Shown here in pieces: positions 1 to 64,000 of a stretch of 64,000 nt of DNA (position 1 is its first letter; every line of letters begins with the position of its first letter). This stretch comes from Bacillota bacterium (GTDB lineage Bacteria > Bacillota > Clostridia > Lachnospirales > CAG-274): NCBI GenBank assembly GCA_017460805.1, contig JAFUAF010000061.1, forward strand, positions 62,001 to 126,000. Direction: 5' to 3'. Made by a program: the position numbers and the translations under genes. The notes below the pieces were generated by a model. It made no database searches and was not told the DNA's origin. It saw nothing but the letters and a program-made list of their open reading frames with translations.

Positions 1-1
1 T

Positions 2-505
2 GATAAGGTAGTGGAGATATATGGCGGTATATATACCGTTTTTGCCGTTTCCGCACTTGAAAACGAGGGAATAGAGCCTCTTTTTAAACATCTTGAAAAC
101 AAGGTTTCCGTACTTGCGGGGCCTTCGGGTGTCGGTAAATCAAGTCTGATAAACAGACTTATTCCGGGAGAAAAAAGACAAACGGGCGAGATAAGCCGCA
201 AAATAGAACGCGGAAAGCATACCACAAGACAGGTCGAACTGCTTGAAGCGGGGGAAAACACATATATCGTGGATTCTCCGGGTTTCACGTCACTTGGCAT
301 AGAAATGATACCGCCCGAAGAACTGGTGCATTGTTTCAGAGAGTTTGAGCCCTATCTTGACGGGTGCAGATTTAACGACTGCCGCCATATCGCCGAGCCC
401 GACTGCGGCCTTAAAGAACACGTCGGAAAAGAGATCTCACCCGAAAGATACGAGCGTTTTGTAAAGCTGTACGAAATGCTTTGCGATGCGGGACAAAACT
501 ATTAA
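2..505 (+). CDS. rsgA: Ribosome small-subunit GTPase RsgA (C-terminal part, cut by window edge)
   Basis: This is the circularly permuted GTPase that helps mature the 30S ribosomal subunit. The reading frame is open to the left window edge, so the OB-fold N-terminus lies outside. What is visible is the P-loop GPSGVGKSSLINRL, the DSPGF switch motif, and the C-terminal zinc-binding stretch with the Cys-x4-Cys-x-His-x6-Cys pattern (CRFNDCRHIAEPDC) typical of RsgA. It lies 12 bases upstream of rpe, and thiN follows; rsgA-rpe-thiN is a common Firmicute arrangement. The family assignment is secure; only the truncation limits it. Confidence 0.96.
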   Translation, partial: DKVVEIYGGIYTVFAVSALENEGIEPLFKHLENKVSVLAGPSGVGKSSLINRLIPGEKRQTGEISRKIERGKHTTRQVELLEAGENTYIVDSPGFTSLGIEMIPPEELVHCFREFEPYLDGCRFNDCRHIAEPDCGLKEHVGKEISPERYERFVKLYEMLCDAGQNY

Positions 506-517
506 AGGAGACGAAGA

Positions 518-1168
518 ATGTATAAGCTTTCACCCTCGCTTTTGTCATGCGATTTTACAAGACTTGGCGAAGAAATAAAAATTCTGGAGCAGAATAATGT
601 GCCATATGCGCATATTGACGTAATGGACGGTATTTTTGTGCCGAATATATCAATAGGCATACCCGTTGTGGAATGTCTGAGAAAAATAACGGATATCGTG
701 CTTGACACACACCTTATGATAGACAGACCCGAACGCTATATAAAGCAGTTTGCGGCAGCAGGCTCGGATATAATAAATTTCCATGTTGAAGCTACAGAGA
801 GATCGTCGGAGATAATAGACGAGATACATTCTTTGGGCAAACTTGCGGGCATAACGATAAAGCCGAAAACAAGCCCCGAAGTTATACTGCCTTATCTCGA
901 TAAGGTCGATCTGGTGCTTGTTATGAGTGTTGAGCCGGGTTTCGGCGGTCAGGGTCTTATTCCCGAAACACTTGATAATGTCAGACGGCTTGCCGATATA
1001 AAGAAAAAGAACGGCTATAAGTTTGAACTTGAGATAGACGGCGGCGTAAAACTCGATAATCTTGAAGAGGTAAAGCAGGCAGGGGCGGAAGTCATAGTTG
1101 CGGGTTCTGCTGTATTCAAAGGCGATACAGCCGCAAATATAAAGGCTTTTCAGTCCATGCTGAGGTAA
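518..1168 (+). CDS. rpe: Ribulose-phosphate 3-epimerase
   Basis: Interconverts ribulose 5-phosphate and xylulose 5-phosphate in the cytosolic pentose phosphate pathway. The 216-residue length fits the family. The TIM-barrel signatures are in order: LSPSLLSCDF at the N-terminus, HIDVMDG, HLMI, VMSVEPGFGGQ and the phosphate-binding DGGV and AGSAVF near the end. The start ATG follows a clear AAAGGAG site. It sits between rsgA and thiN with gaps of 12 and 4 bases, so it is probably co-transcribed with both. Confidence 0.97.
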   Translation: MYKLSPSLLSCDFTRLGEEIKILEQNNVPYAHIDVMDGIFVPNISIGIPVVECLRKITDIVLDTHLMIDRPERYIKQFAAAGSDIINFHVEATERSSEIIDEIHSLGKLAGITIKPKTSPEVILPYLDKVDLVLVMSVEPGFGGQGLIPETLDNVRRLADIKKKNGYKFELEIDGGVKLDNLEEVKQAGAEVIVAGSAVFKGDTAANIKAFQSMLR

Positions 1169-1172
1169 ATAT

Positions 1173-1793
1173 ATGAAGGTACTTATTATAGGCAGCGGAG
1201 ATTTCTGCTGCCCTTCTGATTTTACACAAAGATGTGTGATAGCCTGTGACGGCGGGCTTGATCACTGTATGAAAAACGGCATAGAGCCCGACTATATACT
1301 TGGGGATTTTGATTCTGTTTCAAAAGACGGACTTGAATTTTTCAAAAATAAAGAAAAGACCGTCTATCCCGTCAAAAAGGACAAGACGGATATTGAACTT
1401 GGGTTTGAACTTGCATTTCAACTCAGTGCGGAAGATATAACGGTAACGGGAGCGCTTAGCGGGACAAGACTTGACCACACGCTATGCAATATAGAACTTT
1501 TAAAACTATGTGCGGATAAAAATATAACTGCAAGAGTAATAAACAATACCAACGAGATAATGCTGATAAAAGGCGGGCAGACGTTATCTGTCAAAAATAC
1601 GGGCCGTTATGTTTCAGTACTTCCGCTTTGTGAAAAAATAGAAGGACTTACACTTGACGGATTTGAATATCCACTTAAAGACCATGATCTTCATATCGGT
1701 TCGTCGCTTTGCATCAGCAACAGGGCAATAGGTGACAATGGTATAATTACTATAAAAAATGGCATTGCGGCTATTATTTGCGCAAAAGACTGA
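1173..1793 (+). CDS. thiN: Thiamine pyrophosphokinase
   Basis: Transfers pyrophosphate from ATP to thiamine, making the cofactor thiamine diphosphate. The 206-residue protein has the family's early ACDGGLDH and YILGDFDSV motifs, a KDKTDIELGFE stretch and GALSGTRLDHTLCNIELL, all typical of the catalytic domain, with the C-terminal thiamine-binding beta region after about residue 130. It begins 4 bases after rpe. Note that the thiamine-diphosphate enzyme IorAB is encoded in the next transcription unit, although nothing links their control. Confidence 0.94.
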   Translation: MKVLIIGSGDFCCPSDFTQRCVIACDGGLDHCMKNGIEPDYILGDFDSVSKDGLEFFKNKEKTVYPVKKDKTDIELGFELAFQLSAEDITVTGALSGTRLDHTLCNIELLKLCADKNITARVINNTNEIMLIKGGQTLSVKNTGRYVSVLPLCEKIEGLTLDGFEYPLKDHDLHIGSSLCISNRAIGDNGIITIKNGIAAIICAKD

Positions 1794-1815
1794 TTTGTTA
1801 ATTTGCATAAAATGA

Positions 1816-1844
1816 TTGACACTATTTGAAATTTGTTGTACAAT
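1816..1844 (+). promoter_or_regulatory. Sigma-A type promoter for the EAL-domain gene
   Basis: TTGACA at 1816-1821 and TACAAT at 1839-1844 are separated by 17 bases, about 48 bases ahead of the start codon at 1892. Called from sequence only. Confidence 0.75.
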
Positions 1845-1891
1845 ATTATTAGAAATATGTGTGTATCAAAAAGTAAAAGGGGGTGAAAGTC

Positions 1892-3526
1892 ATGAATAAA
1901 CTTGACGAATTGTTTGATGCTTTTGCAATAATCGGCGAAGGCAGCTATGTTTTTGTCTGCGATGTTAAAAATGATATTTCACGTTGGTCAAAAAATGCAG
2001 TGGATTATTTCGATCTTCCCGATGAATATATGAAAAATGCGGGCAGTATATGGGCTGAACACATTCATCCGGAGGACAGGGATAATTATATAAAAAGTAT
2101 AGATGATATATTTGCGGGAAAAGCGGGACACCACGATATGCAGTACAGGGCAAAGGCGAGGGACGGAAGTTATGTTGTCTGTACCTGCCGCGGTGTTGTT
2201 CTGAAAGACGAGAACGGTGCGCCGAACTTCTTCGGCGGTGCAATAAAAAATCATGGTGTATTGAGCTATATAGACAGTATTACGGGGCTCAGAAGCCTTT
2301 ATGGTTTTATAGATGATATAGATACCATACTATGGAAAAACGAGAAGACCCTTATCATGATGGTTGGATTAAGCAGCTTTTCGGGCGTAAACGATAATTT
2401 CGGTTTCAGTTTCGGCAATAAGACGCTCTGCAAACTCGGAAATATTTTGCAGAAAAAGTTTTCAAACAACGGGCGTGTTTATCGTATGGACGGAACGAAA
2501 TTTGTAGTCGCTACCAAGACCATAGAGCCCGATAAAATGAAAGAGATATATGACGAACTGAAAGACAGCGTTGTACATGACTTTTTTGTTGACGGTCAGC
2601 GCGTCAGTCTTTCTCTTAACGGCGGTGCCGTGTATGTGGATAGGTTCGACATTACAAGCGATACTATTTATTCATGTCTTAAATACGCTTATTATGAATC
2701 AAAGAGCAAACATATAGGTGAGTTTATGCTCTTTGAGGACAGTCTAAGCGACGAAGGCCGCATTATGGTCGAAAAGATAAATGTTATCCGCAACAGCATA
2801 GCGGAAAACTGCAAGGGCTTTTATCTGTGCTATCAGCCGATAGTAAATGCAAACACGGAAAAGTTAAAGGGAATGGAAGCGCTTATCCGCTGGAAGGACG
2901 ATAAATACGGTGTTGTGCCTCCCGTACAGTTTATATCGATACTGGAGCAGGATACTATCTTCCCCGAACTCGGAAAATGGATATTGAAGCAGGCTATGGA
3001 GGACGGAAAGATATTCCTTGAAAAATATCCCGATTTTGTGATGAATGTCAATCTTTCCTACGCACAGCTTGAAAAGCGGAATTTTGTTTCTGAGCTTTTT
3101 GAACTGCTTGACGAAACGCAGTATCCCGCAGAAAATCTTTGTCTTGAGATAACCGAGCGCTGCCGTCTGCTTGATCTGGACGTGCTTAAAAGTATGTTTG
3201 AGATATGCAGGGAACGCGGCATAAAGATCGCGCTTGACGATTTTGGAACGGGCTTTGCATCATTGGGAGTTTTGAGGGAACTTCCCGTTGATATTATAAA
3301 AATAGACAGAGAATATGTTAAAAATGTTGAAAAGAGCGAGTCAGACCAGCATACGGTCAAGTTTATATCGGAACTTGCACAGGCATTTTCGGCAGAAGTC
3401 TGCGTTGAGGGCGTAGAGACTGCCGAAATGCGTGATTTTCTGCGTAAATATCATATAGGAAGTCTTCAGGGATACTATTATTCCAAACCTGTTCCGTTTG
3501 AGGAATTTGCGGAAAAATATATGTAA
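1892..3526 (+). CDS. PAS / degenerate GGDEF / EAL cyclic-di-GMP protein
   Basis: A 544-residue signalling protein with no membrane segment. A PAS-type domain (about residues 15-125, ending in the PAC-like GAPNFFGGAIKN) is followed by a GGDEF-like domain (about 130-285) and an EAL domain (about 300-544). At the GGDEF signature the sequence is DGTKF (200-204), so diguanylate cyclase activity is unlikely. The EAL domain keeps EAL at 329-331, NVNLS, LEITE, DDFGTG from residue 449, the KID lysine, CVEGVET and the QGYYYSKP tail, so it should be an active phosphodiesterase. I chose ATG 1892 because the AGGGGG site sits correctly before it; an in-frame GTG at 1883 lies inside that site. It is monocistronic between its own promoter and terminator. 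Confidence 0.92.
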   Translation: MNKLDELFDAFAIIGEGSYVFVCDVKNDISRWSKNAVDYFDLPDEYMKNAGSIWAEHIHPEDRDNYIKSIDDIFAGKAGHHDMQYRAKARDGSYVVCTCRGVVLKDENGAPNFFGGAIKNHGVLSYIDSITGLRSLYGFIDDIDTILWKNEKTLIMMVGLSSFSGVNDNFGFSFGNKTLCKLGNILQKKFSNNGRVYRMDGTKFVVATKTIEPDKMKEIYDELKDSVVHDFFVDGQRVSLSLNGGAVYVDRFDITSDTIYSCLKYAYYESKSKHIGEFMLFEDSLSDEGRIMVEKINVIRNSIAENCKGFYLCYQPIVNANTEKLKGMEALIRWKDDKYGVVPPVQFISILEQDTIFPELGKWILKQAMEDGKIFLEKYPDFVMNVNLSYAQLEKRNFVSELFELLDETQYPAENLCLEITERCRLLDLDVLKSMFEICRERGIKIALDDFGTGFASLGVLRELPVDIIKIDREYVKNVEKSESDQHTVKFISELAQAFSAEVCVEGVETAEMRDFLRKYHIGSLQGYYYSKPVPFEEFAEKYM

Positions 3527-3537
3527 ATATGCACAAG

Positions 3538-3572
3538 ATAATAGGGGCTTTTCGGCCTCTATTATTTTTTTA
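3538..3572 (+). terminator. Rho-independent terminator after the EAL gene
   Basis: An 11-pair stem (ATAATAGGGGC with GGCCTCTATTAT, one wobble) is followed by a run of seven T. Confidence 0.88.
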
Positions 3573-3593
3573 CAAAAATCCATAAAATTAACC

Positions 3594-3622
3594 TTGATTA
3601 TTGTTGTAAAATTAGTTATAAT
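3594..3622 (+). promoter_or_regulatory. Promoter of the aryl/acyl-CoA operon
   Basis: TTGATT at 3594-3599 and TATAAT at 3617-3622, with a 17-base spacer, lie 58 bases before the ligase start codon. Confidence 0.75.
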
Positions 3623-3680
3623 GTAAGTTGAGTTTATGCGGCTGTACAAAACCGCGAAATATGGAAGGAGATTTTATTGT

Positions 3681-5327
3681 ATGCCGATAATTGATTTTCT
3701 TGAACGTAATGCTTCTTTATACGGCGACGACACGGCGCTTATAGAAGTCAACCCCGAACAGAAAGACCCGGGTAAAATAACATGGAAGGATTACGAGCTT
3801 ATTCAGCCTACTTCAAATCAGTATTTCAGACGCGAGATAAGCTGGAGCGTTTTTAACGAAAAAGCAAACCGTATGGCCAATATGCTTTTAGACCGCGGTA
3901 TACAAAAGGGCAATAAGGTGGGTATCCTTATGATGAACTGCCTTGAATGGCTGCCCATATATTTTGGTATTTTAAAGACGGGTGCCATTGCCGTACCCCT
4001 CAACTTCAGATATTCGGCAGACGAGATACTTTACTGCTCGGACCTTGCGGAACTTGATATCCTTGTTTTCGGTCCCGAGTTTATCGGCCGTATAGAGTCT
4101 GTTGTGGAAAAATTAAGCAAAAACAGGGCTCTTATCTATGTCGGCAGTTCGTGTCCGACATTTGCGGAGGACTATAACGAACTTGTTTCCTACTGTTCAA
4201 GCAAAGACCCCAAAATATATATCAGCGACGACGATTTTGCGGCTATCTATTTCTCGTCGGGTACCACAGGCTTTCCGAAGGCAATTCTTCACAGACACAG
4301 AGCGCTTGTACATTCCTGCAAGGTAGAACAAAATCATCACGGTCAGACCCGTGACGACTGTTTTTTATGTATACCCCCGCTTTATCATACGGGTGCAAAA
4401 ATGCATTGGTTCGGCAGCCTTATCTCCGGTTCTAAGGCGGTAATTTTAAAAGGCACAAAGGCAGAATATGTTTTTGATACCGTATCAAGAGAGCATTGTA
4501 CGATAGTATGGCTTCTTGTTCCGTGGGCGCAGGATATACTTGATGCGCTTGACAGCGGCAAACTGAGAATAGAAGATTACAGACTTTCACAGTGGAGACT
4601 GATGCATATCGGCGCTCAGCCCGTGCCTCCGTCACTTATAAAGCACTGGAAAGAATACTTCCCCAATCACGATTACGACACCAACTACGGCCTCAGCGAG
4701 TCTATCGGCCCCGGCTGTGTTCATCTTGGTGTTGACCATATATATAAAGTCGGTGCTATCGGCGTTCCGGGCTACGGCTGGGAGTGCAAGATAGTTGACA
4801 AGGACGGAAATGATGTAAAGCAGGGCGACGCGGGCGAACTTTGCGTAAAGGGTCCGGGCGTTATGGCCGAGTACTATAACGACCCCAAAGCTACTGTGGA
4901 AGTCCTTAAAGACGGCTGGCTTTATACGGGCGACGCGGCAATGCAGGACAAGGACGGTTTTATCTACCTTGTTGACCGCATTAAAGACGTTATCGTATCG
5001 GGCGGCGAAAACCTTTACCCCGTACAGATAGAAGATTTCCTGCGTACAAACGACAAAATACATGATGTTGCCGTTATTGGTCTTCCGGACAAACGACTTG
5101 GCGAGATCGCGGGCGCTATTATCCAGCTTAAAGAGGGAGTAGAATGCACAGAAGATGAGATAAATGAATTTTGTCTTGCTCTGCCGCGCTACAAGCGTCC
5201 CAAGAAAGTCATTTTTGCCGATGTACCGAGAAACCCCACCGGCAAGATCGAGAAACCACTTCTTCGCAAAAAATATGGCAAAGAATATCTTGTTGCCTTT
5301 GAAAACGAAGAACATTTCAACGAATAA
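3681..5327 (+). CDS. AMP-forming acyl/aryl-CoA ligase
   Basis: A 548-residue member of the ANL adenylating superfamily that activates a carboxylic acid with ATP and couples it to CoA. The AMP-binding P-loop SSGTTGFPK begins at residue 192, followed by the NYGLSES motif, YTGDAAMQDKDGFIYLVDR and the catalytic lysine in PTGKIEK (K522). I chose ATG 3681 because of the GGAAGGAG site just before it; an in-frame upstream start at 3636 has no such site. The acid cannot be read from sequence. Its place ahead of iorAB and a phenylacetate-CoA ligase suggests aromatic or branched acids from amino acid breakdown, but a medium- or long-chain fatty acid ligase is equally possible. Confidence 0.88.
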   Translation: MPIIDFLERNASLYGDDTALIEVNPEQKDPGKITWKDYELIQPTSNQYFRREISWSVFNEKANRMANMLLDRGIQKGNKVGILMMNCLEWLPIYFGILKTGAIAVPLNFRYSADEILYCSDLAELDILVFGPEFIGRIESVVEKLSKNRALIYVGSSCPTFAEDYNELVSYCSSKDPKIYISDDDFAAIYFSSGTTGFPKAILHRHRALVHSCKVEQNHHGQTRDDCFLCIPPLYHTGAKMHWFGSLISGSKAVILKGTKAEYVFDTVSREHCTIVWLLVPWAQDILDALDSGKLRIEDYRLSQWRLMHIGAQPVPPSLIKHWKEYFPNHDYDTNYGLSESIGPGCVHLGVDHIYKVGAIGVPGYGWECKIVDKDGNDVKQGDAGELCVKGPGVMAEYYNDPKATVEVLKDGWLYTGDAAMQDKDGFIYLVDRIKDVIVSGGENLYPVQIEDFLRTNDKIHDVAVIGLPDKRLGEIAGAIIQLKEGVECTEDEINEFCLALPRYKRPKKVIFADVPRNPTGKIEKPLLRKKYGKEYLVAFENEEHFNE

Positions 5328-5386
5328 GAGTATTTCGAGATGTGTGTGAAACAAAGGGAAAAACTTTATTTTAAGGAGAAAAAGAA

Positions 5387-7132
5387 ATGAAAGAGATAAT
5401 GTTGGGCAATAAAGCCTTTGCGCGCGGTCTTTACGAGGCAGGCGCAGCTCTTGTAAGCTCCTATCCAGGTACTCCCAGTACGGAAGTAACCGAGGAAGCG
5501 GCAAAGTACGACGAGATATACTGTGAGTGGGCACCTAATGAAAAGGTAGCTATGGAGGTCGCTTTCGGCGCAAGTCTTGCGGGCAAAAGAAGTTTCTGCG
5601 GTATGAAGCACGTTGGTCTTAATGTAGCGGCCGACCCGCTTTTCACTATTTCCTACACGGGTGTAAACGGCGGTATGATAATCTGTGTTGCAGACGACCC
5701 GGGTATGCATTCTTCGCAGAATGAGCAGGATTCAAGACATTATGCCATAGCATCAAAGGTTCCCATGCTTGAACCGTCAAATTCACGCGAAAGCCTTGAA
5801 TTTGCAAAGCTTGCTTATGAGATTTCAGAGCAGTATGATACACCCGTTATCATAAAAATGTGTACAAGAGTTGCACACTCGCAGAGTATTGTGGAAACAA
5901 GCGAAAGAGTTGTGCCCGAACCCAAAAAGTACGAGAAGAATATTGCAAAATACGTTATGATGCCCGGCAACGCTATTAAAAGACATCCCGTTGTTGAGCA
6001 GAGAACACTTGATCTTATAAAGTATACTGAAGAAACACCTTTAAACAGAATAGAAGAGGGTACCGACAAGTCTGTCGGCATCATTACTTCAAGCACATGC
6101 TATCAGTATACAAAAGAGGCTGTGGGCGACAAATACCCTGTTTTAAAGCTTGGTATGGTCAATCCTCTGCCTGTTGAAAAGATAAAGAACTTTGCAAAGT
6201 CCGTAGATAAAGTCATCGTTATTGAGGAACTTGATCCCATAATTGAAACACACTGTAAAAATATCGGTGTTGAGGTTACGGGCAAGGAGCTTTTCTCTTT
6301 ACTCGGAGAATTCTCTCAGTCGGTAGTTGCAAAGGCACTCGGTATGCCAGAAAAAGAAGCCTGTCCCGCAATAGAGGGACTTCCCGTAAGACCTCCCGTT
6401 ATGTGTGCGGGCTGCCCTCACAGAGGTTTATTCTATACACTTTCAAAGCATAAATTAAGAGTTTTGGGCGATATAGGCTGCTATACACTTGGCGCAGTTG
6501 CACCTTTAAGTGCTACGGATATGACACTTTGCATGGGCGCATCCATAAGCTCGCTTCACGGCTTCAACAAGGCTATGGGCGAGGAAAGCGAAAAGAATAC
6601 GGTTTGTGTTATCGGTGATTCCACATTTATGCACTCGGGTATGACAAGCCTTGCAAATATTGCTTACAACCAGAGCAATTCTACAGTCATTATCCTTGAT
6701 AACTCTATCACGGGTATGACAGGTCATCAGCAGAACCCCACAACGGGTTATAATATCAAGGGCGACCCCGCAGGAAAGATAGACCTTGAAGCGCTTTGCC
6801 GTTCTATGGGCTTTAACCGTGTTGCAGTTGTCGATCCTTATGACCTTGCAGAGACCGAGAGAGTTATCAAAGAAGAACTTGCGGCAGACGAGGCTTCTGT
6901 TATCATCAGCAGACGTCCCTGCGCACTTTTGAAATATGTTAAGCATAAACCTTCTCTCCATGTTGATACGGACAAGTGTAAGAGCTGCCGTGCCTGCATG
7001 AAGATAGGCTGCCCCGCTATAAGCTTTAAAGAGGGCAAAGCACACGTTGACAATACGCTTTGCGTTGGATGTGGTGTTTGCCAGCAGCTTTGCAAATTTG
7101 ATGCTTTAGTTGACGAAGGGGGTAATGTATGA
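5387..7132 (+). CDS. iorA: Indolepyruvate:ferredoxin oxidoreductase, alpha subunit
   Basis: The large subunit of a thiamine-diphosphate and iron-sulfur enzyme that interconverts aromatic 2-oxoacids (indolepyruvate, phenylpyruvate and similar) and aryl-acetyl-CoA, with ferredoxin as electron carrier. At 581 residues it has the usual length. The N-terminal pyrimidine-binding domain (SSYPGTPSTEV) is followed by a central domain, then the diphosphate-binding domain with CAGCPHRG and GDSTFMHSG...NSITGMTGHQ. Two [4Fe-4S] motifs sit at the C-terminus from residue 531 (CKSCRACMKIGCP and CVGCGVCQQLC). It overlaps iorB by 4 bases, giving a coupled pair. Confidence 0.96.
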   Translation: MKEIMLGNKAFARGLYEAGAALVSSYPGTPSTEVTEEAAKYDEIYCEWAPNEKVAMEVAFGASLAGKRSFCGMKHVGLNVAADPLFTISYTGVNGGMIICVADDPGMHSSQNEQDSRHYAIASKVPMLEPSNSRESLEFAKLAYEISEQYDTPVIIKMCTRVAHSQSIVETSERVVPEPKKYEKNIAKYVMMPGNAIKRHPVVEQRTLDLIKYTEETPLNRIEEGTDKSVGIITSSTCYQYTKEAVGDKYPVLKLGMVNPLPVEKIKNFAKSVDKVIVIEELDPIIETHCKNIGVEVTGKELFSLLGEFSQSVVAKALGMPEKEACPAIEGLPVRPPVMCAGCPHRGLFYTLSKHKLRVLGDIGCYTLGAVAPLSATDMTLCMGASISSLHGFNKAMGEESEKNTVCVIGDSTFMHSGMTSLANIAYNQSNSTVIILDNSITGMTGHQQNPTTGYNIKGDPAGKIDLEALCRSMGFNRVAVVDPYDLAETERVIKEELAADEASVIISRRPCALLKYVKHKPSLHVDTDKCKSCRACMKIGCPAISFKEGKAHVDNTLCVGCGVCQQLCKFDALVDEGGNV

Positions 7133-7707
7133 TGCAGACAGTTAATATTATGATAGTAGGTGTCGGCGGACAGGGTTCTCTGCTTGCCAGCAAACTTCTC
7201 GGCCATGTTGTAATGACAAAGGGCTATGATGTAAAAGTGTCGGAAGTACACGGTATGAGCCAGCGAGGCGGAAGTGTTGTAACTTACGTTCGTTTTGGCG
7301 ATAAGGTGTATTCTCCCGTTATCGACAAGGGCGAAGCCGATTACATTATCTCGTTTGAGGTGCTTGAAGCGGCTCGTTATCTTCCTTTCCTTAAAAAAGG
7401 CGGAAAAATTATCGTAAACGCACAGGAGATAGACCCCATGCCCGTTATCACGGGTGCTGCGCAGTATCCCGAAAATCTGCTTGACAAAATGTCGGCAGCA
7501 GGTGCTGATGTAAGCGCTATGGACGCTCTTTCACTTGCAAACGAGGCGGGCAGTCCTAAAGCCGCAAATATTGCATTAATGGGAAGATTTTCCAAATTCT
7601 TTGGCGACATTACGGAGGAAGAATGGCTTAATTCGCTTGAAGCCTGCGTACCGCCCAAGTTCTTGGAATTAAATAAAAAAGCATTTTACTTAGGAAGAAA
7701 TTCCTAA
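7129..7707 (+). CDS. iorB: Indolepyruvate:ferredoxin oxidoreductase, beta subunit
   Basis: The small gamma-type subunit partnering IorA, 192 residues. It shows the GVGGQGSLLASKLLG nucleotide-like loop at the N-terminus and SEVHGMSQRGGSVVTYVRFG, both diagnostic of the pyruvate ferredoxin oxidoreductase gamma family. The start is either ATG 7129 or ATG 7132, both overlapping the iorA stop, so translation is coupled. A 2-oxoacid reductase needs both subunits, and the pairing makes the assignment firm. Confidence 0.95.
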   Translation: MMQTVNIMIVGVGGQGSLLASKLLGHVVMTKGYDVKVSEVHGMSQRGGSVVTYVRFGDKVYSPVIDKGEADYIISFEVLEAARYLPFLKKGGKIIVNAQEIDPMPVITGAAQYPENLLDKMSAAGADVSAMDALSLANEAGSPKAANIALMGRFSKFFGDITEEEWLNSLEACVPPKFLELNKKAFYLGRNS

Positions 7708-7725
7708 AACCACAGGAGAAAAGAT

Positions 7726-9045
7726 ATGAGTAATTATTTTAACCCCGAAATTGAAACGATGCCTGTTGAAGACATTAAAAAGCTTCAGAGCGAAAGACTT
7801 GTCGAGCAGGTGAAGCACGTTTACAACAACGTGAAATTCTATAAAAAGAAAATGGATGCGGCAGGCGTAAAGCCCGAGGATATCAAAGGCATTGAAGACC
7901 TGCATAAGCTTCCTTTTATTACGAAAGACGATCTGCGTGACCAGTATCCCTACGGTTTTGTTGGCGTACCTATGAAAGACTGTGTAAGAATACAGTCAAC
8001 AAGCGGTACAACAGGCAGACGTGTGGTATCTTTCTATACACAGGACGATTTGGATATTTGGGAGACCTGCTGTGCAAGAGCACTTGTTGCCGCAGGTGCA
8101 ACAAACGAGGATGTTGTTCATGTAAGTTACGGTTATGGCCTTTTTACGGGCGGTCCCGGGCTTAACGGAGGCTCGCACAAACTTGGTTCGCTTACTTTGC
8201 CTATGTCATCGGGTAATACCGACAGACAGATACAGTTTATGATGGATCTTGGTTCTACCGTGCTTTGCTGTACTCCGTCTTATGCTGCTTACCTTGGCGA
8301 AAGTATCAGAGAACGCGGTGTAAAAAGCAAGATCAGACTTAAAATGGGTATCTTCGGTGCAGAAGCATGGACAGAGGAAATGCGCCGCAATATCGAGCGC
8401 TCCTTGGGTATCAAGGCTTACGATATCTATGGACTTACCGAAATAAGCGGCCCGGGTGTTTCTTTCGAGTGTAAGGAACAGCGCGGTATGCACATAAACG
8501 AAGACCATTTTATTGCAGAGATAATAAATCCCGTTACGGGCGAAGTTCTCCCCGAGGGCGAAAAGGGCGAACTTGTATTCACTTGTCTTACAAAGAAGGG
8601 CTTCCCGCTTTTAAGATACAGAACAAGGGATATCTGTGTCCTTTCAAGAAAGAAATGCTCCTGCGGCAGAACCTTCATCAGAATGAGCAAGCCTTTGGGC
8701 AGAAGTGATGATATGATGGTCGTTAAGGGTGTTAATGTATTCCCGTCACAGATAGAAACGGTTCTTCTTGCAAACGGTTATGAAGCCAACTATCAGCTTA
8801 TCGTTGACAGAAAGAACAACTCCGATACTATCGCTTGTGACGTTGAGTGGCTTCCCGATAACGAGCCCAAGGACGTTATGGATAAGATCGAGCGCGAGGG
8901 TAAGCTTGTTGCCAAGCTTAAATCAATGCTCGGCATAGCTGTAAAGGTTAAACTTGTAGAGCCCAAGTCCATACCGAGAAGTGAGGGCAAGGCAGTCAGA
9001 ATTATTGACAAACGTCACTTGTATGAAGAGAATACACTGAAATGA
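7726..9045 (+). CDS. paaK: Phenylacetate-CoA ligase
   Basis: A 439-residue ANL ligase of the PaaK type, shorter than general acyl-CoA ligases as expected. Recognisable motifs are the N-terminal YNNVKFYKKKMDAAG segment, the ATP loop STSGTTGRRV, YGLTEISGPG, RYRTRDIC, and the C-terminal GRSDDMMVVKGVNVFPSQIE. It forms aryl-acetyl-CoA, which is the CoA thioester that IorAB makes or uses. Directly downstream of iorB with its own GGAG site and 18-base gap, and overlapping the next gene by 4 bases. The linkage supports either energy recovery from aromatic amino acids or their synthesis by reductive carboxylation; direction is inference. Confidence 0.94.
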   Translation: MSNYFNPEIETMPVEDIKKLQSERLVEQVKHVYNNVKFYKKKMDAAGVKPEDIKGIEDLHKLPFITKDDLRDQYPYGFVGVPMKDCVRIQSTSGTTGRRVVSFYTQDDLDIWETCCARALVAAGATNEDVVHVSYGYGLFTGGPGLNGGSHKLGSLTLPMSSGNTDRQIQFMMDLGSTVLCCTPSYAAYLGESIRERGVKSKIRLKMGIFGAEAWTEEMRRNIERSLGIKAYDIYGLTEISGPGVSFECKEQRGMHINEDHFIAEIINPVTGEVLPEGEKGELVFTCLTKKGFPLLRYRTRDICVLSRKKCSCGRTFIRMSKPLGRSDDMMVVKGVNVFPSQIETVLLANGYEANYQLIVDRKNNSDTIACDVEWLPDNEPKDVMDKIEREGKLVAKLKSMLGIAVKVKLVEPKSIPRSEGKAVRIIDKRHLYEENTLK

Positions 9046-9860
9046 TAATAGATTTTCATACACATATTTTCCCCGAAAAGATTGCGGAAAGAAGTATAAG
9101 TTTTCTATCGGCAAAAAGCGGTGTAAAAAACAATATTGACGGCACGGCGGAGGGACTTGTAAAAAGTATGGCGGACAGCGGTGTAGACCTGTCTGTTATA
9201 CTTCCCGTTGCCACAAAGCCGCAGCAATTTGACTCCATAAATCGTTATGCCTGTGAGATAAATGAAAAATACGAGGGCAAATTACTCTCATTCGGCGGTA
9301 TACATCCGCTTGACGAGGATTATAAAGCGCATTTAAGACAGATAAAAAATTCCGGACTTCTCGGCATAAAGCTTCATCCCGACTATCAGGATGCTTTTAT
9401 TGACGACAAAGGCTGCAAACGTATTATTTATGAGGCTTCTTCTTTGGGACTGATAACGGTTTTACACGCAGGACGTGACATAGGCTACGGCGATCCCGTG
9501 CATTGCCCGCCCGAAAAGTCGCTTGCGGTCATAAATGAGATAAAGCCCGAAAAACTTGTACTTGCGCACCTTGGCGGCTGGGAACAGTGGGATGCTGTGG
9601 CAGAACTTATCTGCGGCGAAAATGTCTGGCTCGATACGGCTTTTTGTCTTGAATATATAAAGACGGAAAGTTTCTATGAAATACTTGAAAAACACGGCTA
9701 TGACCGCATACTTTTTGCAACAGACAGTCCATGGAGCCCGCAAAAGGGATATATAGACAAAATAACGGCAATGCTGCCCGAAAAAAGCATAAGGGATGCT
9801 GTAATGGGCGGCAATGCAGGGAGACTTTTATATGGAGAGAAAGGTCAAAAGGGTCAGTGA
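9042..9860 (+). CDS. Metal-dependent amidohydrolase (amidohydrolase_2 family)
   Basis: A 272-residue TIM-barrel metal enzyme of the ACMSD-like amidohydrolase_2 family, which hydrolyses or decarboxylates small ring or acid substrates. Metal ligands are visible: the HxH pair at residues 6 and 8 (DFHTHIFP), KLHPDYQ, a histidine in VLHAGRD, another in LAHLGGWEQWD, and the terminal aspartate in FATDSPWSP. It overlaps paaK by 4 bases, so it belongs to the same operon. No specific substrate can be deduced; being in this operon makes an aromatic intermediate plausible. Confidence 0.82.
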   Translation: MIIDFHTHIFPEKIAERSISFLSAKSGVKNNIDGTAEGLVKSMADSGVDLSVILPVATKPQQFDSINRYACEINEKYEGKLLSFGGIHPLDEDYKAHLRQIKNSGLLGIKLHPDYQDAFIDDKGCKRIIYEASSLGLITVLHAGRDIGYGDPVHCPPEKSLAVINEIKPEKLVLAHLGGWEQWDAVAELICGENVWLDTAFCLEYIKTESFYEILEKHGYDRILFATDSPWSPQKGYIDKITAMLPEKSIRDAVMGGNAGRLLYGEKGQKGQ

Positions 9861-10314
9861 CTCTCTGACAGAATGTGTCAGGCTTGTAAAGCATGAGGAT
9901 ATAAACGGCGGCTCACGTCTTTTCGGCGGCAGACTGATGCAATGGATGGACGAAGCAGCGGGTATATGCGCCATGCGTCACAGCGGCGGCATAATAACAA
10001 CAGCTGCTGTGGATAATCTTCAGTTTAAAAAAGGCGCTTATGTGGGTGATGTTGTAGCACTTGTTGCAAAGATCACCTATGTGGGCAATACATCAATGGA
10101 AGTGCGTGTCGATGTCTACGTCGAGGAACTGAAATCCGGCGAAAGACACGTTATAAACCGCGCATATTTTACCGAGGTATGCGTGACGGAGGACGGAACA
10201 CCCGTCCCCGTACCTTATACCATTGCGCCCGAAAATCCGTCGGAACAGGCGGAATGGGACGGCGCAATAAAACGTATAGCCATGCGCAAAGAAAGGCGCA
10301 GTCAAGGCTTTTAA
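9832..10314 (+). CDS. Hot-dog acyl-CoA thioesterase
   Basis: A 160-residue cytosolic acyl-CoA hydrolase of the YciA/BACH hot-dog type. The diagnostic motif GGRLMQWMDEAAG near residue 28 carries the catalytic-region aspartate, followed by the beta strands VDNLQFKKGAYVGDVVALVAKITYVGNTSMEV. I chose ATG 9832, which has an AGGGAG site 8 bases upstream, giving a 29-base overlap with the amidohydrolase; an in-frame ATG at 9814 would lengthen it by six residues without a better site. As last gene of the CoA operon it could release free acid and CoA from the pathway. Confidence 0.86.
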   Translation: MERKVKRVSDSLTECVRLVKHEDINGGSRLFGGRLMQWMDEAAGICAMRHSGGIITTAAVDNLQFKKGAYVGDVVALVAKITYVGNTSMEVRVDVYVEELKSGERHVINRAYFTEVCVTEDGTPVPVPYTIAPENPSEQAEWDGAIKRIAMRKERRSQGF

Positions 10315-10320
10315 ACGGTT

Positions 10321-10417
10321 TTTACAGCACAGGCTGTAAAGATAAATAACTATAAACGCCGCTTATGCGGTTTGCGCTGTATCCAATAAGGAACGGCAGC
10401 AGAAAGGAAAATCAAAT
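10321..10417 (+). other. Leader with two hairpins before the ECF gene
   Basis: A perfect 8-pair palindrome, TTTACAGC-acag-GCTGTAAA (10321-10340), is followed by a CCGC-ttat-GCGG hairpin (10359-10370). Neither has a clear T run, so I do not call them terminators. No known riboswitch consensus was recognised. They could be transcript processing or regulatory structures. Confidence 0.4.
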
Positions 10418-11059
10418 ATGGAAAAACAACAAAAGGCAAACGTAAGAGACATGGTGGAAGTGGCACTGTTTGCGGCGATAATGCTTGTGTTGGCATTTAC
10501 TCCGCTGGGCTATATTCCTATCACACCTACCATCAACGCAACTACCATGCACATTCCCGTTATACTTGCGGGTATTGTACTCGGCAGAAAAAAAGGCGCG
10601 ATAACAGGCTTTATTTTCGGTCTTACAAGTTTTGCAAAGGCATCGTTTTTTTCACCGAACATCACAAGTTTCCTCTTTACACCCTTTTATCCGGGCGGTA
10701 ATGTACTCAGTCTTGTGATATGCTTTGTACCGAGAATTCTTATCGGTGTTGTTGCCGCACTTGTATTTGAGGGCTTAAGCAAGCTTATCAAGGGCAAAGA
10801 CGGCGATGTGGCTTCACTTGCTATAGCGGGCGTATGCGGCTCGCTTACAAACACTATACTTGTTATGGGTATGGCTTATCTTTTCTTTGCACAGCAGTTT
10901 GCGGACGCGGTAGGCAAAGAAGCAGGCGAAGTGCTCGGTTACATAATTACGGGTGTAGTTGTGGGCAACGGCGTTCCCGAAGCTATTGTTGCAGGTATCA
11001 TTACCGCAGGTGTAGGCAAGGCTCTTCTTGTTGTTAACAGAAAAAGGAATTTACAATGA
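10418..11059 (+). CDS. ECF transporter S component, probably pantothenate
   Basis: A 213-residue integral membrane substrate-binding (S) component of an energy-coupling-factor vitamin transporter, with about six hydrophobic helices. Typical features are the N-terminal VEVALFAAIMLVLAFTPLGYIPI, the HIPVILAGIVLGRKKGAITGFIFGLTS stretch and an ANAxxA-poor first helix as in PanT-like members. It overlaps coaX by four bases (ATGA). Because coaX phosphorylates pantothenate, pantothenate is the likely cargo, by context rather than by binding residues. The shared EcfA/A'/T module is not in this window. Confidence 0.82.
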   Translation: MEKQQKANVRDMVEVALFAAIMLVLAFTPLGYIPITPTINATTMHIPVILAGIVLGRKKGAITGFIFGLTSFAKASFFSPNITSFLFTPFYPGGNVLSLVICFVPRILIGVVAALVFEGLSKLIKGKDGDVASLAIAGVCGSLTNTILVMGMAYLFFAQQFADAVGKEAGEVLGYIITGVVVGNGVPEAIVAGIITAGVGKALLVVNRKRNLQ

Positions 11060-11820
11060 TATTAGCTATAGATATAGGCAACTCCAATATTGTGTTGGGC
11101 GGTATCACCGACGGCATTATAGATTTTATTGCCCGTACATCCACAGACCGTATAAAAACGGCCGATCAGTACGGTATACAGATAAAAAATATACTGGAGC
11201 TTTATAATGTGGATGCAAAAAAAATAGACGGCAGTATTATAGCCTCCGTTGTGCCGCCCGTTATGAATGCCATAAAAGGTGCGGTAGAACTTGTTACGGG
11301 CTGCAAGCCTCTTGTAGTCGGACCGGGCGTAAAAACGGGGCTCAATATCGTTATGGATAACCCGGGTTCTGTGGGTGCGGATCGTATAGTCTGTGCAATA
11401 GCGGGTCTTTCCATGAACAAACCGCCGCTTGTTATGATAGATATGGGTACGGCTACCACTATAGACGTGGTTGACGAAAAGAAAAATTATATAGGCGGCT
11501 GTATTATGCCCGGCCTTCGTTCAAGTCTTGACGCTCTGTCCGAAAAAACGGCTCAGCTGCCCGAAATATCGCTTGAAGCCCCAAAGAATATAATCGGCAA
11601 AAATACTGTCGATTGTATGCGCAGCGGTTTTTTATACGGCTTTGCAAGTATGCTTGACGGCTGTATAGAAAGAGTGGAGGAGCAGCTCGGGCAAAAAGTT
11701 TCCGTTATAATTACGGGAGGACTGAGCAGATTTGTTATGCCTTTATGCAAAAGAAAGATGACCTATGCCGACGATCTTTTGCTGAAAGGCTTATATATCA
11801 TCTATAAAAAGAATATATAA
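11056..11820 (+). CDS. coaX: Type III pantothenate kinase
   Basis: Catalyses the first step of coenzyme A synthesis. The 254-residue protein has the ASKHA-fold motifs of CoaX: LAIDIGNSNIVLGG at the N-terminus, GADRIV, DMGTATTIDVV and IMPGLRSSLDAL, followed by ITGGLSRF. It is translationally coupled to the upstream ECF S component by a 4-base overlap, making a two-gene uptake-and-capture unit. Type III kinases are typically not feedback-inhibited by CoA, so supply may be set by uptake. Confidence 0.95.
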   Translation: MILAIDIGNSNIVLGGITDGIIDFIARTSTDRIKTADQYGIQIKNILELYNVDAKKIDGSIIASVVPPVMNAIKGAVELVTGCKPLVVGPGVKTGLNIVMDNPGSVGADRIVCAIAGLSMNKPPLVMIDMGTATTIDVVDEKKNYIGGCIMPGLRSSLDALSEKTAQLPEISLEAPKNIIGKNTVDCMRSGFLYGFASMLDGCIERVEEQLGQKVSVIITGGLSRFVMPLCKRKMTYADDLLLKGLYIIYKKNI

Positions 11821-11824
11821 TTAT

Positions 11825-11856
11825 TAAAAGGATATCGTTTTCGGTATCCTTTTTTA
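11825..11856 (+). terminator. Terminator after coaX
   Basis: AAAAGGATA(tc)-gtttt-(cgg)TATCCTTTTTT forms a stem with a T-rich 3' tail just after the coaX stop. Confidence 0.85.
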
Positions 11857-11991
11857 TTGCATTTAAGCACTTTAATTTTACACAGAAGTTACCAATGTTA
11901 CAGTTTTGTTACACATAAATTTAACAATCCGCTGTTTAAAAGGGCTTTGGCGGGTTGTTATTTTATTAACCAAAAATTAAAATTTTAGGGC

Positions 11992-12021
11992 TTGACAATA
12001 CTATATATAGAGTTGTAAAAT
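11992..12021 (+). promoter_or_regulatory. Promoter of nrdD
   Basis: TTGACA at 11992-11997 and TAAAAT at 12016-12021, spacer 18. It lies about 210 bases before the nrdD start codon, leaving a long leader. The first NrdR-like box covers the spacer. Confidence 0.78.
11995..12016 (+). promoter_or_regulatory. NrdR-like box 1
   Basis: An AT-rich palindrome with core ACTATATATAGAGT, resembling the NrdR box consensus (ACACTATATATAGTGT type). It occupies the spacer between the -35 and -10 elements of the nrdD promoter, so repressor binding would block RNA polymerase. Confidence 0.72.
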
Positions 12022-12028
12022 AACATAA

Positions 12029-12046
12029 GAACTAAATATAGTTGTG
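12029..12046 (+). promoter_or_regulatory. NrdR-like box 2
   Basis: A second, slightly weaker match (ACTAAATATAGTTGTG) whose centre lies about 31 bases, or three helical turns, from box 1. Paired boxes at this spacing are the known arrangement for the ribonucleotide reductase repressor NrdR. Confidence 0.7.
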
Positions 12047-12233
12047 GACAGGAGCGCGCTGTCTGCTGTACATATACACAGTAAAATGCCGCCTTGGATA
12101 TGTTGTCTATGCCTTTCGGTGTAACAGGCAGTCCCGGGAGACGAAAAATAAGGGGAAATATTACCATTATAATATATTTTAATTGTAAAGTCTTTTTTTT
12201 GATGCAAAAACAAAGACTTGGGAGGATTTTTTT
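12047..12233 (+). other. Structured 5' leader of nrdD, no gene
   Basis: About 190 bases without an ORF. Potential hairpins include GGACAG-gagcgcg-CTGTCT, TGCCT-(11 nt)-AGGCA nested in GTCT/AGAC around 12100-12142, and AAGTCTTT (12188-12195) paired with AAAGACTT (12212-12219), the last ending directly at the GGGAGG ribosome site (12220-12225). No known riboswitch consensus was recognised. The last hairpin could affect ribosome access. Confidence 0.45.
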
Positions 12234-14402
12234 ATGGAAAGCGAAGTAAAAAGATATATAATCAAGAAAGACAACACTCTTGAATTATATGACAATACGA
12301 AAATAATCGCGGCTATCACTAAATCTGCAAGCCGCGTTATGTATACATTTACTCAGGAAGAATATCAGCAGGTATGTGATTGGGTAGAGAGCCGAATAGA
12401 AAAAGAGGGTCTTACCGAAATACCCATCCAGACAATGCACAACCTTGTAGAGAGCGCACTTGAAGCCATTGAGCCCCGTGTTGCAAAAAGCTACAAGGAC
12501 TACAGAAACTACAAAAAGGACTTTGTGCATATGCTTGATGACGTATATCAGAAAGCACAGTCCGTTATGTATATAGGCGATAAGGAGAATTCAAACACCG
12601 ACTCGGCGCTTGTTGCGACAAAGAGAAGCCTTATATACAATCATCTTAATAAAGAGCTTTATCAGAAATTCTTTTTGACTACCAACGAAAAACAGGCGTG
12701 CAAGGACGGATATATCTATATCCATGATATGTCGGCAAGGCGTGATACAATGAACTGCTGTCTGTTTGACATGGGCAATGTTTTAAAGGGCGGCTTTGAA
12801 ATGGGTAATCTTTGGTATAACGAGCCAAAGACACTTGCAGTCGCTTTTGATGTTATAGGAGATGTTGTTTTATCTACGGCAAGCCAGCAGTACGGCGGTT
12901 TTACCGTACCCGAGATAGACAAGATACTCGAACCCTATGCCGAAAAATCCTATAAGAAATACTGCGACGAGCTTCGCAGTTATATGGAATTTGCAAAGCA
13001 GGGCGAAGCTTTGACACAGGCTGACGAGGACTATATCTCCGAAAATGCAAAAAAACGTGTTAAACGTGATTTTGAGCAGGGTTTCCAAGGCCTTGAATAT
13101 AAGCTTAATTCCGTTGGTTCATCCCGCGGCGATTATCCGTTTATTACCATAACACTCGGCCTTGCACAGAGCGAGTTCGGTAAAATGGCTTCTATCACCG
13201 CACTTGAGGTACACCGCGGCGGACAGGGCAAAAAAGAGAACAAAAAACCCGTTCTTTTCCCTAAGATCGTATTTTTGTATGATGAGGAACTTCACGGTGA
13301 AGGAAAGCCTCTTTACGATGTTTTTGAGGCAGGTGTGGAGTGCTCCGCTCATACAATGTACCCCGACTGGTTAAGTCTTTCGGGCGACAGCTATGTAGCC
13401 GAAGCTTATCAGAAATATGGTGTTGTCATAAGTCCCATGGGCTGCCGCGCCTTCCTTTCGCTTTGGTTTGAACGCGGCGGCATGAAGCCTGCGGACGAAA
13501 ACGACAAGGCGATCACGGTAGGCCGTTTCAATATGGGTGCTATAAGCCTGCATCTTCCTATGATATTGGCTAAAGCACGCTCCGAAAGCCGTGATTTCTA
13601 TGAAGTGCTGGACTATTACCTTGAAATGATAAGAGGCCTGCACAAGCGTACTATCGAATATCTCGGCGAAATGAAAGCCAGCACAAACCCTATGGCATAC
13701 TGCGAGGGTGGTTTCTACGGCGGGCATCTTAAACCGAATGATAAGATAAAACCCCTTTTAAAGAGTGCTACTATAAGCTTTGGCATTACGGCTCTTAACG
13801 AGCTTCAGGAGCTTTATAACCACAAATCACTTGTGGAAGACGGTGCATTTGCACTTGAAGTTATGGACTACATCAACAAAAAAGTTGATCAGTATAAAAA
13901 AGAAGACGGCATTTTATATGCACTTTACGGCACACCCGCCGAGAGCCTCTGCGGTTTGCAGGTAAAGCAGTTCAGAAAGAAATACGGTATCGTTGAGAAC
14001 GTATCCGACAGAGAATATGTTTCCAACAGTTTCCATTGTCATGTAAGCGAAAACATATCGCCGATCCAGAAGCAAAATCTTGAAAAACGTTTCTGGAACC
14101 TTATGAACGGCGGCAAGATACAGTATGTAAAATATCCTATAGACTATAATAAAGGCGCGATCGTTTCCCTTATACACCGCGCTATGGATATGGGATTTTA
14201 TGAGGGCGTAAACCTCAGCCTTTCGTACTGCGACAACTGCGGACATCAGGAACTTGAAATGGATGTCTGTCCTAAGTGCGGCAGCCGCAATCTTACAAAA
14301 ATAGACCGCATGAACGGCTATTTAAGCTATTCACGCGTTCATGGCGATACACGCCTTAACGATGCAAAAATGGCGGAGATCGCAGATAGGGTGAGCATGT
14401 AA
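12234..14402 (+). CDS. nrdD: Anaerobic (class III) ribonucleoside-triphosphate reductase
   Basis: An oxygen-sensitive glycyl-radical enzyme that reduces ribonucleotides for DNA synthesis. The 722 residues begin with an ATP-cone allosteric domain (about 5-95), followed by the reductase barrel including SPMGCRAFLS with an active-site cysteine, a zinc site CDNCG...CPKCG near the C-terminus, and the radical loop RMNGYLSYSR with the radical glycine at residue 695. ATG 12234 follows a strong GGGAGG site. The stop overlaps the nrdG start by one base (TAATG). The NrdR-like boxes upstream suggest repression when dNTPs are plentiful. It marks an anaerobic lifestyle. Confidence 0.97.
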   Translation: MESEVKRYIIKKDNTLELYDNTKIIAAITKSASRVMYTFTQEEYQQVCDWVESRIEKEGLTEIPIQTMHNLVESALEAIEPRVAKSYKDYRNYKKDFVHMLDDVYQKAQSVMYIGDKENSNTDSALVATKRSLIYNHLNKELYQKFFLTTNEKQACKDGYIYIHDMSARRDTMNCCLFDMGNVLKGGFEMGNLWYNEPKTLAVAFDVIGDVVLSTASQQYGGFTVPEIDKILEPYAEKSYKKYCDELRSYMEFAKQGEALTQADEDYISENAKKRVKRDFEQGFQGLEYKLNSVGSSRGDYPFITITLGLAQSEFGKMASITALEVHRGGQGKKENKKPVLFPKIVFLYDEELHGEGKPLYDVFEAGVECSAHTMYPDWLSLSGDSYVAEAYQKYGVVISPMGCRAFLSLWFERGGMKPADENDKAITVGRFNMGAISLHLPMILAKARSESRDFYEVLDYYLEMIRGLHKRTIEYLGEMKASTNPMAYCEGGFYGGHLKPNDKIKPLLKSATISFGITALNELQELYNHKSLVEDGAFALEVMDYINKKVDQYKKEDGILYALYGTPAESLCGLQVKQFRKKYGIVENVSDREYVSNSFHCHVSENISPIQKQNLEKRFWNLMNGGKIQYVKYPIDYNKGAIVSLIHRAMDMGFYEGVNLSLSYCDNCGHQELEMDVCPKCGSRNLTKIDRMNGYLSYSRVHGDTRLNDAKMAEIADRVSM

Positions 14403-14896
14403 TGAGGTATCATAACATAACGCATGATGATATGTTAAACGGCGACGGCCTGCGCACCGTACTTTGGGTAAGCGGCTGTACGCATCATTGTGAAGAATGT
14501 CAAAATCCCATAACATGGGATATAAACGGCGGTCTGCTTTTTGATGAAGCAGCCGAGGACGAATTTTTTCAGGAGGCATCCAAGGGATATATTTCGGGTA
14601 TTACGTTTTCGGGCGGCGACCCGCTTCATCCCCAAAACCGCGGTGAGATAACAAGGTTGGCCAAAAAATTCAAACAAAAATTCCCCGAAAAGAATATTTG
14701 GCTTTATACGGGTTTTTTATGGGAAGATATAAAGGATCTCGAAGTTATAAAATACACCGACGTGCTTGTAGACGGGCCTTATAAAAAAGACCTGCGCGAT
14801 ACGCAGCTTCATTGGAAAGGCTCTTCTAACCAGCGTGTGATAGATGTTCAGCCGTCGCTGAAAAATAATACCGTAGTTTTACATAAGGACAACTGA
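14402..14896 (+). CDS. nrdG: Anaerobic ribonucleotide reductase activating protein
   Basis: The radical-SAM activase that installs the glycyl radical on NrdD. At 164 residues it has the usual short length. The cluster motif is CTHHCEECQ, a Cys-x3-Cys-x2-Cys, and the GGDPL SAM-binding motif follows (FSGGDPLHPQN), then DVLVDGPYKKDLRD. It overlaps nrdD by one base, so the pair is translationally coupled. Confidence 0.96.
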   Translation: MRYHNITHDDMLNGDGLRTVLWVSGCTHHCEECQNPITWDINGGLLFDEAAEDEFFQEASKGYISGITFSGGDPLHPQNRGEITRLAKKFKQKFPEKNIWLYTGFLWEDIKDLEVIKYTDVLVDGPYKKDLRDTQLHWKGSSNQRVIDVQPSLKNNTVVLHKDN

Positions 14897-14897
14897 T

Positions 14898-15416
14898 ATG
14901 ACAGATAATAAGATATATTTTGCAAAGGTCAGACCCGATGCCAAAATACCGACAAGGGAAGTGTGGAATGCAGGTGTTGACATATACCCCTGTTTTGACG
15001 AGGAATATATGATAATACCGCCGCACAGCACGGTGCTTGTGCCCACGGGCATATCAAGTGCGATACCTGTCGATTATTATATACAGATATATGAAAGAGG
15101 TTCAAGCGGAAGCAAGGGCATAAAATACAGTGCGGGCGTGATAGATTCAAGCTATCGCGGCGAGTGGTTTTTAGCTGCAACAAATACAAACGACAAACCT
15201 GTGCTTATAACTAAGCTTGACCTTGAAAAAACAGATAAGACTATCAGGGAGCTGATAGAAAATGCCTATATAGTGTATCCCTATACAAAGGCATTGTTCC
15301 AGGGAGTTGTACACAGCGTACATAACGAGCTGGAACGTGAAGAGATATCCCTTGATGCTTTGAAAGTTATCCCGTCCGAGCGTGGTTCGGGTAAGCTTGG
15401 CAGCAGCGGGAAATAA
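14898..15416 (+). CDS. dut: dUTPase-family nucleotide hydrolase
   Basis: A 172-residue protein of the trimeric dUTPase/dCTP-deaminase fold. Conserved motifs appear in order: NAGVDIYP (motif 1), ERGSSGSKGI (motif 2), GVIDSSYRGEW (motif 3) and a C-terminal PSERGSGKLGSSGK that stands in for the usual glycine-rich P-loop-like motif 5. It should remove dUTP and supply dUMP for thymidylate synthesis. It lies one base beyond nrdG, so deoxynucleotide reduction and dUTP clean-up share a transcript. A dCTP deaminase role is less likely given motif 3. Confidence 0.85.
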   Translation: MTDNKIYFAKVRPDAKIPTREVWNAGVDIYPCFDEEYMIIPPHSTVLVPTGISSAIPVDYYIQIYERGSSGSKGIKYSAGVIDSSYRGEWFLAATNTNDKPVLITKLDLEKTDKTIRELIENAYIVYPYTKALFQGVVHSVHNELEREEISLDALKVIPSERGSGKLGSSGK

Positions 15417-15445
15417 CAATGCTTTTCATTTTACTCCTTTTTTGT

Positions 15446-15471
15446 GCCGCCCTTTTATGGGCGGCGTTTTT
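15446..15471 (+). terminator. Terminator after the dUTPase gene
   Basis: GCCGCCC (15446-15452), loop TTTTAT, GGGCGGC (15459-15465), then GTTTTT. It closes the nrdDG-dut operon ahead of the permease. Confidence 0.92.
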
Positions 15472-15526
15472 ATATGGATATGAAAAACTAATCGGATCTA
15501 TTTATTTTTACGGAGGGAATTTCTTT

Positions 15527-16882
15527 ATGAAACTTGTATATGATGTCTATGACAAACCAAAAGGCTTACAGCTTATATTTCTTGCCTTGCAGCAAATGCT
15601 TGCGATACTTGCGGCAACATTGGCTGTACCTATGATAGTCGGCAACGGTCTGACACCCGCTTCGGCAATGTTTGGCGCGGGCGTTGGAACACTTGTTTAT
15701 ATACTTGCAACAAAAAAGAAAAGCCCTGTGTTTCTGGGCTCGTCATTCGCTTTTATAGGTTCTATGAGCGCGGCATTTGCGGGTGCATCAACAATGTCGC
15801 TGGGGATGCTCGGTATAATTATCGGTGCGTTTTCGGCGGGGCTTGTTTATCTTATTATTGCGGTCATAGTCAAAAAAGTAGGTACAAAGTGGGTGGACAG
15901 GCTTATGCCGCCTGTTGTTATAGGTCCCACGGTCTCCATTATCGGGCTTTCACTTGCGGGGAATGCCGTAAGTGACCTGCAAAGCAGCGGTGTACCGAAT
16001 GCTCCCGTATCACAGTATATTTCTATTGTCTGCGGTCTTATTACGCTTATTGTAACAATGTGTTTTTCCGTTTACGGCAAAAAATTTACTAAACTTATTC
16101 CATTTATATTGGGTATAGCAGCGGGTTATTTTTTTGCGGCAATATTTACTGCCATTGGTTTTGCAACAAAAACCGATGAATTTAAAATTATAGATTTTTC
16201 GGTTTTTGCGCAGAATATGATGCCGAAAGGACATATCGGTATCGAAAGTTTTGTATCGCTGCCCGATTTTGTGTTTACCCATGCAGCCAAGGGCTTTAAA
16301 CATATATATCCCGCATACTTTGCTACCGTGCTTGTGGCTTATATACCTGTGGCACTTGTCGTTTTTGCCGAACATATAGCGGACCATAAAAATCTTTCGT
16401 CTGTCATCGGCCGCGACCTTTTAAAAGACCCGGGGCTTTCGGCGACCCTTACGGGCGACGGTCTCGGTTCTGCGATAGGTGCGTTTTTCGGCGGCTGTCC
16501 CAATACGACTTACGGCGAGTCCGTGGGTTGTGTGGCGATAACGGGCAATGCTTCGACCATAACCATTGCGGCGGCTTCTGTGGGCTGTATAATGCTGTCG
16601 TTTTTTACTCCGTTTATATCCTTTGTGCAGTCTATCCCGTCATGTGTTATGGGCGGTATATGTATAGCTTTGTACGGTTTTATTGCGGTTTCGGGCTTTA
16701 AAATGATACAAAAAGTCGATCTTGACGACCATAAAAATCTTTTTACCGTCGCTGTAATACTTATCTGCGGTATAGGCGGTTTCAGCATGGATTTCGGTGC
16801 AATAAAAATAACAGAGGTAGCATCGGCGCTTATACTCGGTATGATAACAAATAAGCTGCTCACGCGTAAAGAAATGCTTTAA
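15527..16882 (+). CDS. uraA: Uracil permease (NCS2 family)
   Basis: A 451-residue transporter with about 12-14 hydrophobic helices of the nucleobase-cation symporter 2 family, bringing uracil across the membrane. The uracil-type signature GGCPNTTYGESVG, with preceding TGDGLGSAIGAFF, separates it from xanthine permeases. I chose ATG 15527 because it follows a CGGAGGG site; an ATG at 15419 in frame would add 36 residues that run through the preceding terminator. Its stop overlaps the stop of the convergent gene on the other strand by four bases, with no terminator between. Confidence 0.91.
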   Translation: MKLVYDVYDKPKGLQLIFLALQQMLAILAATLAVPMIVGNGLTPASAMFGAGVGTLVYILATKKKSPVFLGSSFAFIGSMSAAFAGASTMSLGMLGIIIGAFSAGLVYLIIAVIVKKVGTKWVDRLMPPVVIGPTVSIIGLSLAGNAVSDLQSSGVPNAPVSQYISIVCGLITLIVTMCFSVYGKKFTKLIPFILGIAAGYFFAAIFTAIGFATKTDEFKIIDFSVFAQNMMPKGHIGIESFVSLPDFVFTHAAKGFKHIYPAYFATVLVAYIPVALVVFAEHIADHKNLSSVIGRDLLKDPGLSATLTGDGLGSAIGAFFGGCPNTTYGESVGCVAITGNASTITIAAASVGCIMLSFFTPFISFVQSIPSCVMGGICIALYGFIAVSGFKMIQKVDLDDHKNLFTVAVILICGIGGFSMDFGAIKITEVASALILGMITNKLLTRKEML

Positions 16883-17880
16883 ATATGTTTTTTCAAAAGC
16901 GCATAGCCGTATCTTTTTGTGACAAGTTCCCCGTAATAAAGTGATTTTTGCCCGTGGATAAGTGCGCCGACAGAAAGTCGATTTTCCTGCATATTGCGCA
17001 TTATCTCTGCAAGCGCGCTTCCGAGACCTTTGTGCAAAGGGTCAACGCCAAGATACATAAATATAAGTCTTTTTGGGTCTTTTCTTGTCTTTAAAAAGTC
17101 GAAAAGACCCTTTGTTTTACTGTAATCGGGAAAGGAAACAAGAAAAGCCGCAAATTTTCCGTCCTTGTAAACAAGTAAGACCCGTTTTAAATTCAGTATT
17201 TTTTTCAGAGGCATATACAGTTTTAAGAATTCGGCTTCGGTTATTTTTTTATACTCGGGGAAATCCGAATATAGCTTGCTTAAAAGTTTGTATATCTCGC
17301 ACAGTTGTCTTTTAAAGCCGAAAAATGTCATGTTAGCGAAGATAAAGCCGTTATTTTTAAAGTATTCAAGTCTTGCGGCACATTTTTTATCCCGCATATC
17401 GGGTACTTTATAGATGTTTGAATGATATTCTTCAAAGACCTCAAAGCCGCTTTCAAACCATAAACGTGGGTAATAGTGCGGGTTATAGGGTTCGCCTGTG
17501 TATGTATCGTTAAAATTATCAAGTTTTATGCGGCTTCCGAGCCAGAATGAACAGTTGTAAGGACCGATAAGCTCCGTTATTCCGATATTCTTTGCATATT
17601 CCCGAACTTTCTCAAATAAAAGCTTTGCCGTTTTTGAATTGTCAAGGCTCTCAAAATATCCGATATATCCTTTTTCTTCGCCTTTGTAATGAGTAAATAT
17701 GCAGCGGGAATACACCTTGCCCGTTTCATCGCATACCATAAAAGGCACAGCATCAAAATATCCGCTTAAAATATGTTTGCCCGCAAGGATCTGCTTTTCC
17801 GTCCTTTTATCACGCGAAAGTTTTAAAAACTCCTTTGTTTGTTTTCTTGTCAGATCGTCATATATCAGTTCATATCTCAT
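16879..17880 (-). CDS. YghO / bacterial ceramide-synthase-like GNAT acyltransferase
   Basis: A 333-residue protein without membrane segments. The N-terminal half carries the pattern GYIGYFESLDNS...AREYAKNIGITELIGPYN...EPYNPHYYPRLWFESGF, which I recognise from the YghO/bCerS-like (BcerS-like) family of double GNAT-fold proteins; a Caulobacter member N-acylates sphingoid bases to make ceramide. The C-terminal half has a GNAT acetyl-CoA-site-like VDPLHKGLGSALAEIM. It is the last gene of the lipid operon, overlapping the dikinase gene by 4 bases. An N-acyl transfer to an amine-bearing lipid is a reasonable guess, but no substrate is shown by sequence. No sphinganine-forming palmitoyltransferase lies nearby. 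Confidence 0.7.
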   Translation of the reverse strand: MRYELIYDDLTRKQTKEFLKLSRDKRTEKQILAGKHILSGYFDAVPFMVCDETGKVYSRCIFTHYKGEEKGYIGYFESLDNSKTAKLLFEKVREYAKNIGITELIGPYNCSFWLGSRIKLDNFNDTYTGEPYNPHYYPRLWFESGFEVFEEYHSNIYKVPDMRDKKCAARLEYFKNNGFIFANMTFFGFKRQLCEIYKLLSKLYSDFPEYKKITEAEFLKLYMPLKKILNLKRVLLVYKDGKFAAFLVSFPDYSKTKGLFDFLKTRKDPKRLIFMYLGVDPLHKGLGSALAEIMRNMQENRLSVGALIHGQKSLYYGELVTKRYGYALLKKHI

Positions 17881-19994
17881 AATATCCTTATCCTCCCTTT
17901 GTCTGCGTCAAGCTCGACACACATACCCGTTTTAAGTAGGCGGGAAGCGTTTTTTACATTTACAACGGCGGGCTTTTTCAGTTCACGCGAAATTATTGCC
18001 GTATGACTTAAAAGAGAGCCTCTTTCGGCTATCATGCCTTTGCAGTTTTGTATAATAAATATCCAGCCGGGGTCGGTAAAGCGGGTAACGATAATTTTGC
18101 CGCGGGTATCTGCGTTTTCTGGTCTGTCTATAACAAGGACTTCGCCCGTGACCTTTCCGCCCGAAGTCGGAGTGCCGTAAAGCGTATTTTCCGATACGGA
18201 AACCGAAGCCGAAAAGAAATTCTTTTCCGTTATCTTGTCGGCAAATACAAGCCGCCTGAAATACGGCAGCGCTTCAAGTGCATTGTATTTTGCTTTTCTT
18301 TCGGATAGGGTATTTTTTGTATATTCCTTTGAAAAACTGCTTATATTGCGTATTTCTTTCAAATAAAGATAAAAAATATCTTCTCTTGTTTCTATAATGC
18401 CGCGTTTAACAAATTCTTCACCCGTTTTAAGCATTATTTCGCGCACAAGCCCGAATATCCTGCTGCGGTCAAGACGTGACAGTTCACGGTTTTCTATACC
18501 TTTTACGGCACGTTTTAAAAAGGGAGCAAAGAAATAAGTCTTTTTTGACGGGCTTATATTGCTTGGTTCGTGTGTTTTGACATACGCATCGAGTAATTGC
18601 GGGTCGGTGCGGTATGTGGGAGTTTCAAGCTTTAATTCTCCCGATACCCTGTCGCCGTAAAGGGCGATATAACGCTCTTTTTTTGCCTTGTATTCCCTGC
18701 TTTCAAGCCCGTATTTTTTGTATGTTTTTATAAGAGAGTTAAGCGCAAGTGCGGGCTTCATACTTTCGGGCGAGATCTCGCCGAGGCGCTTCCCTTTGCG
18801 TGAAAGGTGGGTAAAAATAAAGGCATACATGTCGTTGATAAGCGTTATATCCCATACGGACAGTATCTCGGTGGTTATCTTATCATACACGGATAGAGAG
18901 TCTTTGGCCGATTTTATCAGTCTTTGATATTCGGGATATTTTTTATCAAAAAACACTTTGAGTCTCGCCATGTGTTTTGGCGTGGTAAAAAGATAGTACA
19001 TAAAGGACCCGAACATTTTCGCCTTTTGGATAAAATTTGTTTTGATTTTCGGTGCGGAAATATCCTTATTTTCAACACCAAGCATCTCCTGCCATATCTT
19101 AGTTATCCGTTTTGAAAAAGGCAAAAGTGACAAAAACGCATACCAATTAGATATAACATAGTATTCGCGGCCGTTTACGCTTTTTGTCATATTCTTTAAA
19201 TACGGCTGCATTTGCGTTACAAGCCGATCATCCTTTGAAAGACGTTTAAGACAGCCTTCAAAAATTCGGTAATATATCTCATCAACAAAGCTTTGGGTCA
19301 GCGGAAGAGTGATGTCGGGATAGCTTTCGGAAATATTGCTGCTGTCAAGCAAAATTATATTTCGGGACGGAAGAGTGGTTATCGGACGGGCCTGCAATAT
19401 ATACAGAATATCGTCTTTTACGGCAAATTCCATATCAACATAAGTGCCGAATATCTCTTCCGCTTTTTTTGACAGCAAAACTATCTCGTCAAGAAATTTT
19501 TTCGGCGGCAGTTCGTTTCCGCCATACCAAAGACAGTCATCCTTGTTGTAAAAACAGGTGTTTGTTTCCGAACTGTCGTTTACTATTCTATCGCCCGTAC
19601 CTTTGCCGAAAGTTACAGCAATTTCGTTTAAGATGCCCTGCGGGTCGGCTGTAAAAATAACACCCGAAAAATCCGCATTTATCATCTCCTGAATTATAAC
19701 ACAGCCCTTTGTTTGTTTTATTCCCTTTGCTTTGACATAATCGGAGGCATTGTCAAGACTTTTGAATACCTCGCCGACAGCGGAGGGCACATCTTTTCTT
19801 CCGACATTCAAAATCGTTTTGTACTGCCCCGCAAAAGAATGTTCCGCCCCGTCCTCGTTCCCAAATGAAGAACGCACTGCAAAAGTCTCTGCCTTTGAAA
19901 AAGAAAGGGCGATATTATCGCAGCTCTCGACCGTTATAAAAGGTGGTACTTTGAATTTGTTTTGCTGCAATATTCTTAAATTTTCGGCTTTCAT
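17877..19994 (-). CDS. Rifampicin-phosphotransferase-like dikinase (PEP-synthase family), substrate unknown
   Basis: A 705-residue three-part dikinase. Residues 1-215 form the ATP-binding PPDK_N domain (AVRSSFGNEDG, SFAGQYKTIL, SGVIFTADP, YVDMEFAV, LQARPIT). Residues 215-600 match no motif I know and contain basic and hydrophobic stretches. Residues 610-705 form the swivelling phosphohistidine domain, with the catalytic histidine H664 in SLLSHTAIISREL. The PEP/pyruvate barrel that follows this domain in true PEP synthase is absent, so the layout matches rifampicin phosphotransferase, where the middle domain binds the acceptor. Here it sits between UbiA and acyltransferase genes (4-base overlaps both sides), so a lipid acceptor is plausible but unproven. 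Confidence 0.78.
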   Translation of the reverse strand: MKAENLRILQQNKFKVPPFITVESCDNIALSFSKAETFAVRSSFGNEDGAEHSFAGQYKTILNVGRKDVPSAVGEVFKSLDNASDYVKAKGIKQTKGCVIIQEMINADFSGVIFTADPQGILNEIAVTFGKGTGDRIVNDSSETNTCFYNKDDCLWYGGNELPPKKFLDEIVLLSKKAEEIFGTYVDMEFAVKDDILYILQARPITTLPSRNIILLDSSNISESYPDITLPLTQSFVDEIYYRIFEGCLKRLSKDDRLVTQMQPYLKNMTKSVNGREYYVISNWYAFLSLLPFSKRITKIWQEMLGVENKDISAPKIKTNFIQKAKMFGSFMYYLFTTPKHMARLKVFFDKKYPEYQRLIKSAKDSLSVYDKITTEILSVWDITLINDMYAFIFTHLSRKGKRLGEISPESMKPALALNSLIKTYKKYGLESREYKAKKERYIALYGDRVSGELKLETPTYRTDPQLLDAYVKTHEPSNISPSKKTYFFAPFLKRAVKGIENRELSRLDRSRIFGLVREIMLKTGEEFVKRGIIETREDIFYLYLKEIRNISSFSKEYTKNTLSERKAKYNALEALPYFRRLVFADKITEKNFFSASVSVSENTLYGTPTSGGKVTGEVLVIDRPENADTRGKIIVTRFTDPGWIFIIQNCKGMIAERGSLLSHTAIISRELKKPAVVNVKNASRLLKTGMCVELDADKGRIRIL

Positions 19995-20899
19995 ATTCTT
20001 ACCCCCGCTAAGTATGTTGCTACCGTCAGTATCATCAGGCTTTCCTGTATATAAGTGTATTTTTCGACCTTATCCACAAGTTTAAATACCGTGGGGTCTT
20101 TTTTGAATTCGATAAACTTGGCGCTCATCCAAATAACATTTATAAGCAGGGCGATCACCGACAGCTTATTCAGATTCCAAACAAGAATAAAATTTGTGAC
20201 TATATCCACCCAAGTCATGATAAACACAAAATCCACGCTTTTTTTATATCCGAACAGCTTTGAATAGGTCACATATTCCGTTTCGTCCTTCGGCGCGCGT
20301 ATTTTCCTTGACACTTCCCATATAAGTGCGGGGAAATAAAGCGTCATTACCGCAAGGCAGTTTGTCAGGTCGAAAGGCTTTATCGAATATTTGATGACCA
20401 CAAAACTTATTATATAGATGTTCATTATTATCTGTACGGGATTATGGGTCAGCAGTGCAAGCGGAAGAGATTTTTGAATTTTATGCTTTTGGAAAAACCA
20501 TATCGCCATCAGACTGCCGTAGGTGTACAGAATTATGCAGAAAACAAAATTGTTCATAAAAACATAATTAAGCGCAAGTGTAAGAGCGATGAGCAGGGTA
20601 ATAAAAACTGCAAGATCACTTTTTTTGGTACGTCCCGAGGGCAGGGGACGGTGTGCGAACAATCGGCAGTCCAGCTCGTAGTCCTTGAAATCATCGGCGA
20701 TCCTCAGCCAGCACAAAAAGCTGAACACAGTAAACGCGCCGACAAGTTCTCCCGCACCGAGATCGAAAGCTGTTACGCCGTGATTTAAAAGCACAATAAA
20801 GTAAATTTCAAAAAACAGAAGTCCGCCTAAAATAAGTCTCGGGATTATCGGGTACATCTCTTTAAAATAAATATTAAGTCTTTTCAATGAAGCAGTCAT
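19991..20899 (-). CDS. UbiA-family membrane prenyltransferase
   Basis: A 302-residue, roughly eight- to nine-helix membrane protein. The first aspartate-rich motif is ADDFKDYELD (D70, D73, D77 in the DxxDxxxD pattern), followed by HRPLPSGR, which is typical of UbiA. The second motif region reads EVSRKIRAPKDETEYVTYSKLFG, as in a UbiA subfamily distinct from 4-hydroxybenzoate or protoheme transferases. These enzymes transfer a polyprenyl chain to an aromatic ring or to a lipid head group. It sits between psd and the dikinase with 4-base overlaps at both ends. Acceptor and chain length cannot be read from the sequence. Confidence 0.85.
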   Translation of the reverse strand: MTASLKRLNIYFKEMYPIIPRLILGGLLFFEIYFIVLLNHGVTAFDLGAGELVGAFTVFSFLCWLRIADDFKDYELDCRLFAHRPLPSGRTKKSDLAVFITLLIALTLALNYVFMNNFVFCIILYTYGSLMAIWFFQKHKIQKSLPLALLTHNPVQIIMNIYIISFVVIKYSIKPFDLTNCLAVMTLYFPALIWEVSRKIRAPKDETEYVTYSKLFGYKKSVDFVFIMTWVDIVTNFILVWNLNKLSVIALLINVIWMSAKFIEFKKDPTVFKLVDKVEKYTYIQESLMILTVATYLAGVRI

Positions 20900-21714
20900 A
20901 TTCTTTCACCTATCCTTTCTCCGATATGTACACGGGTCTCTATGCCTGCCGCGGAATTTTTCAGTATATCTTCATCGGGTCTTATATTGTTTATAAGAAG
21001 AACGACAGTAGAGCCGCCGTATTCAAAATACCCCTTTTCCTCATATCTCGAAAAAGTTCTTTTGCCGTGGTTGTTTATTTTTCCGATAAGCATTGCGCCG
21101 ATTTCGGTCTGTATTGCCTGTCCAAAATGCTTTGTGTCCATAAGAGTGACAAAACGGCTGTTTTTGCAGTATACACCATCCTCAAATTCTCTTATTGTGT
21201 GAAGCATACCCTTTATTCTTTTTTGAAGAATTGTTCTGCCGTCGTCAAAAAATATATAGCGGTGGCAGTTTTCCACACTAAGTCTGAAAACAAGGGCATA
21301 TTCAAAGTCGGTATTTTTTATGCTCGTCAGTTCGTCAATGCTGTAGACGGAATTTTTTATGTAAAACTTGGTATCATCGGATATTCTGTAAACGCAGAGC
21401 TTTGCATCAGCCGGAGATATAAGTTCATTTTCTTTTGAAGCGGTTTCAAAAGTCAGATTGCGTGTAAAAAAATCATTGAAGCTTTTATATTTCTTTCCGT
21501 CTTTTATGCCGTACAGGGTTTGAAATTTCCTTATTTTGCCCTTGGAAAGAGGGGAAGAGATATAAAGTCCGTATAATTTTGAAAACCACGGCCTTGCAAA
21601 TATTGTTTTAAGCAGTATTCTTCCGATTTTGCTGCCGTATAAAAACTGTAAGACTTCCTGTTTGTATTCGGGCTCATTTACCGAAGTTTTAAGTTTTCTG
21701 TCATAAACAAGCAT
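20896..21714 (-). CDS. psd: Phosphatidylserine decarboxylase proenzyme
   Basis: Converts phosphatidylserine to phosphatidylethanolamine at the membrane. The 272-residue proenzyme keeps the self-cleavage motif GGST with the pyruvoyl-forming serine at S235, LISPADAKL, and ENCHRYIF with its histidine. The N-terminus MLVYDRKLKTS resembles the start of other clostridial Psd proteins, so I keep the ATG at 21714, although it puts the start 37 bases inside the preceding pssA gene. It overlaps UbiA by 4 bases. It should cleave into beta and alpha chains after synthesis. Confidence 0.94.
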   Translation of the reverse strand: MLVYDRKLKTSVNEPEYKQEVLQFLYGSKIGRILLKTIFARPWFSKLYGLYISSPLSKGKIRKFQTLYGIKDGKKYKSFNDFFTRNLTFETASKENELISPADAKLCVYRISDDTKFYIKNSVYSIDELTSIKNTDFEYALVFRLSVENCHRYIFFDDGRTILQKRIKGMLHTIREFEDGVYCKNSRFVTLMDTKHFGQAIQTEIGAMLIGKINNHGKRTFSRYEEKGYFEYGGSTVVLLINNIRPDEDILKNSAAGIETRVHIGERIGERI

Positions 21715-22280
21715 AAAATCACTCCGATCACAGCCGCCGCCGATAGGATAACAAGATACATTTTACCGCGCGGCTTTTTGATTTTTATATCAAGTACGAA
21801 AAATATCGCTAAAATACAGTAAAAAGGGTAAAAAAAATAAAGGCTGTTCATAATTTTTGCAATTATGCAGCATAAAGGCAGTATCAAGGCACTGTATGTT
21901 ACGGGCAGTCCCGTAAAGTATTCTCCGCCGTCATCGGTCATGTCAAACCATGCGAGCCTTGTTATGCAGGCAACGGCGTAGAGCAGGGCAATAACGATAC
22001 TTGCGGGCTTATAAAGCGGCATATTCAAAAGCAGAACACAGGGCAGGGCGGCAAATGAGAACATATCCGCAAGACTGTCTATCTTTCTGCCAAATTGCTT
22101 TTGAAGTTCGTTTCTTTTGCATTTTCTTGCCACAGTACCGTCAAACATATCACATATACCCGCAAAGAGCAGACAAAGCATAGCTGAATATAAATTTGTA
22201 TTGGCAAAGCATATCCCGATCATTGCAAAAAATATGCCCGTATAAGTAAGCAGTACGCTTTTATTGAAACAGCCTATCAT
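21678..22280 (-). CDS. pssA: CDP-diacylglycerol:serine O-phosphatidyltransferase
   Basis: A 200-residue membrane enzyme of the CDP-alcohol phosphatidyltransferase family. The signature is D44-x2-D47-G48-x2-A51-R52, followed after 11 residues by G64-x3-D68-x3-D72, the longer spacing common in clostridial PssA proteins. About six hydrophobic helices follow. The adjoining psd makes serine the likely alcohol. It overlaps the CarS-like gene upstream by 4 bases and psd downstream by 37. If CarS supplies the CDP-lipid, the lipid part may not be ordinary diacylglycerol. Confidence 0.88.
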   Translation of the reverse strand: MIGCFNKSVLLTYTGIFFAMIGICFANTNLYSAMLCLLFAGICDMFDGTVARKCKRNELQKQFGRKIDSLADMFSFAALPCVLLLNMPLYKPASIVIALLYAVACITRLAWFDMTDDGGEYFTGLPVTYSALILPLCCIIAKIMNSLYFFYPFYCILAIFFVLDIKIKKPRGKMYLVILSAAAVIGVILCLFMTENLKLR

Positions 22281-22837
22281 AAATTCCGCCTCACTTTCAG
22301 TTTAAGAAGTGTAAGATTTACAAAAAGATGCGTCAGCCCGCCAAGCAGGATATATGGCAGGAATAAATGCCATTTATCCGATAATATGCAGATAACAAGT
22401 GCAATACCCGTTACGGAGTCTATCCTGTCTATGATAAGAAATACGGCTCTCATGTCGCTTTTTATGGTCTTTCCCGCTTCAATACCAAGCCTGCGCTTTA
22501 AAAAGCTGTTCGGCAGTTCAAAAAGCATATACATAAAGCCGAGCAAAGCACCCGCACAAAAATTGAATAAAACCGTGTTTTCATATTTTGTATATATATC
22601 ATTAGGAAGTCCCGCTGCACCGATAAGCACCTGAAAAAGCGAGCAAAAAACTATCATCGACAAAAAGCCCGTTATTGTTTTGTTGTCACCTAAAAGCCGT
22701 TTTCCGTCTTTTAGGCAAAGTCCGCTGTCAAGCGGTTTTCTGTGACTTTTATAAAAGGCGGACTTACAAAACAGCATATTTGCTATGCCGCCGAGGATAA
22801 CGGGCATGATTGTTACAAACATTTTTAAAACAACCAT
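22277..22837 (-). CDS. CarS-like CTP:lipid-phosphate cytidylyltransferase
   Basis: A 186-residue, five- to six-helix membrane protein that resembles CDP-archaeol synthase (CarS). Supporting motifs are the N-terminal PVILGGIANM, KPLDSGLCLKDGKRLLGDNKT (PLD near residue 35, GDNKT at 50-54), and FLKRRLGIEAGK with the later DRIDSVTG. CarS attaches CMP to a lipid phosphate made of isoprenoid ethers in archaea; bacterial homologues exist but few have a known substrate. It sits just before pssA, so it would provide the CDP-lipid used there. The start overlaps the kinase gene by 13 bases, with a GAAGGAG site about 13 bases upstream. Confidence 0.82.
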   Translation of the reverse strand: MVVLKMFVTIMPVILGGIANMLFCKSAFYKSHRKPLDSGLCLKDGKRLLGDNKTITGFLSMIVFCSLFQVLIGAAGLPNDIYTKYENTVLFNFCAGALLGFMYMLFELPNSFLKRRLGIEAGKTIKSDMRAVFLIIDRIDSVTGIALVICILSDKWHLFLPYILLGGLTHLFVNLTLLKLKVRRNL

Positions 22838-23178
22838 TTCAGCACCATAGCTCCTTCACCGATATAAAAGGCAAGTCCCCACCATAAGACAGCAGCTGCC
22901 GCCATATCTTTAAGTGCGCCGATAATTTTATTGAACTCGGGGCAGACATAATCCGCCATATATTCCATTGCCGTATTCATGCTTTCCGCAGAGCAAACGC
23001 CTGCGACCGTTATCATATAGTACAGATGGCAGTAAACGGGGACTTTTATCATAAGATTTATCAAAAGAGCCGCCGCAAAATTCATCAGATAGTATTTAAA
23101 ATTTTTTTCGTGAGAAAAGGCGTATAGAATACCTTTGAATGCCGTTTTGAAACTGGCGGCAAATGTTGCGTTTTTCAT
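22825..23178 (-). CDS. dgkA: Diacylglycerol / undecaprenol kinase
   Basis: A small three-helix membrane kinase (117 residues) of the DagK family. The signature is SAESMNTAMEYMADYV, matching the ExxNTAIExxxD core, followed by ALKDMAAAAVL. In Firmicutes such enzymes phosphorylate undecaprenol or diacylglycerol. I chose ATG 23178, 8 bases after AAGGGG; an in-frame GTG at 23187 overlaps that site. It lies a few bases after the small anti-sigma-like gene. In this operon it could provide the lipid phosphate for CarS, although the acceptor is unknown. Confidence 0.88.
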   Translation of the reverse strand: MKNATFAASFKTAFKGILYAFSHEKNFKYYLMNFAAALLINLMIKVPVYCHLYYMITVAGVCSAESMNTAMEYMADYVCPEFNKIIGALKDMAAAAVLWWGLAFYIGEGAMVLKWLF

Positions 23179-23190
23179 ATTTATCACCCC

Positions 23191-23424
23191 TTATAAAAAT
23201 TTGCTTTTAAGTGAAACAAGGTCTATGCCCAAAAATCTTACGGCCGCAAATACAAACAGAAAACAAGCGGCTACAGATGCAAACATCTTTATAACAGAAG
23301 ACCTGCGGTTTTTCTTTTTAACAAGCTCGCGGCTGAACTCCAGTATCTCGGTTATTATTTTTTCGTCCGATTCTTTGCTCGGCCTTAAAAGGTCAAAAGC
23401 TTCGGCTATTCTTTTATCTTTCAT
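23191..23424 (-). CDS. Putative minimal anti-sigma factor
   Basis: A 77-residue protein with a charged cytoplasmic N-terminus (about 1-43), one hydrophobic helix (about 44-65, IKMFASVAACFLFVFAAV) and a short tail. The helical N-terminus MKDKRIAEAFDLLRPS resembles the sigma-binding segment of anti-sigma factors that follow ECF sigma genes in Clostridia, but the usual extracellular sensor domain is missing. It overlaps the sigma gene by 4 bases. The role is inferred from position and shape; there is no zinc-binding motif to confirm it. Confidence 0.65.
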   Translation of the reverse strand: MKDKRIAEAFDLLRPSKESDEKIITEILEFSRELVKKKNRRSSVIKMFASVAACFLFVFAAVRFLGIDLVSLKSKFL

Positions 23425-23921
23425 TCAAAATCACCTCCAAGTTTTTCTTTAAGCAGTTTACGCGCGTCATGCAGATAATTTCTGATGGTAGACTGCGGAC
23501 GGAAGAGGGCTTTTGCTATCTCGACAGAGGAATAGCCCTCATAATAATACATATAGACAACATTTTTTAATTTTTCGGGCAGTTCTTTTACGGCGTTTAA
23601 AACTTCGTCTGTTTTCTGCGGCGGTGCTTCGGCTTCGCTTGCTTCTTCAAGGCTTGTGCGTTTCCGCCACCAGTTTCTGAGCACGTTTTTGCATATATTT
23701 GATGCTGTGCGTATAAGCCATGCCTTTTCGTGTTCTTCGTTTTTGAAAACGGGCTCTGTTTTTATCATTTGGATAAAAGTGTCGGAAACTGCATCCTCGG
23801 TGTCTGCCGTGTTTTTCATATATGTAAAGCACACACGCCAGACCGTCAGTTTGTTGCGCTCGTATATCTCTTTTATTTTTTCTTCCGTCAGGATATTTTT
23901 TGATATAATATTTTTCATCAT
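23421..23921 (-). CDS. ECF-type RNA polymerase sigma factor
   Basis: A 166-residue alternative sigma factor. Region 2 (about 20-85) contains FTYMKNTADTEDAVSDTFIQM and the promoter-melting segment AWLIRTASNICKNVLR; region 4 (about 105-160) has LPEKLKNVVYMYYYEGYSSVEIAKAL with a helix-turn-helix. A GGAGGG site precedes the start. It heads nine overlapping minus-strand genes, so it probably controls its own operon, as ECF factors generally do. The signal is unknown. Confidence 0.93.
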   Translation of the reverse strand: MMKNIISKNILTEEKIKEIYERNKLTVWRVCFTYMKNTADTEDAVSDTFIQMIKTEPVFKNEEHEKAWLIRTASNICKNVLRNWWRKRTSLEEASEAEAPPQKTDEVLNAVKELPEKLKNVVYMYYYEGYSSVEIAKALFRPQSTIRNYLHDARKLLKEKLGGDFE

Positions 23922-23936
23922 TTTGCCCTCCTTTCA

Positions 23937-23967
23937 CTTATAATACAATCGGGGATGTCAAAGTGTC
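23937..23967 (-). promoter_or_regulatory. Possible promoter of the sigma/lipid operon
   Basis: Reading the minus strand, GACACTTTGACATCCCCG is followed by TATTATAAG at 23945-23937, just ahead of the ribosome site. TTGACA is only 10 bases from TATTAT, too close for a housekeeping promoter; GACACT with a 16-base spacer would suit an ECF promoter better. Low certainty. Confidence 0.35.
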
Positions 23968-24104
23968 GGAAAAATTTTCAAATTTTTTAAAAATTTTTTA
24001 TATTTTTAATTATACTTGAATTTAAGCTGTTTTGTAAAGCATTCATTCAATATTCATAAAATCGTAAGAATTTGCATTTTATTGAAAAAATTGTAACAAA
24101 GTAC

Positions 24105-24133
24105 TTGAAATCCGTTTATTTATATGTTATAAT
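24105..24133 (+). promoter_or_regulatory. Promoter of the rimP-nusA-infB operon
   Basis: TTGAAA at 24105-24110 and TATAAT at 24128-24133, spacer 17. The region between 23946 and 24104 is AT-rich with no gene. Confidence 0.83.
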
Positions 24134-24155
24134 ACACACAGTTGACGTTGTTTAG

Positions 24156-24185
24156 GTAGAGTGGGTTATGCCCACTCTACTTTTA
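24156..24185 (+). other. Perfect 10-pair hairpin in the rimP leader
   Basis: GTAGAGTGGG (24156-24165), loop TTATG, CCCACTCTAC (24171-24180), then CTTTTATG. It lies about 20 bases after the promoter and 50 before rimP. The short T run makes it a possible weak terminator, attenuator or RNA-stabilising 5' structure. Confidence 0.65.
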
Positions 24186-24230
24186 TGATATGGAAAAATG
24201 CCGACGGAAAGATAAAGAAAGGATGATTAA

Positions 24231-24689
24231 ATGCAGGCAAAGGAAATAGTCGGGCTGACCGAAAGCCTTGCGATGCCTATTCTTGAGCAAAACGGTCTTG
24301 AATTTGTGGACTGTGAATTTGTAAAAGAGGGCGCAGGCTACTATTTAAGGCTATATATCGACAAGGAGGGCGGGGTATCCATTGACGAGTGCGAGGTCGT
24401 GAGCCGCGCGCTGGATGAAAAACTGCCCGAGGATATAACGGATAAGGCCTTTATTTTAGAGGTAAGCTCACCCGGCATTGACAGAATACTCAAACGCGAC
24501 CATGAGTATATTAAATACAAAGGCAGAGATGTTGAAGTCAAGCTGTTTAAGGCTATAGACGGCGTAAAGCAGTTTGAGGGCGCGCTTGTGGGTCTTTCTG
24601 ACGGCAAGGTAGTTATAGATACGGCAGACGGAGAGCTTTCTTTTGATAAAAAAGAAGTTGCCTCCACAAGACTTGCCGTTAAATTTTAA
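24231..24689 (+). CDS. rimP: Ribosome maturation factor RimP
   Basis: Assists assembly of the 30S subunit. The 152-residue protein has the N-terminal domain with LEFVDCEFVKEGAGYYLRLYIDKEGGVSIDECE and the conserved EVSSPGIDRIL, then a C-terminal Sm-like domain. ATG 24231 follows AGAAAGGATG. It opens the conserved transcription/translation operon, 32 bases before nusA. Confidence 0.96.
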   Translation: MQAKEIVGLTESLAMPILEQNGLEFVDCEFVKEGAGYYLRLYIDKEGGVSIDECEVVSRALDEKLPEDITDKAFILEVSSPGIDRILKRDHEYIKYKGRDVEVKLFKAIDGVKQFEGALVGLSDGKVVIDTADGELSFDKKEVASTRLAVKF

Positions 24690-24721
24690 TTTTGTTTTTT
24701 TATTAAGGAGGAAAACACCAA

Positions 24722-25882
24722 ATGGACAGCCGAGAATTAATTAAGGCTCTTGATCTTCTCGAAAAGGAAAAGGATATCGACAAAGAGGTCATTTTTGAGG
24801 CAATAGAAGCTTCGCTTGTATTTGCCTGCAAGAAAAACTACGGTACATCCGACAATATCCATGTTGACATCAACAGAGAAACAGGCGAAATAAAGGTATA
24901 TGCCCGCAAGGAAGTTGTTGAGGATGAATACGACGGTTTCCTTGAAATTGCTATCGAGGATGCAAAGAAGATAAATCCCGCTTATGAGATAGGCGATTAT
25001 ATCGACTTTGAGATAACACCCAAAAACTTCGGCAGAATTTCCGCACAGACCGCAAAACAGGTAGTTGTGCAGAAGATACGCGAGGCCGAAAGAGAAAAAA
25101 TATACAACGAATTCATTCAGAAAGAACGCGAGATAGACACAGCTATAGTACAGCGCACCGAAAGAAAAAATGTCATTGTTTCTCTTGGCAAGTATGAAGC
25201 TGTTCTGCCTTTCAATGAGCAGATACCGGGTGAGACCTACAAATTCGATCAGAGGATAAAGGTCTACATCATGGAAGTACGCCAGACCACAAAAGGCCCG
25301 CAGATAACCGTTTCCCGTACACATTATGAGCTTGTAAAGAGACTTTTTGAACTGGAGATGTCAGAAGTAAAGGACGGTACAGTCGAGATAAAGAGCATTG
25401 CAAGAGAAGCGGGCTCACGCTCCAAAATTGCCGTTTACTCACAAAATGAAAGTGTCGATCCCGTCGGTGCTTGTGTCGGAAAGAACGGCGCGCGCGTAAA
25501 TGCGGTCGTAAACGAGCTTAAAGGCGAAAAGATAGATATCGTTCCCTGGAATGAAGACCCCAAAAAGTTTATTGCTTCCGCACTTAACCCCGCAGAAGTT
25601 ATCTCCGTTGAGATACTTAACGAGGAAGAGCGTTCCGCAAGAGTTATCGTTCCCGACAATCAGCTTTCACTTGCTATCGGCAAGGAAGGTCAGAATGTTC
25701 GTCTTGCAGCCAAGCTTACAGGCTGGAAAGTCGATATAAAATCACAATCACAGGCTGAAGCTCTGGAGCAAGCCGAAGAAATTACGGAAACAACGGCCGA
25801 GGAAGCAGCAGAAACAGCAGCCGAAGAAGTAGCAGAAACAGTAGCCGAAGAAGTTACCGATACTGCTAAAGAGGATATCTGA
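24722..25882 (+). CDS. nusA: Transcription termination/antitermination factor NusA
   Basis: Binds RNA polymerase and nascent RNA. In its 386 residues the N-terminal polymerase-binding domain is followed by an S1 domain (about 135-200, VIVSLGKYEAVLPFNEQIPGE) and two KH domains (DPVGACVGKNGARVNAV and LAIGKEGQNVRLAAKLTG). After residue 345 comes an acidic Ala/Glu/Thr tail with repeats of the type AEEVAETVAEEV; the extra acidic repeats of the E. coli protein are absent, as is usual in Firmicutes. A strong AAGGAGG site precedes ATG 24722. Confidence 0.96.
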   Translation: MDSRELIKALDLLEKEKDIDKEVIFEAIEASLVFACKKNYGTSDNIHVDINRETGEIKVYARKEVVEDEYDGFLEIAIEDAKKINPAYEIGDYIDFEITPKNFGRISAQTAKQVVVQKIREAEREKIYNEFIQKEREIDTAIVQRTERKNVIVSLGKYEAVLPFNEQIPGETYKFDQRIKVYIMEVRQTTKGPQITVSRTHYELVKRLFELEMSEVKDGTVEIKSIAREAGSRSKIAVYSQNESVDPVGACVGKNGARVNAVVNELKGEKIDIVPWNEDPKKFIASALNPAEVISVEILNEEERSARVIVPDNQLSLAIGKEGQNVRLAAKLTGWKVDIKSQSQAEALEQAEEITETTAEEAAETAAEEVAETVAEEVTDTAKEDI

Positions 25883-25892
25883 GGTATTTGAT

Positions 25893-26168
25893 ATGATAAA
25901 CAGGAAAGTACCTTTAAGAAAATGCACGGGCTGCCGCGAGATGAAAAGCAAAAAAGAACTTATCCGCATAGTCAGAAATGACGAGGGAGAGTTTTCGCTT
26001 GATTTTACGGGCAAAAAGCAGGGCAGAGGCGCTTATGTGTGCCCAAACCTTGACTGTCTTGAAAAAGCGCACAAATCAAAGGGACTTGAACGCTCTTTCA
26101 AATGCGCGGTACCTAAAGAAGTTTACGAGCAGCTTCAAAGGGAGCTTGAAAACAGTGCAGACAGATAG
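25893..26168 (+). CDS. rnpM: YlxR-family RNA-binding protein (RNase P modulator)
   Basis: A 91-residue DUF448 protein. The family motif RKCTGCREMKSKKELIRIV is present as PLRKCTGCREM..., followed by GRGAYVCPNLDCLEKA. Bacillus subtilis YlxR (RnpM) has been reported to bind RNase P RNA. It is encoded 10 bases after nusA and overlaps ylxQ by 14 bases. The RNase P RNA gene rnpB lies about 7 kb downstream in this window. Confidence 0.93.
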   Translation: MINRKVPLRKCTGCREMKSKKELIRIVRNDEGEFSLDFTGKKQGRGAYVCPNLDCLEKAHKSKGLERSFKCAVPKEVYEQLQRELENSADR

Positions 26169-26475
26169 AAAAACGGCATCTATGCTTTCACTTTGCCAAA
26201 GAGCCGGTTTTCTGGTCTGCGGTGAACAGGCCGTTGAACTTGCGCTGAAAGACAGCAGGGCAAAACTTGTGATAATAGCGGAAGATGCTTCACAAAACAC
26301 AAAAAAGAAATTTTTGAACAAATCCGAATTTTATAAAGTAAATGTTGTTGTTTATGGCAGCAAGCAGGAATTGAGCAATGCCGCAGGCAAATATAACAAA
26401 GCGGTGTTTGCGGTAACGGAAAATGATAATTTTGCCGAAAGGATATTACAGCTTACAAAACCTGCCTTGTCATAA
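26155..26475 (+). CDS. ylxQ: L7Ae-family RNA-binding protein YlxQ
   Basis: A 106-residue L7Ae/L30e-type protein expected to bind kink-turn RNA. The core LSLCQRAGFLVCGEQAVELAL...KLVIIAEDAS matches the family. A longer frame opens at 25978, but that part lies wholly inside rnpM in another frame; the real start is probably GTG 26155, 10 bases after a GGGAG site, overlapping rnpM by 14 bases. Confidence 0.9.
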   Translation: MQTDRKTASMLSLCQRAGFLVCGEQAVELALKDSRAKLVIIAEDASQNTKKKFLNKSEFYKVNVVVYGSKQELSNAAGKYNKAVFAVTENDNFAERILQLTKPALS

Positions 26476-26533
26476 ACTTGTATAAGAAGATCAAAAACCC
26501 GTTTTTCGGGAGGCGATCAAGGAGGTGGGTAAT

Positions 26534-28885
26534 TTGTCAAAACTGAGAGTTCACGAATTGGCAAAAGAATTTAATATTACCAACAGAGAGCTGCTTGAAA
26601 AATTGATAGAGCTTGATGTTGACGTAAAAAACCACATGAGTGGTGTTGACGATGAAACTGTTAAGGTCCTGCGCGGTATATACAAAAGCCACAAAACGCC
26701 GGCAGAACCCGTAAAGGAAGCAAAGCCCGAACAGCCTAAAAAGGCAAAGGCACCTGCTAAGACCGAAGAGTCAAAGCCCGCTGCAAAAAAGAACGAACCA
26801 AAGGCGGAGAAAAAACAAGAGCCCAAAAAGCAGGAAACCAAGAAACCTGTTGAGGATAAAAAGCCCGTTGAAAACAAGAAGCCTGTTGAAAATAAAAAGC
26901 CCGTTGAAAATAAGAAACAGGACGAAAAAAAATCCGAAAGCAGAGACAAGAAACAGGATAAAAAGCAGGACAACAGAAATAATAACAAGAATAAGGACGG
27001 CAAAAAGCAGAACAAGCCGCAGCCTCCTGTTCAGCCTGCCGAAAACAAAAATAAAAAGAACAAGAAAAATAAGAAGAATAAAACTCAGGAACAGCCTGTA
27101 CAGGCAGTTGAAGAAACGGTTGAAGAAGATGATATCAAGGTCATTCAGATCAGCGATACCATCACTGTAAAAGAACTTGCCGACAAGATAAACAAAACAG
27201 GTTCCGAAATAGTTATGGCGCTTATGAAAAAGGGCGTTATGGCAAGCATGAACCAGGAGATAGATTTTGAAACAGCGGAGCAGGTCTGCGAGGATTTTGA
27301 CGTTATAGTTGAAAAGGCAGAAGAGATAGACCTTCTTGAAGAAGAATTCAAGGAAGTTGAGGACGACCCCAACGACCTTAAAGAAAGACCTCCCGTTGTA
27401 GTTGTAATGGGTCACGTCGATCACGGCAAAACATCACTTCTTGATGCAATACGTCATTCAAGCGTAACGGCAAAAGAAGCGGGCGGCATTACACAGCATA
27501 TAGGTGCTTATACCGTTTCTATCAACAATAAGCCTATCACATTCCTTGATACACCCGGTCACGAGGCATTTACAGCCATGAGAATGAGAGGCGCACAGGT
27601 AACGGATATCGCGGTACTTGTTGTTGCGGCAGACGACGGTGTTATGCCCCAGACTATCGAAGCTATCAACCACGCAAAGGCGGCGGGTGTCGAGATAATC
27701 GTTGCTATAAATAAAATAGATAAGCCATCCGCAAATCCCGACAGAGTTAAGCAGGAACTTGTGGAATACGGTCTTGTTTCCGAAGATTGGGGCGGCGAGA
27801 CTATCTGTGTTCCCGTTTCGGCGGTAAATAAGACAGGTATAGACCAGCTGCTTGAAATGATACTTCTTGTTGCGGAATTAAAAGAACTTAAAGCTAACCC
27901 CAACAAGCGCGCACGAGGCAACATCATCGAAGCACAGCTTGACAAGGGACGCGGCTCTGTGGCTACCGTACTTGTACAGGACGGTACGCTCAACGTCGGC
28001 GATCCTATAGTTGCGGGCGGCGCTTACGGACGTATCCGTGCCATGATGAACGACAAGGGACAGAAAGTAAAAAAGGCGGGACCTTCAATGCCCGTTGAGA
28101 TACTCGGTCTTAACGAAGTACCTCATGCAGGCGATATGTTCTATGTCGCACAGAGTGAAAAGCATGCAAGACAGGTCGCAGAGAGCGTTATAGCCAAAGA
28201 CAGGGAAAGCATGATAAAGCAGACTCCTCAGAAAGTCAGCCTTGACGATCTGTTCAGCCAGATACAGAGCGGTAACATCAAGGAACTAAATATCGTTATC
28301 AAAGCGGATGTTCAGGGTTCTGTTGAGGCCGTTCGTTCATCCCTTGAAAAGCTTTCCAACGAGGAAGTACGCATACGCACTATCCACGGCGGTGTCGGTG
28401 CCGTTACCGAAAGTGACGTTATGCTTGCAAGTGCATCAAATGCAATTATAATCGGCTTCAACGTAAGACCCGAGGCTTCGGCAAAGGCAGTTGCGGACGA
28501 TCAGAAAGTAGATATAAGGCTTTACCGCGTAATTTATAACGCTATAGAGGATATCACAGCCGCTATGAAAGGTATGCTTGACCCCGTTTACGAGGAGAAG
28601 ATCATCGGTCATGCCGAGATACGTCAGCTTTTCAAGGCTTCGGGTATCGGTACTATAGGCGGTTCCTATGTAACGGACGGCAAGTTCCAGCGCAACGCAA
28701 AGGCAAGAGTTGTGCGTGACGGTATTGTCGTTTATGACGGCGAGCTTGCATCTTTAAGAAGAGGCAAGGACGATGTCAAGGAAGTAAACACAGGTTATGA
28801 GTGCGGTATGCTGTTTAATAAATTCAACGATATAAAAGAGGGCGACGTAGTCGAAGCCTATGTTATGGAGGAAGTTAAACGCTGA
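26534..28885 (+). CDS. infB: Translation initiation factor IF-2
   Basis: The GTPase that brings initiator tRNA to the ribosome. Its 783 residues comprise an N-terminal IF2_N segment ([13 protein letters not shown]), a long Lys/Pro/Glu-rich linker (about 55-195) with four PVENKK-type repeats, a second IF2_N segment, the G domain ([20 protein letters not shown]) and domains II-IV. I chose TTG 26534, 8 bases after GGAGG, giving the usual MSKLRVHEL start; GTG 26525 lies inside the ribosome site. Its stop overlaps rbfA by one base. Confidence 0.96.
26846..26917 (+). repeat. Four 18-base coding repeats in infB
   Basis: Four tandem units encoding PVE(D/N)KK within the IF-2 linker. They differ at third codon positions, so the repeat is kept at protein rather than DNA level. 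Confidence 0.85.
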
Positions 28886-29277
28886 TGAAAAAAGGCTCTA
28901 ACAGAATGATACGCATAAATGACGAGATTCAAAAGGAAATATCCGCCATTATACGCGGGGACTTGAAAGACCCCAGAATAGGTGTCATAACAAGTGTTTT
29001 AAAGGTCGATACGACAAACGACCTTAAATACTGCAAAGTATATATAAGCGTACTCGGCGACGAGGATAAAAAGCAGGAAGTAATGGGCGTTTTAAAGAAT
29101 GCCACGGGTTTTATAAGAAGCCTTATCGCGCAGAGAATAAATCTGCGTGTCACTCCCGAACTTAAATTCATCCTTGACGACAGTCTGGAGTACAGCTTTA
29201 AAATAGACAGTCTTATACGTTCCGTCATTAAAGATGACGAGGAGAAAGCAGGGGCTGATAACGATGAAAATGTATGA
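28885..29277 (+). CDS. rbfA: Ribosome-binding factor A
   Basis: A 130-residue cold-shock and 30S-maturation factor with a single KH-like domain. Conserved segments are RINDEIQKEISAII, LKDPRIGVITSV and LRVTPELKFILDDSLEYSFKIDSLI. It begins on the last base of infB (TGATG) and its end overlaps nrnA. Confidence 0.95.
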   Translation: MKKGSNRMIRINDEIQKEISAIIRGDLKDPRIGVITSVLKVDTTNDLKYCKVYISVLGDEDKKQEVMGVLKNATGFIRSLIAQRINLRVTPELKFILDDSLEYSFKIDSLIRSVIKDDEEKAGADNDENV

Positions 29278-30229
29278 AAACAATATTTTAAAAGATATTG
29301 AAAATGCAGAAGATATATATATCGCAGGACACGTAAATCCCGACGGCGATGCTGTCGGCTCGGTGCTTGCGCTGGCGCTTTATCTTAAAAAGCTGGGCAA
29401 GTCACCGCGCGTGCTGCTTGAAAGTATCCCCGAAAGGTTTAAGTTTTTCAGCGGTACAGAGCTTTGGTACAACAAAGACTATGATAATATCACACCCGAT
29501 GTTTTCTTTGCTGTGGACTGCGGCGACAAGCAGCGTCTCGGCAAGGCGGGCGAGGTTTTTGACCGTGCAGAACTTACTTACTGCATTGACCACCACAGGA
29601 CAAATACGGGCTTTGCGGATGTTAATTTTATAAATGCCGATGCATCTTCCGCAAGTGAGATAGTATTTGAACTTTTAAAAGCAAATGATTTTGACCCCGA
29701 AAAGGATATTGATATCGCGACCGATATTTATGCGGGCATAGTATTTGATACGGGCGGTTTCAGACATAACTGCACGAGCAGGCGCACCCATGAGGTCGCA
29801 GGTTTGCTTGTTGAGGGCGGTGTAGACACATCTTCCATACATTCAAGAGTGCTGTTTGAACACACCTACCCGCAGGCAAAACTTTTCGGTGCTGCTTTAA
29901 ACAATATAAAACACACACAAGGCGTTACCTATACAACGCTTACGACTAACGAGATAGAGGGCTGTGGCTGTACATCGGAAGATCTTGACGGCATAGTTGA
30001 TTTTCTGCTTAACCTTGATGTTTCCGAATGTGCGGTGCTTGTTACGCAGAGAAGTGAAAATACGGCAAAAGCAAGTGTGCGCTCGAAGCGTTTCCCGATA
30101 GCCGATATAGTCGTAAGTCTCGGCGGCGGCGGTCATAACCTTGCGGCAGGCGTGACCTGCGAGGGCAGCGTGGATGCCGTTGCAAAAAAAATTGTAGATC
30201 TGATAGTCAAAGGAATAAACCATGGATGA
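29264..30229 (+). CDS. nrnA: DHH-family nanoRNase / pAp phosphatase
   Basis: A 321-residue DHH/DHHA1 phosphoesterase that degrades short oligoribonucleotides and 3'-phosphoadenosine 5'-phosphate. Metal motifs are HVNPDGDAVGS, VDCGD, the name-giving DHH in CIDHHRTN, and FDTGGFRH; the DHHA1 domain ends in GGGGHNLAAG. I chose ATG 29264 (AGGGG 10 bases before) rather than the upstream in-frame start at 29234; it overlaps rbfA by 14 bases and truB by 8. Confidence 0.94.
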   Translation: MKMYENNILKDIENAEDIYIAGHVNPDGDAVGSVLALALYLKKLGKSPRVLLESIPERFKFFSGTELWYNKDYDNITPDVFFAVDCGDKQRLGKAGEVFDRAELTYCIDHHRTNTGFADVNFINADASSASEIVFELLKANDFDPEKDIDIATDIYAGIVFDTGGFRHNCTSRRTHEVAGLLVEGGVDTSSIHSRVLFEHTYPQAKLFGAALNNIKHTQGVTYTTLTTNEIEGCGCTSEDLDGIVDFLLNLDVSECAVLVTQRSENTAKASVRSKRFPIADIVVSLGGGGHNLAAGVTCEGSVDAVAKKIVDLIVKGINHG

Positions 30230-31130
30230 GAATATATCCGGCGTAGTCAATATTTATAAAGAAAAAGGTTACACATCCCATGATGTCGTAAATATAGTTA
30301 GACGTGCTTTTAACCGTATAAAAACGGGACATACGGGCACGCTTGACCCCCAGGCGGAGGGAGTGCTTCCCGTTTGTGTGGGCAAGGCTACCAAACTTTG
30401 CGACAGTATTGCGGCAGATATAAAACAGTACCGCGCGCAGATGACCCTTGGTGTCACTACAGATACGGAGGATCATACGGGCGAGGCGCTGGAAGAAAAA
30501 GAAGTGACCTGCACCAAAGAAGAGTGTGAAGCTGCCATACTTTCTTTTGTAGGGGAATATGAGCAGATACCGCCCATGTATTCGGCAGTAAAGCACGAGG
30601 GCAGGAAACTTTATGACCTTGCAAGAAGCGGCATAGAGGTTGAAAGGACACCGCGCCTTATCACTATTCATGAAATAACGGATATTGACTTTTCGCTTTT
30701 TGACGAAAACAAAATCTCTTTTACCGTGCTTTGTTCCAAGGGTACATATATCAGAACGCTTTGTAAGGATATAGGAGAAAAACTTGGTTGCGGTGCGCAT
30801 ATGTCCTCGCTTGTGAGAACGCGCAGCGGCCGGTTTTATTCAAAAGACAGCATTAAAGTTGACGATTTTAACAGACTTATGCAGGCGGGTGAAGTTGACA
30901 AGGTGCTTATTCCCATAGAAAAGGTGATAGGCGACTGTAAATCATCAAAAGTAGCCCCCAAAGCAAATAAGTATCTGTATAACGGCAACAAAATAAATAT
31001 AGGTTTTTTATTTGAAAAAAACAGTATACAAGACGGCGACAAGGTGCTTCTTTATGATAAAGAGGGCAGACTTGCGGGTCTTTACAGAATATCTGAGGGA
31101 TTTGCATATCCCGATATAATGTTAATATAA
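30222..31130 (+). CDS. truB: tRNA pseudouridine-55 synthase
   Basis: Makes pseudouridine 55 in the T-loop of tRNAs. The 302-residue protein has GVVNIYKEKGYTSHDVV, the catalytic GHTGTLDPQAEGVLPVCVG (aspartate in TLDP), YSAVKHEGRKLYDLAR and KGTYIRTLCKDIG, then a short C-terminal PUA-like tail. It overlaps nrnA by 8 bases and precedes ribF, the standard order in Firmicutes. Confidence 0.96.
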   Translation: MDENISGVVNIYKEKGYTSHDVVNIVRRAFNRIKTGHTGTLDPQAEGVLPVCVGKATKLCDSIAADIKQYRAQMTLGVTTDTEDHTGEALEEKEVTCTKEECEAAILSFVGEYEQIPPMYSAVKHEGRKLYDLARSGIEVERTPRLITIHEITDIDFSLFDENKISFTVLCSKGTYIRTLCKDIGEKLGCGAHMSSLVRTRSGRFYSKDSIKVDDFNRLMQAGEVDKVLIPIEKVIGDCKSSKVAPKANKYLYNGNKINIGFLFEKNSIQDGDKVLLYDKEGRLAGLYRISEGFAYPDIMLI

Positions 31131-31143
31131 AGTAGGTGAGAGT

Positions 31144-32085
31144 TTGATCATTTACAACACGGCCGATTTTGTTATCAAAGAGCCTACAGCGGTAACGCTC
31201 GGAAACTTTGACGGCATCCATTTAGGCCATCAGAAACTTATAGAAACAATAAAAAACAATACTTCGGGGCTTAAAACCGTAGTGTTTTCCTTTTATCCGC
31301 ATCCCGTTGCTTTTTTCGGACAAAAAGGACAATTCAAGACAATGCTTGACTACAATGAAAAATGCTTTGTTTTAAGCCATATGGATATCGACTATCTTGT
31401 GCAGTATCCGTTTACAAAGGAATTTTCATCTCTTTCCCCCGAAGAATTTGTGGATTATATAGTTGAAAAGGTAAATTGCAAAATGCTTGTTGTCGGCGAA
31501 AACTACAACTTCGGCAAAGGCAGGGCAGGCAATTACGAGACCCTTAAACAGCTTGGCGAAAAACGCGGCATTGAAGTCATAGCCATACCGTCGGTAAGCT
31601 ACCGCGATATGCGTGTCAGCAGCACGAGGATCCGCGGACTTATAGACTGCGGCAGACTTAACGATGCTATACCTATGCTCAAAAAACCGTATTTTATCAT
31701 AAGCAAAGTCGTTCAAGGGGAGAGGCGCGGCAGAAAAATGGATTTCCCGACTATAAACCTTATCCCGTCGGATGAAAAACTTCTGCCCGCGGACGGCGTT
31801 TATGTATCGCTTGTAAATGTCAGGGGCGTTGTTTACAGAGGTGTTACCAATGTCGGCAATAACCCGACTTTTGACAGCAATGTACGCACAGTCGAGACCC
31901 ATATCATAGATTTTGACGGGGATATTTACGGAGAAGATGTCCTTGTCGGCTTTTATGACTGGTTAAGGACCGAACAGAAGTTTTCAAGCATGGACGAGCT
32001 GAGAGAACAGCTTGCAAGGGATAAACAAATGGCAATGACTTTTGAGTTCCCTTATCTTAATTTTGAAAACAAATTCGGCCGCTGA
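31144..32085 (+). CDS. ribF: Bifunctional riboflavin kinase / FAD synthetase
   Basis: Makes FMN and FAD from riboflavin. The N-terminal nucleotidyltransferase domain has LGNFDGIHLGHQKLI and SSTRIRGLI; the C-terminal kinase domain has GRKMDFPTINL and GVTNVGNNPTFD. At 313 residues it is full length. It starts at TTG 31144, about seven bases after an AGGTGAG site. Last canonical member of the operon. Confidence 0.96.
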   Translation: MIIYNTADFVIKEPTAVTLGNFDGIHLGHQKLIETIKNNTSGLKTVVFSFYPHPVAFFGQKGQFKTMLDYNEKCFVLSHMDIDYLVQYPFTKEFSSLSPEEFVDYIVEKVNCKMLVVGENYNFGKGRAGNYETLKQLGEKRGIEVIAIPSVSYRDMRVSSTRIRGLIDCGRLNDAIPMLKKPYFIISKVVQGERRGRKMDFPTINLIPSDEKLLPADGVYVSLVNVRGVVYRGVTNVGNNPTFDSNVRTVETHIIDFDGDIYGEDVLVGFYDWLRTEQKFSSMDELREQLARDKQMAMTFEFPYLNFENKFGR

Positions 32086-32088
32086 TTT

Positions 32089-33414
32089 TTGGAGGTTATT
32101 GGTATTTTAAGTAATTTAGTTCATCAAGTAATACTATTATTTGTATTAATGTTAATAAAAGGCTGGGCAACGGCCATTTCCACGGCTTTGCGCGTGCTTG
32201 ACCTCAAAAAGGCAAAATATATCTCGGAGACCGACAAGGAGACCGAGGCTAAACTTACCGCGGCACTTGACAAAATAGAAAGCTATACAAATACCGCAGG
32301 TGTCGTAACGGGTATTACGGGTATCTTGACAGGTATTGTGCTGTCATTTACGTTTATGGTGCTTATCCATACGTATTATTTTACGGGATACGGCATACTT
32401 GAGCCGATATTGGTCATATTGGTCTATATTTATCTGTACACCTTTGTCAGCATAGTTCTGCCGAAATTTCTTGCAGACCGTTTTGCGGACAAACTGGTGC
32501 TTAAAACGCTCTGGATACTGAAACTTCTTTCGATATTGCTTTTCCCGATAGTTTGGCCCGTAAATATCTCTTACTATTTTACTGATAAGCTTTTCGGTGA
32601 CAAAGGCGCCGACAACGAGGAAGTCAGCGAGGGCGAGATACTGATGATGGTGGACGCAGGCGGCGAAAGCGGCGGTATAGACGAAGCCGAAAAGGAAATG
32701 ATAAACAATATCTTTGACTTTGACGACAAAATAGTCGGCGAAATAGCCACCCACCGCAAAGATATAACGGGTATCGAGATAAATACGGGGCTTGACGATA
32801 TAATAAAGACGATCACATCCGAAAAATATTCACGTCTGCCCGTATATGAAGAAAACATTGACAATATAATAGGTATTTTGAATACAAAGGACCTTATGAC
32901 TACGCTTCTGATGCACGGCAGCGAGAATTTTGACCTGCGTGCGCTTTTGCGTGAGCCCGAGTATGTACCGTTCAACAAAAAAACGGACGAGCTGTTTTCC
33001 GAAATGCAGAAAAACAAGTTCCATCTTGCCGTTATTGTTGATGAATACGGCGGTACGGCGGGTATAGTCACAATGGAGGACCTTATAGAAGAGATAATGG
33101 GTAATATCCAGGACGAATATGACGAGGAAGAACAGCCCGAAATAGAGGTACAGGAAGACAACTCCATCCTCTTTGACGGCAAATTAAGCCTTGAAGATGT
33201 CGAGGACGAACTTAAAATTGAGCTTCCCGTTGACGAATACGATACCCTTGGCGGTTTTATCGTGGGTCAGACGGGTCATATTCCAGAGGAATACGAAAAT
33301 ATAGTTATAGAATACGGCGGCTATACTTTTACCGTTGAAAAAATAGAAGACAAGCGTATAGCGGCTGTAAGGGCGGAAAAAACGGTCAAGGCCGAAGAAA
33401 CCGCAGAAGAATAA
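32089..33414 (+). CDS. CorC/HlyC-type membrane protein with CBS domains
   Basis: A protein of about 440 residues with three to four N-terminal membrane helices (CNNM/DUF21-like), a pair of CBS domains (about 215-345; EKYSRLPVYEENIDNIIGIL and VIVDEYGGTAGIVTMEDLIEEIMG), and the C-terminal transporter-associated domain (about 360-435; DTLGGFIVG). Relatives act in magnesium or cobalt efflux. The start is unclear: TTG 32089 has no ribosome site, whereas GGAGG at 32091-32095 would suit the in-frame ATT 32104; the next ATG (32149) would cut the first helix. Confidence 0.87.
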   Translation: MEVIGILSNLVHQVILLFVLMLIKGWATAISTALRVLDLKKAKYISETDKETEAKLTAALDKIESYTNTAGVVTGITGILTGIVLSFTFMVLIHTYYFTGYGILEPILVILVYIYLYTFVSIVLPKFLADRFADKLVLKTLWILKLLSILLFPIVWPVNISYYFTDKLFGDKGADNEEVSEGEILMMVDAGGESGGIDEAEKEMINNIFDFDDKIVGEIATHRKDITGIEINTGLDDIIKTITSEKYSRLPVYEENIDNIIGILNTKDLMTTLLMHGSENFDLRALLREPEYVPFNKKTDELFSEMQKNKFHLAVIVDEYGGTAGIVTMEDLIEEIMGNIQDEYDEEEQPEIEVQEDNSILFDGKLSLEDVEDELKIELPVDEYDTLGGFIVGQTGHIPEEYENIVIEYGGYTFTVEKIEDKRIAAVRAEKTVKAEETAEE

Positions 33415-33422
33415 AAAACCAT

Positions 33423-33754
33423 TCCGAGTCCGGCAGATGTTCGCGTGCTTTTGCATGAGGAAAGTCCGGGCTGCACAGAGCAGGGTGCCGGATAACGTCC
33501 GGTGGAGGCGACTCTAAGGATAGTGCAACAGAAATAAACCGCCCGTTTTACGGGTAAGGGTGGAAAGGTAAGGTAAGAGCTTACCGCTTTGTCGGTAACG
33601 ACATTGGCTCTGTAAACCCCACCTGCAGCAAGGTCATTGGGACGCACAGGCTGCTCGTCTTGTCCCATAAATCGACCGCTCAAGCCCCTCGGCAACGATC
33701 GGCTAAGACAGATGAACGTCAAATACAGAACCCGGCTTACAGCTTGGCTCGGAT
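33423..33754 (+). ncRNA. rnpB: RNase P RNA (bacterial class A type)
   Basis: The catalytic RNA that trims 5' leaders of tRNAs, about 330 bases. Conserved blocks appear in order: GAGGAAAGTCCGGGCT (from 33458), ACAGAAATAAACCGCC, AAGGGTGGAAAGGT, and AGACAGATGAACGTC followed by ACAGAACCCGGCTTAC. The ends pair as helix P1, CCGAG (33424) with CTCGG (33748-33752). A terminator follows at once. Exact ends are within a few bases. Confidence 0.95.
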
Positions 33755-33759
33755 CTTAT

Positions 33760-33788
33760 ACGGTGTCTTCGGGCACCGTGGTTTTTTA
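33760..33788 (+). terminator. Terminator of rnpB
   Basis: CGGTGTC (33761-33767), UUCG-type tetraloop, GGGCACCG (to 33778), then TGGTTTTTT. Confidence 0.93.
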
Positions 33789-33810
33789 TATAATACAAAA
33801 GGAGAAAACA

Positions 33811-34098
33811 ATGGTTATCGGATGCTGTATACTGCGTTTTTCGGCTGAATGGGTAACTTCACTCAAAGAAAAACGCATGGTAGTGAAAAGTCTTGTGGAA
33901 AAGACAAAGCATAAATTCAACATTTCCGCTGCGGAAGTCGACAGTCAGGATGTACACCAAACTATCGTCATAGGCATAGCCTGTGTTTCAAACGATGCAG
34001 TACACGCAAATCAGATGATAGATACTGTCGTTGATTTTATGGAATACAGCACCGATGCCGTGCTTGAAAACACAGATACACAAATTATAAGAGTATAA
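33811..34098 (+). CDS. DUF503 (YlxP-like) protein
   Basis: A 95-residue protein of unknown function, DUF503 family. It has the family core VIGCCILRFSAEWVTSLKEKRMVVKSL and the later HANQMIDTVVDFME. In many Firmicutes the gene sits in the nusA-infB operon; here it follows rnpB instead. ATG 33811 has an AAAGGAG site; the frame is open further upstream, but that part lies within rnpB. Confidence 0.86.
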   Translation: MVIGCCILRFSAEWVTSLKEKRMVVKSLVEKTKHKFNISAAEVDSQDVHQTIVIGIACVSNDAVHANQMIDTVVDFMEYSTDAVLENTDTQIIRV

Positions 34099-34143
34099 AA
34101 ATGTGAAACATAAGTAAACTAAACTTATCGGAGGTGAAGTGTT

Positions 34144-36588
34144 ATGCGCAATTTTTCCGCAAAGGCCGAACTTGCAATAAAAAAGGCCATTGAGGCGGCG
34201 CAGCTTTTACACGCCAAATATGTCGGTACGGAGCATTTGCTGCTGGGCATACTGCGCGGCGACAAACATTCCATAGCTTATGAAGTGCTTTTAAGGGAAA
34301 AATGCTTTGATACGACCGTACTTAACAATATTATGTCCGATATTTCGGGCAAAGATGCAAGAAAGGAACTGACCGAAAAGGATTTTTCGCCAAAGCTCAA
34401 CAAAGCGCTGGATTTTGCATGGGAGGAATGTCTCCGCAACGAAAGAAGCGAGATAAGCACAGATTATCTGCTTTTGGCTCTGCTTATAAGCGACAGGGAC
34501 AATATTGCCCTTAAAGTGCTTAACGACCTTAAAATAAATACAAACAAGCTTGTGGACGACCTTGATTATATTATCAATATGCACGACCGCAAGGAGCATG
34601 AAAATCCCGCACCCGTATTTCATGAAGACGACGGGATGATGATGCCGCAGCAGCAAGAAAGTATGATAGAGGCCTATTGCCGAAATCTTAACGATTGGGC
34701 AAAAAACGGCAGGCTCGACCCTGTTATCGGCAGAGAAAAGGAGCTTGAAACGATAATACGTATACTGACTCGCCGCACAAAAAACAATCCCGTGCTTATC
34801 GGCGACCCCGGTGTGGGCAAAACAGCCGTTGCGGAGGGGCTTGCGCAGCAAATAGCGGACGGAAATGTCCCCGAGATGCTTAAAAACAAGCTTGTATATT
34901 CTATAGATATGCCCGCTATGGTCGCGGGAACAAAGTACCGCGGCGAATTTGAGGAGCGCATGAAAAATCTGCTTGAAGAACTGCGCGAAAGAACGGAAGT
35001 TATACTGTTTATAGATGAGATACATTCCATTCTTAATGCAGGAGGGGCGGAGGGCTCTATTAATGCGTCAAATATGCTTAAACCCGCACTTTCAAGAAAT
35101 GAGCTTCAGGTAATAGGAGCAACGACAATAAAGGAATACCGCAAATTTGTTGAAAAAGATGCTGCATTTGAACGCCGTTTTCAGCCTGTGGAGATAGAAG
35201 AACCCTCACAGGACGAGGCAATCGAGATGCTATTAAAGCTGAAGCCGCATTATGAAAAGCATCATCGTCTGGAGATAACGGATGCCGCTGCGGAAGCGGC
35301 TGTAAGGCTTTCTGCACGTTATATGACCGACAGATTTTTACCGGACAAGGCCATTGATATGCTCGATGAGGCAGCGGCTATGGTCGGTATCAGAAATTCG
35401 GGTAAAAGAACGGGCAACGAGACTATTGAATATAAAATAAAAGATATTGAAGAACAGACGGAAGAAATGCTTGCCGAGGGCGATTTTGCCAAAGTGAAAA
35501 AACTTTATGCAAAAGAGCAGAAACTTCGTGCGAAGCTTGAAGAAAGCGGCACAGACGGCGCAGTGCTCAAAAATGTAAAAGTTACAGCCGAAGACGTTGC
35601 GGCTGTCATTTCAAGCCATACGGGCATACCCGTAAAGCAGATGCAGACAGACGAGATAAAACGTCTTAAAAATATGGAAAAGGAACTGCATAAGCGCGTT
35701 ATCGGTCAGGAAGAAGCTGTCAACGCAGTTTCAAGAGCCATAAGACGAGGCCGTGTAGGGCTTAAAAGTCCTAAGCGTCCTATAGGTTCTTTCCTTTTCT
35801 TGGGTCCTACGGGGGTCGGCAAGACAGAACTTTCCAAAGCGGTCACAGAGGTGCTGTTCGGCAGCGAAGATGCAATGATACGTGTGGATATGTCGGAGTA
35901 TATGGAAAAGCACAGCGTATCGCGTTTTATCGGCTCGCCTCCGGGTTATGTCGGCTTTGAAGAAGGCGGACAGCTTGCAGAAAAGATACGCAGAAAGCCT
36001 TATTCGGTAGTTTTGTTTGACGAAATAGAAAAGGCTCATCCCGATGTATTCAATATCCTTTTGCAGATACTTGACGACGGCTTTATAACCGATGCGCAGG
36101 GCAGAAAAATAGATTTTAAAAATACGGTTATAATAATGACATCAAACGCAGGTGCAAGAAATATCAGTGCACCGAAAAGGCTTGGCTTTATTTCGGGAGA
36201 TACTGCGGAAAAGGACTATCAATCCATGCGTTCGGGCGTTCTTACGGATATAAAGGAAATATTCCGCCCCGAATTCCTTAACCGAATTGACGAGACCATT
36301 GTTTTCCGTCCGCTCAGCAAGGACGAGATCACGGGTATCGCCAAGCTTCTTTTAAACGAGGTAAAGCAGCGCATGAAAGCCGCAAATATCGACATTGCTT
36401 TTGATAAAAAGGCGGTCGATAAAATAGCGGAGCAGGGCTTCGACACGGTTTACGGTGCAAGACCTTTAAGACGTGCAATACAGAACAATATCGAGGACAA
36501 ACTTGCGGAAGCTATGTTAAACGGCGATATACAGGCGGGCGATAAAGTAAAAATGACCTATACCGATGATTTTAAAATAAAAAAATAA
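34144..36588 (+). CDS. clpC: ATP-dependent Clp protease ATPase ClpC
   Basis: An 814-residue AAA+ unfoldase that feeds substrates to ClpP. The N-domain double repeat (about 1-140, FSAKAELAIKKAIEAAQLLHAKYVGTEHLLLG) is followed by AAA-1 with GDPGVGKTAVAEGLA, a UVR-like middle region around 430-470, and AAA-2 with GPTGVGKTELSKA, ending in the D2 small domain. GGAGGTG precedes ATG 34144. Unlike in Bacillus, ctsR, mcsA and mcsB are not alongside. Confidence 0.95.
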   Translation: MRNFSAKAELAIKKAIEAAQLLHAKYVGTEHLLLGILRGDKHSIAYEVLLREKCFDTTVLNNIMSDISGKDARKELTEKDFSPKLNKALDFAWEECLRNERSEISTDYLLLALLISDRDNIALKVLNDLKINTNKLVDDLDYIINMHDRKEHENPAPVFHEDDGMMMPQQQESMIEAYCRNLNDWAKNGRLDPVIGREKELETIIRILTRRTKNNPVLIGDPGVGKTAVAEGLAQQIADGNVPEMLKNKLVYSIDMPAMVAGTKYRGEFEERMKNLLEELRERTEVILFIDEIHSILNAGGAEGSINASNMLKPALSRNELQVIGATTIKEYRKFVEKDAAFERRFQPVEIEEPSQDEAIEMLLKLKPHYEKHHRLEITDAAAEAAVRLSARYMTDRFLPDKAIDMLDEAAAMVGIRNSGKRTGNETIEYKIKDIEEQTEEMLAEGDFAKVKKLYAKEQKLRAKLEESGTDGAVLKNVKVTAEDVAAVISSHTGIPVKQMQTDEIKRLKNMEKELHKRVIGQEEAVNAVSRAIRRGRVGLKSPKRPIGSFLFLGPTGVGKTELSKAVTEVLFGSEDAMIRVDMSEYMEKHSVSRFIGSPPGYVGFEEGGQLAEKIRRKPYSVVLFDEIEKAHPDVFNILLQILDDGFITDAQGRKIDFKNTVIIMTSNAGARNISAPKRLGFISGDTAEKDYQSMRSGVLTDIKEIFRPEFLNRIDETIVFRPLSKDEITGIAKLLLNEVKQRMKAANIDIAFDKKAVDKIAEQGFDTVYGARPLRRAIQNNIEDKLAEAMLNGDIQAGDKVKMTYTDDFKIKK

Positions 36589-36601
36589 TCAGAATACTAT
36601 T

Positions 36602-36630
36602 AAAAAGGGGGCGCAAAGTCCCCTTTTTTT
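36602..36630 (+). terminator. Terminator after clpC
   Basis: AAAAAGGGG-gcgcaaagt-CCCCTTTTTTT, an A/T-extended GC stem with a long T run. Confidence 0.9.
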
Positions 36631-36644
36631 ACTGTAATTGCCTA

Positions 36645-36673
36645 TTGAAACAAAATCGATTTTATTATATAAT
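36645..36673 (+). promoter_or_regulatory. Promoter of the MacB-type ABC operon
   Basis: TTGAAA at 36645-36650 and TATAAT at 36668-36673, spacer 17, some 34 bases before the start codon. Confidence 0.82.
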
Positions 36674-36706
36674 CAAAAGGATAAGGGAAGAAAGGACGGA
36701 GGTAAT

Positions 36707-37405
36707 TTGGAAAACGATAATAAACCCGTTATTTCGGTCAAAAATCTGCGAAAGCTGTACAAACCGGGAAACGAGACCGTTGTTGCACTTGACAGGATAA
36801 ACCTTGATATATACAAGGGCGAGATATGCTGTATATTCGGCACATCGGGCAGCGGCAAAAGTACGCTTCTTAACCAGCTTGCGGCGCTTGAAAAGCCGAC
36901 CGAGGGCGAGGTATACATAGGCAATGTGCCCATTTCCAGACTTAACGAGGACGACCTTGCAAGGTTTCGTCAGCGTTATTTCGGTTTTGTATTTCAGGCA
37001 TATAATCTTATACCCACAATGAACGCGATAGAAAATGTGGCGGCTCCGCTGATGTTTCGCGGTATAGACAAATATACCCGTGAAGAGATGGCAAAGCAGC
37101 TGCTTGCAAAGGTGGGTCTTGAACATCGTATGCACCATTACCCGCGTGAGATGTCGGGCGGTCAGCAGCAGAGAGTGGGCATTGCACGCGCTCTTATAAC
37201 CAAGCCAAAAATCATTTTTGCAGACGAGCCCACGGGCAATCTGGACACGAAAACAACAAATGAAGTTATAGAAATGATACGCGATTTTGCCGTAAAATAT
37301 CAAAGTACGGTCATACTTGTATCACACGAGCCCGACCTTGCGGAGTACGCAACAAGGGTAGTTACCCTTATGGACGGCAATATTGTTGATGATAAAAGAA
37401 AATAG
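36707..37405 (+). CDS. MacB/LolD-type ABC transporter ATPase
   Basis: A 232-residue ATPase. Walker [10 protein letters not shown] begins at residue 45, the Q-loop is [18 protein letters not shown], the signature [15 protein letters not shown], Walker [13 protein letters not shown] and the H-loop [17 protein letters not shown] and the MSGGQ context place it with the LolD/MacB class, which moves peptides, lipoproteins or drugs by mechanotransmission. It starts at TTG 36707 behind GGAGG; a longer frame from 36638 overlaps the promoter and is rejected. Confidence 0.92.
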
Positions 37406-37414
37406 GAGAAGAAA

Positions 37415-39853
37415 ATGTCAAAGAAAATATGCAGTATAATTTTAAGTTTAATACTTATATTACAGGCTTTGCCTGCATTTGCCGATGCTGCGCCCGAGGT
37501 CGTAAGCCATGCGCTTTACGACAGCTCGAATGTGCAGCTGAGCCTTATGTCAACGGGCGAGAGAGCAAAATTTGAAATGACGATAAACGACAGCGGTGTA
37601 AAAACCAATGAGATAGCCAACAAAGAAGCCATTGATGTTATCTCTTTGGCGGGCTGTTTCGGTTCGTCACCGACTGTTTCAAAACGCGAACTGCTTTCAT
37701 CGGGCAGCGAGCCTTTAAGTTATAAACTGACTTTCGATCAGGTGGTTTATACGGGCGGTAATCCCGTTATCTCATTTAAGATAAAATACCGCGGTACGGC
37801 ATACACATCCGATACCGTAACTTTAAGGATAGACGAATGTAATATTGCGGGAGAAGGCGATGTTACCACATCGACCGATTCAAGCGGAAATACCACATAT
37901 ACAGTGCCCGCTCCTCCTATAGATATAAACCGCGGCGATATGAAGACAGTTGAACCCGGCGAAGAATTTGAGGTCGAACTTTTGCTTAAAAACAGGGGCA
38001 TGACATCTGCGCTCGACCCTGTTGTGAATATTTCGGCTTCGGGCGATATATATCCCGTAGGCAGTTCTTCGTACTATGTACCCGATATAAAGGCGGGTGC
38101 TACGCATAAACTGAAAGTGCGTTTCCGTGCGGAAGAAAAGATAGCTACGGCATCACAGCAGTTTACAGTCACGGTAAAATATCAGTACAACAGCGGTTCA
38201 CAGGGCAAAACAAACAGCGAAGAAACTTCTATGATAACCGTACCCGCAAAGGTGCAGAACACAACAGGTTCGCCCGTTATCCAGATAACCCGCGGCAATC
38301 TTGCGCCCCTTGAAGCGGATAAAACGGCGGTCGTTCCCGTTACGGTAAAAAACCTCGGCGATATTGATGCAAAAGATGTTGTTGTAAATATAACCTCGGA
38401 TGACGGACTTATGGTAACAAGCTCCGTTACCGACCTTTTGGGCGATATACCCGCAAAGTCTCAGAAAAATTTCAATATTGACGTAAAAACCGTTAAGGAT
38501 ATATCCGACAACTACAAAAATCTTAACGTCGAGATAAAATACAACTATCTTTTGAACAGGGAAACACAAAACGGCGAAAGCAGCGTTAAATTCCCTGTTC
38601 AGCTCATACCAAACAACAGGGATTCATCTGCACCGCTTATACAGCTTACTTACAGCGGCTTGGGCGGCACACTCAATGCAAATTCATCGTTTTCGTTTAC
38701 GATAACGGCAAAAAACACGGGACGTGAAGAGATCCTCAACTCCATGCTCAATATTGAGGGCTCGGAGGATATAATCATAACTCCGTCCACATCTTCATTT
38801 GCATTCAACGGCCTTAAACCCGGCGAAAGCAAAAGTTTTACGGTAAGGGCAAAGACGGTCAAAAAACTGACAAGCGCTTCACAGACTTTAAATGCGGAAC
38901 TTAAGTACAACTATAAGTCCGACAAAACTTATTCATCCGGCAATGAATCGCTTAAAATACATACCGCGCTCAATTACGAAAAAGAGGATGAGAAGATGAA
39001 GGCATCCACACCTAACGTAATTATAGAAAACTACAGCTACGGCTCAAGTTCTATCCCGACGGGCGAAAACTTTATCCTCGAGATTGGATTTAAAAACAAG
39101 GGCAGCGTTCCCGTTCAAAATCTTACCATGACCCTTGAACCGAGCGAAGCCATAGCCATTACAACGGGTACAAACACATTCTATTACGAAAATATCGGCG
39201 CAGGACAGGGCGGTGTACAAAAAATACAGATGTACGCTCTGCCGAATTCAGACAAAAGTTCATCGACCGTAAATGTAAACTTTAAATACGAGTATGTGGC
39301 AGACAAGCAGAGAAGTGAGGCCACAAGCACACAAAGCGTTTCCATACCGCTTTACAAGCCCGACCTTATGGAATTTACACCGCCTACGATGCAGACACCC
39401 GGTATAGTAGGCGAGGATTATCCGTTCTCGATAGAATATGTAAACAAGGGCAAGGGCGAAGTGTGCAATGTCCGTGCGGAGCTTCTCGGCGATGTTGATA
39501 CCGTACAGAGAGTACAGAATTTAGGTAATTTTGAAGCGGGCAAAAGCGGCAATATCAATTTTATCGTAAAGCCGACCATGCCGGGCAAAAACGAAGTAAG
39601 CGTAAAAATAACCTATGAAGACGCCAACTTAAAGCAAAAAGAGTGTATATTCAATCTTAGTTATGATGCGGATGAAGAAATGCTCGAAGATTTCGGCGAA
39701 GACTTTGATATGGAAGAAGAAAAGCCGAGCGGCACATGGAAAAAGCCCGCTGCCATAGGCGGAGGGATTGCTGCCGCAGTTATTGCAGCCATAATCATTA
39801 TACGCAAAAGAAAGAAGAAAAAAGATTCATTTAAGGTCAACTGGGAGGATTAA
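37415..39853 (+). CDS. Surface-anchored protein with about five tandem Ig-like (NEW3/COG1361-type) domains
   Basis: An 812-residue exported protein. A signal peptide (about 1-26, KKICSIILSLILILQALPAFADA) is followed by roughly five repeated beta-sandwich units of about 120-140 residues, each with the pattern G(E/D)x-F-x-(V/I)-x-(V/I)-x-N-x-G near the start (LLLKNRG, VTVKNLGD, ITAKNTGR, IGFKNKGS, IEYVNKGK). A hydrophobic helix (GGGIAAAVIAAIIIIRKRKKKK) close to the end anchors it. It lies between the ATPase (9 bases) and the permease (2 bases), so it is likely a partner of that ABC transporter. Exact role unknown. Confidence 0.83.
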   Translation: MSKKICSIILSLILILQALPAFADAAPEVVSHALYDSSNVQLSLMSTGERAKFEMTINDSGVKTNEIANKEAIDVISLAGCFGSSPTVSKRELLSSGSEPLSYKLTFDQVVYTGGNPVISFKIKYRGTAYTSDTVTLRIDECNIAGEGDVTTSTDSSGNTTYTVPAPPIDINRGDMKTVEPGEEFEVELLLKNRGMTSALDPVVNISASGDIYPVGSSSYYVPDIKAGATHKLKVRFRAEEKIATASQQFTVTVKYQYNSGSQGKTNSEETSMITVPAKVQNTTGSPVIQITRGNLAPLEADKTAVVPVTVKNLGDIDAKDVVVNITSDDGLMVTSSVTDLLGDIPAKSQKNFNIDVKTVKDISDNYKNLNVEIKYNYLLNRETQNGESSVKFPVQLIPNNRDSSAPLIQLTYSGLGGTLNANSSFSFTITAKNTGREEILNSMLNIEGSEDIIITPSTSSFAFNGLKPGESKSFTVRAKTVKKLTSASQTLNAELKYNYKSDKTYSSGNESLKIHTALNYEKEDEKMKASTPNVIIENYSYGSSSIPTGENFILEIGFKNKGSVPVQNLTMTLEPSEAIAITTGTNTFYYENIGAGQGGVQKIQMYALPNSDKSSSTVNVNFKYEYVADKQRSEATSTQSVSIPLYKPDLMEFTPPTMQTPGIVGEDYPFSIEYVNKGKGEVCNVRAELLGDVDTVQRVQNLGNFEAGKSGNINFIVKPTMPGKNEVSVKITYEDANLKQKECIFNLSYDADEEMLEDFGEDFDMEEEKPSGTWKKPAAIGGGIAAAVIAAIIIIRKRKKKKDSFKVNWED

Positions 39854-39855
39854 AA

Positions 39856-41214
39856 TTGAAAGCGACGGATTTGATAAGGACTTGCCTTAACAATCTTTTC
39901 AGACACAAAGGCCGTACCATACTTACTATCATGGGTGTGGTAGTCGGCTGCTGTTCGGTAGTGCTGATGATATCTTTCGGTGTGGCCATGAAGATATCTA
40001 TGCAGGCAATGCTTAATGAAATGGGCGACCTTTCCGTTGTGGAAGTTCGTCCGAAAGGCAATAAAAAGCTTTACGACTCCGATATAAAGCAGATAAAAGG
40101 CATTGCAAATGTTGCGGGCGTAATGAGCGAATTTACCACAACAGATCTTCAGATATCGGTCAGGACAGCTGACGGACGATACCTGAATACATGGCCGAAT
40201 GTAACGGGTTATTACGCGGACGACATGAAAGAATTTGGCTATAAGGTATATAAGGGCGAACTTATAAACAAAGCAAAGAAAAACAGCGTTAATCTTGGCA
40301 GATACTCCGTTTATGACTACGCCGATACAATGCGGCCCGAGGGCTACAATACCGTAGATCTTTACAGTATGTACAATGATGACGGAACGGTTTCCGAAGA
40401 ACCCGAGCCGTATTTTGACCCTATGGAAACAAAACTTGTGCTCACTATCTCCGACGGCGACAGCAAGACCCGCAAAAAGGAATTTGACCTTGAAGTTGCG
40501 GGCATACTGGAGGAAGATTACAGCAAGGGATATATGCTTTCCTACGGGACTATACTGGACACCACAGCCCTTAATGAAATGATAGCCGAGTTCAGACAGG
40601 AATTCGGTCTTTCATCAACAGGCAGGATAAACTACAGTTTGATACGCGTAAAGGCAAATGATATAGCGAATGTTCCGGATGTTGACAGCGCACTTAAATC
40701 AATGGGTTATGAAACATCATCAATGGAAAGTTTCCGTAAAAGCATTGAAAAGGATGCCAATCAAAAACAGCTTATGTTTGCGGGACTTGGTGTTATAAGT
40801 CTTTTTGTTGCCGCACTTGGTATAATGAATACCATGATAATGGCAATAAGCGAGCGTACAAGAGAAATAGGCGTTATGAAAGCACTTGGCTGTTTTGTCG
40901 GCGATATACGAAAAATGTTTTTGCTTGAAGCGGCTTTTATAGGTCTTATAGGCGGTATCGTCGGAAGTGTCGGAAGTGTGCTTTTGTCGTATGTGATAAA
41001 TTATGTCGCGCTCAAAAGCACACTTGAAGGAATGGGCTGGGAAGAGATAAAAAATGTCCTGCTTACAAGTACCGACAGAATTTCGGTCGTTCCGTGGCAG
41101 CTTGCAATAGGTGCGGTCGTGTTCTCTGTTTTTGTAGGCATAGCTTCGGGCTATTATCCCGCAAACAGAGCGGCAACAAAGATAAGTGCACTTGAAGCAA
41201 TAAAAACAGAATAA
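39856..41214 (+). CDS. MacB/FtsX-type ABC transporter permease
   Basis: A 452-residue permease with one N-terminal helix (about 18-45), a large extracellular MacB_PCD-like domain (about 50-300) and three C-terminal helices. The FtsX segment reads GIMNTMIMAISERTREIGVMKALG, with the terminal NRAATKISALEAIK. This is the four-helix half-transporter plan of MacB. TTG 39856 follows a GGAGG site that lies at the end of the preceding gene. Confidence 0.92.
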   Translation: MKATDLIRTCLNNLFRHKGRTILTIMGVVVGCCSVVLMISFGVAMKISMQAMLNEMGDLSVVEVRPKGNKKLYDSDIKQIKGIANVAGVMSEFTTTDLQISVRTADGRYLNTWPNVTGYYADDMKEFGYKVYKGELINKAKKNSVNLGRYSVYDYADTMRPEGYNTVDLYSMYNDDGTVSEEPEPYFDPMETKLVLTISDGDSKTRKKEFDLEVAGILEEDYSKGYMLSYGTILDTTALNEMIAEFRQEFGLSSTGRINYSLIRVKANDIANVPDVDSALKSMGYETSSMESFRKSIEKDANQKQLMFAGLGVISLFVAALGIMNTMIMAISERTREIGVMKALGCFVGDIRKMFLLEAAFIGLIGGIVGSVGSVLLSYVINYVALKSTLEGMGWEEIKNVLLTSTDRISVVPWQLAIGAVVFSVFVGIASGYYPANRAATKISALEAIKTE

Positions 41215-41240
41215 CTAAAGCTGTAAAATTATTTTACTTA

Positions 41241-41273
41241 AAAGGGAAGTTGTTCGGACGACTTCCTTTTTAT
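41241..41273 (+). terminator. Terminator after the ABC operon
   Basis: GGAAGTTGT-tcgg-ACGACTTCC with flanking A and T runs. Confidence 0.92.
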
Positions 41274-41305
41274 TTTACAAATACGTTACAATCCCCCAAA
41301 ATCGG

Positions 41306-41334
41306 TTGAGTTTTTACTGCTTTTATGTTATAAT
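41306..41334 (+). promoter_or_regulatory. Promoter of ftsK
   Basis: TTGAGT at 41306-41311 and TATAAT at 41329-41334, spacer 17, 38 bases before ftsK. Confidence 0.78.
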
Positions 41335-41372
41335 ATCCTATATATTGGTTTTTAGAAAAGGAAGATACATAA

Positions 41373-44303
41373 ATGGCACAGAATGCAACCAAAGCAGTTT
41401 ACGATGAAGAAGAGCCGCGCAAAAAAAGCACGGCAAAAAAGAGTACTTCAACAAGAAATTCTTCAGCAAAAAGTACTTCGGCTAAAAAATCTTCGTCAAA
41501 GACTGCATCGGGCAATAGAACAAAAAATAAAACAAATAATACTTCGGCTAAAAAATCTACGGCCAAAACAGCAAAAAAGGCTGAACCCGAGCCGCAAAAG
41601 AGGACTTTGGAAGATATTTCCCCTTACGCAAACGAGATAGTCGGCATAGTGATGCTGGGTGTTGGCCTGCTTATTGCTTCTTTTTTGCTTTCGGACAATC
41701 CCGACAGAAAAGTTGCGTTTGCTTCAAAGGCTTTTATAATGCACCTGTTTGGCTTTGGCGGTGTGCTTGTGCCCGCTTTGCTGGCAGTTTTCGGCATACT
41801 TATTTTTATGAACAGAAGTGTTGCAAAAAACAGGCTTAAAACAGGGGCTTGCATAGGATTTTTGCTTTCACTTATGGCTCTTGTGCATATAATCGCCTGC
41901 GAGGACGGTACGGTCTACGGCGGTGCTTCCGCTTTTATACGCGCCTCGTTTTTAAACGGCAGCGCATCAAACGGCGGACTTATCGGTGCATTGATAGGCG
42001 GCAGCATTGTCAGACTTATAGGCAAGGTACCCGCCTGCATAGTATTTGTAATACTTGTTATTGTCAGCATTATACTTGTGTTTGATTTTTCGATATTCAA
42101 TGCAATTCGTTCACTTGGCGAGATAATAGCATACAGAAACGAATATGATGATGACTTTGATGATGAATATGAACCTGTCAAGGTAAAGAACGCAGCAAAA
42201 AGACAGCGTCCGCAGGAAACCGAGTATATACTTTCACAGTTTGAAGAGGATGAAGCGGAAGACGAACCCGCAGAGAAAAAGAAAAACAGCAAAATATTTT
42301 CAAAACGTCTTGAACGCCCCGTTCTTGAAGCACAAAAATTCGGCAAAAGAAAGGGCGAAGAGGAAGAAAACAAAGAATTTGAACAAAGAGAGCCTGTTTT
42401 CAATCCGTACCATACCGACAGAAGCGGCAGGGTAGTCGGAATTGACCTGCCGGGTACAAGGAACAAGGCTGCGCAGCCTATTTCTCTTTATCCCGCAGCT
42501 TCCCAATCACCGAAAAACTATGACCCAAATGATGATGAAAGTGATATAAACTCACTTTTTACGGAAGACAGCGAGGAAGAATACGAAAATCTTCTGCGTG
42601 AGGCCAGTGAGCTTTTTGAAGATACCGAAGAGGACGAAGTTCTTATCCATGCGGCCGAGATATCGGAACATAAGGAAGAAACACCCACGGTATCGGCTCC
42701 CGTAAATACCGTTCCCGCACAGGTAAAAACAGAACCTGTAAAAGCGGAGGCCGAGGTTTTAGATACTCCGCCGTGGGAAGAACAGCCCGATAAGCCGCAG
42801 ATCATTCAGGCCGAGGCTGTTAAGGAAGTAAACGAGCTGAATGTTACCCATACACAGACTTATCATTTCCCCAAAATAGAATTTTTGGGCATAAACAAAA
42901 GTGATACCAAAAAGCAGACCGAAGCGGAAATGATAGCAAAAGGCGAGGCTTTAAGAAAAACGCTTGCCATATTTGGTGTAGAGGCAAAGGTCGATAATAT
43001 ATGTACGGGTCCTGCCGTTACAAGATACGAGCTTATCCCGAAAGAAGGAACAAGAGTAAATGCCATAGTCAAACTTGAACAGGATATAGCACTTTCTCTT
43101 GCGGCTACGACAGTGCGTATTGAAGCGCCTATCCCCGGTAAGTCCGCTATCGGTATAGAGATACCGAACGACACGGTACAGGCGGTATACTACAGCGAGG
43201 TTTTAAGGACGGACAAGTTCCAGAATTTCAAATCAAAGGTTGCTTTTGGTATCGGCAAGGATATTGCGGGAAATGTTGTGGTATATGATATTGCAAAAGC
43301 GCCGCATATGCTTATAGCGGGTGCTACGGGCGCAGGTAAGTCAGTATGTATAAATACGCTTATAACCAGTATTTTATATAAAGCCACACCCGATGAAGTG
43401 CGTTTTATCATGGTTGACCCCAAGGTGGTCGAACTTAGTGTATACAACGGCATACCGCATCTTCTTGTACCTGTTGTCACAGACCCAAAAAAGGCAAGCG
43501 GCGCACTTAACTGGGCTGTCGGAGAGATGATGCGCCGTTATGATCTGCTTGCCGAATCGGGCACAAGAAAGCTTGAAGAATACAACAAGCGTGTTGCACC
43601 CGAAGAAAGGCTTCCGCTTATCGTCATTATCATAGACGAGCTTGCAGACCTTATGATGGTCGCAAAAAAGGATGTTGAGGATTCTATCGTGCGTATCACA
43701 CAGCTTGCGCGTGCGGCGGGCATTCATCTTATAATCGCAACGCAAAGGCCGTCTGTAGATGTCCTTACGGGTCTTATCAAGGCCAATGTTCCCACACGAA
43801 TTGCATTTAAGGTATCTTCGGGTACGGACAGCCGTACAATACTTGATACAGTCGGCGCGGAAAAACTGCTCGGCCGAGGCGATATGCTGTTTAAACCCGT
43901 TGACAATCCAAAGCCCACACGTATACAGGGTGCATTTGTTACGGATGATGAAGTAAAGACGATAGTTGATTTTATTAAGACAGATACGCCGAATTACGAT
44001 ACACAGGTAATGGAGCAGATAGAAAAAGCACAGCAGGAGGCCGAAGGTGGAGAGACGGCGATAGAAACAAGCGACAGCGACGAGCTTATCGACCAGGTAA
44101 TAGATTTTATCGTGCAGACAAAAAAGGCATCGGCTTCCGCAATTCAGCGTAAATTCCGCATAGGTTTCAACCGTGCGGGCAGAATAATAGACGAGCTTGA
44201 GGACCGCGGCATCATAGGCCCCGAAAACGGCAGCAAACCGCGTGAAGTGCTTATGACACCGTATGAGCGCAGGGAATACAAAGAAAGACATGAGGATTAT
44301 TGA
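41373..44303 (+). CDS. ftsK: DNA translocase FtsK/SpoIIIE
   Basis: A 976-residue hexameric DNA pump for chromosome segregation at division and sporulation. A very basic Lys/Ser/Ala-rich tail (about 10-75, repeats of the SAKKS type) precedes four membrane helices (about 85-255), an acidic linker (about 260-510), the alpha/beta motor (Walker A GATGAGKS from residue 650, Walker [15 protein letters not shown]) and the C-terminal gamma winged helix ([21 protein letters not shown]), which reads polar DNA sites. The basic tail before the first helix is unusual in extent. Confidence 0.96.
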
Positions 44304-44323
44304 TATCCCGGGGAGGTCACATT

Positions 44324-45994
44324 ATGAAAACAGACATACAAATTGCTCAGGAATGTACACTTGAACCCATAACAAAAGTTGCGCATGATTTTGGCATAGA
44401 CGAGGATTGCCTTGAACTTTACGGCAGATACAAAGCCAAGCTTTCTGACGAGCTTTACGAAAAAAATAAGGACAAGCCGGACAGCAAACTTGTGCTTGTT
44501 ACCGCTGTAAATCCCACACCTGCGGGCGAGGGCAAAACCACAGTTACCATCGGTCTTGCACAGGCACTCAATAAAATAGGCAGAAAAACTATGGTCGCAC
44601 TTCGCGAACCCTCACTGGGTCCTTGCATGGGTGTAAAGGGCGGTGCAGCAGGCGGCGGATATTCACAGGTAGTGCCCATGGAGGAGATAAATTTGCATTT
44701 TACGGGTGATATTCACGCCATGACTACCGCAAATAATCTTCTTGCTTCTATGATAGACAATCATATCCATCAGGGGAACGCACTTGATATCGACATAAAC
44801 AATATTGTTTGGAAACGTGCTGTCGATCTTAATGACCGCGCTTTAAGAAATACTGTTGTCGGACTTGGCGGCAGAACAAACGGACATCCCCGCGAGGACG
44901 GCTTTATGATAACAGTTGCAAGTGAGATAATGGCTATCGTAGGCCTTTCCGAAGATATTTTTGATTTAAAAAGAAGACTTGGCAGTATAATAGCGGCTTA
45001 CAACACAAAGGGCGAACCCGTTACCGCAAAGGACTTAAAGGCCGACGGCGCTATGACGGTTTTGTTAAAGGATGCGTTAAAGCCAAACCTTGTACAGACA
45101 CTTGAACATACGCCCGCTATTATCCACTGCGGTCCGTTTGCAAATATCGCTCACGGCTGCAACAGCGTTAAGGCGACAAAAACAGCTATGAAGCTTGCCG
45201 ATATCACTGTTACCGAAGCAGGTTTCGGCGCAGACCTGGGTGCAGAAAAATTCTTTGATATAAAATGCCGCAAGGCTGGCTTAAAGCCCGATGCAGTAGT
45301 GCTTGTCGCAACTGTACGCGCACTTAAATACAACGGCGGTGTTGCCAAAGCAGACCTTAATAACGAGAATGTCGAGGCTGTAAAACTTGGTTTTGCAAAC
45401 CTTGAAAAACATATAGAAAACTTACAGAAATTCGGTGTTCCCGTTGTTGTAACGCTCAACAATTTTATAACCGACACCGATGCCGAGGTCGGCTATATCA
45501 AAGAACGCTGTGAAAATATGGACGCTGATTTTGCCATTGCAAAAGTATGGGAAAAAGGCGGCGAGGGCGGTATAGAACTTGCAAACAAAGTAGTGGAGGT
45601 GCTTGAAAACAAAAAGAGCAGCTTCAGGCCTTTGTATGACGAAAATCTTTCTATCGAGGAAAAAATAGGTACTGTCTGTCGCGAGATATACGGCGCGGAC
45701 GGCGTTGAGTTTACTTCCGCAGCAAAAAAGCAGACCGCGCGCATAGAAAAACTCGGCCTTGATAAAATGCCCGTCTGCATCGCCAAAACGCAGTATTCAT
45801 TAAGCGACAATGCGTCACTTTTAGGCAGACCTACGGGATTTACCGTAACTATAAAAGAGGTGCGTGCAAGCGCAGGCGCAGGCTTTATTGTGGCACTTGC
45901 GGGTGATATAATGACTATGCCGGGTCTTCCCAAAGTTCCCGCTGCCGAAAAGATAGACATTGACGAAAACGGCAAAATAATCGGATTGTTCTGA
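44324..45994 (+). CDS. fhs: Formate-tetrahydrofolate ligase
   Basis: Makes 10-formyl-THF from formate, THF and ATP. The 556-residue length is normal. Visible motifs are the P-loop [59 protein letters not shown] and the C-terminal [18 protein letters not shown] 44324 follows GGGGAGG; an in-frame TTG at 44300 lies in ftsK. Together with folD in the same unit it links formate to methylene-THF for purine, methionine or acetogenic carbon flow. Confidence 0.97.
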
Positions 45995-46020
45995 TAGTTG
46001 TTAAATAAGAGGTGTTAAAA

Positions 46021-46983
46021 TTGAAGTTCCATAAAATACTGATAGTCGGATTGGCGGCCATGTGTATGCTCAGCGGCTGCAACAGACCCGCTGAGGAAAG
46101 AGTCAATCCCGCAGGCGAAGTTGTTGTCGAGGACAAGGCTGAACGCGGCAATTCCTACGGCAATATAACAAATTACGGTTCTGCCGCGGAATACAAGGGC
46201 GATATTTACTGCCAGTACGGAGAAAAAGGCGATCAGCTCGCCAAAATTTCCGCAAACGGCGAAGTAACTGTCTTAAAGGAGACAATGCCTTATTTTATAA
46301 ACATCTATGACAAGCATATTTATTATGCGGATGCAAATGATGATTTCAAGCTGCACAGAATGAAGCTTGACGGCAAAGATGATGAGACAATAACAAGTTC
46401 GGCCGCATATTATGTAAATATTGTGGACGATTTCATATACTACGCCGATCCCACAAGCGAATACTGTGTATTAAAAATGGGCATAAATGATGATCAGCCG
46501 ATAAAAATAATCTCGGACAACTGCCAATATCTGACCGTAACCAAAGATAAAATTTACTACAGCAACTATACAGGCACGGCCGAGTTGACAGAGTGTGACA
46601 TAAACGGCAAAAACCCCAGAATAATAAATGATATGCAGACCATGTATCTCAACTATTATAACGGATATATCTATTTTTCGGGTTCTACGGCAGACGGAGA
46701 CTCCGCTATGTACCGTCAGTCGCTTGAAACGGGTGTTCCGCAGCAGCTTACCGAAACAGCCTCGGGCGATATAAATATTTATAATGATATGGTATATTAC
46801 ACCGACTGGGACACTAACCAAATAATGGTCATGGAGCCCGATGGCGGACACAAAACAGTATTTGACGAAAACTACGGCACATATATCAACATTGCCTGCG
46901 GCAAAATGTTTTGCATACGCTATTCCGAAGACGGCAGCGAATTTACACTTGATATAAAAGACATTGAATCAAAGGAGAATTAA
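46021..46983 (+). CDS. Lipoprotein with DUF5050-like beta-propeller
   Basis: A 320-residue exported lipoprotein; the lipobox is LSGC after a hydrophobic signal (FHKILIVGLAAMCM). The body has repeated blades of the type YYADP..., IYYSNYTG, IYFSGSTAD and VYYTDWDTN, typical of DUF5050 propellers. TTG 46021 has an AGAGGTG site 6 bases upstream; GTG 46012 is inside that site. It lies between fhs and folD, with no obvious functional link to either. Confidence 0.82.
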   Translation: MKFHKILIVGLAAMCMLSGCNRPAEERVNPAGEVVVEDKAERGNSYGNITNYGSAAEYKGDIYCQYGEKGDQLAKISANGEVTVLKETMPYFINIYDKHIYYADANDDFKLHRMKLDGKDDETITSSAAYYVNIVDDFIYYADPTSEYCVLKMGINDDQPIKIISDNCQYLTVTKDKIYYSNYTGTAELTECDINGKNPRIINDMQTMYLNYYNGYIYFSGSTADGDSAMYRQSLETGVPQQLTETASGDINIYNDMVYYTDWDTNQIMVMEPDGGHKTVFDENYGTYINIACGKMFCIRYSEDGSEFTLDIKDIESKEN

Positions 46984-46984
46984 T

Positions 46985-47839
46985 ATGGCAACTTTAATCG
47001 ACGGCAAGAAAATTTCAACAGACATAAAAGACGAGGTAAAAATTGAAGCGGCGGCGCTTAAAGAAAAAGGCATTGAGCCTTGTCTTGCAGTTATATTAGT
47101 AGGCGAGAACCCTGCAAGTCAGGTTTATGTACGCAATAAAAAGCGTGCCTGCGAATACTGCGGCATAAAGTCATTAAGCTATGAACTTCCCGACACAACA
47201 AGCGAGGATGAGCTTCTTTCACTTATTGACAAATTAAATGCCGATCCGTCCTGTCATGGTATACTTGTTCAGCTTCCTTTGCCCAAACATATCGACGAGG
47301 ACAAGGTGCTTTTAAAGATAGACCCCAAGAAAGACGTTGACGGTTTCCACCCTTACAATGTCGGTCTTTTAAGCATAGGCAAAGCTAAATTAAAGGCTTG
47401 TACACCCGCAGGCTGTATCGAACTTATAAAAAGAAGCGGCGTTGATATCACAGGCAAAAAATGTGTTGTAGTCGGCAGAAGCAATATTGTGGGCAAGCCC
47501 GTTGGTATGCTTTTACTTGCTGAAAACGGTACTGTTATCACTACACATTCAAAGACAAAAGACCTTCCCGCTGTTTGCAGAGAGGCCGATATCCTTGTTG
47601 CGGCTATCGGCAAACCCAAATTTATAACAGCCGATATGGTAAGCGACGGCGTTACCGTTATTGACGTTGGTATCAACCGCATGGATGACGGTAAGCTTTG
47701 CGGCGATGTGGATTTTGAAAATGTTGAAAAGAAAGCAGCTTTCATTACTCCCGTTCCGGGCGGTGTAGGTCCTATGACTATTGCAATGCTTATGAAGAAC
47801 TGTCTTACCGCTTGCAGAATGCAGAATAACCTTGAATAA
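46985..47839 (+). CDS. folD: Methylene-THF dehydrogenase / methenyl-THF cyclohydrolase
   Basis: A 284-residue bifunctional enzyme converting 5,10-methylene-THF to 10-formyl-THF. Motifs in order are VGENPASQVYVRNKKRACEYCGI, GILVQLPLPKHIDE, DVDGFHPYNVG, the cofactor loop GRSNIVGKPVGMLLL and the terminal PVPGGVGPMTIAML. ATG 46985 follows AAAGGAG. It completes the C1 pair with fhs. Confidence 0.97.
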   Translation: MATLIDGKKISTDIKDEVKIEAAALKEKGIEPCLAVILVGENPASQVYVRNKKRACEYCGIKSLSYELPDTTSEDELLSLIDKLNADPSCHGILVQLPLPKHIDEDKVLLKIDPKKDVDGFHPYNVGLLSIGKAKLKACTPAGCIELIKRSGVDITGKKCVVVGRSNIVGKPVGMLLLAENGTVITTHSKTKDLPAVCREADILVAAIGKPKFITADMVSDGVTVIDVGINRMDDGKLCGDVDFENVEKKAAFITPVPGGVGPMTIAMLMKNCLTACRMQNNLE

Positions 47840-47864
47840 TTAACCCTTTTATTGGAGAAAAGCT

Positions 47865-48785
47865 GTGGAAAACAATATATATTGCTATACTCTGGCGGAA
47901 ACATTAAAACCTCTTGCACTTAACGAAGCTGTACAAACTCATTCTGTTATTGTATGCGGAAGTGAAGATGCGCCCGATGTACTTAAAAAAATAGATATGA
48001 AATATGAAAATGCACCCGACTTGTCAAAAATTGCTTTTTCCAAGATAGAAACAAGACAGGACTGCCTTGAGGGTACACTTTATATCCCAAAACTTGATGA
48101 TATAACGGGCAGCAGATTTCGTGTGTTTTTTTACATCAATAAAAAGCATATTCTTTTTATTGATGACGAGGGATTTTCATATAAGCTTATAGAACGTGTT
48201 ATCCGCAGCAAGACCCACGAAGGCGATACAAGGGAAAGGTTTTTGTTTAATTATTTTGCCGAGTTTATCAGCCGTGATCTTCATGTGCTTGTAGCCTTTG
48301 AAAAACAGCTTTATGAACTTGAGGAAGAAATAATAAACGGTAATACGCATGATTTTCAGCAGCGTATAGCGCCTGTCAGAAAAAAAGTATCCCTGCTTCG
48401 CAGTTATTATGATGAACTCGGGGATCTTGCGCGTGCGCTTGAAGAGGACGAAAACGACTTTTTTGATAAAAAATATACCAAATATTTCGGTATAATATGC
48501 GATCGCGCCAATCGTCTTATGGATCGTGCCGAAAATCTTACCGAGCTTGTAAAGGAAACGGCAGATGCCTATCAAAGCAGTATAGACATAAAGCAAAACA
48601 AAAATATGCAGCTGCTTACAATTATTTCAACTATCTTTCTTCCGCTTACGCTTATAACAAGCTGGTACGGAATGAATTTTCAGAATATGCCGGAACTGCA
48701 AAACGGTTATCCTTACGTTATCGGGTTAAGCATTGCTGTCATAGCGATATGTATATTTTTATTTAAGAAAAATCATTTTCTGTAG
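47865..48785 (+). CDS. corA: CorA-family divalent cation transporter
   Basis: A 306-residue magnesium/cobalt channel. A cytoplasmic N-terminal domain and long helices (LVAFEKQLYELEEEII, then VRKKVSLLRSYYDEL) precede two C-terminal helices with the diagnostic YGMNF between them (SWYGMNFQNMPEL). It starts at GTG 47865 behind TTGGAGA. This is the second putative divalent metal gene of the window, after the CorC-type gene at 32-33 kb. Confidence 0.93.
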   Translation: MENNIYCYTLAETLKPLALNEAVQTHSVIVCGSEDAPDVLKKIDMKYENAPDLSKIAFSKIETRQDCLEGTLYIPKLDDITGSRFRVFFYINKKHILFIDDEGFSYKLIERVIRSKTHEGDTRERFLFNYFAEFISRDLHVLVAFEKQLYELEEEIINGNTHDFQQRIAPVRKKVSLLRSYYDELGDLARALEEDENDFFDKKYTKYFGIICDRANRLMDRAENLTELVKETADAYQSSIDIKQNKNMQLLTIISTIFLPLTLITSWYGMNFQNMPELQNGYPYVIGLSIAVIAICIFLFKKNHFL

Positions 48786-48797
48786 GGAGATGTAGCC

Positions 48798-49307
48798 ATG
48801 TCTTTGGCTGAAAAAAACAGACTTCACAATAAAAATTTTATTACAAAAGGTTTTATTTACAGCCAGCGCCGCAGGGATATAGCCGAAATGCGTTTCGGGC
48901 TTAAACCCATGTGGTACAACGGCTGCGGCATAATAGCGGTATATAATGCGCTTTTGCTGCTTGGTTTTCAGGAAGACTTCCGAAAAATAACAGAGTATTT
49001 TGAGCGCAGAGGAAAAATGCTGTGGGGTCTTTTCGGCACAAAACCGTGGAGTATTATAAGATATTTCAAAAAAAGCGGTTTTAAGATAAAGCTGTGCAGA
49101 CCAAAAAATGCAGAAAACGGCGTTTATGTCATTACTGTATGGAACAAGCGCCCCGGTATGCACTATATGGCGCTGAAAAAAGCTCCCGACGGAATACAGG
49201 TCTATAACGGTTACCGCAGACATGACACCTATGATTTTTACCCCGATTTTGACAGCTTTTTCAAAGATACGGGGATAACCTGCCTGCTGCTTTTAAAAAT
49301 CGGTTAA
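48798..49307 (+). CDS. C39-like cysteine peptidase candidate
   Basis: A 169-residue protein without a signal peptide. It has a likely nucleophile cysteine in WYNGCGIIAVYNALLLLG (helical segment following the cysteine, as in C39-like folds) and a possible catalytic histidine in GMHYMALKK, with QVYNGY near the position of the third residue. This pattern suits the peptidase C39-like/papain-like fold, but no close named family was recognised. It lies 12 bases after corA and ends at a terminator. Confidence 0.55.
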   Translation: MSLAEKNRLHNKNFITKGFIYSQRRRDIAEMRFGLKPMWYNGCGIIAVYNALLLLGFQEDFRKITEYFERRGKMLWGLFGTKPWSIIRYFKKSGFKIKLCRPKNAENGVYVITVWNKRPGMHYMALKKAPDGIQVYNGYRRHDTYDFYPDFDSFFKDTGITCLLLLKIG

Positions 49308-49315
49308 AAATAATC

Positions 49316-49341
49316 AAGGACGGCATTCGCCGTCCTTTTTT
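49316..49341 (+). terminator. Terminator after the C39-like gene
   Basis: GGACGGC-attc-GCCGTCC followed by TTTTTT; may also help stop the convergent minus-strand transcript. Confidence 0.92.
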
Positions 49342-49351
49342 AGTGGTTGAT

Positions 49352-51085
49352 TCAATTTTCGTTAAACAGATTTTTAAGTATCTGTTCCGCGGTCATATTA
49401 AGATATCCGTCGGGGTCGGAAAGGGTCTCGCTGTTCCATGTGAAACGTCCTGCGGTATCGCCCGTGAAAGAAGTGTAGCTGTTATAATTGATAACATTAA
49501 CGGGGTAGCGCTGTGACCATTCGGGGTAGTATTTTTTCATATACTGCTCTGCAAGCGCTGCCGCCTGACTTGTCGTATCACCCAAAGCGGAAAGCTGAAC
49601 ACCGCCGCCGGGAGCATTATTAACACTCTTTGAGGGAGTGGATTCAAGTATTACCGCGCTGCCGTCGGAGCAAACACCAAGGAATATCCATGCGTGTCCG
49701 TTCATACTCATTATATCGCCGGGTTTAAAATCGGCGGGACGTACATCCTGTGTCCATGTACCGAAATTGTACTGCTGGGCAAAGGTCTTTGCCATTTGTG
49801 TAGATGCCATTACATAGCCCTGAGCACCGTTTTGAGTATTGAGAGTGTTGTATATCGTCCAGCCAACAAAGCCCGAGCAGTCAAGACCCGCAAAATAGTA
49901 CTGGTTTACGCCGTTATGCGGATAATAGGTAGTAGGGCCTTGTTCTGTGCGATAGGTATAGTCGGCATTGTTTTTATCAAAGAAATCCGCCCATTTACTT
50001 GAAACACCAATGCTTGTTGCAGCATTTGACGAGCCTTTGTCCTGCCAGTTCCAGCCGCCGCCATAGATATAAAGCGCATGGCCTACGGGCTGCATACCCG
50101 TTGCAAGGAAATTCTTTATGGTTTTAAGACCTACCTGATTTTGTACGGCGGGAGTATAGCTGCCCCTTGCAAGCATATAGGCCGTATCGGATGAATATAC
50201 ACTTACTGTGTTTCCGACAGCGGGTTTGGCTTCTTCGACTTTAACGCTGCCCGCGGCTGTAGTTACGGAATAGAGATTAGGCACGTTGATAGCACGTTTT
50301 TCGCCTGTAAGCGTAAGGGAAGTACCGTCTATCTTTTCTATCTTGCCCGTTGTTGCCGAGGACTCGTCAATGCTTGTTACAACGCCGTTTTCTATTTTTA
50401 TGTTGTAGACATAGCCCTCTGCAAGTTTGTTTTGCAGCGTGTAGTTATCATCCCTTAAAACAGGGTATTCGTACACCTTGCCGTCTTTAAAAAAGCGGTG
50501 CTGATAGTAATCCTTAAGGTCTGCGGACTGAGTTCCGTAATTCTTGACACCCATATAAACGACATTGTTGTAAACAGCATCCTGTTCGGCCTGTGCAACT
50601 GTTTCGGTCTGCTGTGTTTCTTCTTTGTTTTCGTTTTTGTTCTCTTCTTTATTTTCGGGTTTGGTCTCGGCAGTTGTTATTTTAACTGTCCTTGAATCGT
50701 TTATCCATTCAACTCTTGCACCCATATTTTCGCTGACAAAACGGATAGGCACAAATGTTCTTGAACTTTTTATCTGAGCGGGAACATCCATAATGATCTG
50801 CTTGCCGTCAACGATGGCGACATCATTATTTATCTCCAGCTCTATGCGGTCGTCGATAGTGGCGATCTCATTATCGGCATCCCAGTCAACTTTTGCTCCA
50901 AGTCCTTCCGCAACGGCTCTTATGGGTATAAGCGTGCGGCCGCCGTCAATATACGGCATAACATTGTCGTATTCGCCAAAGTCAACAAAAGTACCGTCAA
51001 TGATGACTCTTATATCGTCTTCGGCATGAACAGCCGCAGTAAACATCATTAAAGCAGCGGAAAGCGCAATTATGTATTTTTTCAT
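49352..51085 (-). CDS. Secreted stalk-domain NlpC/P60-like cell wall enzyme
   Basis: A 577-residue exported protein. A signal peptide (about 1-21) is followed by the stalk (copper amine oxidase N-terminal-like) domain, about 24-140, with PIRAVAEGLGAKVDWD and PIRFVSENMGARVEW, then a Glu/Asn/Lys linker (about 142-165), a middle region, and an NlpC/P60-type domain with nucleophile C403 (GLDCSGFVGW) and histidine H464 (GHAWIF). It probably cuts peptidoglycan peptides. It has its own promoter on the minus strand. Confidence 0.87.
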   Translation of the reverse strand: MKKYIIALSAALMMFTAAVHAEDDIRVIIDGTFVDFGEYDNVMPYIDGGRTLIPIRAVAEGLGAKVDWDADNEIATIDDRIELEINNDVAIVDGKQIIMDVPAQIKSSRTFVPIRFVSENMGARVEWINDSRTVKITTAETKPENKEENKNENKEETQQTETVAQAEQDAVYNNVVYMGVKNYGTQSADLKDYYQHRFFKDGKVYEYPVLRDDNYTLQNKLAEGYVYNIKIENGVVTSIDESSATTGKIEKIDGTSLTLTGEKRAINVPNLYSVTTAAGSVKVEEAKPAVGNTVSVYSSDTAYMLARGSYTPAVQNQVGLKTIKNFLATGMQPVGHALYIYGGGWNWQDKGSSNAATSIGVSSKWADFFDKNNADYTYRTEQGPTTYYPHNGVNQYYFAGLDCSGFVGWTIYNTLNTQNGAQGYVMASTQMAKTFAQQYNFGTWTQDVRPADFKPGDIMSMNGHAWIFLGVCSDGSAVILESTPSKSVNNAPGGGVQLSALGDTTSQAAALAEQYMKKYYPEWSQRYPVNVINYNSYTSFTGDTAGRFTWNSETLSDPDGYLNMTAEQILKNLFNEN

Positions 51086-51124
51086 AATATCTGCCCCTTT
51101 ATTATATAAAAATTCTGCAATATG

Positions 51125-51153
51125 ATTATATCATAAACATATATTTTCTTCAA
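51125..51153 (-). promoter_or_regulatory. Promoter of the stalk-NlpC gene
   Basis: On the minus strand TTGAAG (51153-51148) and TATAAT (51130-51125), spacer 17. Confidence 0.8.
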
Positions 51154-51176
51154 GTATATTTTTTATTAAATACTAC

Positions 51177-51203
51177 TTGACAAAACATAGTAGTTGTTAT
51201 AAT
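51177..51203 (+). promoter_or_regulatory. Promoter of the mini-protein/permease operon
   Basis: TTGACA at 51177-51182 and TATAAT at 51198-51203; the spacer is 15, slightly short. A TAATAT at 51200 would give 17. Confidence 0.65.
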
Positions 51204-51225
51204 ATAAGAGTGAGGAGGGATAGAA

Positions 51226-51381
51226 ATGAATGAAATTGAAAAAGAACTGAAAAACAGAATAGAGCAATTAGAGAGCAAGAACTATGTTTTTCCGAAAAGA
51301 TTTGATAAAAACGATTATATAATTACTTTTATCGTTGTTATCGTCTGCATAGCGTTTGTGGTGGGAGGTGCGTTTTTGTGA
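51226..51381 (+). CDS. 51-residue single-helix membrane protein
   Basis: A small gene with a strong GAGGAGGG site. The first 30 residues are charged and probably coiled or helical (NEIEKELKNRIEQLESKN); residues 32-51 form one membrane helix (IITFIVVIVCIAFVVGGAFL). The stop overlaps the permease start by four bases (GTGA), so it is translationally coupled. I recognise no family. It could be an accessory subunit of the permease, by position only. Confidence 0.72.
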   Translation: MNEIEKELKNRIEQLESKNYVFPKRFDKNDYIITFIVVIVCIAFVVGGAFL

Positions 51382-52751
51382 ACAATACCGAACAGGAAAT
51401 AGTCCGCGAAACACAGCTTGGCACAATGCCCGTTATGACTAATGAAAGGATGTACGGTTTTCTTGATGCCGTTCTTATTCTTTCGGGATATTGTATCGCC
51501 ACATGGAGCTATACCCAAGGGGCGTATCTTACAACACTTGTCGGCTTTAAACAGCTTCTTATCGGCGCGTTTTTCGGTGCGATACTTATGCTTGCCATTT
51601 ATCAGCTGCCCGTAATTTTATCCGTAAGATACGGCATTGATATTTGGGTATGGCTCAGGGCTGCGCTTGGCTATAAAGGTGTTGTGGCTGTCTCGATTGC
51701 TGTTATATTGGTAAATTACCCGTGGTATGCCGTATCGGCGGATATGTTCGCATCTTCCATGAATACATTGGCGGGTGTCCTGCATCTGCCGCAAATGCCT
51801 GTGCGGGCTTTAAGTTTGTTTTGCGTTATATTTGGCTCGTGGGTCGCATACAAAGGGCTGAAAGCCATTACGCAGGCAACAAGGATACTTGTGCCGCTTT
51901 TACTGCTTGTGGGTGTGTTTGTGTTTATAGCGGGTTTTATGTCTGTGCCTGCGGATGTGATCGTAAATTACAGACCCGCCGAGGGAACGGACATCACAAA
52001 ATACATAATTTCCATAGAAGCAAATTTTGCTTTCGTTATAACCCTTGTAGGCGGTATGGCAGAGATACCGAGACTTTCAAAGACCGAAAAAGGCGGCTTT
52101 TGGGCGGGCGTTTTGGGACAGGGGCTTGCGGGCTCGTTTTTTGTGGTGTTGGGTGCTGTTATGGCTATAGCAACACAGTATACGACGGGTGTCGCCGAAT
52201 CCGACCCGACAGTTATGCTTGCAACGCTTTCCGCTCCCGTACTGGCTCTTTGCTCGCTTTTGTTGGTGGCATTCGCAAATATAGGCACACAAGCCGTAGG
52301 CGCTTATTTATACGCCGTAATGCTGAAATCTTCTTTTAAGAGAATAAGCTACAGAAAGCTTGTCGTTATACTTGCAGTCTATGTCGGTATTTTGTGTATA
52401 TGGGGCAGGATAACCGAGTATTTCGGTTCGTTTTTAACAATAGGTGCTTGTGTTTATGCGCCTTTGGCGGCTGTGCTGTTCACGGACTTTTTCTTTATAC
52501 GCAAACAGAAAATTTCTTTGAAAGATGCTTATATGCTTGACGGACACAATGCTTACGAATATACAAAGGGCTTTAATTTAAAGGGGATAGCCTGTATAAT
52601 TTTCGGATGTATTATTTCACTTGTAATTTATGACCCGATAAATTCCATAGTGCATATTCCCGCGTTATTTTACTTTACACCAACGGGATTTTCGTTTTTA
52701 AGCACCTGTGTATTGTACTATGTTTTAAACAAAGTCGGAAAGAAGAGATAA
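51378..52751 (+). CDS. NCS1-family cytosine/purine permease
   Basis: A 457-residue transporter with about 12 helices. YCIATWSYTQGAYLTTLVG and the middle helix VTLVGGMAEIPRLSKTEKGG, with ARSF-free linkers, fit the cytosine permease (CodB-like) branch of nucleobase-cation symporter 1. It starts at GTG 51378 inside the preceding mini-gene. Substrate could be cytosine, allantoin, hydantoin or a thiamine precursor; no catabolic gene nearby decides. Confidence 0.83.
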   Translation: MNNTEQEIVRETQLGTMPVMTNERMYGFLDAVLILSGYCIATWSYTQGAYLTTLVGFKQLLIGAFFGAILMLAIYQLPVILSVRYGIDIWVWLRAALGYKGVVAVSIAVILVNYPWYAVSADMFASSMNTLAGVLHLPQMPVRALSLFCVIFGSWVAYKGLKAITQATRILVPLLLLVGVFVFIAGFMSVPADVIVNYRPAEGTDITKYIISIEANFAFVITLVGGMAEIPRLSKTEKGGFWAGVLGQGLAGSFFVVLGAVMAIATQYTTGVAESDPTVMLATLSAPVLALCSLLLVAFANIGTQAVGAYLYAVMLKSSFKRISYRKLVVILAVYVGILCIWGRITEYFGSFLTIGACVYAPLAAVLFTDFFFIRKQKISLKDAYMLDGHNAYEYTKGFNLKGIACIIFGCIISLVIYDPINSIVHIPALFYFTPTGFSFLSTCVLYYVLNKVGKKR

Positions 52752-52753
52752 TT

Positions 52754-53989
52754 ATGAAAAAAATAATAACACGTCCTTTTGACCGTGCAAAAATACCGCC
52801 AAGACAAAATCCGGTAATACTTTTCGGGATGTGGATATGGTCGCTTTTTACGGTAAAAGGTCATCATTTAAAAATAACAAAAACAGATATGGACGGGCTG
52901 AAGCCACCGTATATAGTATTGTCAAATCATCTTTCATTTACGGATTTTGCCGTTACACCGCTGGCTTTGTTTCCGCACAGGGCGAATTATGTATCGGAGC
53001 TGGAGGGTTTTGAACTATACGGCGGTTTATTCTACAGACATCTCGGTGCACTTGGCACAAGAAAATTTGTGGATGATCTGGCGCTTATCAAAAATATAAA
53101 AAGGGTAGTTGACAGGGGCGATATTATAGTTATTTACCCCGAAGCGAGATATACGAATCACGGCAAAGAAACGATAATCCCCGATTCCGTGGGTAAACTT
53201 TGCAAAATGCTCGGCGTTCCCGTTGTTATTTTAAATATGAAAGGCAATTATCTGCGTATGCCGATATGGAATACCAAAGTCAGAAAACAGGCAAGGCTGT
53301 CGGCGGAGTTAAAACAGCTTTTCAGAGCCGATGAGCTTAAAAATACGCCCGTTGAGGATATAAACAAGGCGATAAGGGAGGCTCTTGCCTTTGACGAGTA
53401 CAGATATCAGTTTGACAACAAGATAAAAATAGATGAACCGTGGAGAGCAGAGGGGCTTGAAAAGGTGCTGTATCAATGTCCTGTCTGCAAGCATGAATTT
53501 ACGACCAAAACAGAGGGTGCGGAACTTTTCTGCAAAAACTGCGGCACATCATGGACTATGGACGAATACGGCAGACTGATAAGCGGCAGACAGATGACTT
53601 CCGTTCCAAAGTGGTATGAGTGGCAGCGCAGACAGGTCATTCAAGAGATAGACAGCGGCAAATATCATTTCAAAGGCAAGGTGCATATCGAAAGCCTGCC
53701 AAATGAATACAATTTTATAGACCTTGGCGAGGGTATGCTTGAACACCGCGAAGAGGGATTTTATCTTACATTCAAGGACTTTGGCGAAAAAGAAGCAAAG
53801 ACCATGTTTTTTTCTTCAAAAGGTCTGTTTTCATTGCACACGGAATATAATTACCGCGACAAAAAAGGTATGTGCATAACCCTGTCAACGCTTGACAACA
53901 CCTATTTTTTATATCCCCGCTGTGAGGGCTTTAACCCGACAAAGTTACAGTTTGCGGCAGAATATATGCACGAAAAGGAAAGGCAATGA
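52754..53989 (+). CDS. PlsC-type acyltransferase with C-terminal zinc ribbon
   Basis: A 411-residue protein. The acyltransferase domain (about 30-220) has the catalytic NHLSFTD (the NHx4D motif), GALGTRKF and VIYPEARYTNHG. Between about 238 and 265 lies a zinc ribbon with CPVCKHEFTT...FCKNCG, followed by a domain of about 140 residues of unknown role. PlsC enzymes acylate 1-acylglycerol-3-phosphate; the added domains suggest a different or regulated acceptor. It overlaps the next gene by 4 bases. Confidence 0.86.
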   Translation: MKKIITRPFDRAKIPPRQNPVILFGMWIWSLFTVKGHHLKITKTDMDGLKPPYIVLSNHLSFTDFAVTPLALFPHRANYVSELEGFELYGGLFYRHLGALGTRKFVDDLALIKNIKRVVDRGDIIVIYPEARYTNHGKETIIPDSVGKLCKMLGVPVVILNMKGNYLRMPIWNTKVRKQARLSAELKQLFRADELKNTPVEDINKAIREALAFDEYRYQFDNKIKIDEPWRAEGLEKVLYQCPVCKHEFTTKTEGAELFCKNCGTSWTMDEYGRLISGRQMTSVPKWYEWQRRQVIQEIDSGKYHFKGKVHIESLPNEYNFIDLGEGMLEHREEGFYLTFKDFGEKEAKTMFFSSKGLFSLHTEYNYRDKKGMCITLSTLDNTYFLYPRCEGFNPTKLQFAAEYMHEKERQ

Positions 53990-54597
53990 AATATAAAACA
54001 TACGATGAAAACGAAACGATAGGTTCAATATTTTTCTTTATTTTTTCGACAATTTTACTGATTTTTATAGCAGTATTGTTTGCCGCTATAATTGTAACAC
54101 GAACCAAATATGACCCAATGTGGTACAAGGATGGTATATTCTATTTATTATTCTGGCTTTTTTATTTTGTTGTACAGATGTCTTTTTATAAAAGTTTTAA
54201 AATAACAAGCAGGCGGTTTAAACAGTATAAAAAAATAATCCGTGAAGGCACTCGTTATGATGCTGTTATTACAAAAGCGGAATATATAGAGATGTACAGA
54301 AAAAATCATGCCGATGCGTATTATCTTTACATTGATTTTACGGATGAAAACGGAGTAAAAAAGACGTTTATAACGCCGCCGTATTGGGGCAATGTAAACT
54401 ATTATCTTAAAGACGGGAAATGCTGTGTATATAAGCTTGACGGAAAATATGCAGCTTCGGATTTTTCCGAAAGACCTTTTCTTGATTATTTTAAATTCTT
54501 TCATATAGAAGAGATAATAATGGCAAAAAAGTGCAAAAACAGGGAAGAATTGGAACAAAATACCGAGGGCGAAATACGTATTTACCAAAAAAGATAG
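53986..54597 (+). CDS. Two-helix membrane protein, DUF3592-like
   Basis: A 203-residue protein with two N-terminal helices (about 14-40 and 45-65) and a soluble beta-rich domain (YDAVITKAEYIEMYRK...YYLYIDFTDENGVKKTF) resembling DUF3592. No function is known. It is coupled to the acyltransferase gene by a 4-base overlap and ends at a terminator. Confidence 0.65.
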   Translation: MKYKTYDENETIGSIFFFIFSTILLIFIAVLFAAIIVTRTKYDPMWYKDGIFYLLFWLFYFVVQMSFYKSFKITSRRFKQYKKIIREGTRYDAVITKAEYIEMYRKNHADAYYLYIDFTDENGVKKTFITPPYWGNVNYYLKDGKCCVYKLDGKYAASDFSERPFLDYFKFFHIEEIIMAKKCKNREELEQNTEGEIRIYQKR

Positions 54598-54618
54598 GGA
54601 AATTCTCTCTATCTTTTT
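54588..54618 (+). terminator. Terminator after the DUF3592-like gene
   Basis: AAAAGATAGGGA-aattc-TCTCTATCTTTTT, overlapping the stop codon. Confidence 0.82.
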
Positions 54619-54647
54619 ATTTTTTTATAGCTTATTTAAGAAATATA

Positions 54648-54656
54648 TGATATACT
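54648..54656 (+). promoter_or_regulatory. Possible extended -10 promoter for moxR
   Basis: TGATATACT at 54648-54656 is an extended -10 element; no good -35 element was found. Confidence 0.5.
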
Positions 54657-54687
54657 GTAAATATAAAGAGAAAAGAGGGGGAGAAAT

Positions 54688-55635
54688 ATGACACCTGTTG
54701 AACTTTCAAACAAACTTATTGATAATATAGAAAAAATGATAGTCGGCAAAAGGGATAAGGCGGAACTCGTGGTCACGGCTTTGCTTGCGGGCGGAAATGT
54801 ACTGCTGGAGGATGTACCGGGTACGGGCAAGACTATGCTTGCGCGTTCTCTTGCGGCATCCGTCGGTGTGGATTTCAAACGTATACAGTTTACGCCCGAC
54901 CTGCTGCCCGCAGATTTGACGGGTATTACATATTTCGACCCAAAAACAAGCGATTTTACGTTCAGAAAGGGTGCTGTCTTTACAAATGTACTGCTTGCGG
55001 ACGAGATAAACCGTGCGACACCGAGAACACAGTCTGCGCTTTTGGAGGCTATGGAAGAAAAACAGATAACCATTGACGGTACGACCTATATCCTGCACGA
55101 CCCGTTTTTTGTTATTGCAACACAAAATCCCGTTGAAACGCACGGCACATATCCCCTGCCCGAAGCACAGCTTGACCGATTTATGATAAAAACGGGCATG
55201 GGTTATCCCGAGACCGAGGAATATATCAGCCTTATAGAGACCCACGGCGCGGGCAATGCTCTTTCTTCACTTACGGCCGTATGCACCGCGGAGGATATAA
55301 AAAGCGCAAAAGAGCAGTGCGAAAAGATATATCTGCATAAAGACCTTGCGGCATATATAGTAAACCTTGCAGAAAAAACAAGAACGGCAGAGAGTGTTTT
55401 GCTTGGATTGAGCACAAGAGGCATACTTGCGGCGGTAAGAATGTCAAGGGCGCTTGCCGCGGTCAGAGGCAGAGGATTTGTCACTCCCGACGACATAAAA
55501 TACATATTCCCGTATATTGCCTGCCACAGACTTATTCTTTCGGGCGGCTACAAGCATAAAGCGGGCAGGGCAGAGGAGATAATATCGGGTATTCTTTCGT
55601 CACAGCCTGTTCCGAGCGAGGATTGGTCTGTGTAA
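54688..55635 (+). CDS. MoxR-family AAA+ ATPase
   Basis: A 315-residue AAA+ chaperone-like ATPase. Walker A reads LLEDVPGTGKTMLARSL, Walker B LLADEINRATPRTQSALLEAM, with the sensor ATQNPVETHGTYPLPEAQLDRF. MoxR enzymes act with DUF58 and integrin-type partners on membrane or metal-protein assembly. It is the first of three genes (13 and 19 bases apart), a standard MoxR cluster. Confidence 0.93.
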   Translation: MTPVELSNKLIDNIEKMIVGKRDKAELVVTALLAGGNVLLEDVPGTGKTMLARSLAASVGVDFKRIQFTPDLLPADLTGITYFDPKTSDFTFRKGAVFTNVLLADEINRATPRTQSALLEAMEEKQITIDGTTYILHDPFFVIATQNPVETHGTYPLPEAQLDRFMIKTGMGYPETEEYISLIETHGAGNALSSLTAVCTAEDIKSAKEQCEKIYLHKDLAAYIVNLAEKTRTAESVLLGLSTRGILAAVRMSRALAAVRGRGFVTPDDIKYIFPYIACHRLILSGGYKHKAGRAEEIISGILSSQPVPSEDWSV

Positions 55636-55647
55636 GGGGGCTTTTGT

Positions 55648-56766
55648 TTGGAAATAATCGTAATAATGTTCACGACCCTCTTTTTATATATTTTAGAGGG
55701 CGAACTTTACCGCATATTCTGGAGCAAAGGGCTTGATGCAAAGGTCTGCTTCTCACAGAAAACAGCATTTTGCGGCGATAAATGCACACTTGGCATAGAA
55801 CTTGCCAACCAAAAACTTTTGCCTTTGCCGTGGCTATGGGTCAAGCTTCATGTGAATTCCGCACTAAAATTTGACGGGGCAGATAAAAATACAAATGAAA
55901 ATATGTACTATAATGCGCTTTTTTGCATAATGGGTTGGCAGAGGATAACCCGCCGCCTGTCTTTTACCTGCACAAGGCGCGGTTATTATCCCATACGTTC
56001 GTTTGATGTTATAGGCACAAGTGTTTTGTTCAACGGCAAGCACAATAAAAGCTATGACGGCTGCGCTTTGACCGTATATCCGACACTTGCCGATATTTCG
56101 GGTTTATACGATATGCTTCATAAAATAGAGGGTATGACGGCAAGCACGGGCTTTATAGACCCCGACCCGTTTGAATTTGCGGGTGTGCGTGAATATATGC
56201 CTTATGATAGCCTGAAAGATATTAATTTCAAGGCTTCGGCGCATATGGGGCAGCTGATGTCAAACAAACATGACCCCACGGTAAAGGGGGAGGTCGCAAT
56301 TTTCCTTTGTATGAAACTGCTGAAGCAAAGTTTTGAAACGGAGAGATTTGAATATTCTGTCTCTTTGGCGGCGGCACTTGCGGAATACTATGTTTCCCGG
56401 GGCTTTTCGGTCGCTTTATATTCAAACGGACTTGACGAAGCGGACGGAAACTATATAAATATCCCCGAAGGTACGGGCGGCGGTGTGCTTTCCGATATAT
56501 TTGAAGCACTTGCAAGGGTCAGTTATCTTCATACCGAAGATACGTCCGTGCTTATCCCCGATAACGAGGAAAATGCTATGGCGGTCTTTATTTCGCCGAC
56601 CGTTGATTATCCTATAATAAATTTATACAAAAGTATTGAGGAAAACTATGCCTTTGTAAACTGGCTGTATCCCGTTATGGAATTTGATGCGCCGCTTGCT
56701 GTGCCTCCGACGGAGGATGCTCAGGTAGTGCCTGTGCCTGTGGGATTTTTGAAAAAATATAATTGA
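55648..56766 (+). CDS. DUF58 protein, partner of MoxR
   Basis: A 372-residue membrane-anchored protein with one N-terminal helix (EIIVIMFTTLFLYI) and the DUF58 core GVREYMPYDSLKDINFKASAHMGQL, which includes the family's characteristic basic/aspartate motif. It starts at TTG 55648, about eight bases after an AGGGGG site. Genes of this family accompany moxR as cofactors; the molecular role is unknown. Confidence 0.89.
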   Translation: MEIIVIMFTTLFLYILEGELYRIFWSKGLDAKVCFSQKTAFCGDKCTLGIELANQKLLPLPWLWVKLHVNSALKFDGADKNTNENMYYNALFCIMGWQRITRRLSFTCTRRGYYPIRSFDVIGTSVLFNGKHNKSYDGCALTVYPTLADISGLYDMLHKIEGMTASTGFIDPDPFEFAGVREYMPYDSLKDINFKASAHMGQLMSNKHDPTVKGEVAIFLCMKLLKQSFETERFEYSVSLAAALAEYYVSRGFSVALYSNGLDEADGNYINIPEGTGGGVLSDIFEALARVSYLHTEDTSVLIPDNEENAMAVFISPTVDYPIINLYKSIEENYAFVNWLYPVMEFDAPLAVPPTEDAQVVPVPVGFLKKYN

Positions 56767-56785
56767 CAGATAAGGAGGTGCTTTT

Positions 56786-57925
56786 ATGCCGAATTTGCGA
56801 AAGTTTTTTGAATCAATGGCAGAAGAGGGATTTTATTTCAATATTCTTGCCATACCTTTTGCCACGCTGCTTTGCGTCTTTGACACAAGTATAAAAGCGC
56901 CTTTACTTTTGCTTTTGTTTTTGCTTTTACTGCCTTATCATTATTTTTTGAGAGCTTATGAAAGAAAACTGTCGTTCTTCCTGTTTTTGACTTGGCTTCC
57001 GTGCATATTGGGGCTTTTTACGGCACATCCTATCGTATATACACTTTTTGCGGCTATGCTTTGCTCGCGCTCGGTAAGACGCAGGACAAACGAGGAGAGC
57101 AGGCTGAAACTGAATTTTGAGACACTTTGTTTTCCGCTTGTTATTCTTGCGGCTTTGCATATAGGCTCTGTCTATCTGCGTGTGCCTCAGATAAAAAATT
57201 TTTATCACGGACAAGCTATCGCAGTTTTTCTGCTTGCCATAGTTTATGCGCATTTAAGCGGCATAAACCGCGAGCTTGAGCTTTCATCTGCCGCAACGCT
57301 TCAATCGACAAATGTGATAGCAAATTTTGCGGCAAAATATGTGATCGTATATATAATAGGCTTTTTTATCGTTCTTGCACTTTTTAAAGATGTGCCTTTC
57401 GGCGATATAATACTTGCGATAAGCGGGTTTTTGCTTAAAATGATCGCATCTTTCCTGAGTCTTTTTAAAGGATTGGGCAATGTTTCGGAAGGTTCGGCTT
57501 TCAGAGGAAATTCTCAGCCCGATATTATCCCCGATGATACACCGCCGCCTGTGTGGGCGACTGTGCTTGAAAAAATACTTATCTACGGCTTCAATATCTT
57601 TTTTCTTGCGCTTATAGTGCTGTTTGTTGTATTTTTCTGCCTCAGACTTTATTACGGCTTTTACAGAAAAAATCGTGTGAATACATTTCACCTTGACGAG
57701 GTATCGAGCATAACGCCCGTTAAACCCGTTAAAAAGAAAAAAGGCATCAAGGAGATATCCGACCCGATAAGACGAAAATTTTACAAAACTGTTTTTAAAT
57801 ATGTAAAAAAGAACAAGCTTTCTGCAGCCGATACACCGTGCGAAATGAAAGAAAAACTGAAAGACCGCATTGAAATGACGGAGCTTACGCAAAAATACGA
57901 AGAAGTACGTTATGGTTCGGAATAA
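56786..57925 (+). CDS. Membrane protein with DUF4129-like tail
   Basis: A 379-residue protein with about six to eight helices and a soluble C-terminus. The tail KLSAADTPCEMKEKL...YEEVRYG fits DUF4129, a domain often found at the end of MoxR/DUF58 clusters. No transglutaminase core was seen. Its job with MoxR is unknown. Confidence 0.72.
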   Translation: MPNLRKFFESMAEEGFYFNILAIPFATLLCVFDTSIKAPLLLLLFLLLLPYHYFLRAYERKLSFFLFLTWLPCILGLFTAHPIVYTLFAAMLCSRSVRRRTNEESRLKLNFETLCFPLVILAALHIGSVYLRVPQIKNFYHGQAIAVFLLAIVYAHLSGINRELELSSAATLQSTNVIANFAAKYVIVYIIGFFIVLALFKDVPFGDIILAISGFLLKMIASFLSLFKGLGNVSEGSAFRGNSQPDIIPDDTPPPVWATVLEKILIYGFNIFFLALIVLFVVFFCLRLYYGFYRKNRVNTFHLDEVSSITPVKPVKKKKGIKEISDPIRRKFYKTVFKYVKKNKLSAADTPCEMKEKLKDRIEMTELTQKYEEVRYGSE

Positions 57926-57943
57926 CCAAATAATGTCTTAGTG

Positions 57944-57973
57944 ATTGACATATTTAACCAAAATGTGTTATAA
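57944..57973 (+). promoter_or_regulatory. Promoter of the second ABC pair
   Basis: TTGACA at 57944-57949 and TATAAT at 57968-57973, spacer 18. Confidence 0.82.
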
Positions 57974-58012
57974 TAGATAAGGTAATTTGTTAACTTCTTT
58001 TGAGGTGTAATT

Positions 58013-58816
58013 ATGGCAAACGACAATAACAAGAAAAATACAAAAAAGCCGACCGTGCGCAAGGCTGTGAAAAAGGCTGCGAAGCCCGCTGCTTCAGCCA
58101 CTCCGCAGGGGTTTGACGACGAAATTCTTTTAAGCCTTAAAAACGTAAAAAAACGCTACGGCAATATATACGGGGTAAACGATATTTCCTTTGATATAGA
58201 GCCCGGGCGCATAGTCGCTATACTCGGACCCGACGGCAGCGGAAAAAGTTCTGTTGCGCGTATGATATGCGGTCTTACTCCCGCAAGCAAAGGCGAGATA
58301 AAAATATGCGGTATAAAGCCGTCAAGAAATACAAAACAATATATAAGTTTTCTGCCCGAGATACCTTTTGTAAACGACTATACAAAGGTCTCGACGGTTT
58401 TCCGCAGATATAAGGCTTTTTTCAAGGATTTTGATGCCGAAAAAGCCGAAAAGCTGATAAAATATGCAGGTATAAAAATGAGCGACACATTCGGAAGAAT
58501 GTCTGCGACGACCATGCAAAAGGCGCAGGCGATATTTGTAATGTGCCGCAAAACAAGGCTTTATATCCTTGACGAGCCAATGACACATATAGAGCCAAAG
58601 GCAAGGGATTTTATAGCAAAACTTATATTAAGCAATATGCAGGATGATTCAAGTGTGCTTATCTTCTCACGCATACCAAATGAATTGGAGAAGATAATAG
58701 ACGACGTTATGTTTATACACCGAGGTCAGATAAAGCTTGCTGGCACGGTAGACGAAGTCAAGTCGGAATACGGCAAGGAAGTATCCGCTTTATACAGGGA
58801 GGTATACAAATGCTGA
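58013..58816 (+). CDS. ABC ATPase with degenerate signature and H-loop
   Basis: A 267-residue ATPase. A basic Lys/Ala/Pro tail (about 5-35) comes first. Walker A is GPDGSGKSS and Walker B LYILDEPMTHIEP, but the LSGGQ signature is replaced by RMSATTMQKAQ and the switch histidine by arginine (FSRIPNE). The overall shape is of the YtrB/BcrA class. ATP hydrolysis may be slowed. It overlaps the permease gene by 7 bases. Confidence 0.85.
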   Translation: MANDNNKKNTKKPTVRKAVKKAAKPAASATPQGFDDEILLSLKNVKKRYGNIYGVNDISFDIEPGRIVAILGPDGSGKSSVARMICGLTPASKGEIKICGIKPSRNTKQYISFLPEIPFVNDYTKVSTVFRRYKAFFKDFDAEKAEKLIKYAGIKMSDTFGRMSATTMQKAQAIFVMCRKTRLYILDEPMTHIEPKARDFIAKLILSNMQDDSSVLIFSRIPNELEKIIDDVMFIHRGQIKLAGTVDEVKSEYGKEVSALYREVYKC

Positions 58817-59622
58817 AATTTTTGACATTATTTATCAAAGACTTCTGTCGGGTGTTTGTACGAAGCCTTGTATATGTGCTTATTGCTGTTATAGTTTCTA
58901 CAGCTACCAGCTATGTATGGAGCGATGATTTTGCATCAAAATTCCCCATACAAGTCGCATACAGACTTAATGCGATACGTTATTGCAGTGTCGGCATCTG
59001 GGGCATTTTGGTGATGTTTGCGGCTGTTATGGTCGTTGTTACGGCGTGCCAATGGTTTGGCGAGGATATACTAACAAACCGCAGCTATCTTAACCATATG
59101 CTTCCGATATATACATGGGAACTGGTTTTAAGCAAAGCACTTGCCGGACTTGCTGTTTTATGCGTAACGGCTCTTATACTTACTTACGATGTCTTAAGAG
59201 TCTCCGACAGCATAAGTATTGTGGGCGATATGCTTGGCATTATCCCCGACCTTTCAAAATCCGACGGTCTTGATTTTGATCTGACTATGTTTATAAAACT
59301 TGGTGTATATTTCGTGCTGATGTTTTGCCTTTATATTATGGCAACGGCATTTATGTCGCTTTCGCTAGGACAGCTTGTTTCGCGCGGTATAGGCAGAAGC
59401 GTGCTTATATTTATCGGTTTTTTTGCACTTGTATTTATAAGTATGTTTGTCCTTTTGACCGTGGTAAAAGCCGCAGGCATAACACTTTCATTCAGCAGTA
59501 TACAAAGTATTTTCGATACGGCGGAGAATACACTTAAATGTATAGGCAATACAAATCTTGTACTTTCCGTCTTATTTATGACGGGTGCAAGCCTTATACT
59601 GACCTATAGACTTAATGTATAA
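58810..59622 (+). CDS. ABC transporter permease (ABC-2 type)
   Basis: A 270-residue protein with six hydrophobic helices, arranged like ABC-2 permeases; no signature closer than family level is seen. It is coupled to the ATPase gene upstream. Cargo unknown. Confidence 0.75.
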   Translation: MLKFLTLFIKDFCRVFVRSLVYVLIAVIVSTATSYVWSDDFASKFPIQVAYRLNAIRYCSVGIWGILVMFAAVMVVVTACQWFGEDILTNRSYLNHMLPIYTWELVLSKALAGLAVLCVTALILTYDVLRVSDSISIVGDMLGIIPDLSKSDGLDFDLTMFIKLGVYFVLMFCLYIMATAFMSLSLGQLVSRGIGRSVLIFIGFFALVFISMFVLLTVVKAAGITLSFSSIQSIFDTAENTLKCIGNTNLVLSVLFMTGASLILTYRLNV

Positions 59623-59667
59623 AAATATAAATAACGTAAAATCAATAACATAAGGAGGCGTGTTAAA

Positions 59668-59850
59668 ATGACATACGCAAGAACAAGAAAACATTATCGT
59701 GCAGCAAAAAAAGAGATCGAGCAGAACCCCGCAAACGGTGTTTTTATCCCCAACAAGGATAAGAGCAAAGTTGCCGCAGCAGCAGGTGCAGCAGGTGTGA
59801 TAATCTTTATTATGGGCTTGCTTATCGGTCTTGTAGCAGGTGACAACTAA
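59668..59850 (+). CDS. 60-residue membrane mini-protein
   Basis: A basic N-terminus (YARTRKHYRAAKKE) followed by one helix (about 36-57, AAAAGAAGVIIFIMGLLIGLV). A TAAGGAGG site and a terminator right after its stop support it as a real gene. It lies 45 bases after the permease, so it may belong to the ABC unit. No family recognised. Confidence 0.72.
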   Translation: MTYARTRKHYRAAKKEIEQNPANGVFIPNKDKSKVAAAAGAAGVIIFIMGLLIGLVAGDN

Positions 59851-59854
59851 AAAA

Positions 59855-59884
59855 TGCCGCAGTTTTATACTGCGGTTTTTATTT
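59855..59884 (+). terminator. Terminator after the mini-protein
   Basis: CCGCAG-ttttata-CTGCGG then TTTTTATTTT. Confidence 0.92.
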
Positions 59885-59888
59885 TGCG

Positions 59889-59918
59889 CAAAAAAAGACG
59901 GATGGAAAGCCACCCGCC
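59889..59918 (-). terminator. Terminator of the minus-strand P-loop gene
   Basis: On the minus strand GGCGGGTGG-cttt-CCATCCGTC (two wobbles), followed by TTTTTTT. Confidence 0.85.
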
Positions 59919-59935
59919 TTTGGTATGTATAGTAA

Positions 59936-60349
59936 TCAGATAAGAAGATCCTTTAATTCTTCGGGGATCTTCTTTTCATCGGTATTTGCTGCGATAATAA
60001 AGTCCACGGAATATTTTTCGCTCATGGCTTTAAGTTTTGCTGCAAGTTTGATGATATCATCGCCCTCAAGGTTCTTAACAATTTTGAAAAGACCGTCGAT
60101 AAACACCTTTTCGATGTCGCTGTCCTGAGAAAAGATACCGTAAATAAAGCCTACAAGCTCTCTGTAGTTGGAAAGCGGATACTCGGAAGTATCAACAAAA
60201 CGTATATCATGGGATATATCATAAGTATGTCTGCTGTCATCGTCGATATAGACGATATGTCCGTTAGCGGACTTCATAGCCGTATTAGCCATGTCAATAA
60301 GTTTTTTTGTCTTACCTTCACCTTTTTCACCTGCGAGAATCTGAACCAT
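59936..60349 (-). CDS. Small P-loop ATPase-like protein
   Basis: A 137-residue protein with Walker A GEKGEGKT near residue 7 and a Walker-B-like KVFIDGLFK. No other domain is present; the size and loop recall conserved, uncharacterised Firmicute P-loop proteins. GGAGGAG precedes the start. Divergently transcribed from the topoisomerase gene with 280 bases between. Function unknown. Confidence 0.78.
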   Translation of the reverse strand: MVQILAGEKGEGKTKKLIDMANTAMKSANGHIVYIDDDSRHTYDISHDIRFVDTSEYPLSNYRELVGFIYGIFSQDSDIEKVFIDGLFKIVKNLEGDDIIKLAAKLKAMSEKYSVDFIIAANTDEKKIPEELKDLLI

Positions 60350-60629
60350 AAAAATCTCCTCCTTTTGGTTATTTGCGCTTATTAGGTGAGCGCGCTTTAA
60401 TTTATAACATTAAAAATATATGTATAAATATAGTCTATTTATTATATTCGCTGTTAAGTCTTGATTTCCTTTTATTTTTTTATAAATTTTGTAATTTTTT
60501 TGAAATATAAAATCACTTGACAAATTTTATCAAAATGGTTAGGATATATAAGTGTGGAATACTATATAGAGCGATCTTTGTTAATATAATAACTAAATAT
60601 ACCAAATTTAATTCAGGGGGAACATTGAA
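60350..60629. other. Divergent intergenic region, no gene
   Basis: AT-rich region between the P-loop gene and the topoisomerase gene. It holds only the promoter at 60517-60545. A 78-codon frame on the minus strand covers part of it and the topoisomerase start; it is regarded as spurious. Confidence 0.6.
60517..60545 (+). promoter_or_regulatory. Promoter of the topoisomerase gene
   Basis: TTGACA at 60517-60522 and TAGGAT at 60540-60545, spacer 17. Confidence 0.68.
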
Positions 60630-62606
60630 TTGGAACAGAAAAATAATCAGTACGGCAACGAGAGCATAACATCTCTTAAAGGTGCCGACAGAGTAAGGCT
60701 GAGACCTGCCGTTATATTCGGTTCGGACGGTCTGGAGGGCTGTGAACATTCCGTTTTTGAGATACTTTCAAACGCCATTGACGAGGCGAGAGAAGGTTTT
60801 GGCGATAAAATAGAGATAGTAATGGGCAGCGACGGCTCGGTCACGGTATGCGACCACGGCCGCGGTATACCCGTTGACTACAATACAAAGGAAGAAAAAT
60901 ACAACTGGGAGCTTTTATTCTGTGAGTTATATGCAGGCGGCAAATACCTTAACAATGCAGGCGATAACTACGAATTCAGCCTTGGTCTTAACGGTCTCGG
61001 CCTTTGCGCAACTCAGTACAGCAGCGAATATATGTATGTTACGATATACCGTGACGGTTTTAAATACGAGCTGGAGTTTTACAAGGGCGAAAACGTGGGC
61101 GGACTGAAAAAAGAGCCTACCAAGGTCAAAACTACGGGTACGACTATCCGCTGGAAGCCCGACCGTGATGTTTTTACCGATATAGATATCCCCGTTGACT
61201 ATTTTAAAGAGATACTTAAAAGACAGTGTATAGTAAATGCGGGTCTGACATTCGATCTCTATGACGAAAAAACGGATGAACATTTTGTGTACTGCTATGA
61301 AAACGGCATCCGCGATTATATAGCGGAAATAAGCGAGGGCAAAGGCATTACCGATCCCGTTTATCTTCAGAACGAGACTATGGGCCGGGACAGAGAGGAC
61401 AAAGAGGACTACAAACTCAAATATGAGATGTCTTTCTGTTTTAATAACGAGATAAACCTTATGGAGTATTATCATAACTCCAGTTTCCTCGAACACGGCG
61501 GCTCACCCGATAAGGCGGTGCGTTCTGCCTTTGTTTCGGCGATAGACAAGTATCTTAAAGACAACAATCTTTATAAAAAAGACGAGAAAAAGATAACTTT
61601 CTCCGATGTTGAGGATAGTCTTATAATAGTAATAAACTCATTTTCAACTGTTACAAGCTACGAAAACCAGACTAAAAAGTCCATTACAAATAAATTTATC
61701 CAGGATAATATGACCGACTTTTTAAAAAGCCGTCTGGAAATATATTTTATTGAAAATAAGGCTGATGCGGACAAGATAGCAAATCAGGTCATTATCAATA
61801 AAAGGAGCCGTGAAACAGCCGAAAAAACGCGTGTGAACATCAAGAAAAAGCTTACGGGCACTCTTGATATGAATAACCGTGTTGAAAAATTTGTAAACTG
61901 CCGCACAAAAGACGTTACAAGGCGCGAACTGTATATAGTGGAGGGTGATTCCGCTCTCGGCAGCTGTGTGCTTGGACGCGATGCTGAATTTCAGGGCATT
62001 ATGCCTATCCGCGGCAAAATTCTTAACTGCCTTAAGGCAAGCTATGAAAAGATATTCAACAGCGATATCATAACAGACCTTTTAAAGGTGCTCGGCTGCG
62101 GTGTGGAGCTTAAAACAAAACACAATAAAGACCTTAACAGTTTTGATATCAACAATCTGCGCTGGAACAAGATAATTATATGTACAGATGCCGACGTTGA
62201 TGGTTTTCAGATAAGAACGCTTGTTCTGACTATGATTTACAGGCTTGCTCCTACGCTTATAAAAGAAAAGAAAGTTTTTATAGCAGAATCTCCGCTCTAT
62301 GAGATAACCTGCGGCAAAAACACCTACTTTGCGTATACCGAAAAGGAAAAAGCCGATATCCTCAATAAAATAGGGGAGAAGAAGTATCATATCCAGCGCT
62401 CCAAAGGTCTTGGCGAAAACGAGCCCGAAATGATGTGGCAGACCACCATGAACCCCGAGACCCGCCGCCTTGTGCTTGTTATGCCCGAAGAAGCCGAAAA
62501 GACTTCCGTTGTTTTTGATATGCTTCTCGGTGACGACCTGAAAGGCAGAAAACAGCATATTGAAACAGACGGCTATAAATATATCGACCTTACGGAGCTG
62601 AGTTGA
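60630..62606 (+). CDS. Divergent GyrB/ParE-type topoisomerase subunit
   Basis: A 658-residue type IIA topoisomerase ATPase subunit. The GHKL ATPase has FEILSNAIDEA (ordinary enzymes have D where S is), DHGRGIPVD and LGLNGLGLCATQYS instead of the usual GGLHGVGVSVV. The transducer has the QTK loop (ENQTKKS). The TOPRIM domain keeps EGDSALGSC and DADVDGFQIRTL (H to Q after DVDG). The catalytic and metal acids are there, so activity is likely, but the gene is not beside a gyrA/parC partner and the start is TTG 60630. Probably a specialised paralog. Confidence 0.83.
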   Translation: MEQKNNQYGNESITSLKGADRVRLRPAVIFGSDGLEGCEHSVFEILSNAIDEAREGFGDKIEIVMGSDGSVTVCDHGRGIPVDYNTKEEKYNWELLFCELYAGGKYLNNAGDNYEFSLGLNGLGLCATQYSSEYMYVTIYRDGFKYELEFYKGENVGGLKKEPTKVKTTGTTIRWKPDRDVFTDIDIPVDYFKEILKRQCIVNAGLTFDLYDEKTDEHFVYCYENGIRDYIAEISEGKGITDPVYLQNETMGRDREDKEDYKLKYEMSFCFNNEINLMEYYHNSSFLEHGGSPDKAVRSAFVSAIDKYLKDNNLYKKDEKKITFSDVEDSLIIVINSFSTVTSYENQTKKSITNKFIQDNMTDFLKSRLEIYFIENKADADKIANQVIINKRSRETAEKTRVNIKKKLTGTLDMNNRVEKFVNCRTKDVTRRELYIVEGDSALGSCVLGRDAEFQGIMPIRGKILNCLKASYEKIFNSDIITDLLKVLGCGVELKTKHNKDLNSFDINNLRWNKIIICTDADVDGFQIRTLVLTMIYRLAPTLIKEKKVFIAESPLYEITCGKNTYFAYTEKEKADILNKIGEKKYHIQRSKGLGENEPEMMWQTTMNPETRRLVLVMPEEAEKTSVVFDMLLGDDLKGRKQHIETDGYKYIDLTELS

Positions 62607-62608
62607 TA

Positions 62609-64000
62609 ATGAATTTAAAAATAAAAAACGATTATCTGGTGTCTTTTTTCGGCGCACTCGTTATAGCTTTAACAGGGCTTATATTGGCGGGAGTATACCC
62701 ATTCGGGGTATATTCTTCCGCTTGTTCCGATCTGCGTTATCAGTATATTTCTTTCGCCGCACAGAATATACGTAATATAAAAAATTTACAAAATCCTCTC
62801 ATCTCCTATAACGGAGCAGGCTTGGATATTTTTTCGATGCAGTATATAAAAGACCCGTTTTCCGTATTATTGCTGATATTCGATGCAAAATATTATCCCG
62901 ATGTGTTTTTGTTTACATCGCTGATAAAAATAGCTTTGGCGGCGGTATCTTTAACTTATTATTTAAAACACAGCTACAGGGTGCATTTGTCGGGCGGCAT
63001 CGCCTGTGCATTGTCATGGGTATACGCATACAGCAGCTTTTGTATTACGGGACTTATAAATATACAGTTTTTGCCCAATGTTATTTTTTTGCCGATAGTT
63101 TTGCTGGGTATAGAAAAGGTTATTTACAGAAACCGTATAGGACTGCTTTTCTTTTCGTATCTGATTTGTGTATACTTTGATTATTATCTGGCGTATATGA
63201 CGGGCATTTTTGCTGTCTGCTATTTTATGTACTGCTTTTTTACACAGCAAAGCATTGACAAAAAACATTTTTTTAAATCGTTTTTTCTGTGTGGGATAGG
63301 TGCTGTTTCAGCCGTAGGCATACAAGCGGCAATGCTTCTCCCGATATGGGCAAATGTTTCGGGTAATTATATGGATGTTACGGTAAAAACCGATATTCCG
63401 TTCGTTCAGCACAGTGCCGCACAACTTGCAAAGGCATTGATGATAATTCCCGATAATGCCGCAGGTTTAGGCGGGTTAAATATTTTTATCGGTATTTTCC
63501 CTTTGATCGGCACGTTATTCTTTTTATCCGATAATAAGATCTCAAAAAAAGAAAGAACGGCAGCTTTGATATTTGTTGTATTTATGCTGCTTGGCATGAT
63601 GTTAAGGCCCATATATGAATTCTGGCATTTATTCAGACAGCCTGTTGGTTTTAACGGCAGATTTTCATATACTATCAGCTTTTTATTTATAATTCTTACC
63701 GCAAAATATCTTGAAATGGCCGGTAAAAACAGTATCAAATTCCGCCTTTTGCCTTTTTGTATACTGTTTGCCGCAGCTGTTTATGCAGTTGTCAGCTCCG
63801 CAGGCTTATGGCCGCTTATCGGTGCAGGCATATCATTGATATTTGCTGTTGTTTATACGGCGTTCATTAATAAAAAAACGGTTTATATTGCGGTCGCCGC
63901 AGAAGCTGTGGTAATGTGCTGCGTTGGTCTGCATAATCAAAAGATAAGCGACCATTGGGAACCGCGTCAAAACTATATAAATACACTCGAAAACACAAGA
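62609..64000 (+). CDS. YfhO-family multi-pass membrane protein (cut by window edge)
   Basis: An ORF of 464 codons, open to the right window edge. It starts at ATG 62609, 2 bases after the topoisomerase stop. Many hydrophobic helices with loops such as YPFGVYSSACSDLRYQYISF and RQPVGFNGRFSYTISF match YfhO, a family thought to glycosylate cell-surface polymers using lipid-linked sugars. The end is not seen. Confidence 0.86.
   Translation, partial: MNLKIKNDYLVSFFGALVIALTGLILAGVYPFGVYSSACSDLRYQYISFAAQNIRNIKNLQNPLISYNGAGLDIFSMQYIKDPFSVLLLIFDAKYYPDVFLFTSLIKIALAAVSLTYYLKHSYRVHLSGGIACALSWVYAYSSFCITGLINIQFLPNVIFLPIVLLGIEKVIYRNRIGLLFFSYLICVYFDYYLAYMTGIFAVCYFMYCFFTQQSIDKKHFFKSFFLCGIGAVSAVGIQAAMLLPIWANVSGNYMDVTVKTDIPFVQHSAAQLAKALMIIPDNAAGLGGLNIFIGIFPLIGTLFFLSDNKISKKERTAALIFVVFMLLGMMLRPIYEFWHLFRQPVGFNGRFSYTISFLFIILTAKYLEMAGKNSIKFRLLPFCILFAAAVYAVVSSAGLWPLIGAGISLIFAVVYTAFINKKTVYIAVAAEAVVMCCVGLHNQKISDHWEPRQNYINTLENTR

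Follow-up and report, generated by a model that had tools for sequence, protein, structure and literature searches.

In archaeal glycerophospholipid synthesis, an isoprenoid is attached by DGGGP synthase in an O-prenylation. Bacterial sphingolipid genes are clustered in Caulobacter (CC_1162-1165, together with CC_1154) and in E. coli BL21 (ECD_02850-02853), YghO being the presumptive ceramide acyltransferase of the latter (PMC9386255). YghO homologs were found within Spt/ACP/reductase/acyl-ligase clusters, and in the Klebsiella sphingolipid cluster DagK adjoins bCerS. The window analysed here, a stretch of 64,000 nucleotides from a gut or rumen bacterium, carries an operon in which a UbiA-superfamily prenyltransferase, an RPH-like dikinase and a YghO-like acyltransferase stand beside enzymes of phospholipid head-group synthesis. 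We read this locus, at roughly even odds (about 0.5), as a biosynthetic cluster of two modules whose product would be a membrane lipid not described before; its chemistry is inferred. The literature searched, mostly non-subscription papers, contained no described pathway with this set of enzymes, in agreement with the initial annotation.

The operon and its enzymes

An ORF check of the window gave nine ORFs, all on the minus strand, at 16879-23921. The features are as follows.

16879..17880, minus strand: YghO-like tandem-GNAT acyltransferase, bCerS/CC_1154/YghO superfamily (hhalign, structure model)
17877..19994, minus strand: RPH-like dikinase with PPDK_N ATP-binding, acceptor-binding and C-terminal catalytic-His domains (Pfam, profile match)
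19991..20899, minus strand: UbiA-superfamily prenyltransferase, PRK13592 family (NCBIfam, 414 bits)
20896..21714, minus strand: Psd, phosphatidylserine decarboxylase family (Pfam, 112.8 bits)
21678..22280, minus strand: PssA, serine-type CDP-alcohol phosphatidyltransferase (Pfam; NCBIfam)
22277..22837, minus strand: CarS-like CTP:lipid-phosphate cytidylyltransferase (Pfam PF01864, 47.3 bits)
22825..23187, minus strand: DagK-family lipid-alcohol kinase (Pfam PF01219, 76.2 bits)
23191..23424, minus strand: 77-aa product, one membrane helix predicted; presumed anti-sigma factor (position; overlap with sigma)
23421..23921, minus strand: ECF-type sigma factor (Sigma70_r2, 44 bits; r4_2, 46 bits)
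23940..23969, minus strand: candidate promoter CCGACA-N18-TATTAT (consensus match only)

From the YghO-like end the gene coordinates overlap by 4, 4, 4, 37, 4 and 13 bases; a 3-base gap separates DagK from the small gene, which in turn overlaps the sigma gene by 4 bases. The nine genes thus exist where, and on the strand on which, the initial annotation had placed them, whereas its list of overlaps counted one of 4 bases too many and missed the gap. The families it had named were confirmed by Pfam, save for the small gene and the YghO-like protein.

The RPH-like protein (705 aa) has the three-domain architecture with the catalytic His (Pfam domain scores of 111 and 71 bits), matches the RPH-type structure 5fbs at profile level (E 3e-74), and its His664 is invariant in 19 sequences. 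It falls short of the rifampin equivalog level (172 bits vs a cut-off of 999), and on this score and its gene context the reading as a rifampin-resistance gene was rejected.

The UbiA protein scores 24.9 bits with Pfam, under the cut-off of 34.2, and 414 bits with NCBIfam PRK13592. Its nearest solved relative, by sequence profile as well as by fold, is the archaeal DGGGP synthase 6m31; the folds superpose with Z 17.9 and rmsd 3.8 over 269 aligned residues, but at 15% identity. It has the fold and the first Asp-rich motif of the superfamily, in which D69, D73 and D77 are invariant down to ~20% identity. The second Asp-rich motif, DxxxD, is absent and its place is taken by the invariant E195, R198, K199 and E206; as this motif is noncanonical, a prenyl-PP may not be the donor.

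The YghO-like protein gave no BLASTP match, and its assignment holds at the profile level only (hhalign 98.9%, E 3.4e-17 with E. coli YghO; 99.85%, E 1.5e-30 over 346 columns with five YghO/bCerS homologs from plasmids and E. coli). It belongs to the bCerS/YghO N-acyltransferase superfamily at superfamily level only, with 14% identity. The best structural matches of its model (pLDDT 92.3) are tandem GNATs (Z 17.8). The initial annotation did not mention the ceramide-synthase family.

Among the head-group enzymes, the CarS-like protein lies well within PF01864 (47.3 bits vs a cut-off of 22) and matches the CDP-archaeol synthase 5guf by profile (E 2.5e-9). PssA scores equally as bacterial PssA and as archaetidylserine synthase (80.0 and 79.7 bits, NCBIfam); the only other CDP-OH enzyme in the window's genome is PgsA-like. 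DagK is the genome's sole DagK and Psd its sole Psd, the latter with a GGST processing motif recognized by reading. CdsA and PgsA are encoded outside the cluster, so ordinary CDP-DAG does not depend on CarS.

The 77-aa protein matches no Pfam or NCBIfam family; homologs occupy the same place in the two nearest relatives of the locus (L008 and L009, of the window's own genus). The sigma/anti-sigma pair is confined to the window and these two loci, the other sigma matches in the survey of loci being distant ECF genes, and the -10 block of the candidate promoter, ATTGTATTATAAGTGAAA, is identical in all three. In this genus the pair probably drives the operon. The initial annotation had an envelope signal inducing the whole pathway; control by sigma belongs to a single genus and is no system-wide property, and sigma-led regulation was rejected as a general feature, being found in the window, L008 and L009 only.

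A core module and an optional head-group module

Related loci were taken as the best 80 of the 163 found with UbiA, and in all 80 the RPH gene lies beside UbiA, which is more than a chance association. Conservation of the cluster in other Clostridia is supported. Where flanks were ample (n=60), the YghO-like gene is present in 57, CarS in 49 and PssA-Psd in 30 loci. An acyl-CoA/acyl-adenylate (AMP-forming) ligase joins the core in about a quarter of loci. Core genes are all co-directional with short gaps. UbiA is the most conserved gene of the cluster (mean identity 73% vs 41-56% for its neighbours), and gene-pair identities are correlated across loci (rho 0.5-0.95, uncorrected for common descent), which agrees with joint inheritance. 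The family is patchy, with 7 carriers among 146 genomes of the order, which is why a phylum-wide search with NF010118 returned five weak matches only; carriers include Roseburia inulinivorans, Ruminococcus flavefaciens, Oribacterium and Lachnoanaerobaculum.

CarS is missing from all 12 genomes drawn from loci without it, and DagK from both of those that were tested. This implies that the core acts without CarS and DagK. DagK, CarS and PssA co-occur in nine genomes and are all missing in two. That the locus consists of two modules plus a local regulator is well supported: the core module is UbiA, the RPH-like dikinase and the YghO-like acyltransferase, often with an acyl ligase, while DagK-CarS, to which PssA-Psd may or may not be added, forms an optional second module. 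The initial proposal is supported in part: the view of the operon as a dedicated lipid cluster is upheld.

Most loci lack the acyl ligase, and no close copy of it was found in their genomes, so acyl chains may come from acyl-ACP or from general acyl-CoA. The window does encode an acyl ligase away from the operon, at 3636-5327; it was discounted as the missing one, being 24% identical and lying beside an apparent indolepyruvate oxidoreductase (by reading).

More distant core clusters occur in another Clostridia family and on an alphaproteobacterial plasmid. The order UbiA-RPH-DUF3419-membrane protein-acyltransferase-AMP ligase is common to L103, from a genome of the window's order, and L107, from an alphaproteobacterium. 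In these clusters (L103, L104 and L107) a BtaA-family (PF11899, DUF3419) head-group enzyme replaces the DagK-CarS/PssA-Psd module; none of the nine window proteins matches PF11899. In Rhizobium, DUF3419 sits with a methyltransferase, as BtaA and BtaB do. The membrane protein at L103:5234-6556 has no Pfam match and by eye resembles dolichol/phytol kinases. Membership of the BtaA family does not by itself prove that the acceptor is a lipid alcohol.

A proposed pathway and its alternatives

Since the core exists without DagK, CarS, PssA and Psd, UbiA, RPH and YghO most likely make a lipid alcohol; this speaks against the earlier suggestion that UbiA and the YghO-like enzyme decorate a finished phospholipid. 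We propose that the dikinase would use ATP, with release of AMP and Pi, to phosphorylate a small backbone or an intermediate at a hydroxyl, and that UbiA would then transfer an isoprenoid onto a hydroxyl of the phosphorylated acceptor, as in DGGGP synthase. The prenyl group is probably C15, from FPP, because the genome has one short-chain prenyl synthase. The YghO-like enzyme would add a fatty acyl chain, for which an amine is the most likely site by analogy with its ceramide-synthase relatives; the core product would then have one prenyl chain, one acyl chain and a free hydroxyl. DagK would phosphorylate this hydroxyl, CarS would form the CDP-lipid, PssA would add serine, and Psd would decarboxylate the product to a phosphoethanolamine lipid. 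The order of alcohol, phosphate, CDP-lipid, phosphoserine and phosphoethanolamine, as first proposed, fits this module; the idea of RPH and DagK as alternatives for a single step does not hold, RPH being constant and DagK variable. In the distant clusters the BtaA-family enzyme seems to put the head on an alcohol of this kind. The full structure, a new lipid class with an archaeal-type O-prenyl and a ceramide-synthase-type acyl chain on an RPH-primed backbone, carrying a phosphoserine, phosphoethanolamine or betaine-type head, is offered tentatively, as less likely than not.

Ordinary PS/PE synthesis with lipid tailoring is the alternative that survives best, although we consider it unlikely. 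DagK would recycle diacylglycerol, CarS would be a second CDP-DAG synthase, PssA and Psd would make normal PE, and UbiA, RPH and YghO would modify PE or a common lipid (e.g. to N-acyl-PE). PssA is the only serine-type synthase and Psd the only Psd in the window's genome, and the PssA-Psd pair sits elsewhere in three genomes (L008, L009 and Oribacterium), as a housekeeping pair would; the pair may be plain PE synthesis, the outcome that the initial annotation had named as refuting its proposal. However, two genomes (G406 and G407) carry the core with a PgsA-type CDP-alcohol enzyme only, hence make no PS/PE by this route; as the core is found without this route, and in some genomes without CarS or DagK, PE is not its substrate there. 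With CdsA present in 11/11 genomes, plain PE synthesis leaves nothing for CarS to do, and in the distant clusters the partner of the core is BtaA in place of PE genes.

That the core makes a specialised metabolite (a meroterpenoid, a signal or a detoxified drug), with RPH inactivating or activating a small molecule and the lipid genes as mere neighbours, is improbable. Some RPH relatives do inactivate rifamycins, others serve as ligases of prodigiosin synthesis, and one lies in an apparent Streptomyces secondary-metabolite cluster, but the window protein is far from the rifampin equivalog, the core is constantly associated with lipid-head enzymes of two unrelated kinds, and the neighbourhoods of related loci show no conserved transporter, regulator or carrier protein alongside it.

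An archaeal-type isoprenoid diether phospholipid is very improbable. UbiA (as DGGGP synthase), CarS, PssA (as archaetidylserine synthase, which its score equally allows) and Psd (as the decarboxylase) would be the downstream enzymes of that route, and the nearest solved relatives of UbiA and CarS are archaeal lipid enzymes. GGGP synthase (PcrB family), however, is absent from the window's genome and from 8 of 10 others (9/11 in all), the remaining two giving marginal partial matches, which rules out the archaeal pathway as a whole; moreover, each genome searched has a single short-chain prenyl synthase, and RPH and YghO would be left unexplained.

A sphingolipid pathway, with the YghO-like protein as ceramide synthase, as its superfamily might suggest, and DagK as ceramide kinase, as its place beside bCerS in Klebsiella might, is scarcely credible and was ruled out by the missing serine palmitoyltransferase (12/13 cluster genomes gave no match, and G407 a marginal one at 25%); no ceramide reductase CerR is conserved beside the core in related loci either.

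Significance and comparison with described systems

If the full structure proposed above is right, common gut, rumen and oral Clostridia would make a lipid mixing the two sides of the lipid divide. A new lipid class from the cluster would show phosphate and betaine heads being exchanged over one common nonstandard backbone, would explain bacterial CarS genes, and would assign a physiological function to the UbiA-RPH pair, for which the present annotation offers no more than "prenyltransferase" and "phosphoenolpyruvate synthase". Since carriers include human and ruminant commensals that can be cultured, ordinary lipidomics could reveal such a class. Gut bacterial lipids can have effects in the host, and such structures therefore bear on host-microbe signalling.

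The locus shares with the bacterial sphingolipid cluster a YghO/bCerS N-acyltransferase, an acyl-activating ligase (in some loci) and, as in Klebsiella, DagK, but the genomes lack serine palmitoyltransferase, and UbiA and RPH have no counterpart there. With the archaeal glycerophospholipid pathway it shares a UbiA closest to DGGGPS, CarS, a serine-type CDP-alcohol enzyme and a decarboxylase; unlike that pathway it has no GGGP synthase, an additional dikinase and acyltransferase, and a bacterial CdsA in the same genome. As in bacterial PE synthesis, PssA and Psd are both present, as the only such pair in the genome, whereas CarS and DagK are extra and the core is also found without them. Rifampin phosphotransferase and the PigC/RedH ligases have the same three-domain dikinase with a catalytic His; the window enzyme is shorter, lies far under their equivalog cut-offs and is always UbiA-adjacent. 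Finally, while the window operon uses phosphate head-group enzymes, with no BtaB methyltransferase seen beside the core, the distant core clusters have in common with BtaA/BtaB betaine-lipid synthesis a DUF3419 enzyme.

Gene layout and family assignment

Nine minus-strand ORFs were found, as the initial annotation had claimed, for which the overlaps run 4, 4, 4, 37, 4 and 13 bases, followed by a 3-base gap and a further 4-base overlap; the annotated series carried one "4" too many and omitted the gap.

Window 16879-23921, minus strand: ECF sigma factor, small presumed anti-sigma, DagK, CarS-like, PssA, Psd, UbiA, RPH-like dikinase, YghO-like acyltransferase

Pfam cut-offs are exceeded by the ECF sigma factor, DagK, CarS-like, CDP-alcohol transferase, PS decarboxylase and PPDK_N/PEP-utiliser dikinase proteins. 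UbiA stays below (24.9 bits, cut-off 34.2) and the YghO-like protein gives weak GNAT matches only. In NCBIfam, UbiA matches PRK13592 (414 bits, cut-off 443), and PssA scores equally as bacterial PssA (80.0 bits) and as archaetidylserine synthase (79.7 bits). Upstream of the sigma gene, at 23940-23969, lies a promoter-like block, CCGACA-N18-TATTATAAGTGAAA, possibly the promoter of the sigma factor itself; its -10 part is identical across the three sigma-bearing loci. Elsewhere in the window (3636-7132), an acyl/aryl-CoA ligase gene adjoins an ORF reading as an indolepyruvate oxidoreductase subunit, genes likely serving aromatic amino acid fermentation and unrelated to the lipid operon.

DGGGP synthase is the best solved relative of UbiA by single sequence (E 1.3e-5), by profile (E 4.8e-4) and by structure (Foldseek). 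VIA-align gives Z 17.9 (rmsd 3.8 over 269 aligned positions) against Z ≤16.4 for the other UbiA structures; the lead over 4od4 is just 1.5 Z. Of its two Asp-rich motifs, UbiA keeps the first intact and has invariant E195, R198, K199 and E206 in place of the second. The dikinase has an invariant catalytic His664 and equally invariant conserved ATP-grasp residues, and its nearest structures come from RPH-type proteins (5fbs, titled "phosphoenolpyruvate synthase", which we take to be the Listeria RPH).

The predicted structure of the YghO-like protein (pLDDT 92.3) has a tandem-GNAT fold (Z 17.8), and the protein belongs to one superfamily with E. coli YghO and with plasmid homologs from Spt-ACP-reductase-ligase clusters. 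The K-12 yghO gene (locus L090, 5044-6216), the start of which is overlapped by an IS5 copy, is named "putative DNA-binding transcriptional regulator" in RefSeq. This is probably a misannotation, since its BL21 counterpart, ECD_02850, corresponds to Caulobacter CC_1154, a presumptive ceramide N-acyltransferase (PMC9386255). In one plasmid cluster, a DagK gene, encoding a candidate ceramide kinase, adjoins bCerS.

L093, Klebsiella michiganensis plasmid, 2155-8701: sphingolipid cluster with Spt, ACP, reductase, acyl-AMP ligase and bCerS

Distribution and modularity of the cluster

Scanning one genome per species with the window UbiA as query gave 163 relatives, of which the best 80 belong to Lachnospiraceae, Oscillospiraceae/Ruminococcus and related Clostridia. 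All 80 have RPH beside or near UbiA (≤8 kb). Among the 60 loci with enough flank, 22 carry UbiA, DagK, CarS, PssA, Psd, RPH and YghO, 14 lack PssA-Psd from this set, and eight hold only UbiA, RPH and YghO with an AMP ligase. The genes are co-directional, overlapping or separated by short gaps. UbiA averages 73% pairwise identity versus 41-56% for the other cluster genes, and identities of different genes covary across loci (uncorrected for relatedness). The sigma/anti-sigma pair is limited to the window and its two nearest relatives, L008 and L009. Six Lachnoanaerobaculum loci (L037, L044-L046, L048, L049) show the rearranged order RPH-YghO-DagK-CarS-PssA-Psd-UbiA, flanked by ORFs reading as DegT aminotransferase and UDP-galactopyranose mutase; L086 and L106 each carry two different RPH-like dikinase genes.

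Matches occur in 7/146 genomes of the window's order, both genomes of the window's genus among them; 12 genomes from the family's other genera gave no match. In the UbiA tree the window's genus is nested in a mostly Lachnospiraceae clade. This patchy distribution suggests spread by lateral transfer.

No CarS was found anywhere in the genomes of the 12 carriers (12/12) without CarS at the locus. The two CarS-less genomes tested have no DagK and no PssA-type enzyme, only PgsA; the other nine have a single DagK, its position matching the cluster, and a PssA-type enzyme. CdsA is present in all 11. This joint presence and absence of CarS, DagK and PssA establishes UbiA-RPH-YghO as an independent core and DagK-CarS(-PssA-Psd) as a coupled head-group module. 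The genomes of L008, L009 and Oribacterium carry PssA-Psd away from the cluster, and in those of Ruminococcus a PssA-like gene occurs with no Psd nearby.

Distant clusters with an alternative head-group enzyme

UbiA homologs of 17-26% overall identity occur in two genomes of the window's order and on an alphaproteobacterial plasmid, the gene order of which matches that of clostridial L103: UbiA, RPH, DUF3419, membrane protein, acyltransferase-like protein, AMP-binding protein.

L107, Roseinatronobacter plasmid NZ_CP121116, 122000-136713, cluster at locus positions 6208-14192: fifth gene hypothetical, GNAT-like; sixth AMP ligase
L104 (genome G441), 1-9511: UbiA, condensation-domain acyltransferase, ORF reading as HAD phosphatase, RPH, further genes, DUF3419

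In L104 a PapA5/condensation-domain acyltransferase stands in YghO's place. DUF3419 is the BtaA family, and a Rhizobium member directly precedes a SAM methyltransferase gene, as in btaA-btaB. With DUF3419 beside UbiA-RPH, a second, chemically different head-group enzyme therefore joins the same core.

Proposed pathway and known systems

From the observed gene content, synteny, modularity and fold and family assignments we infer a pathway chemistry in which RPH would phosphorylate a backbone hydroxyl, UbiA would O-prenylate the phosphorylated acceptor, and the YghO-like enzyme would acylate it to a lipid alcohol, which DagK, CarS, PssA and Psd would convert into a phosphoserine or phosphoethanolamine derivative. 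In the distant clusters BtaA would cap the lipid alcohol instead; more speculatively, the L104 phosphatase-like ORF could take off the phosphate added by RPH ahead of that step. In the main competing explanation, ordinary PE is the product of DagK-CarS-PssA-Psd and the core does something separate.

Twelve of 13 cluster genomes have no serine palmitoyltransferase-like gene; 11 genomes each encode a single short-chain prenyl synthase and, two marginal exceptions apart, no GGGP synthase. The cluster is therefore not to be filed as a sphingolipid or an archaeal ether-lipid pathway. The literature searched, most subscription journals excepted, yielded no description of a pathway containing this core. 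The proposed pathway would make the cluster a variant among bacterial lipid biosynthesis clusters, possibly for a new lipid class, borrowing steps that work like those of both the sphingolipid and the archaeal ether-lipid pathways.
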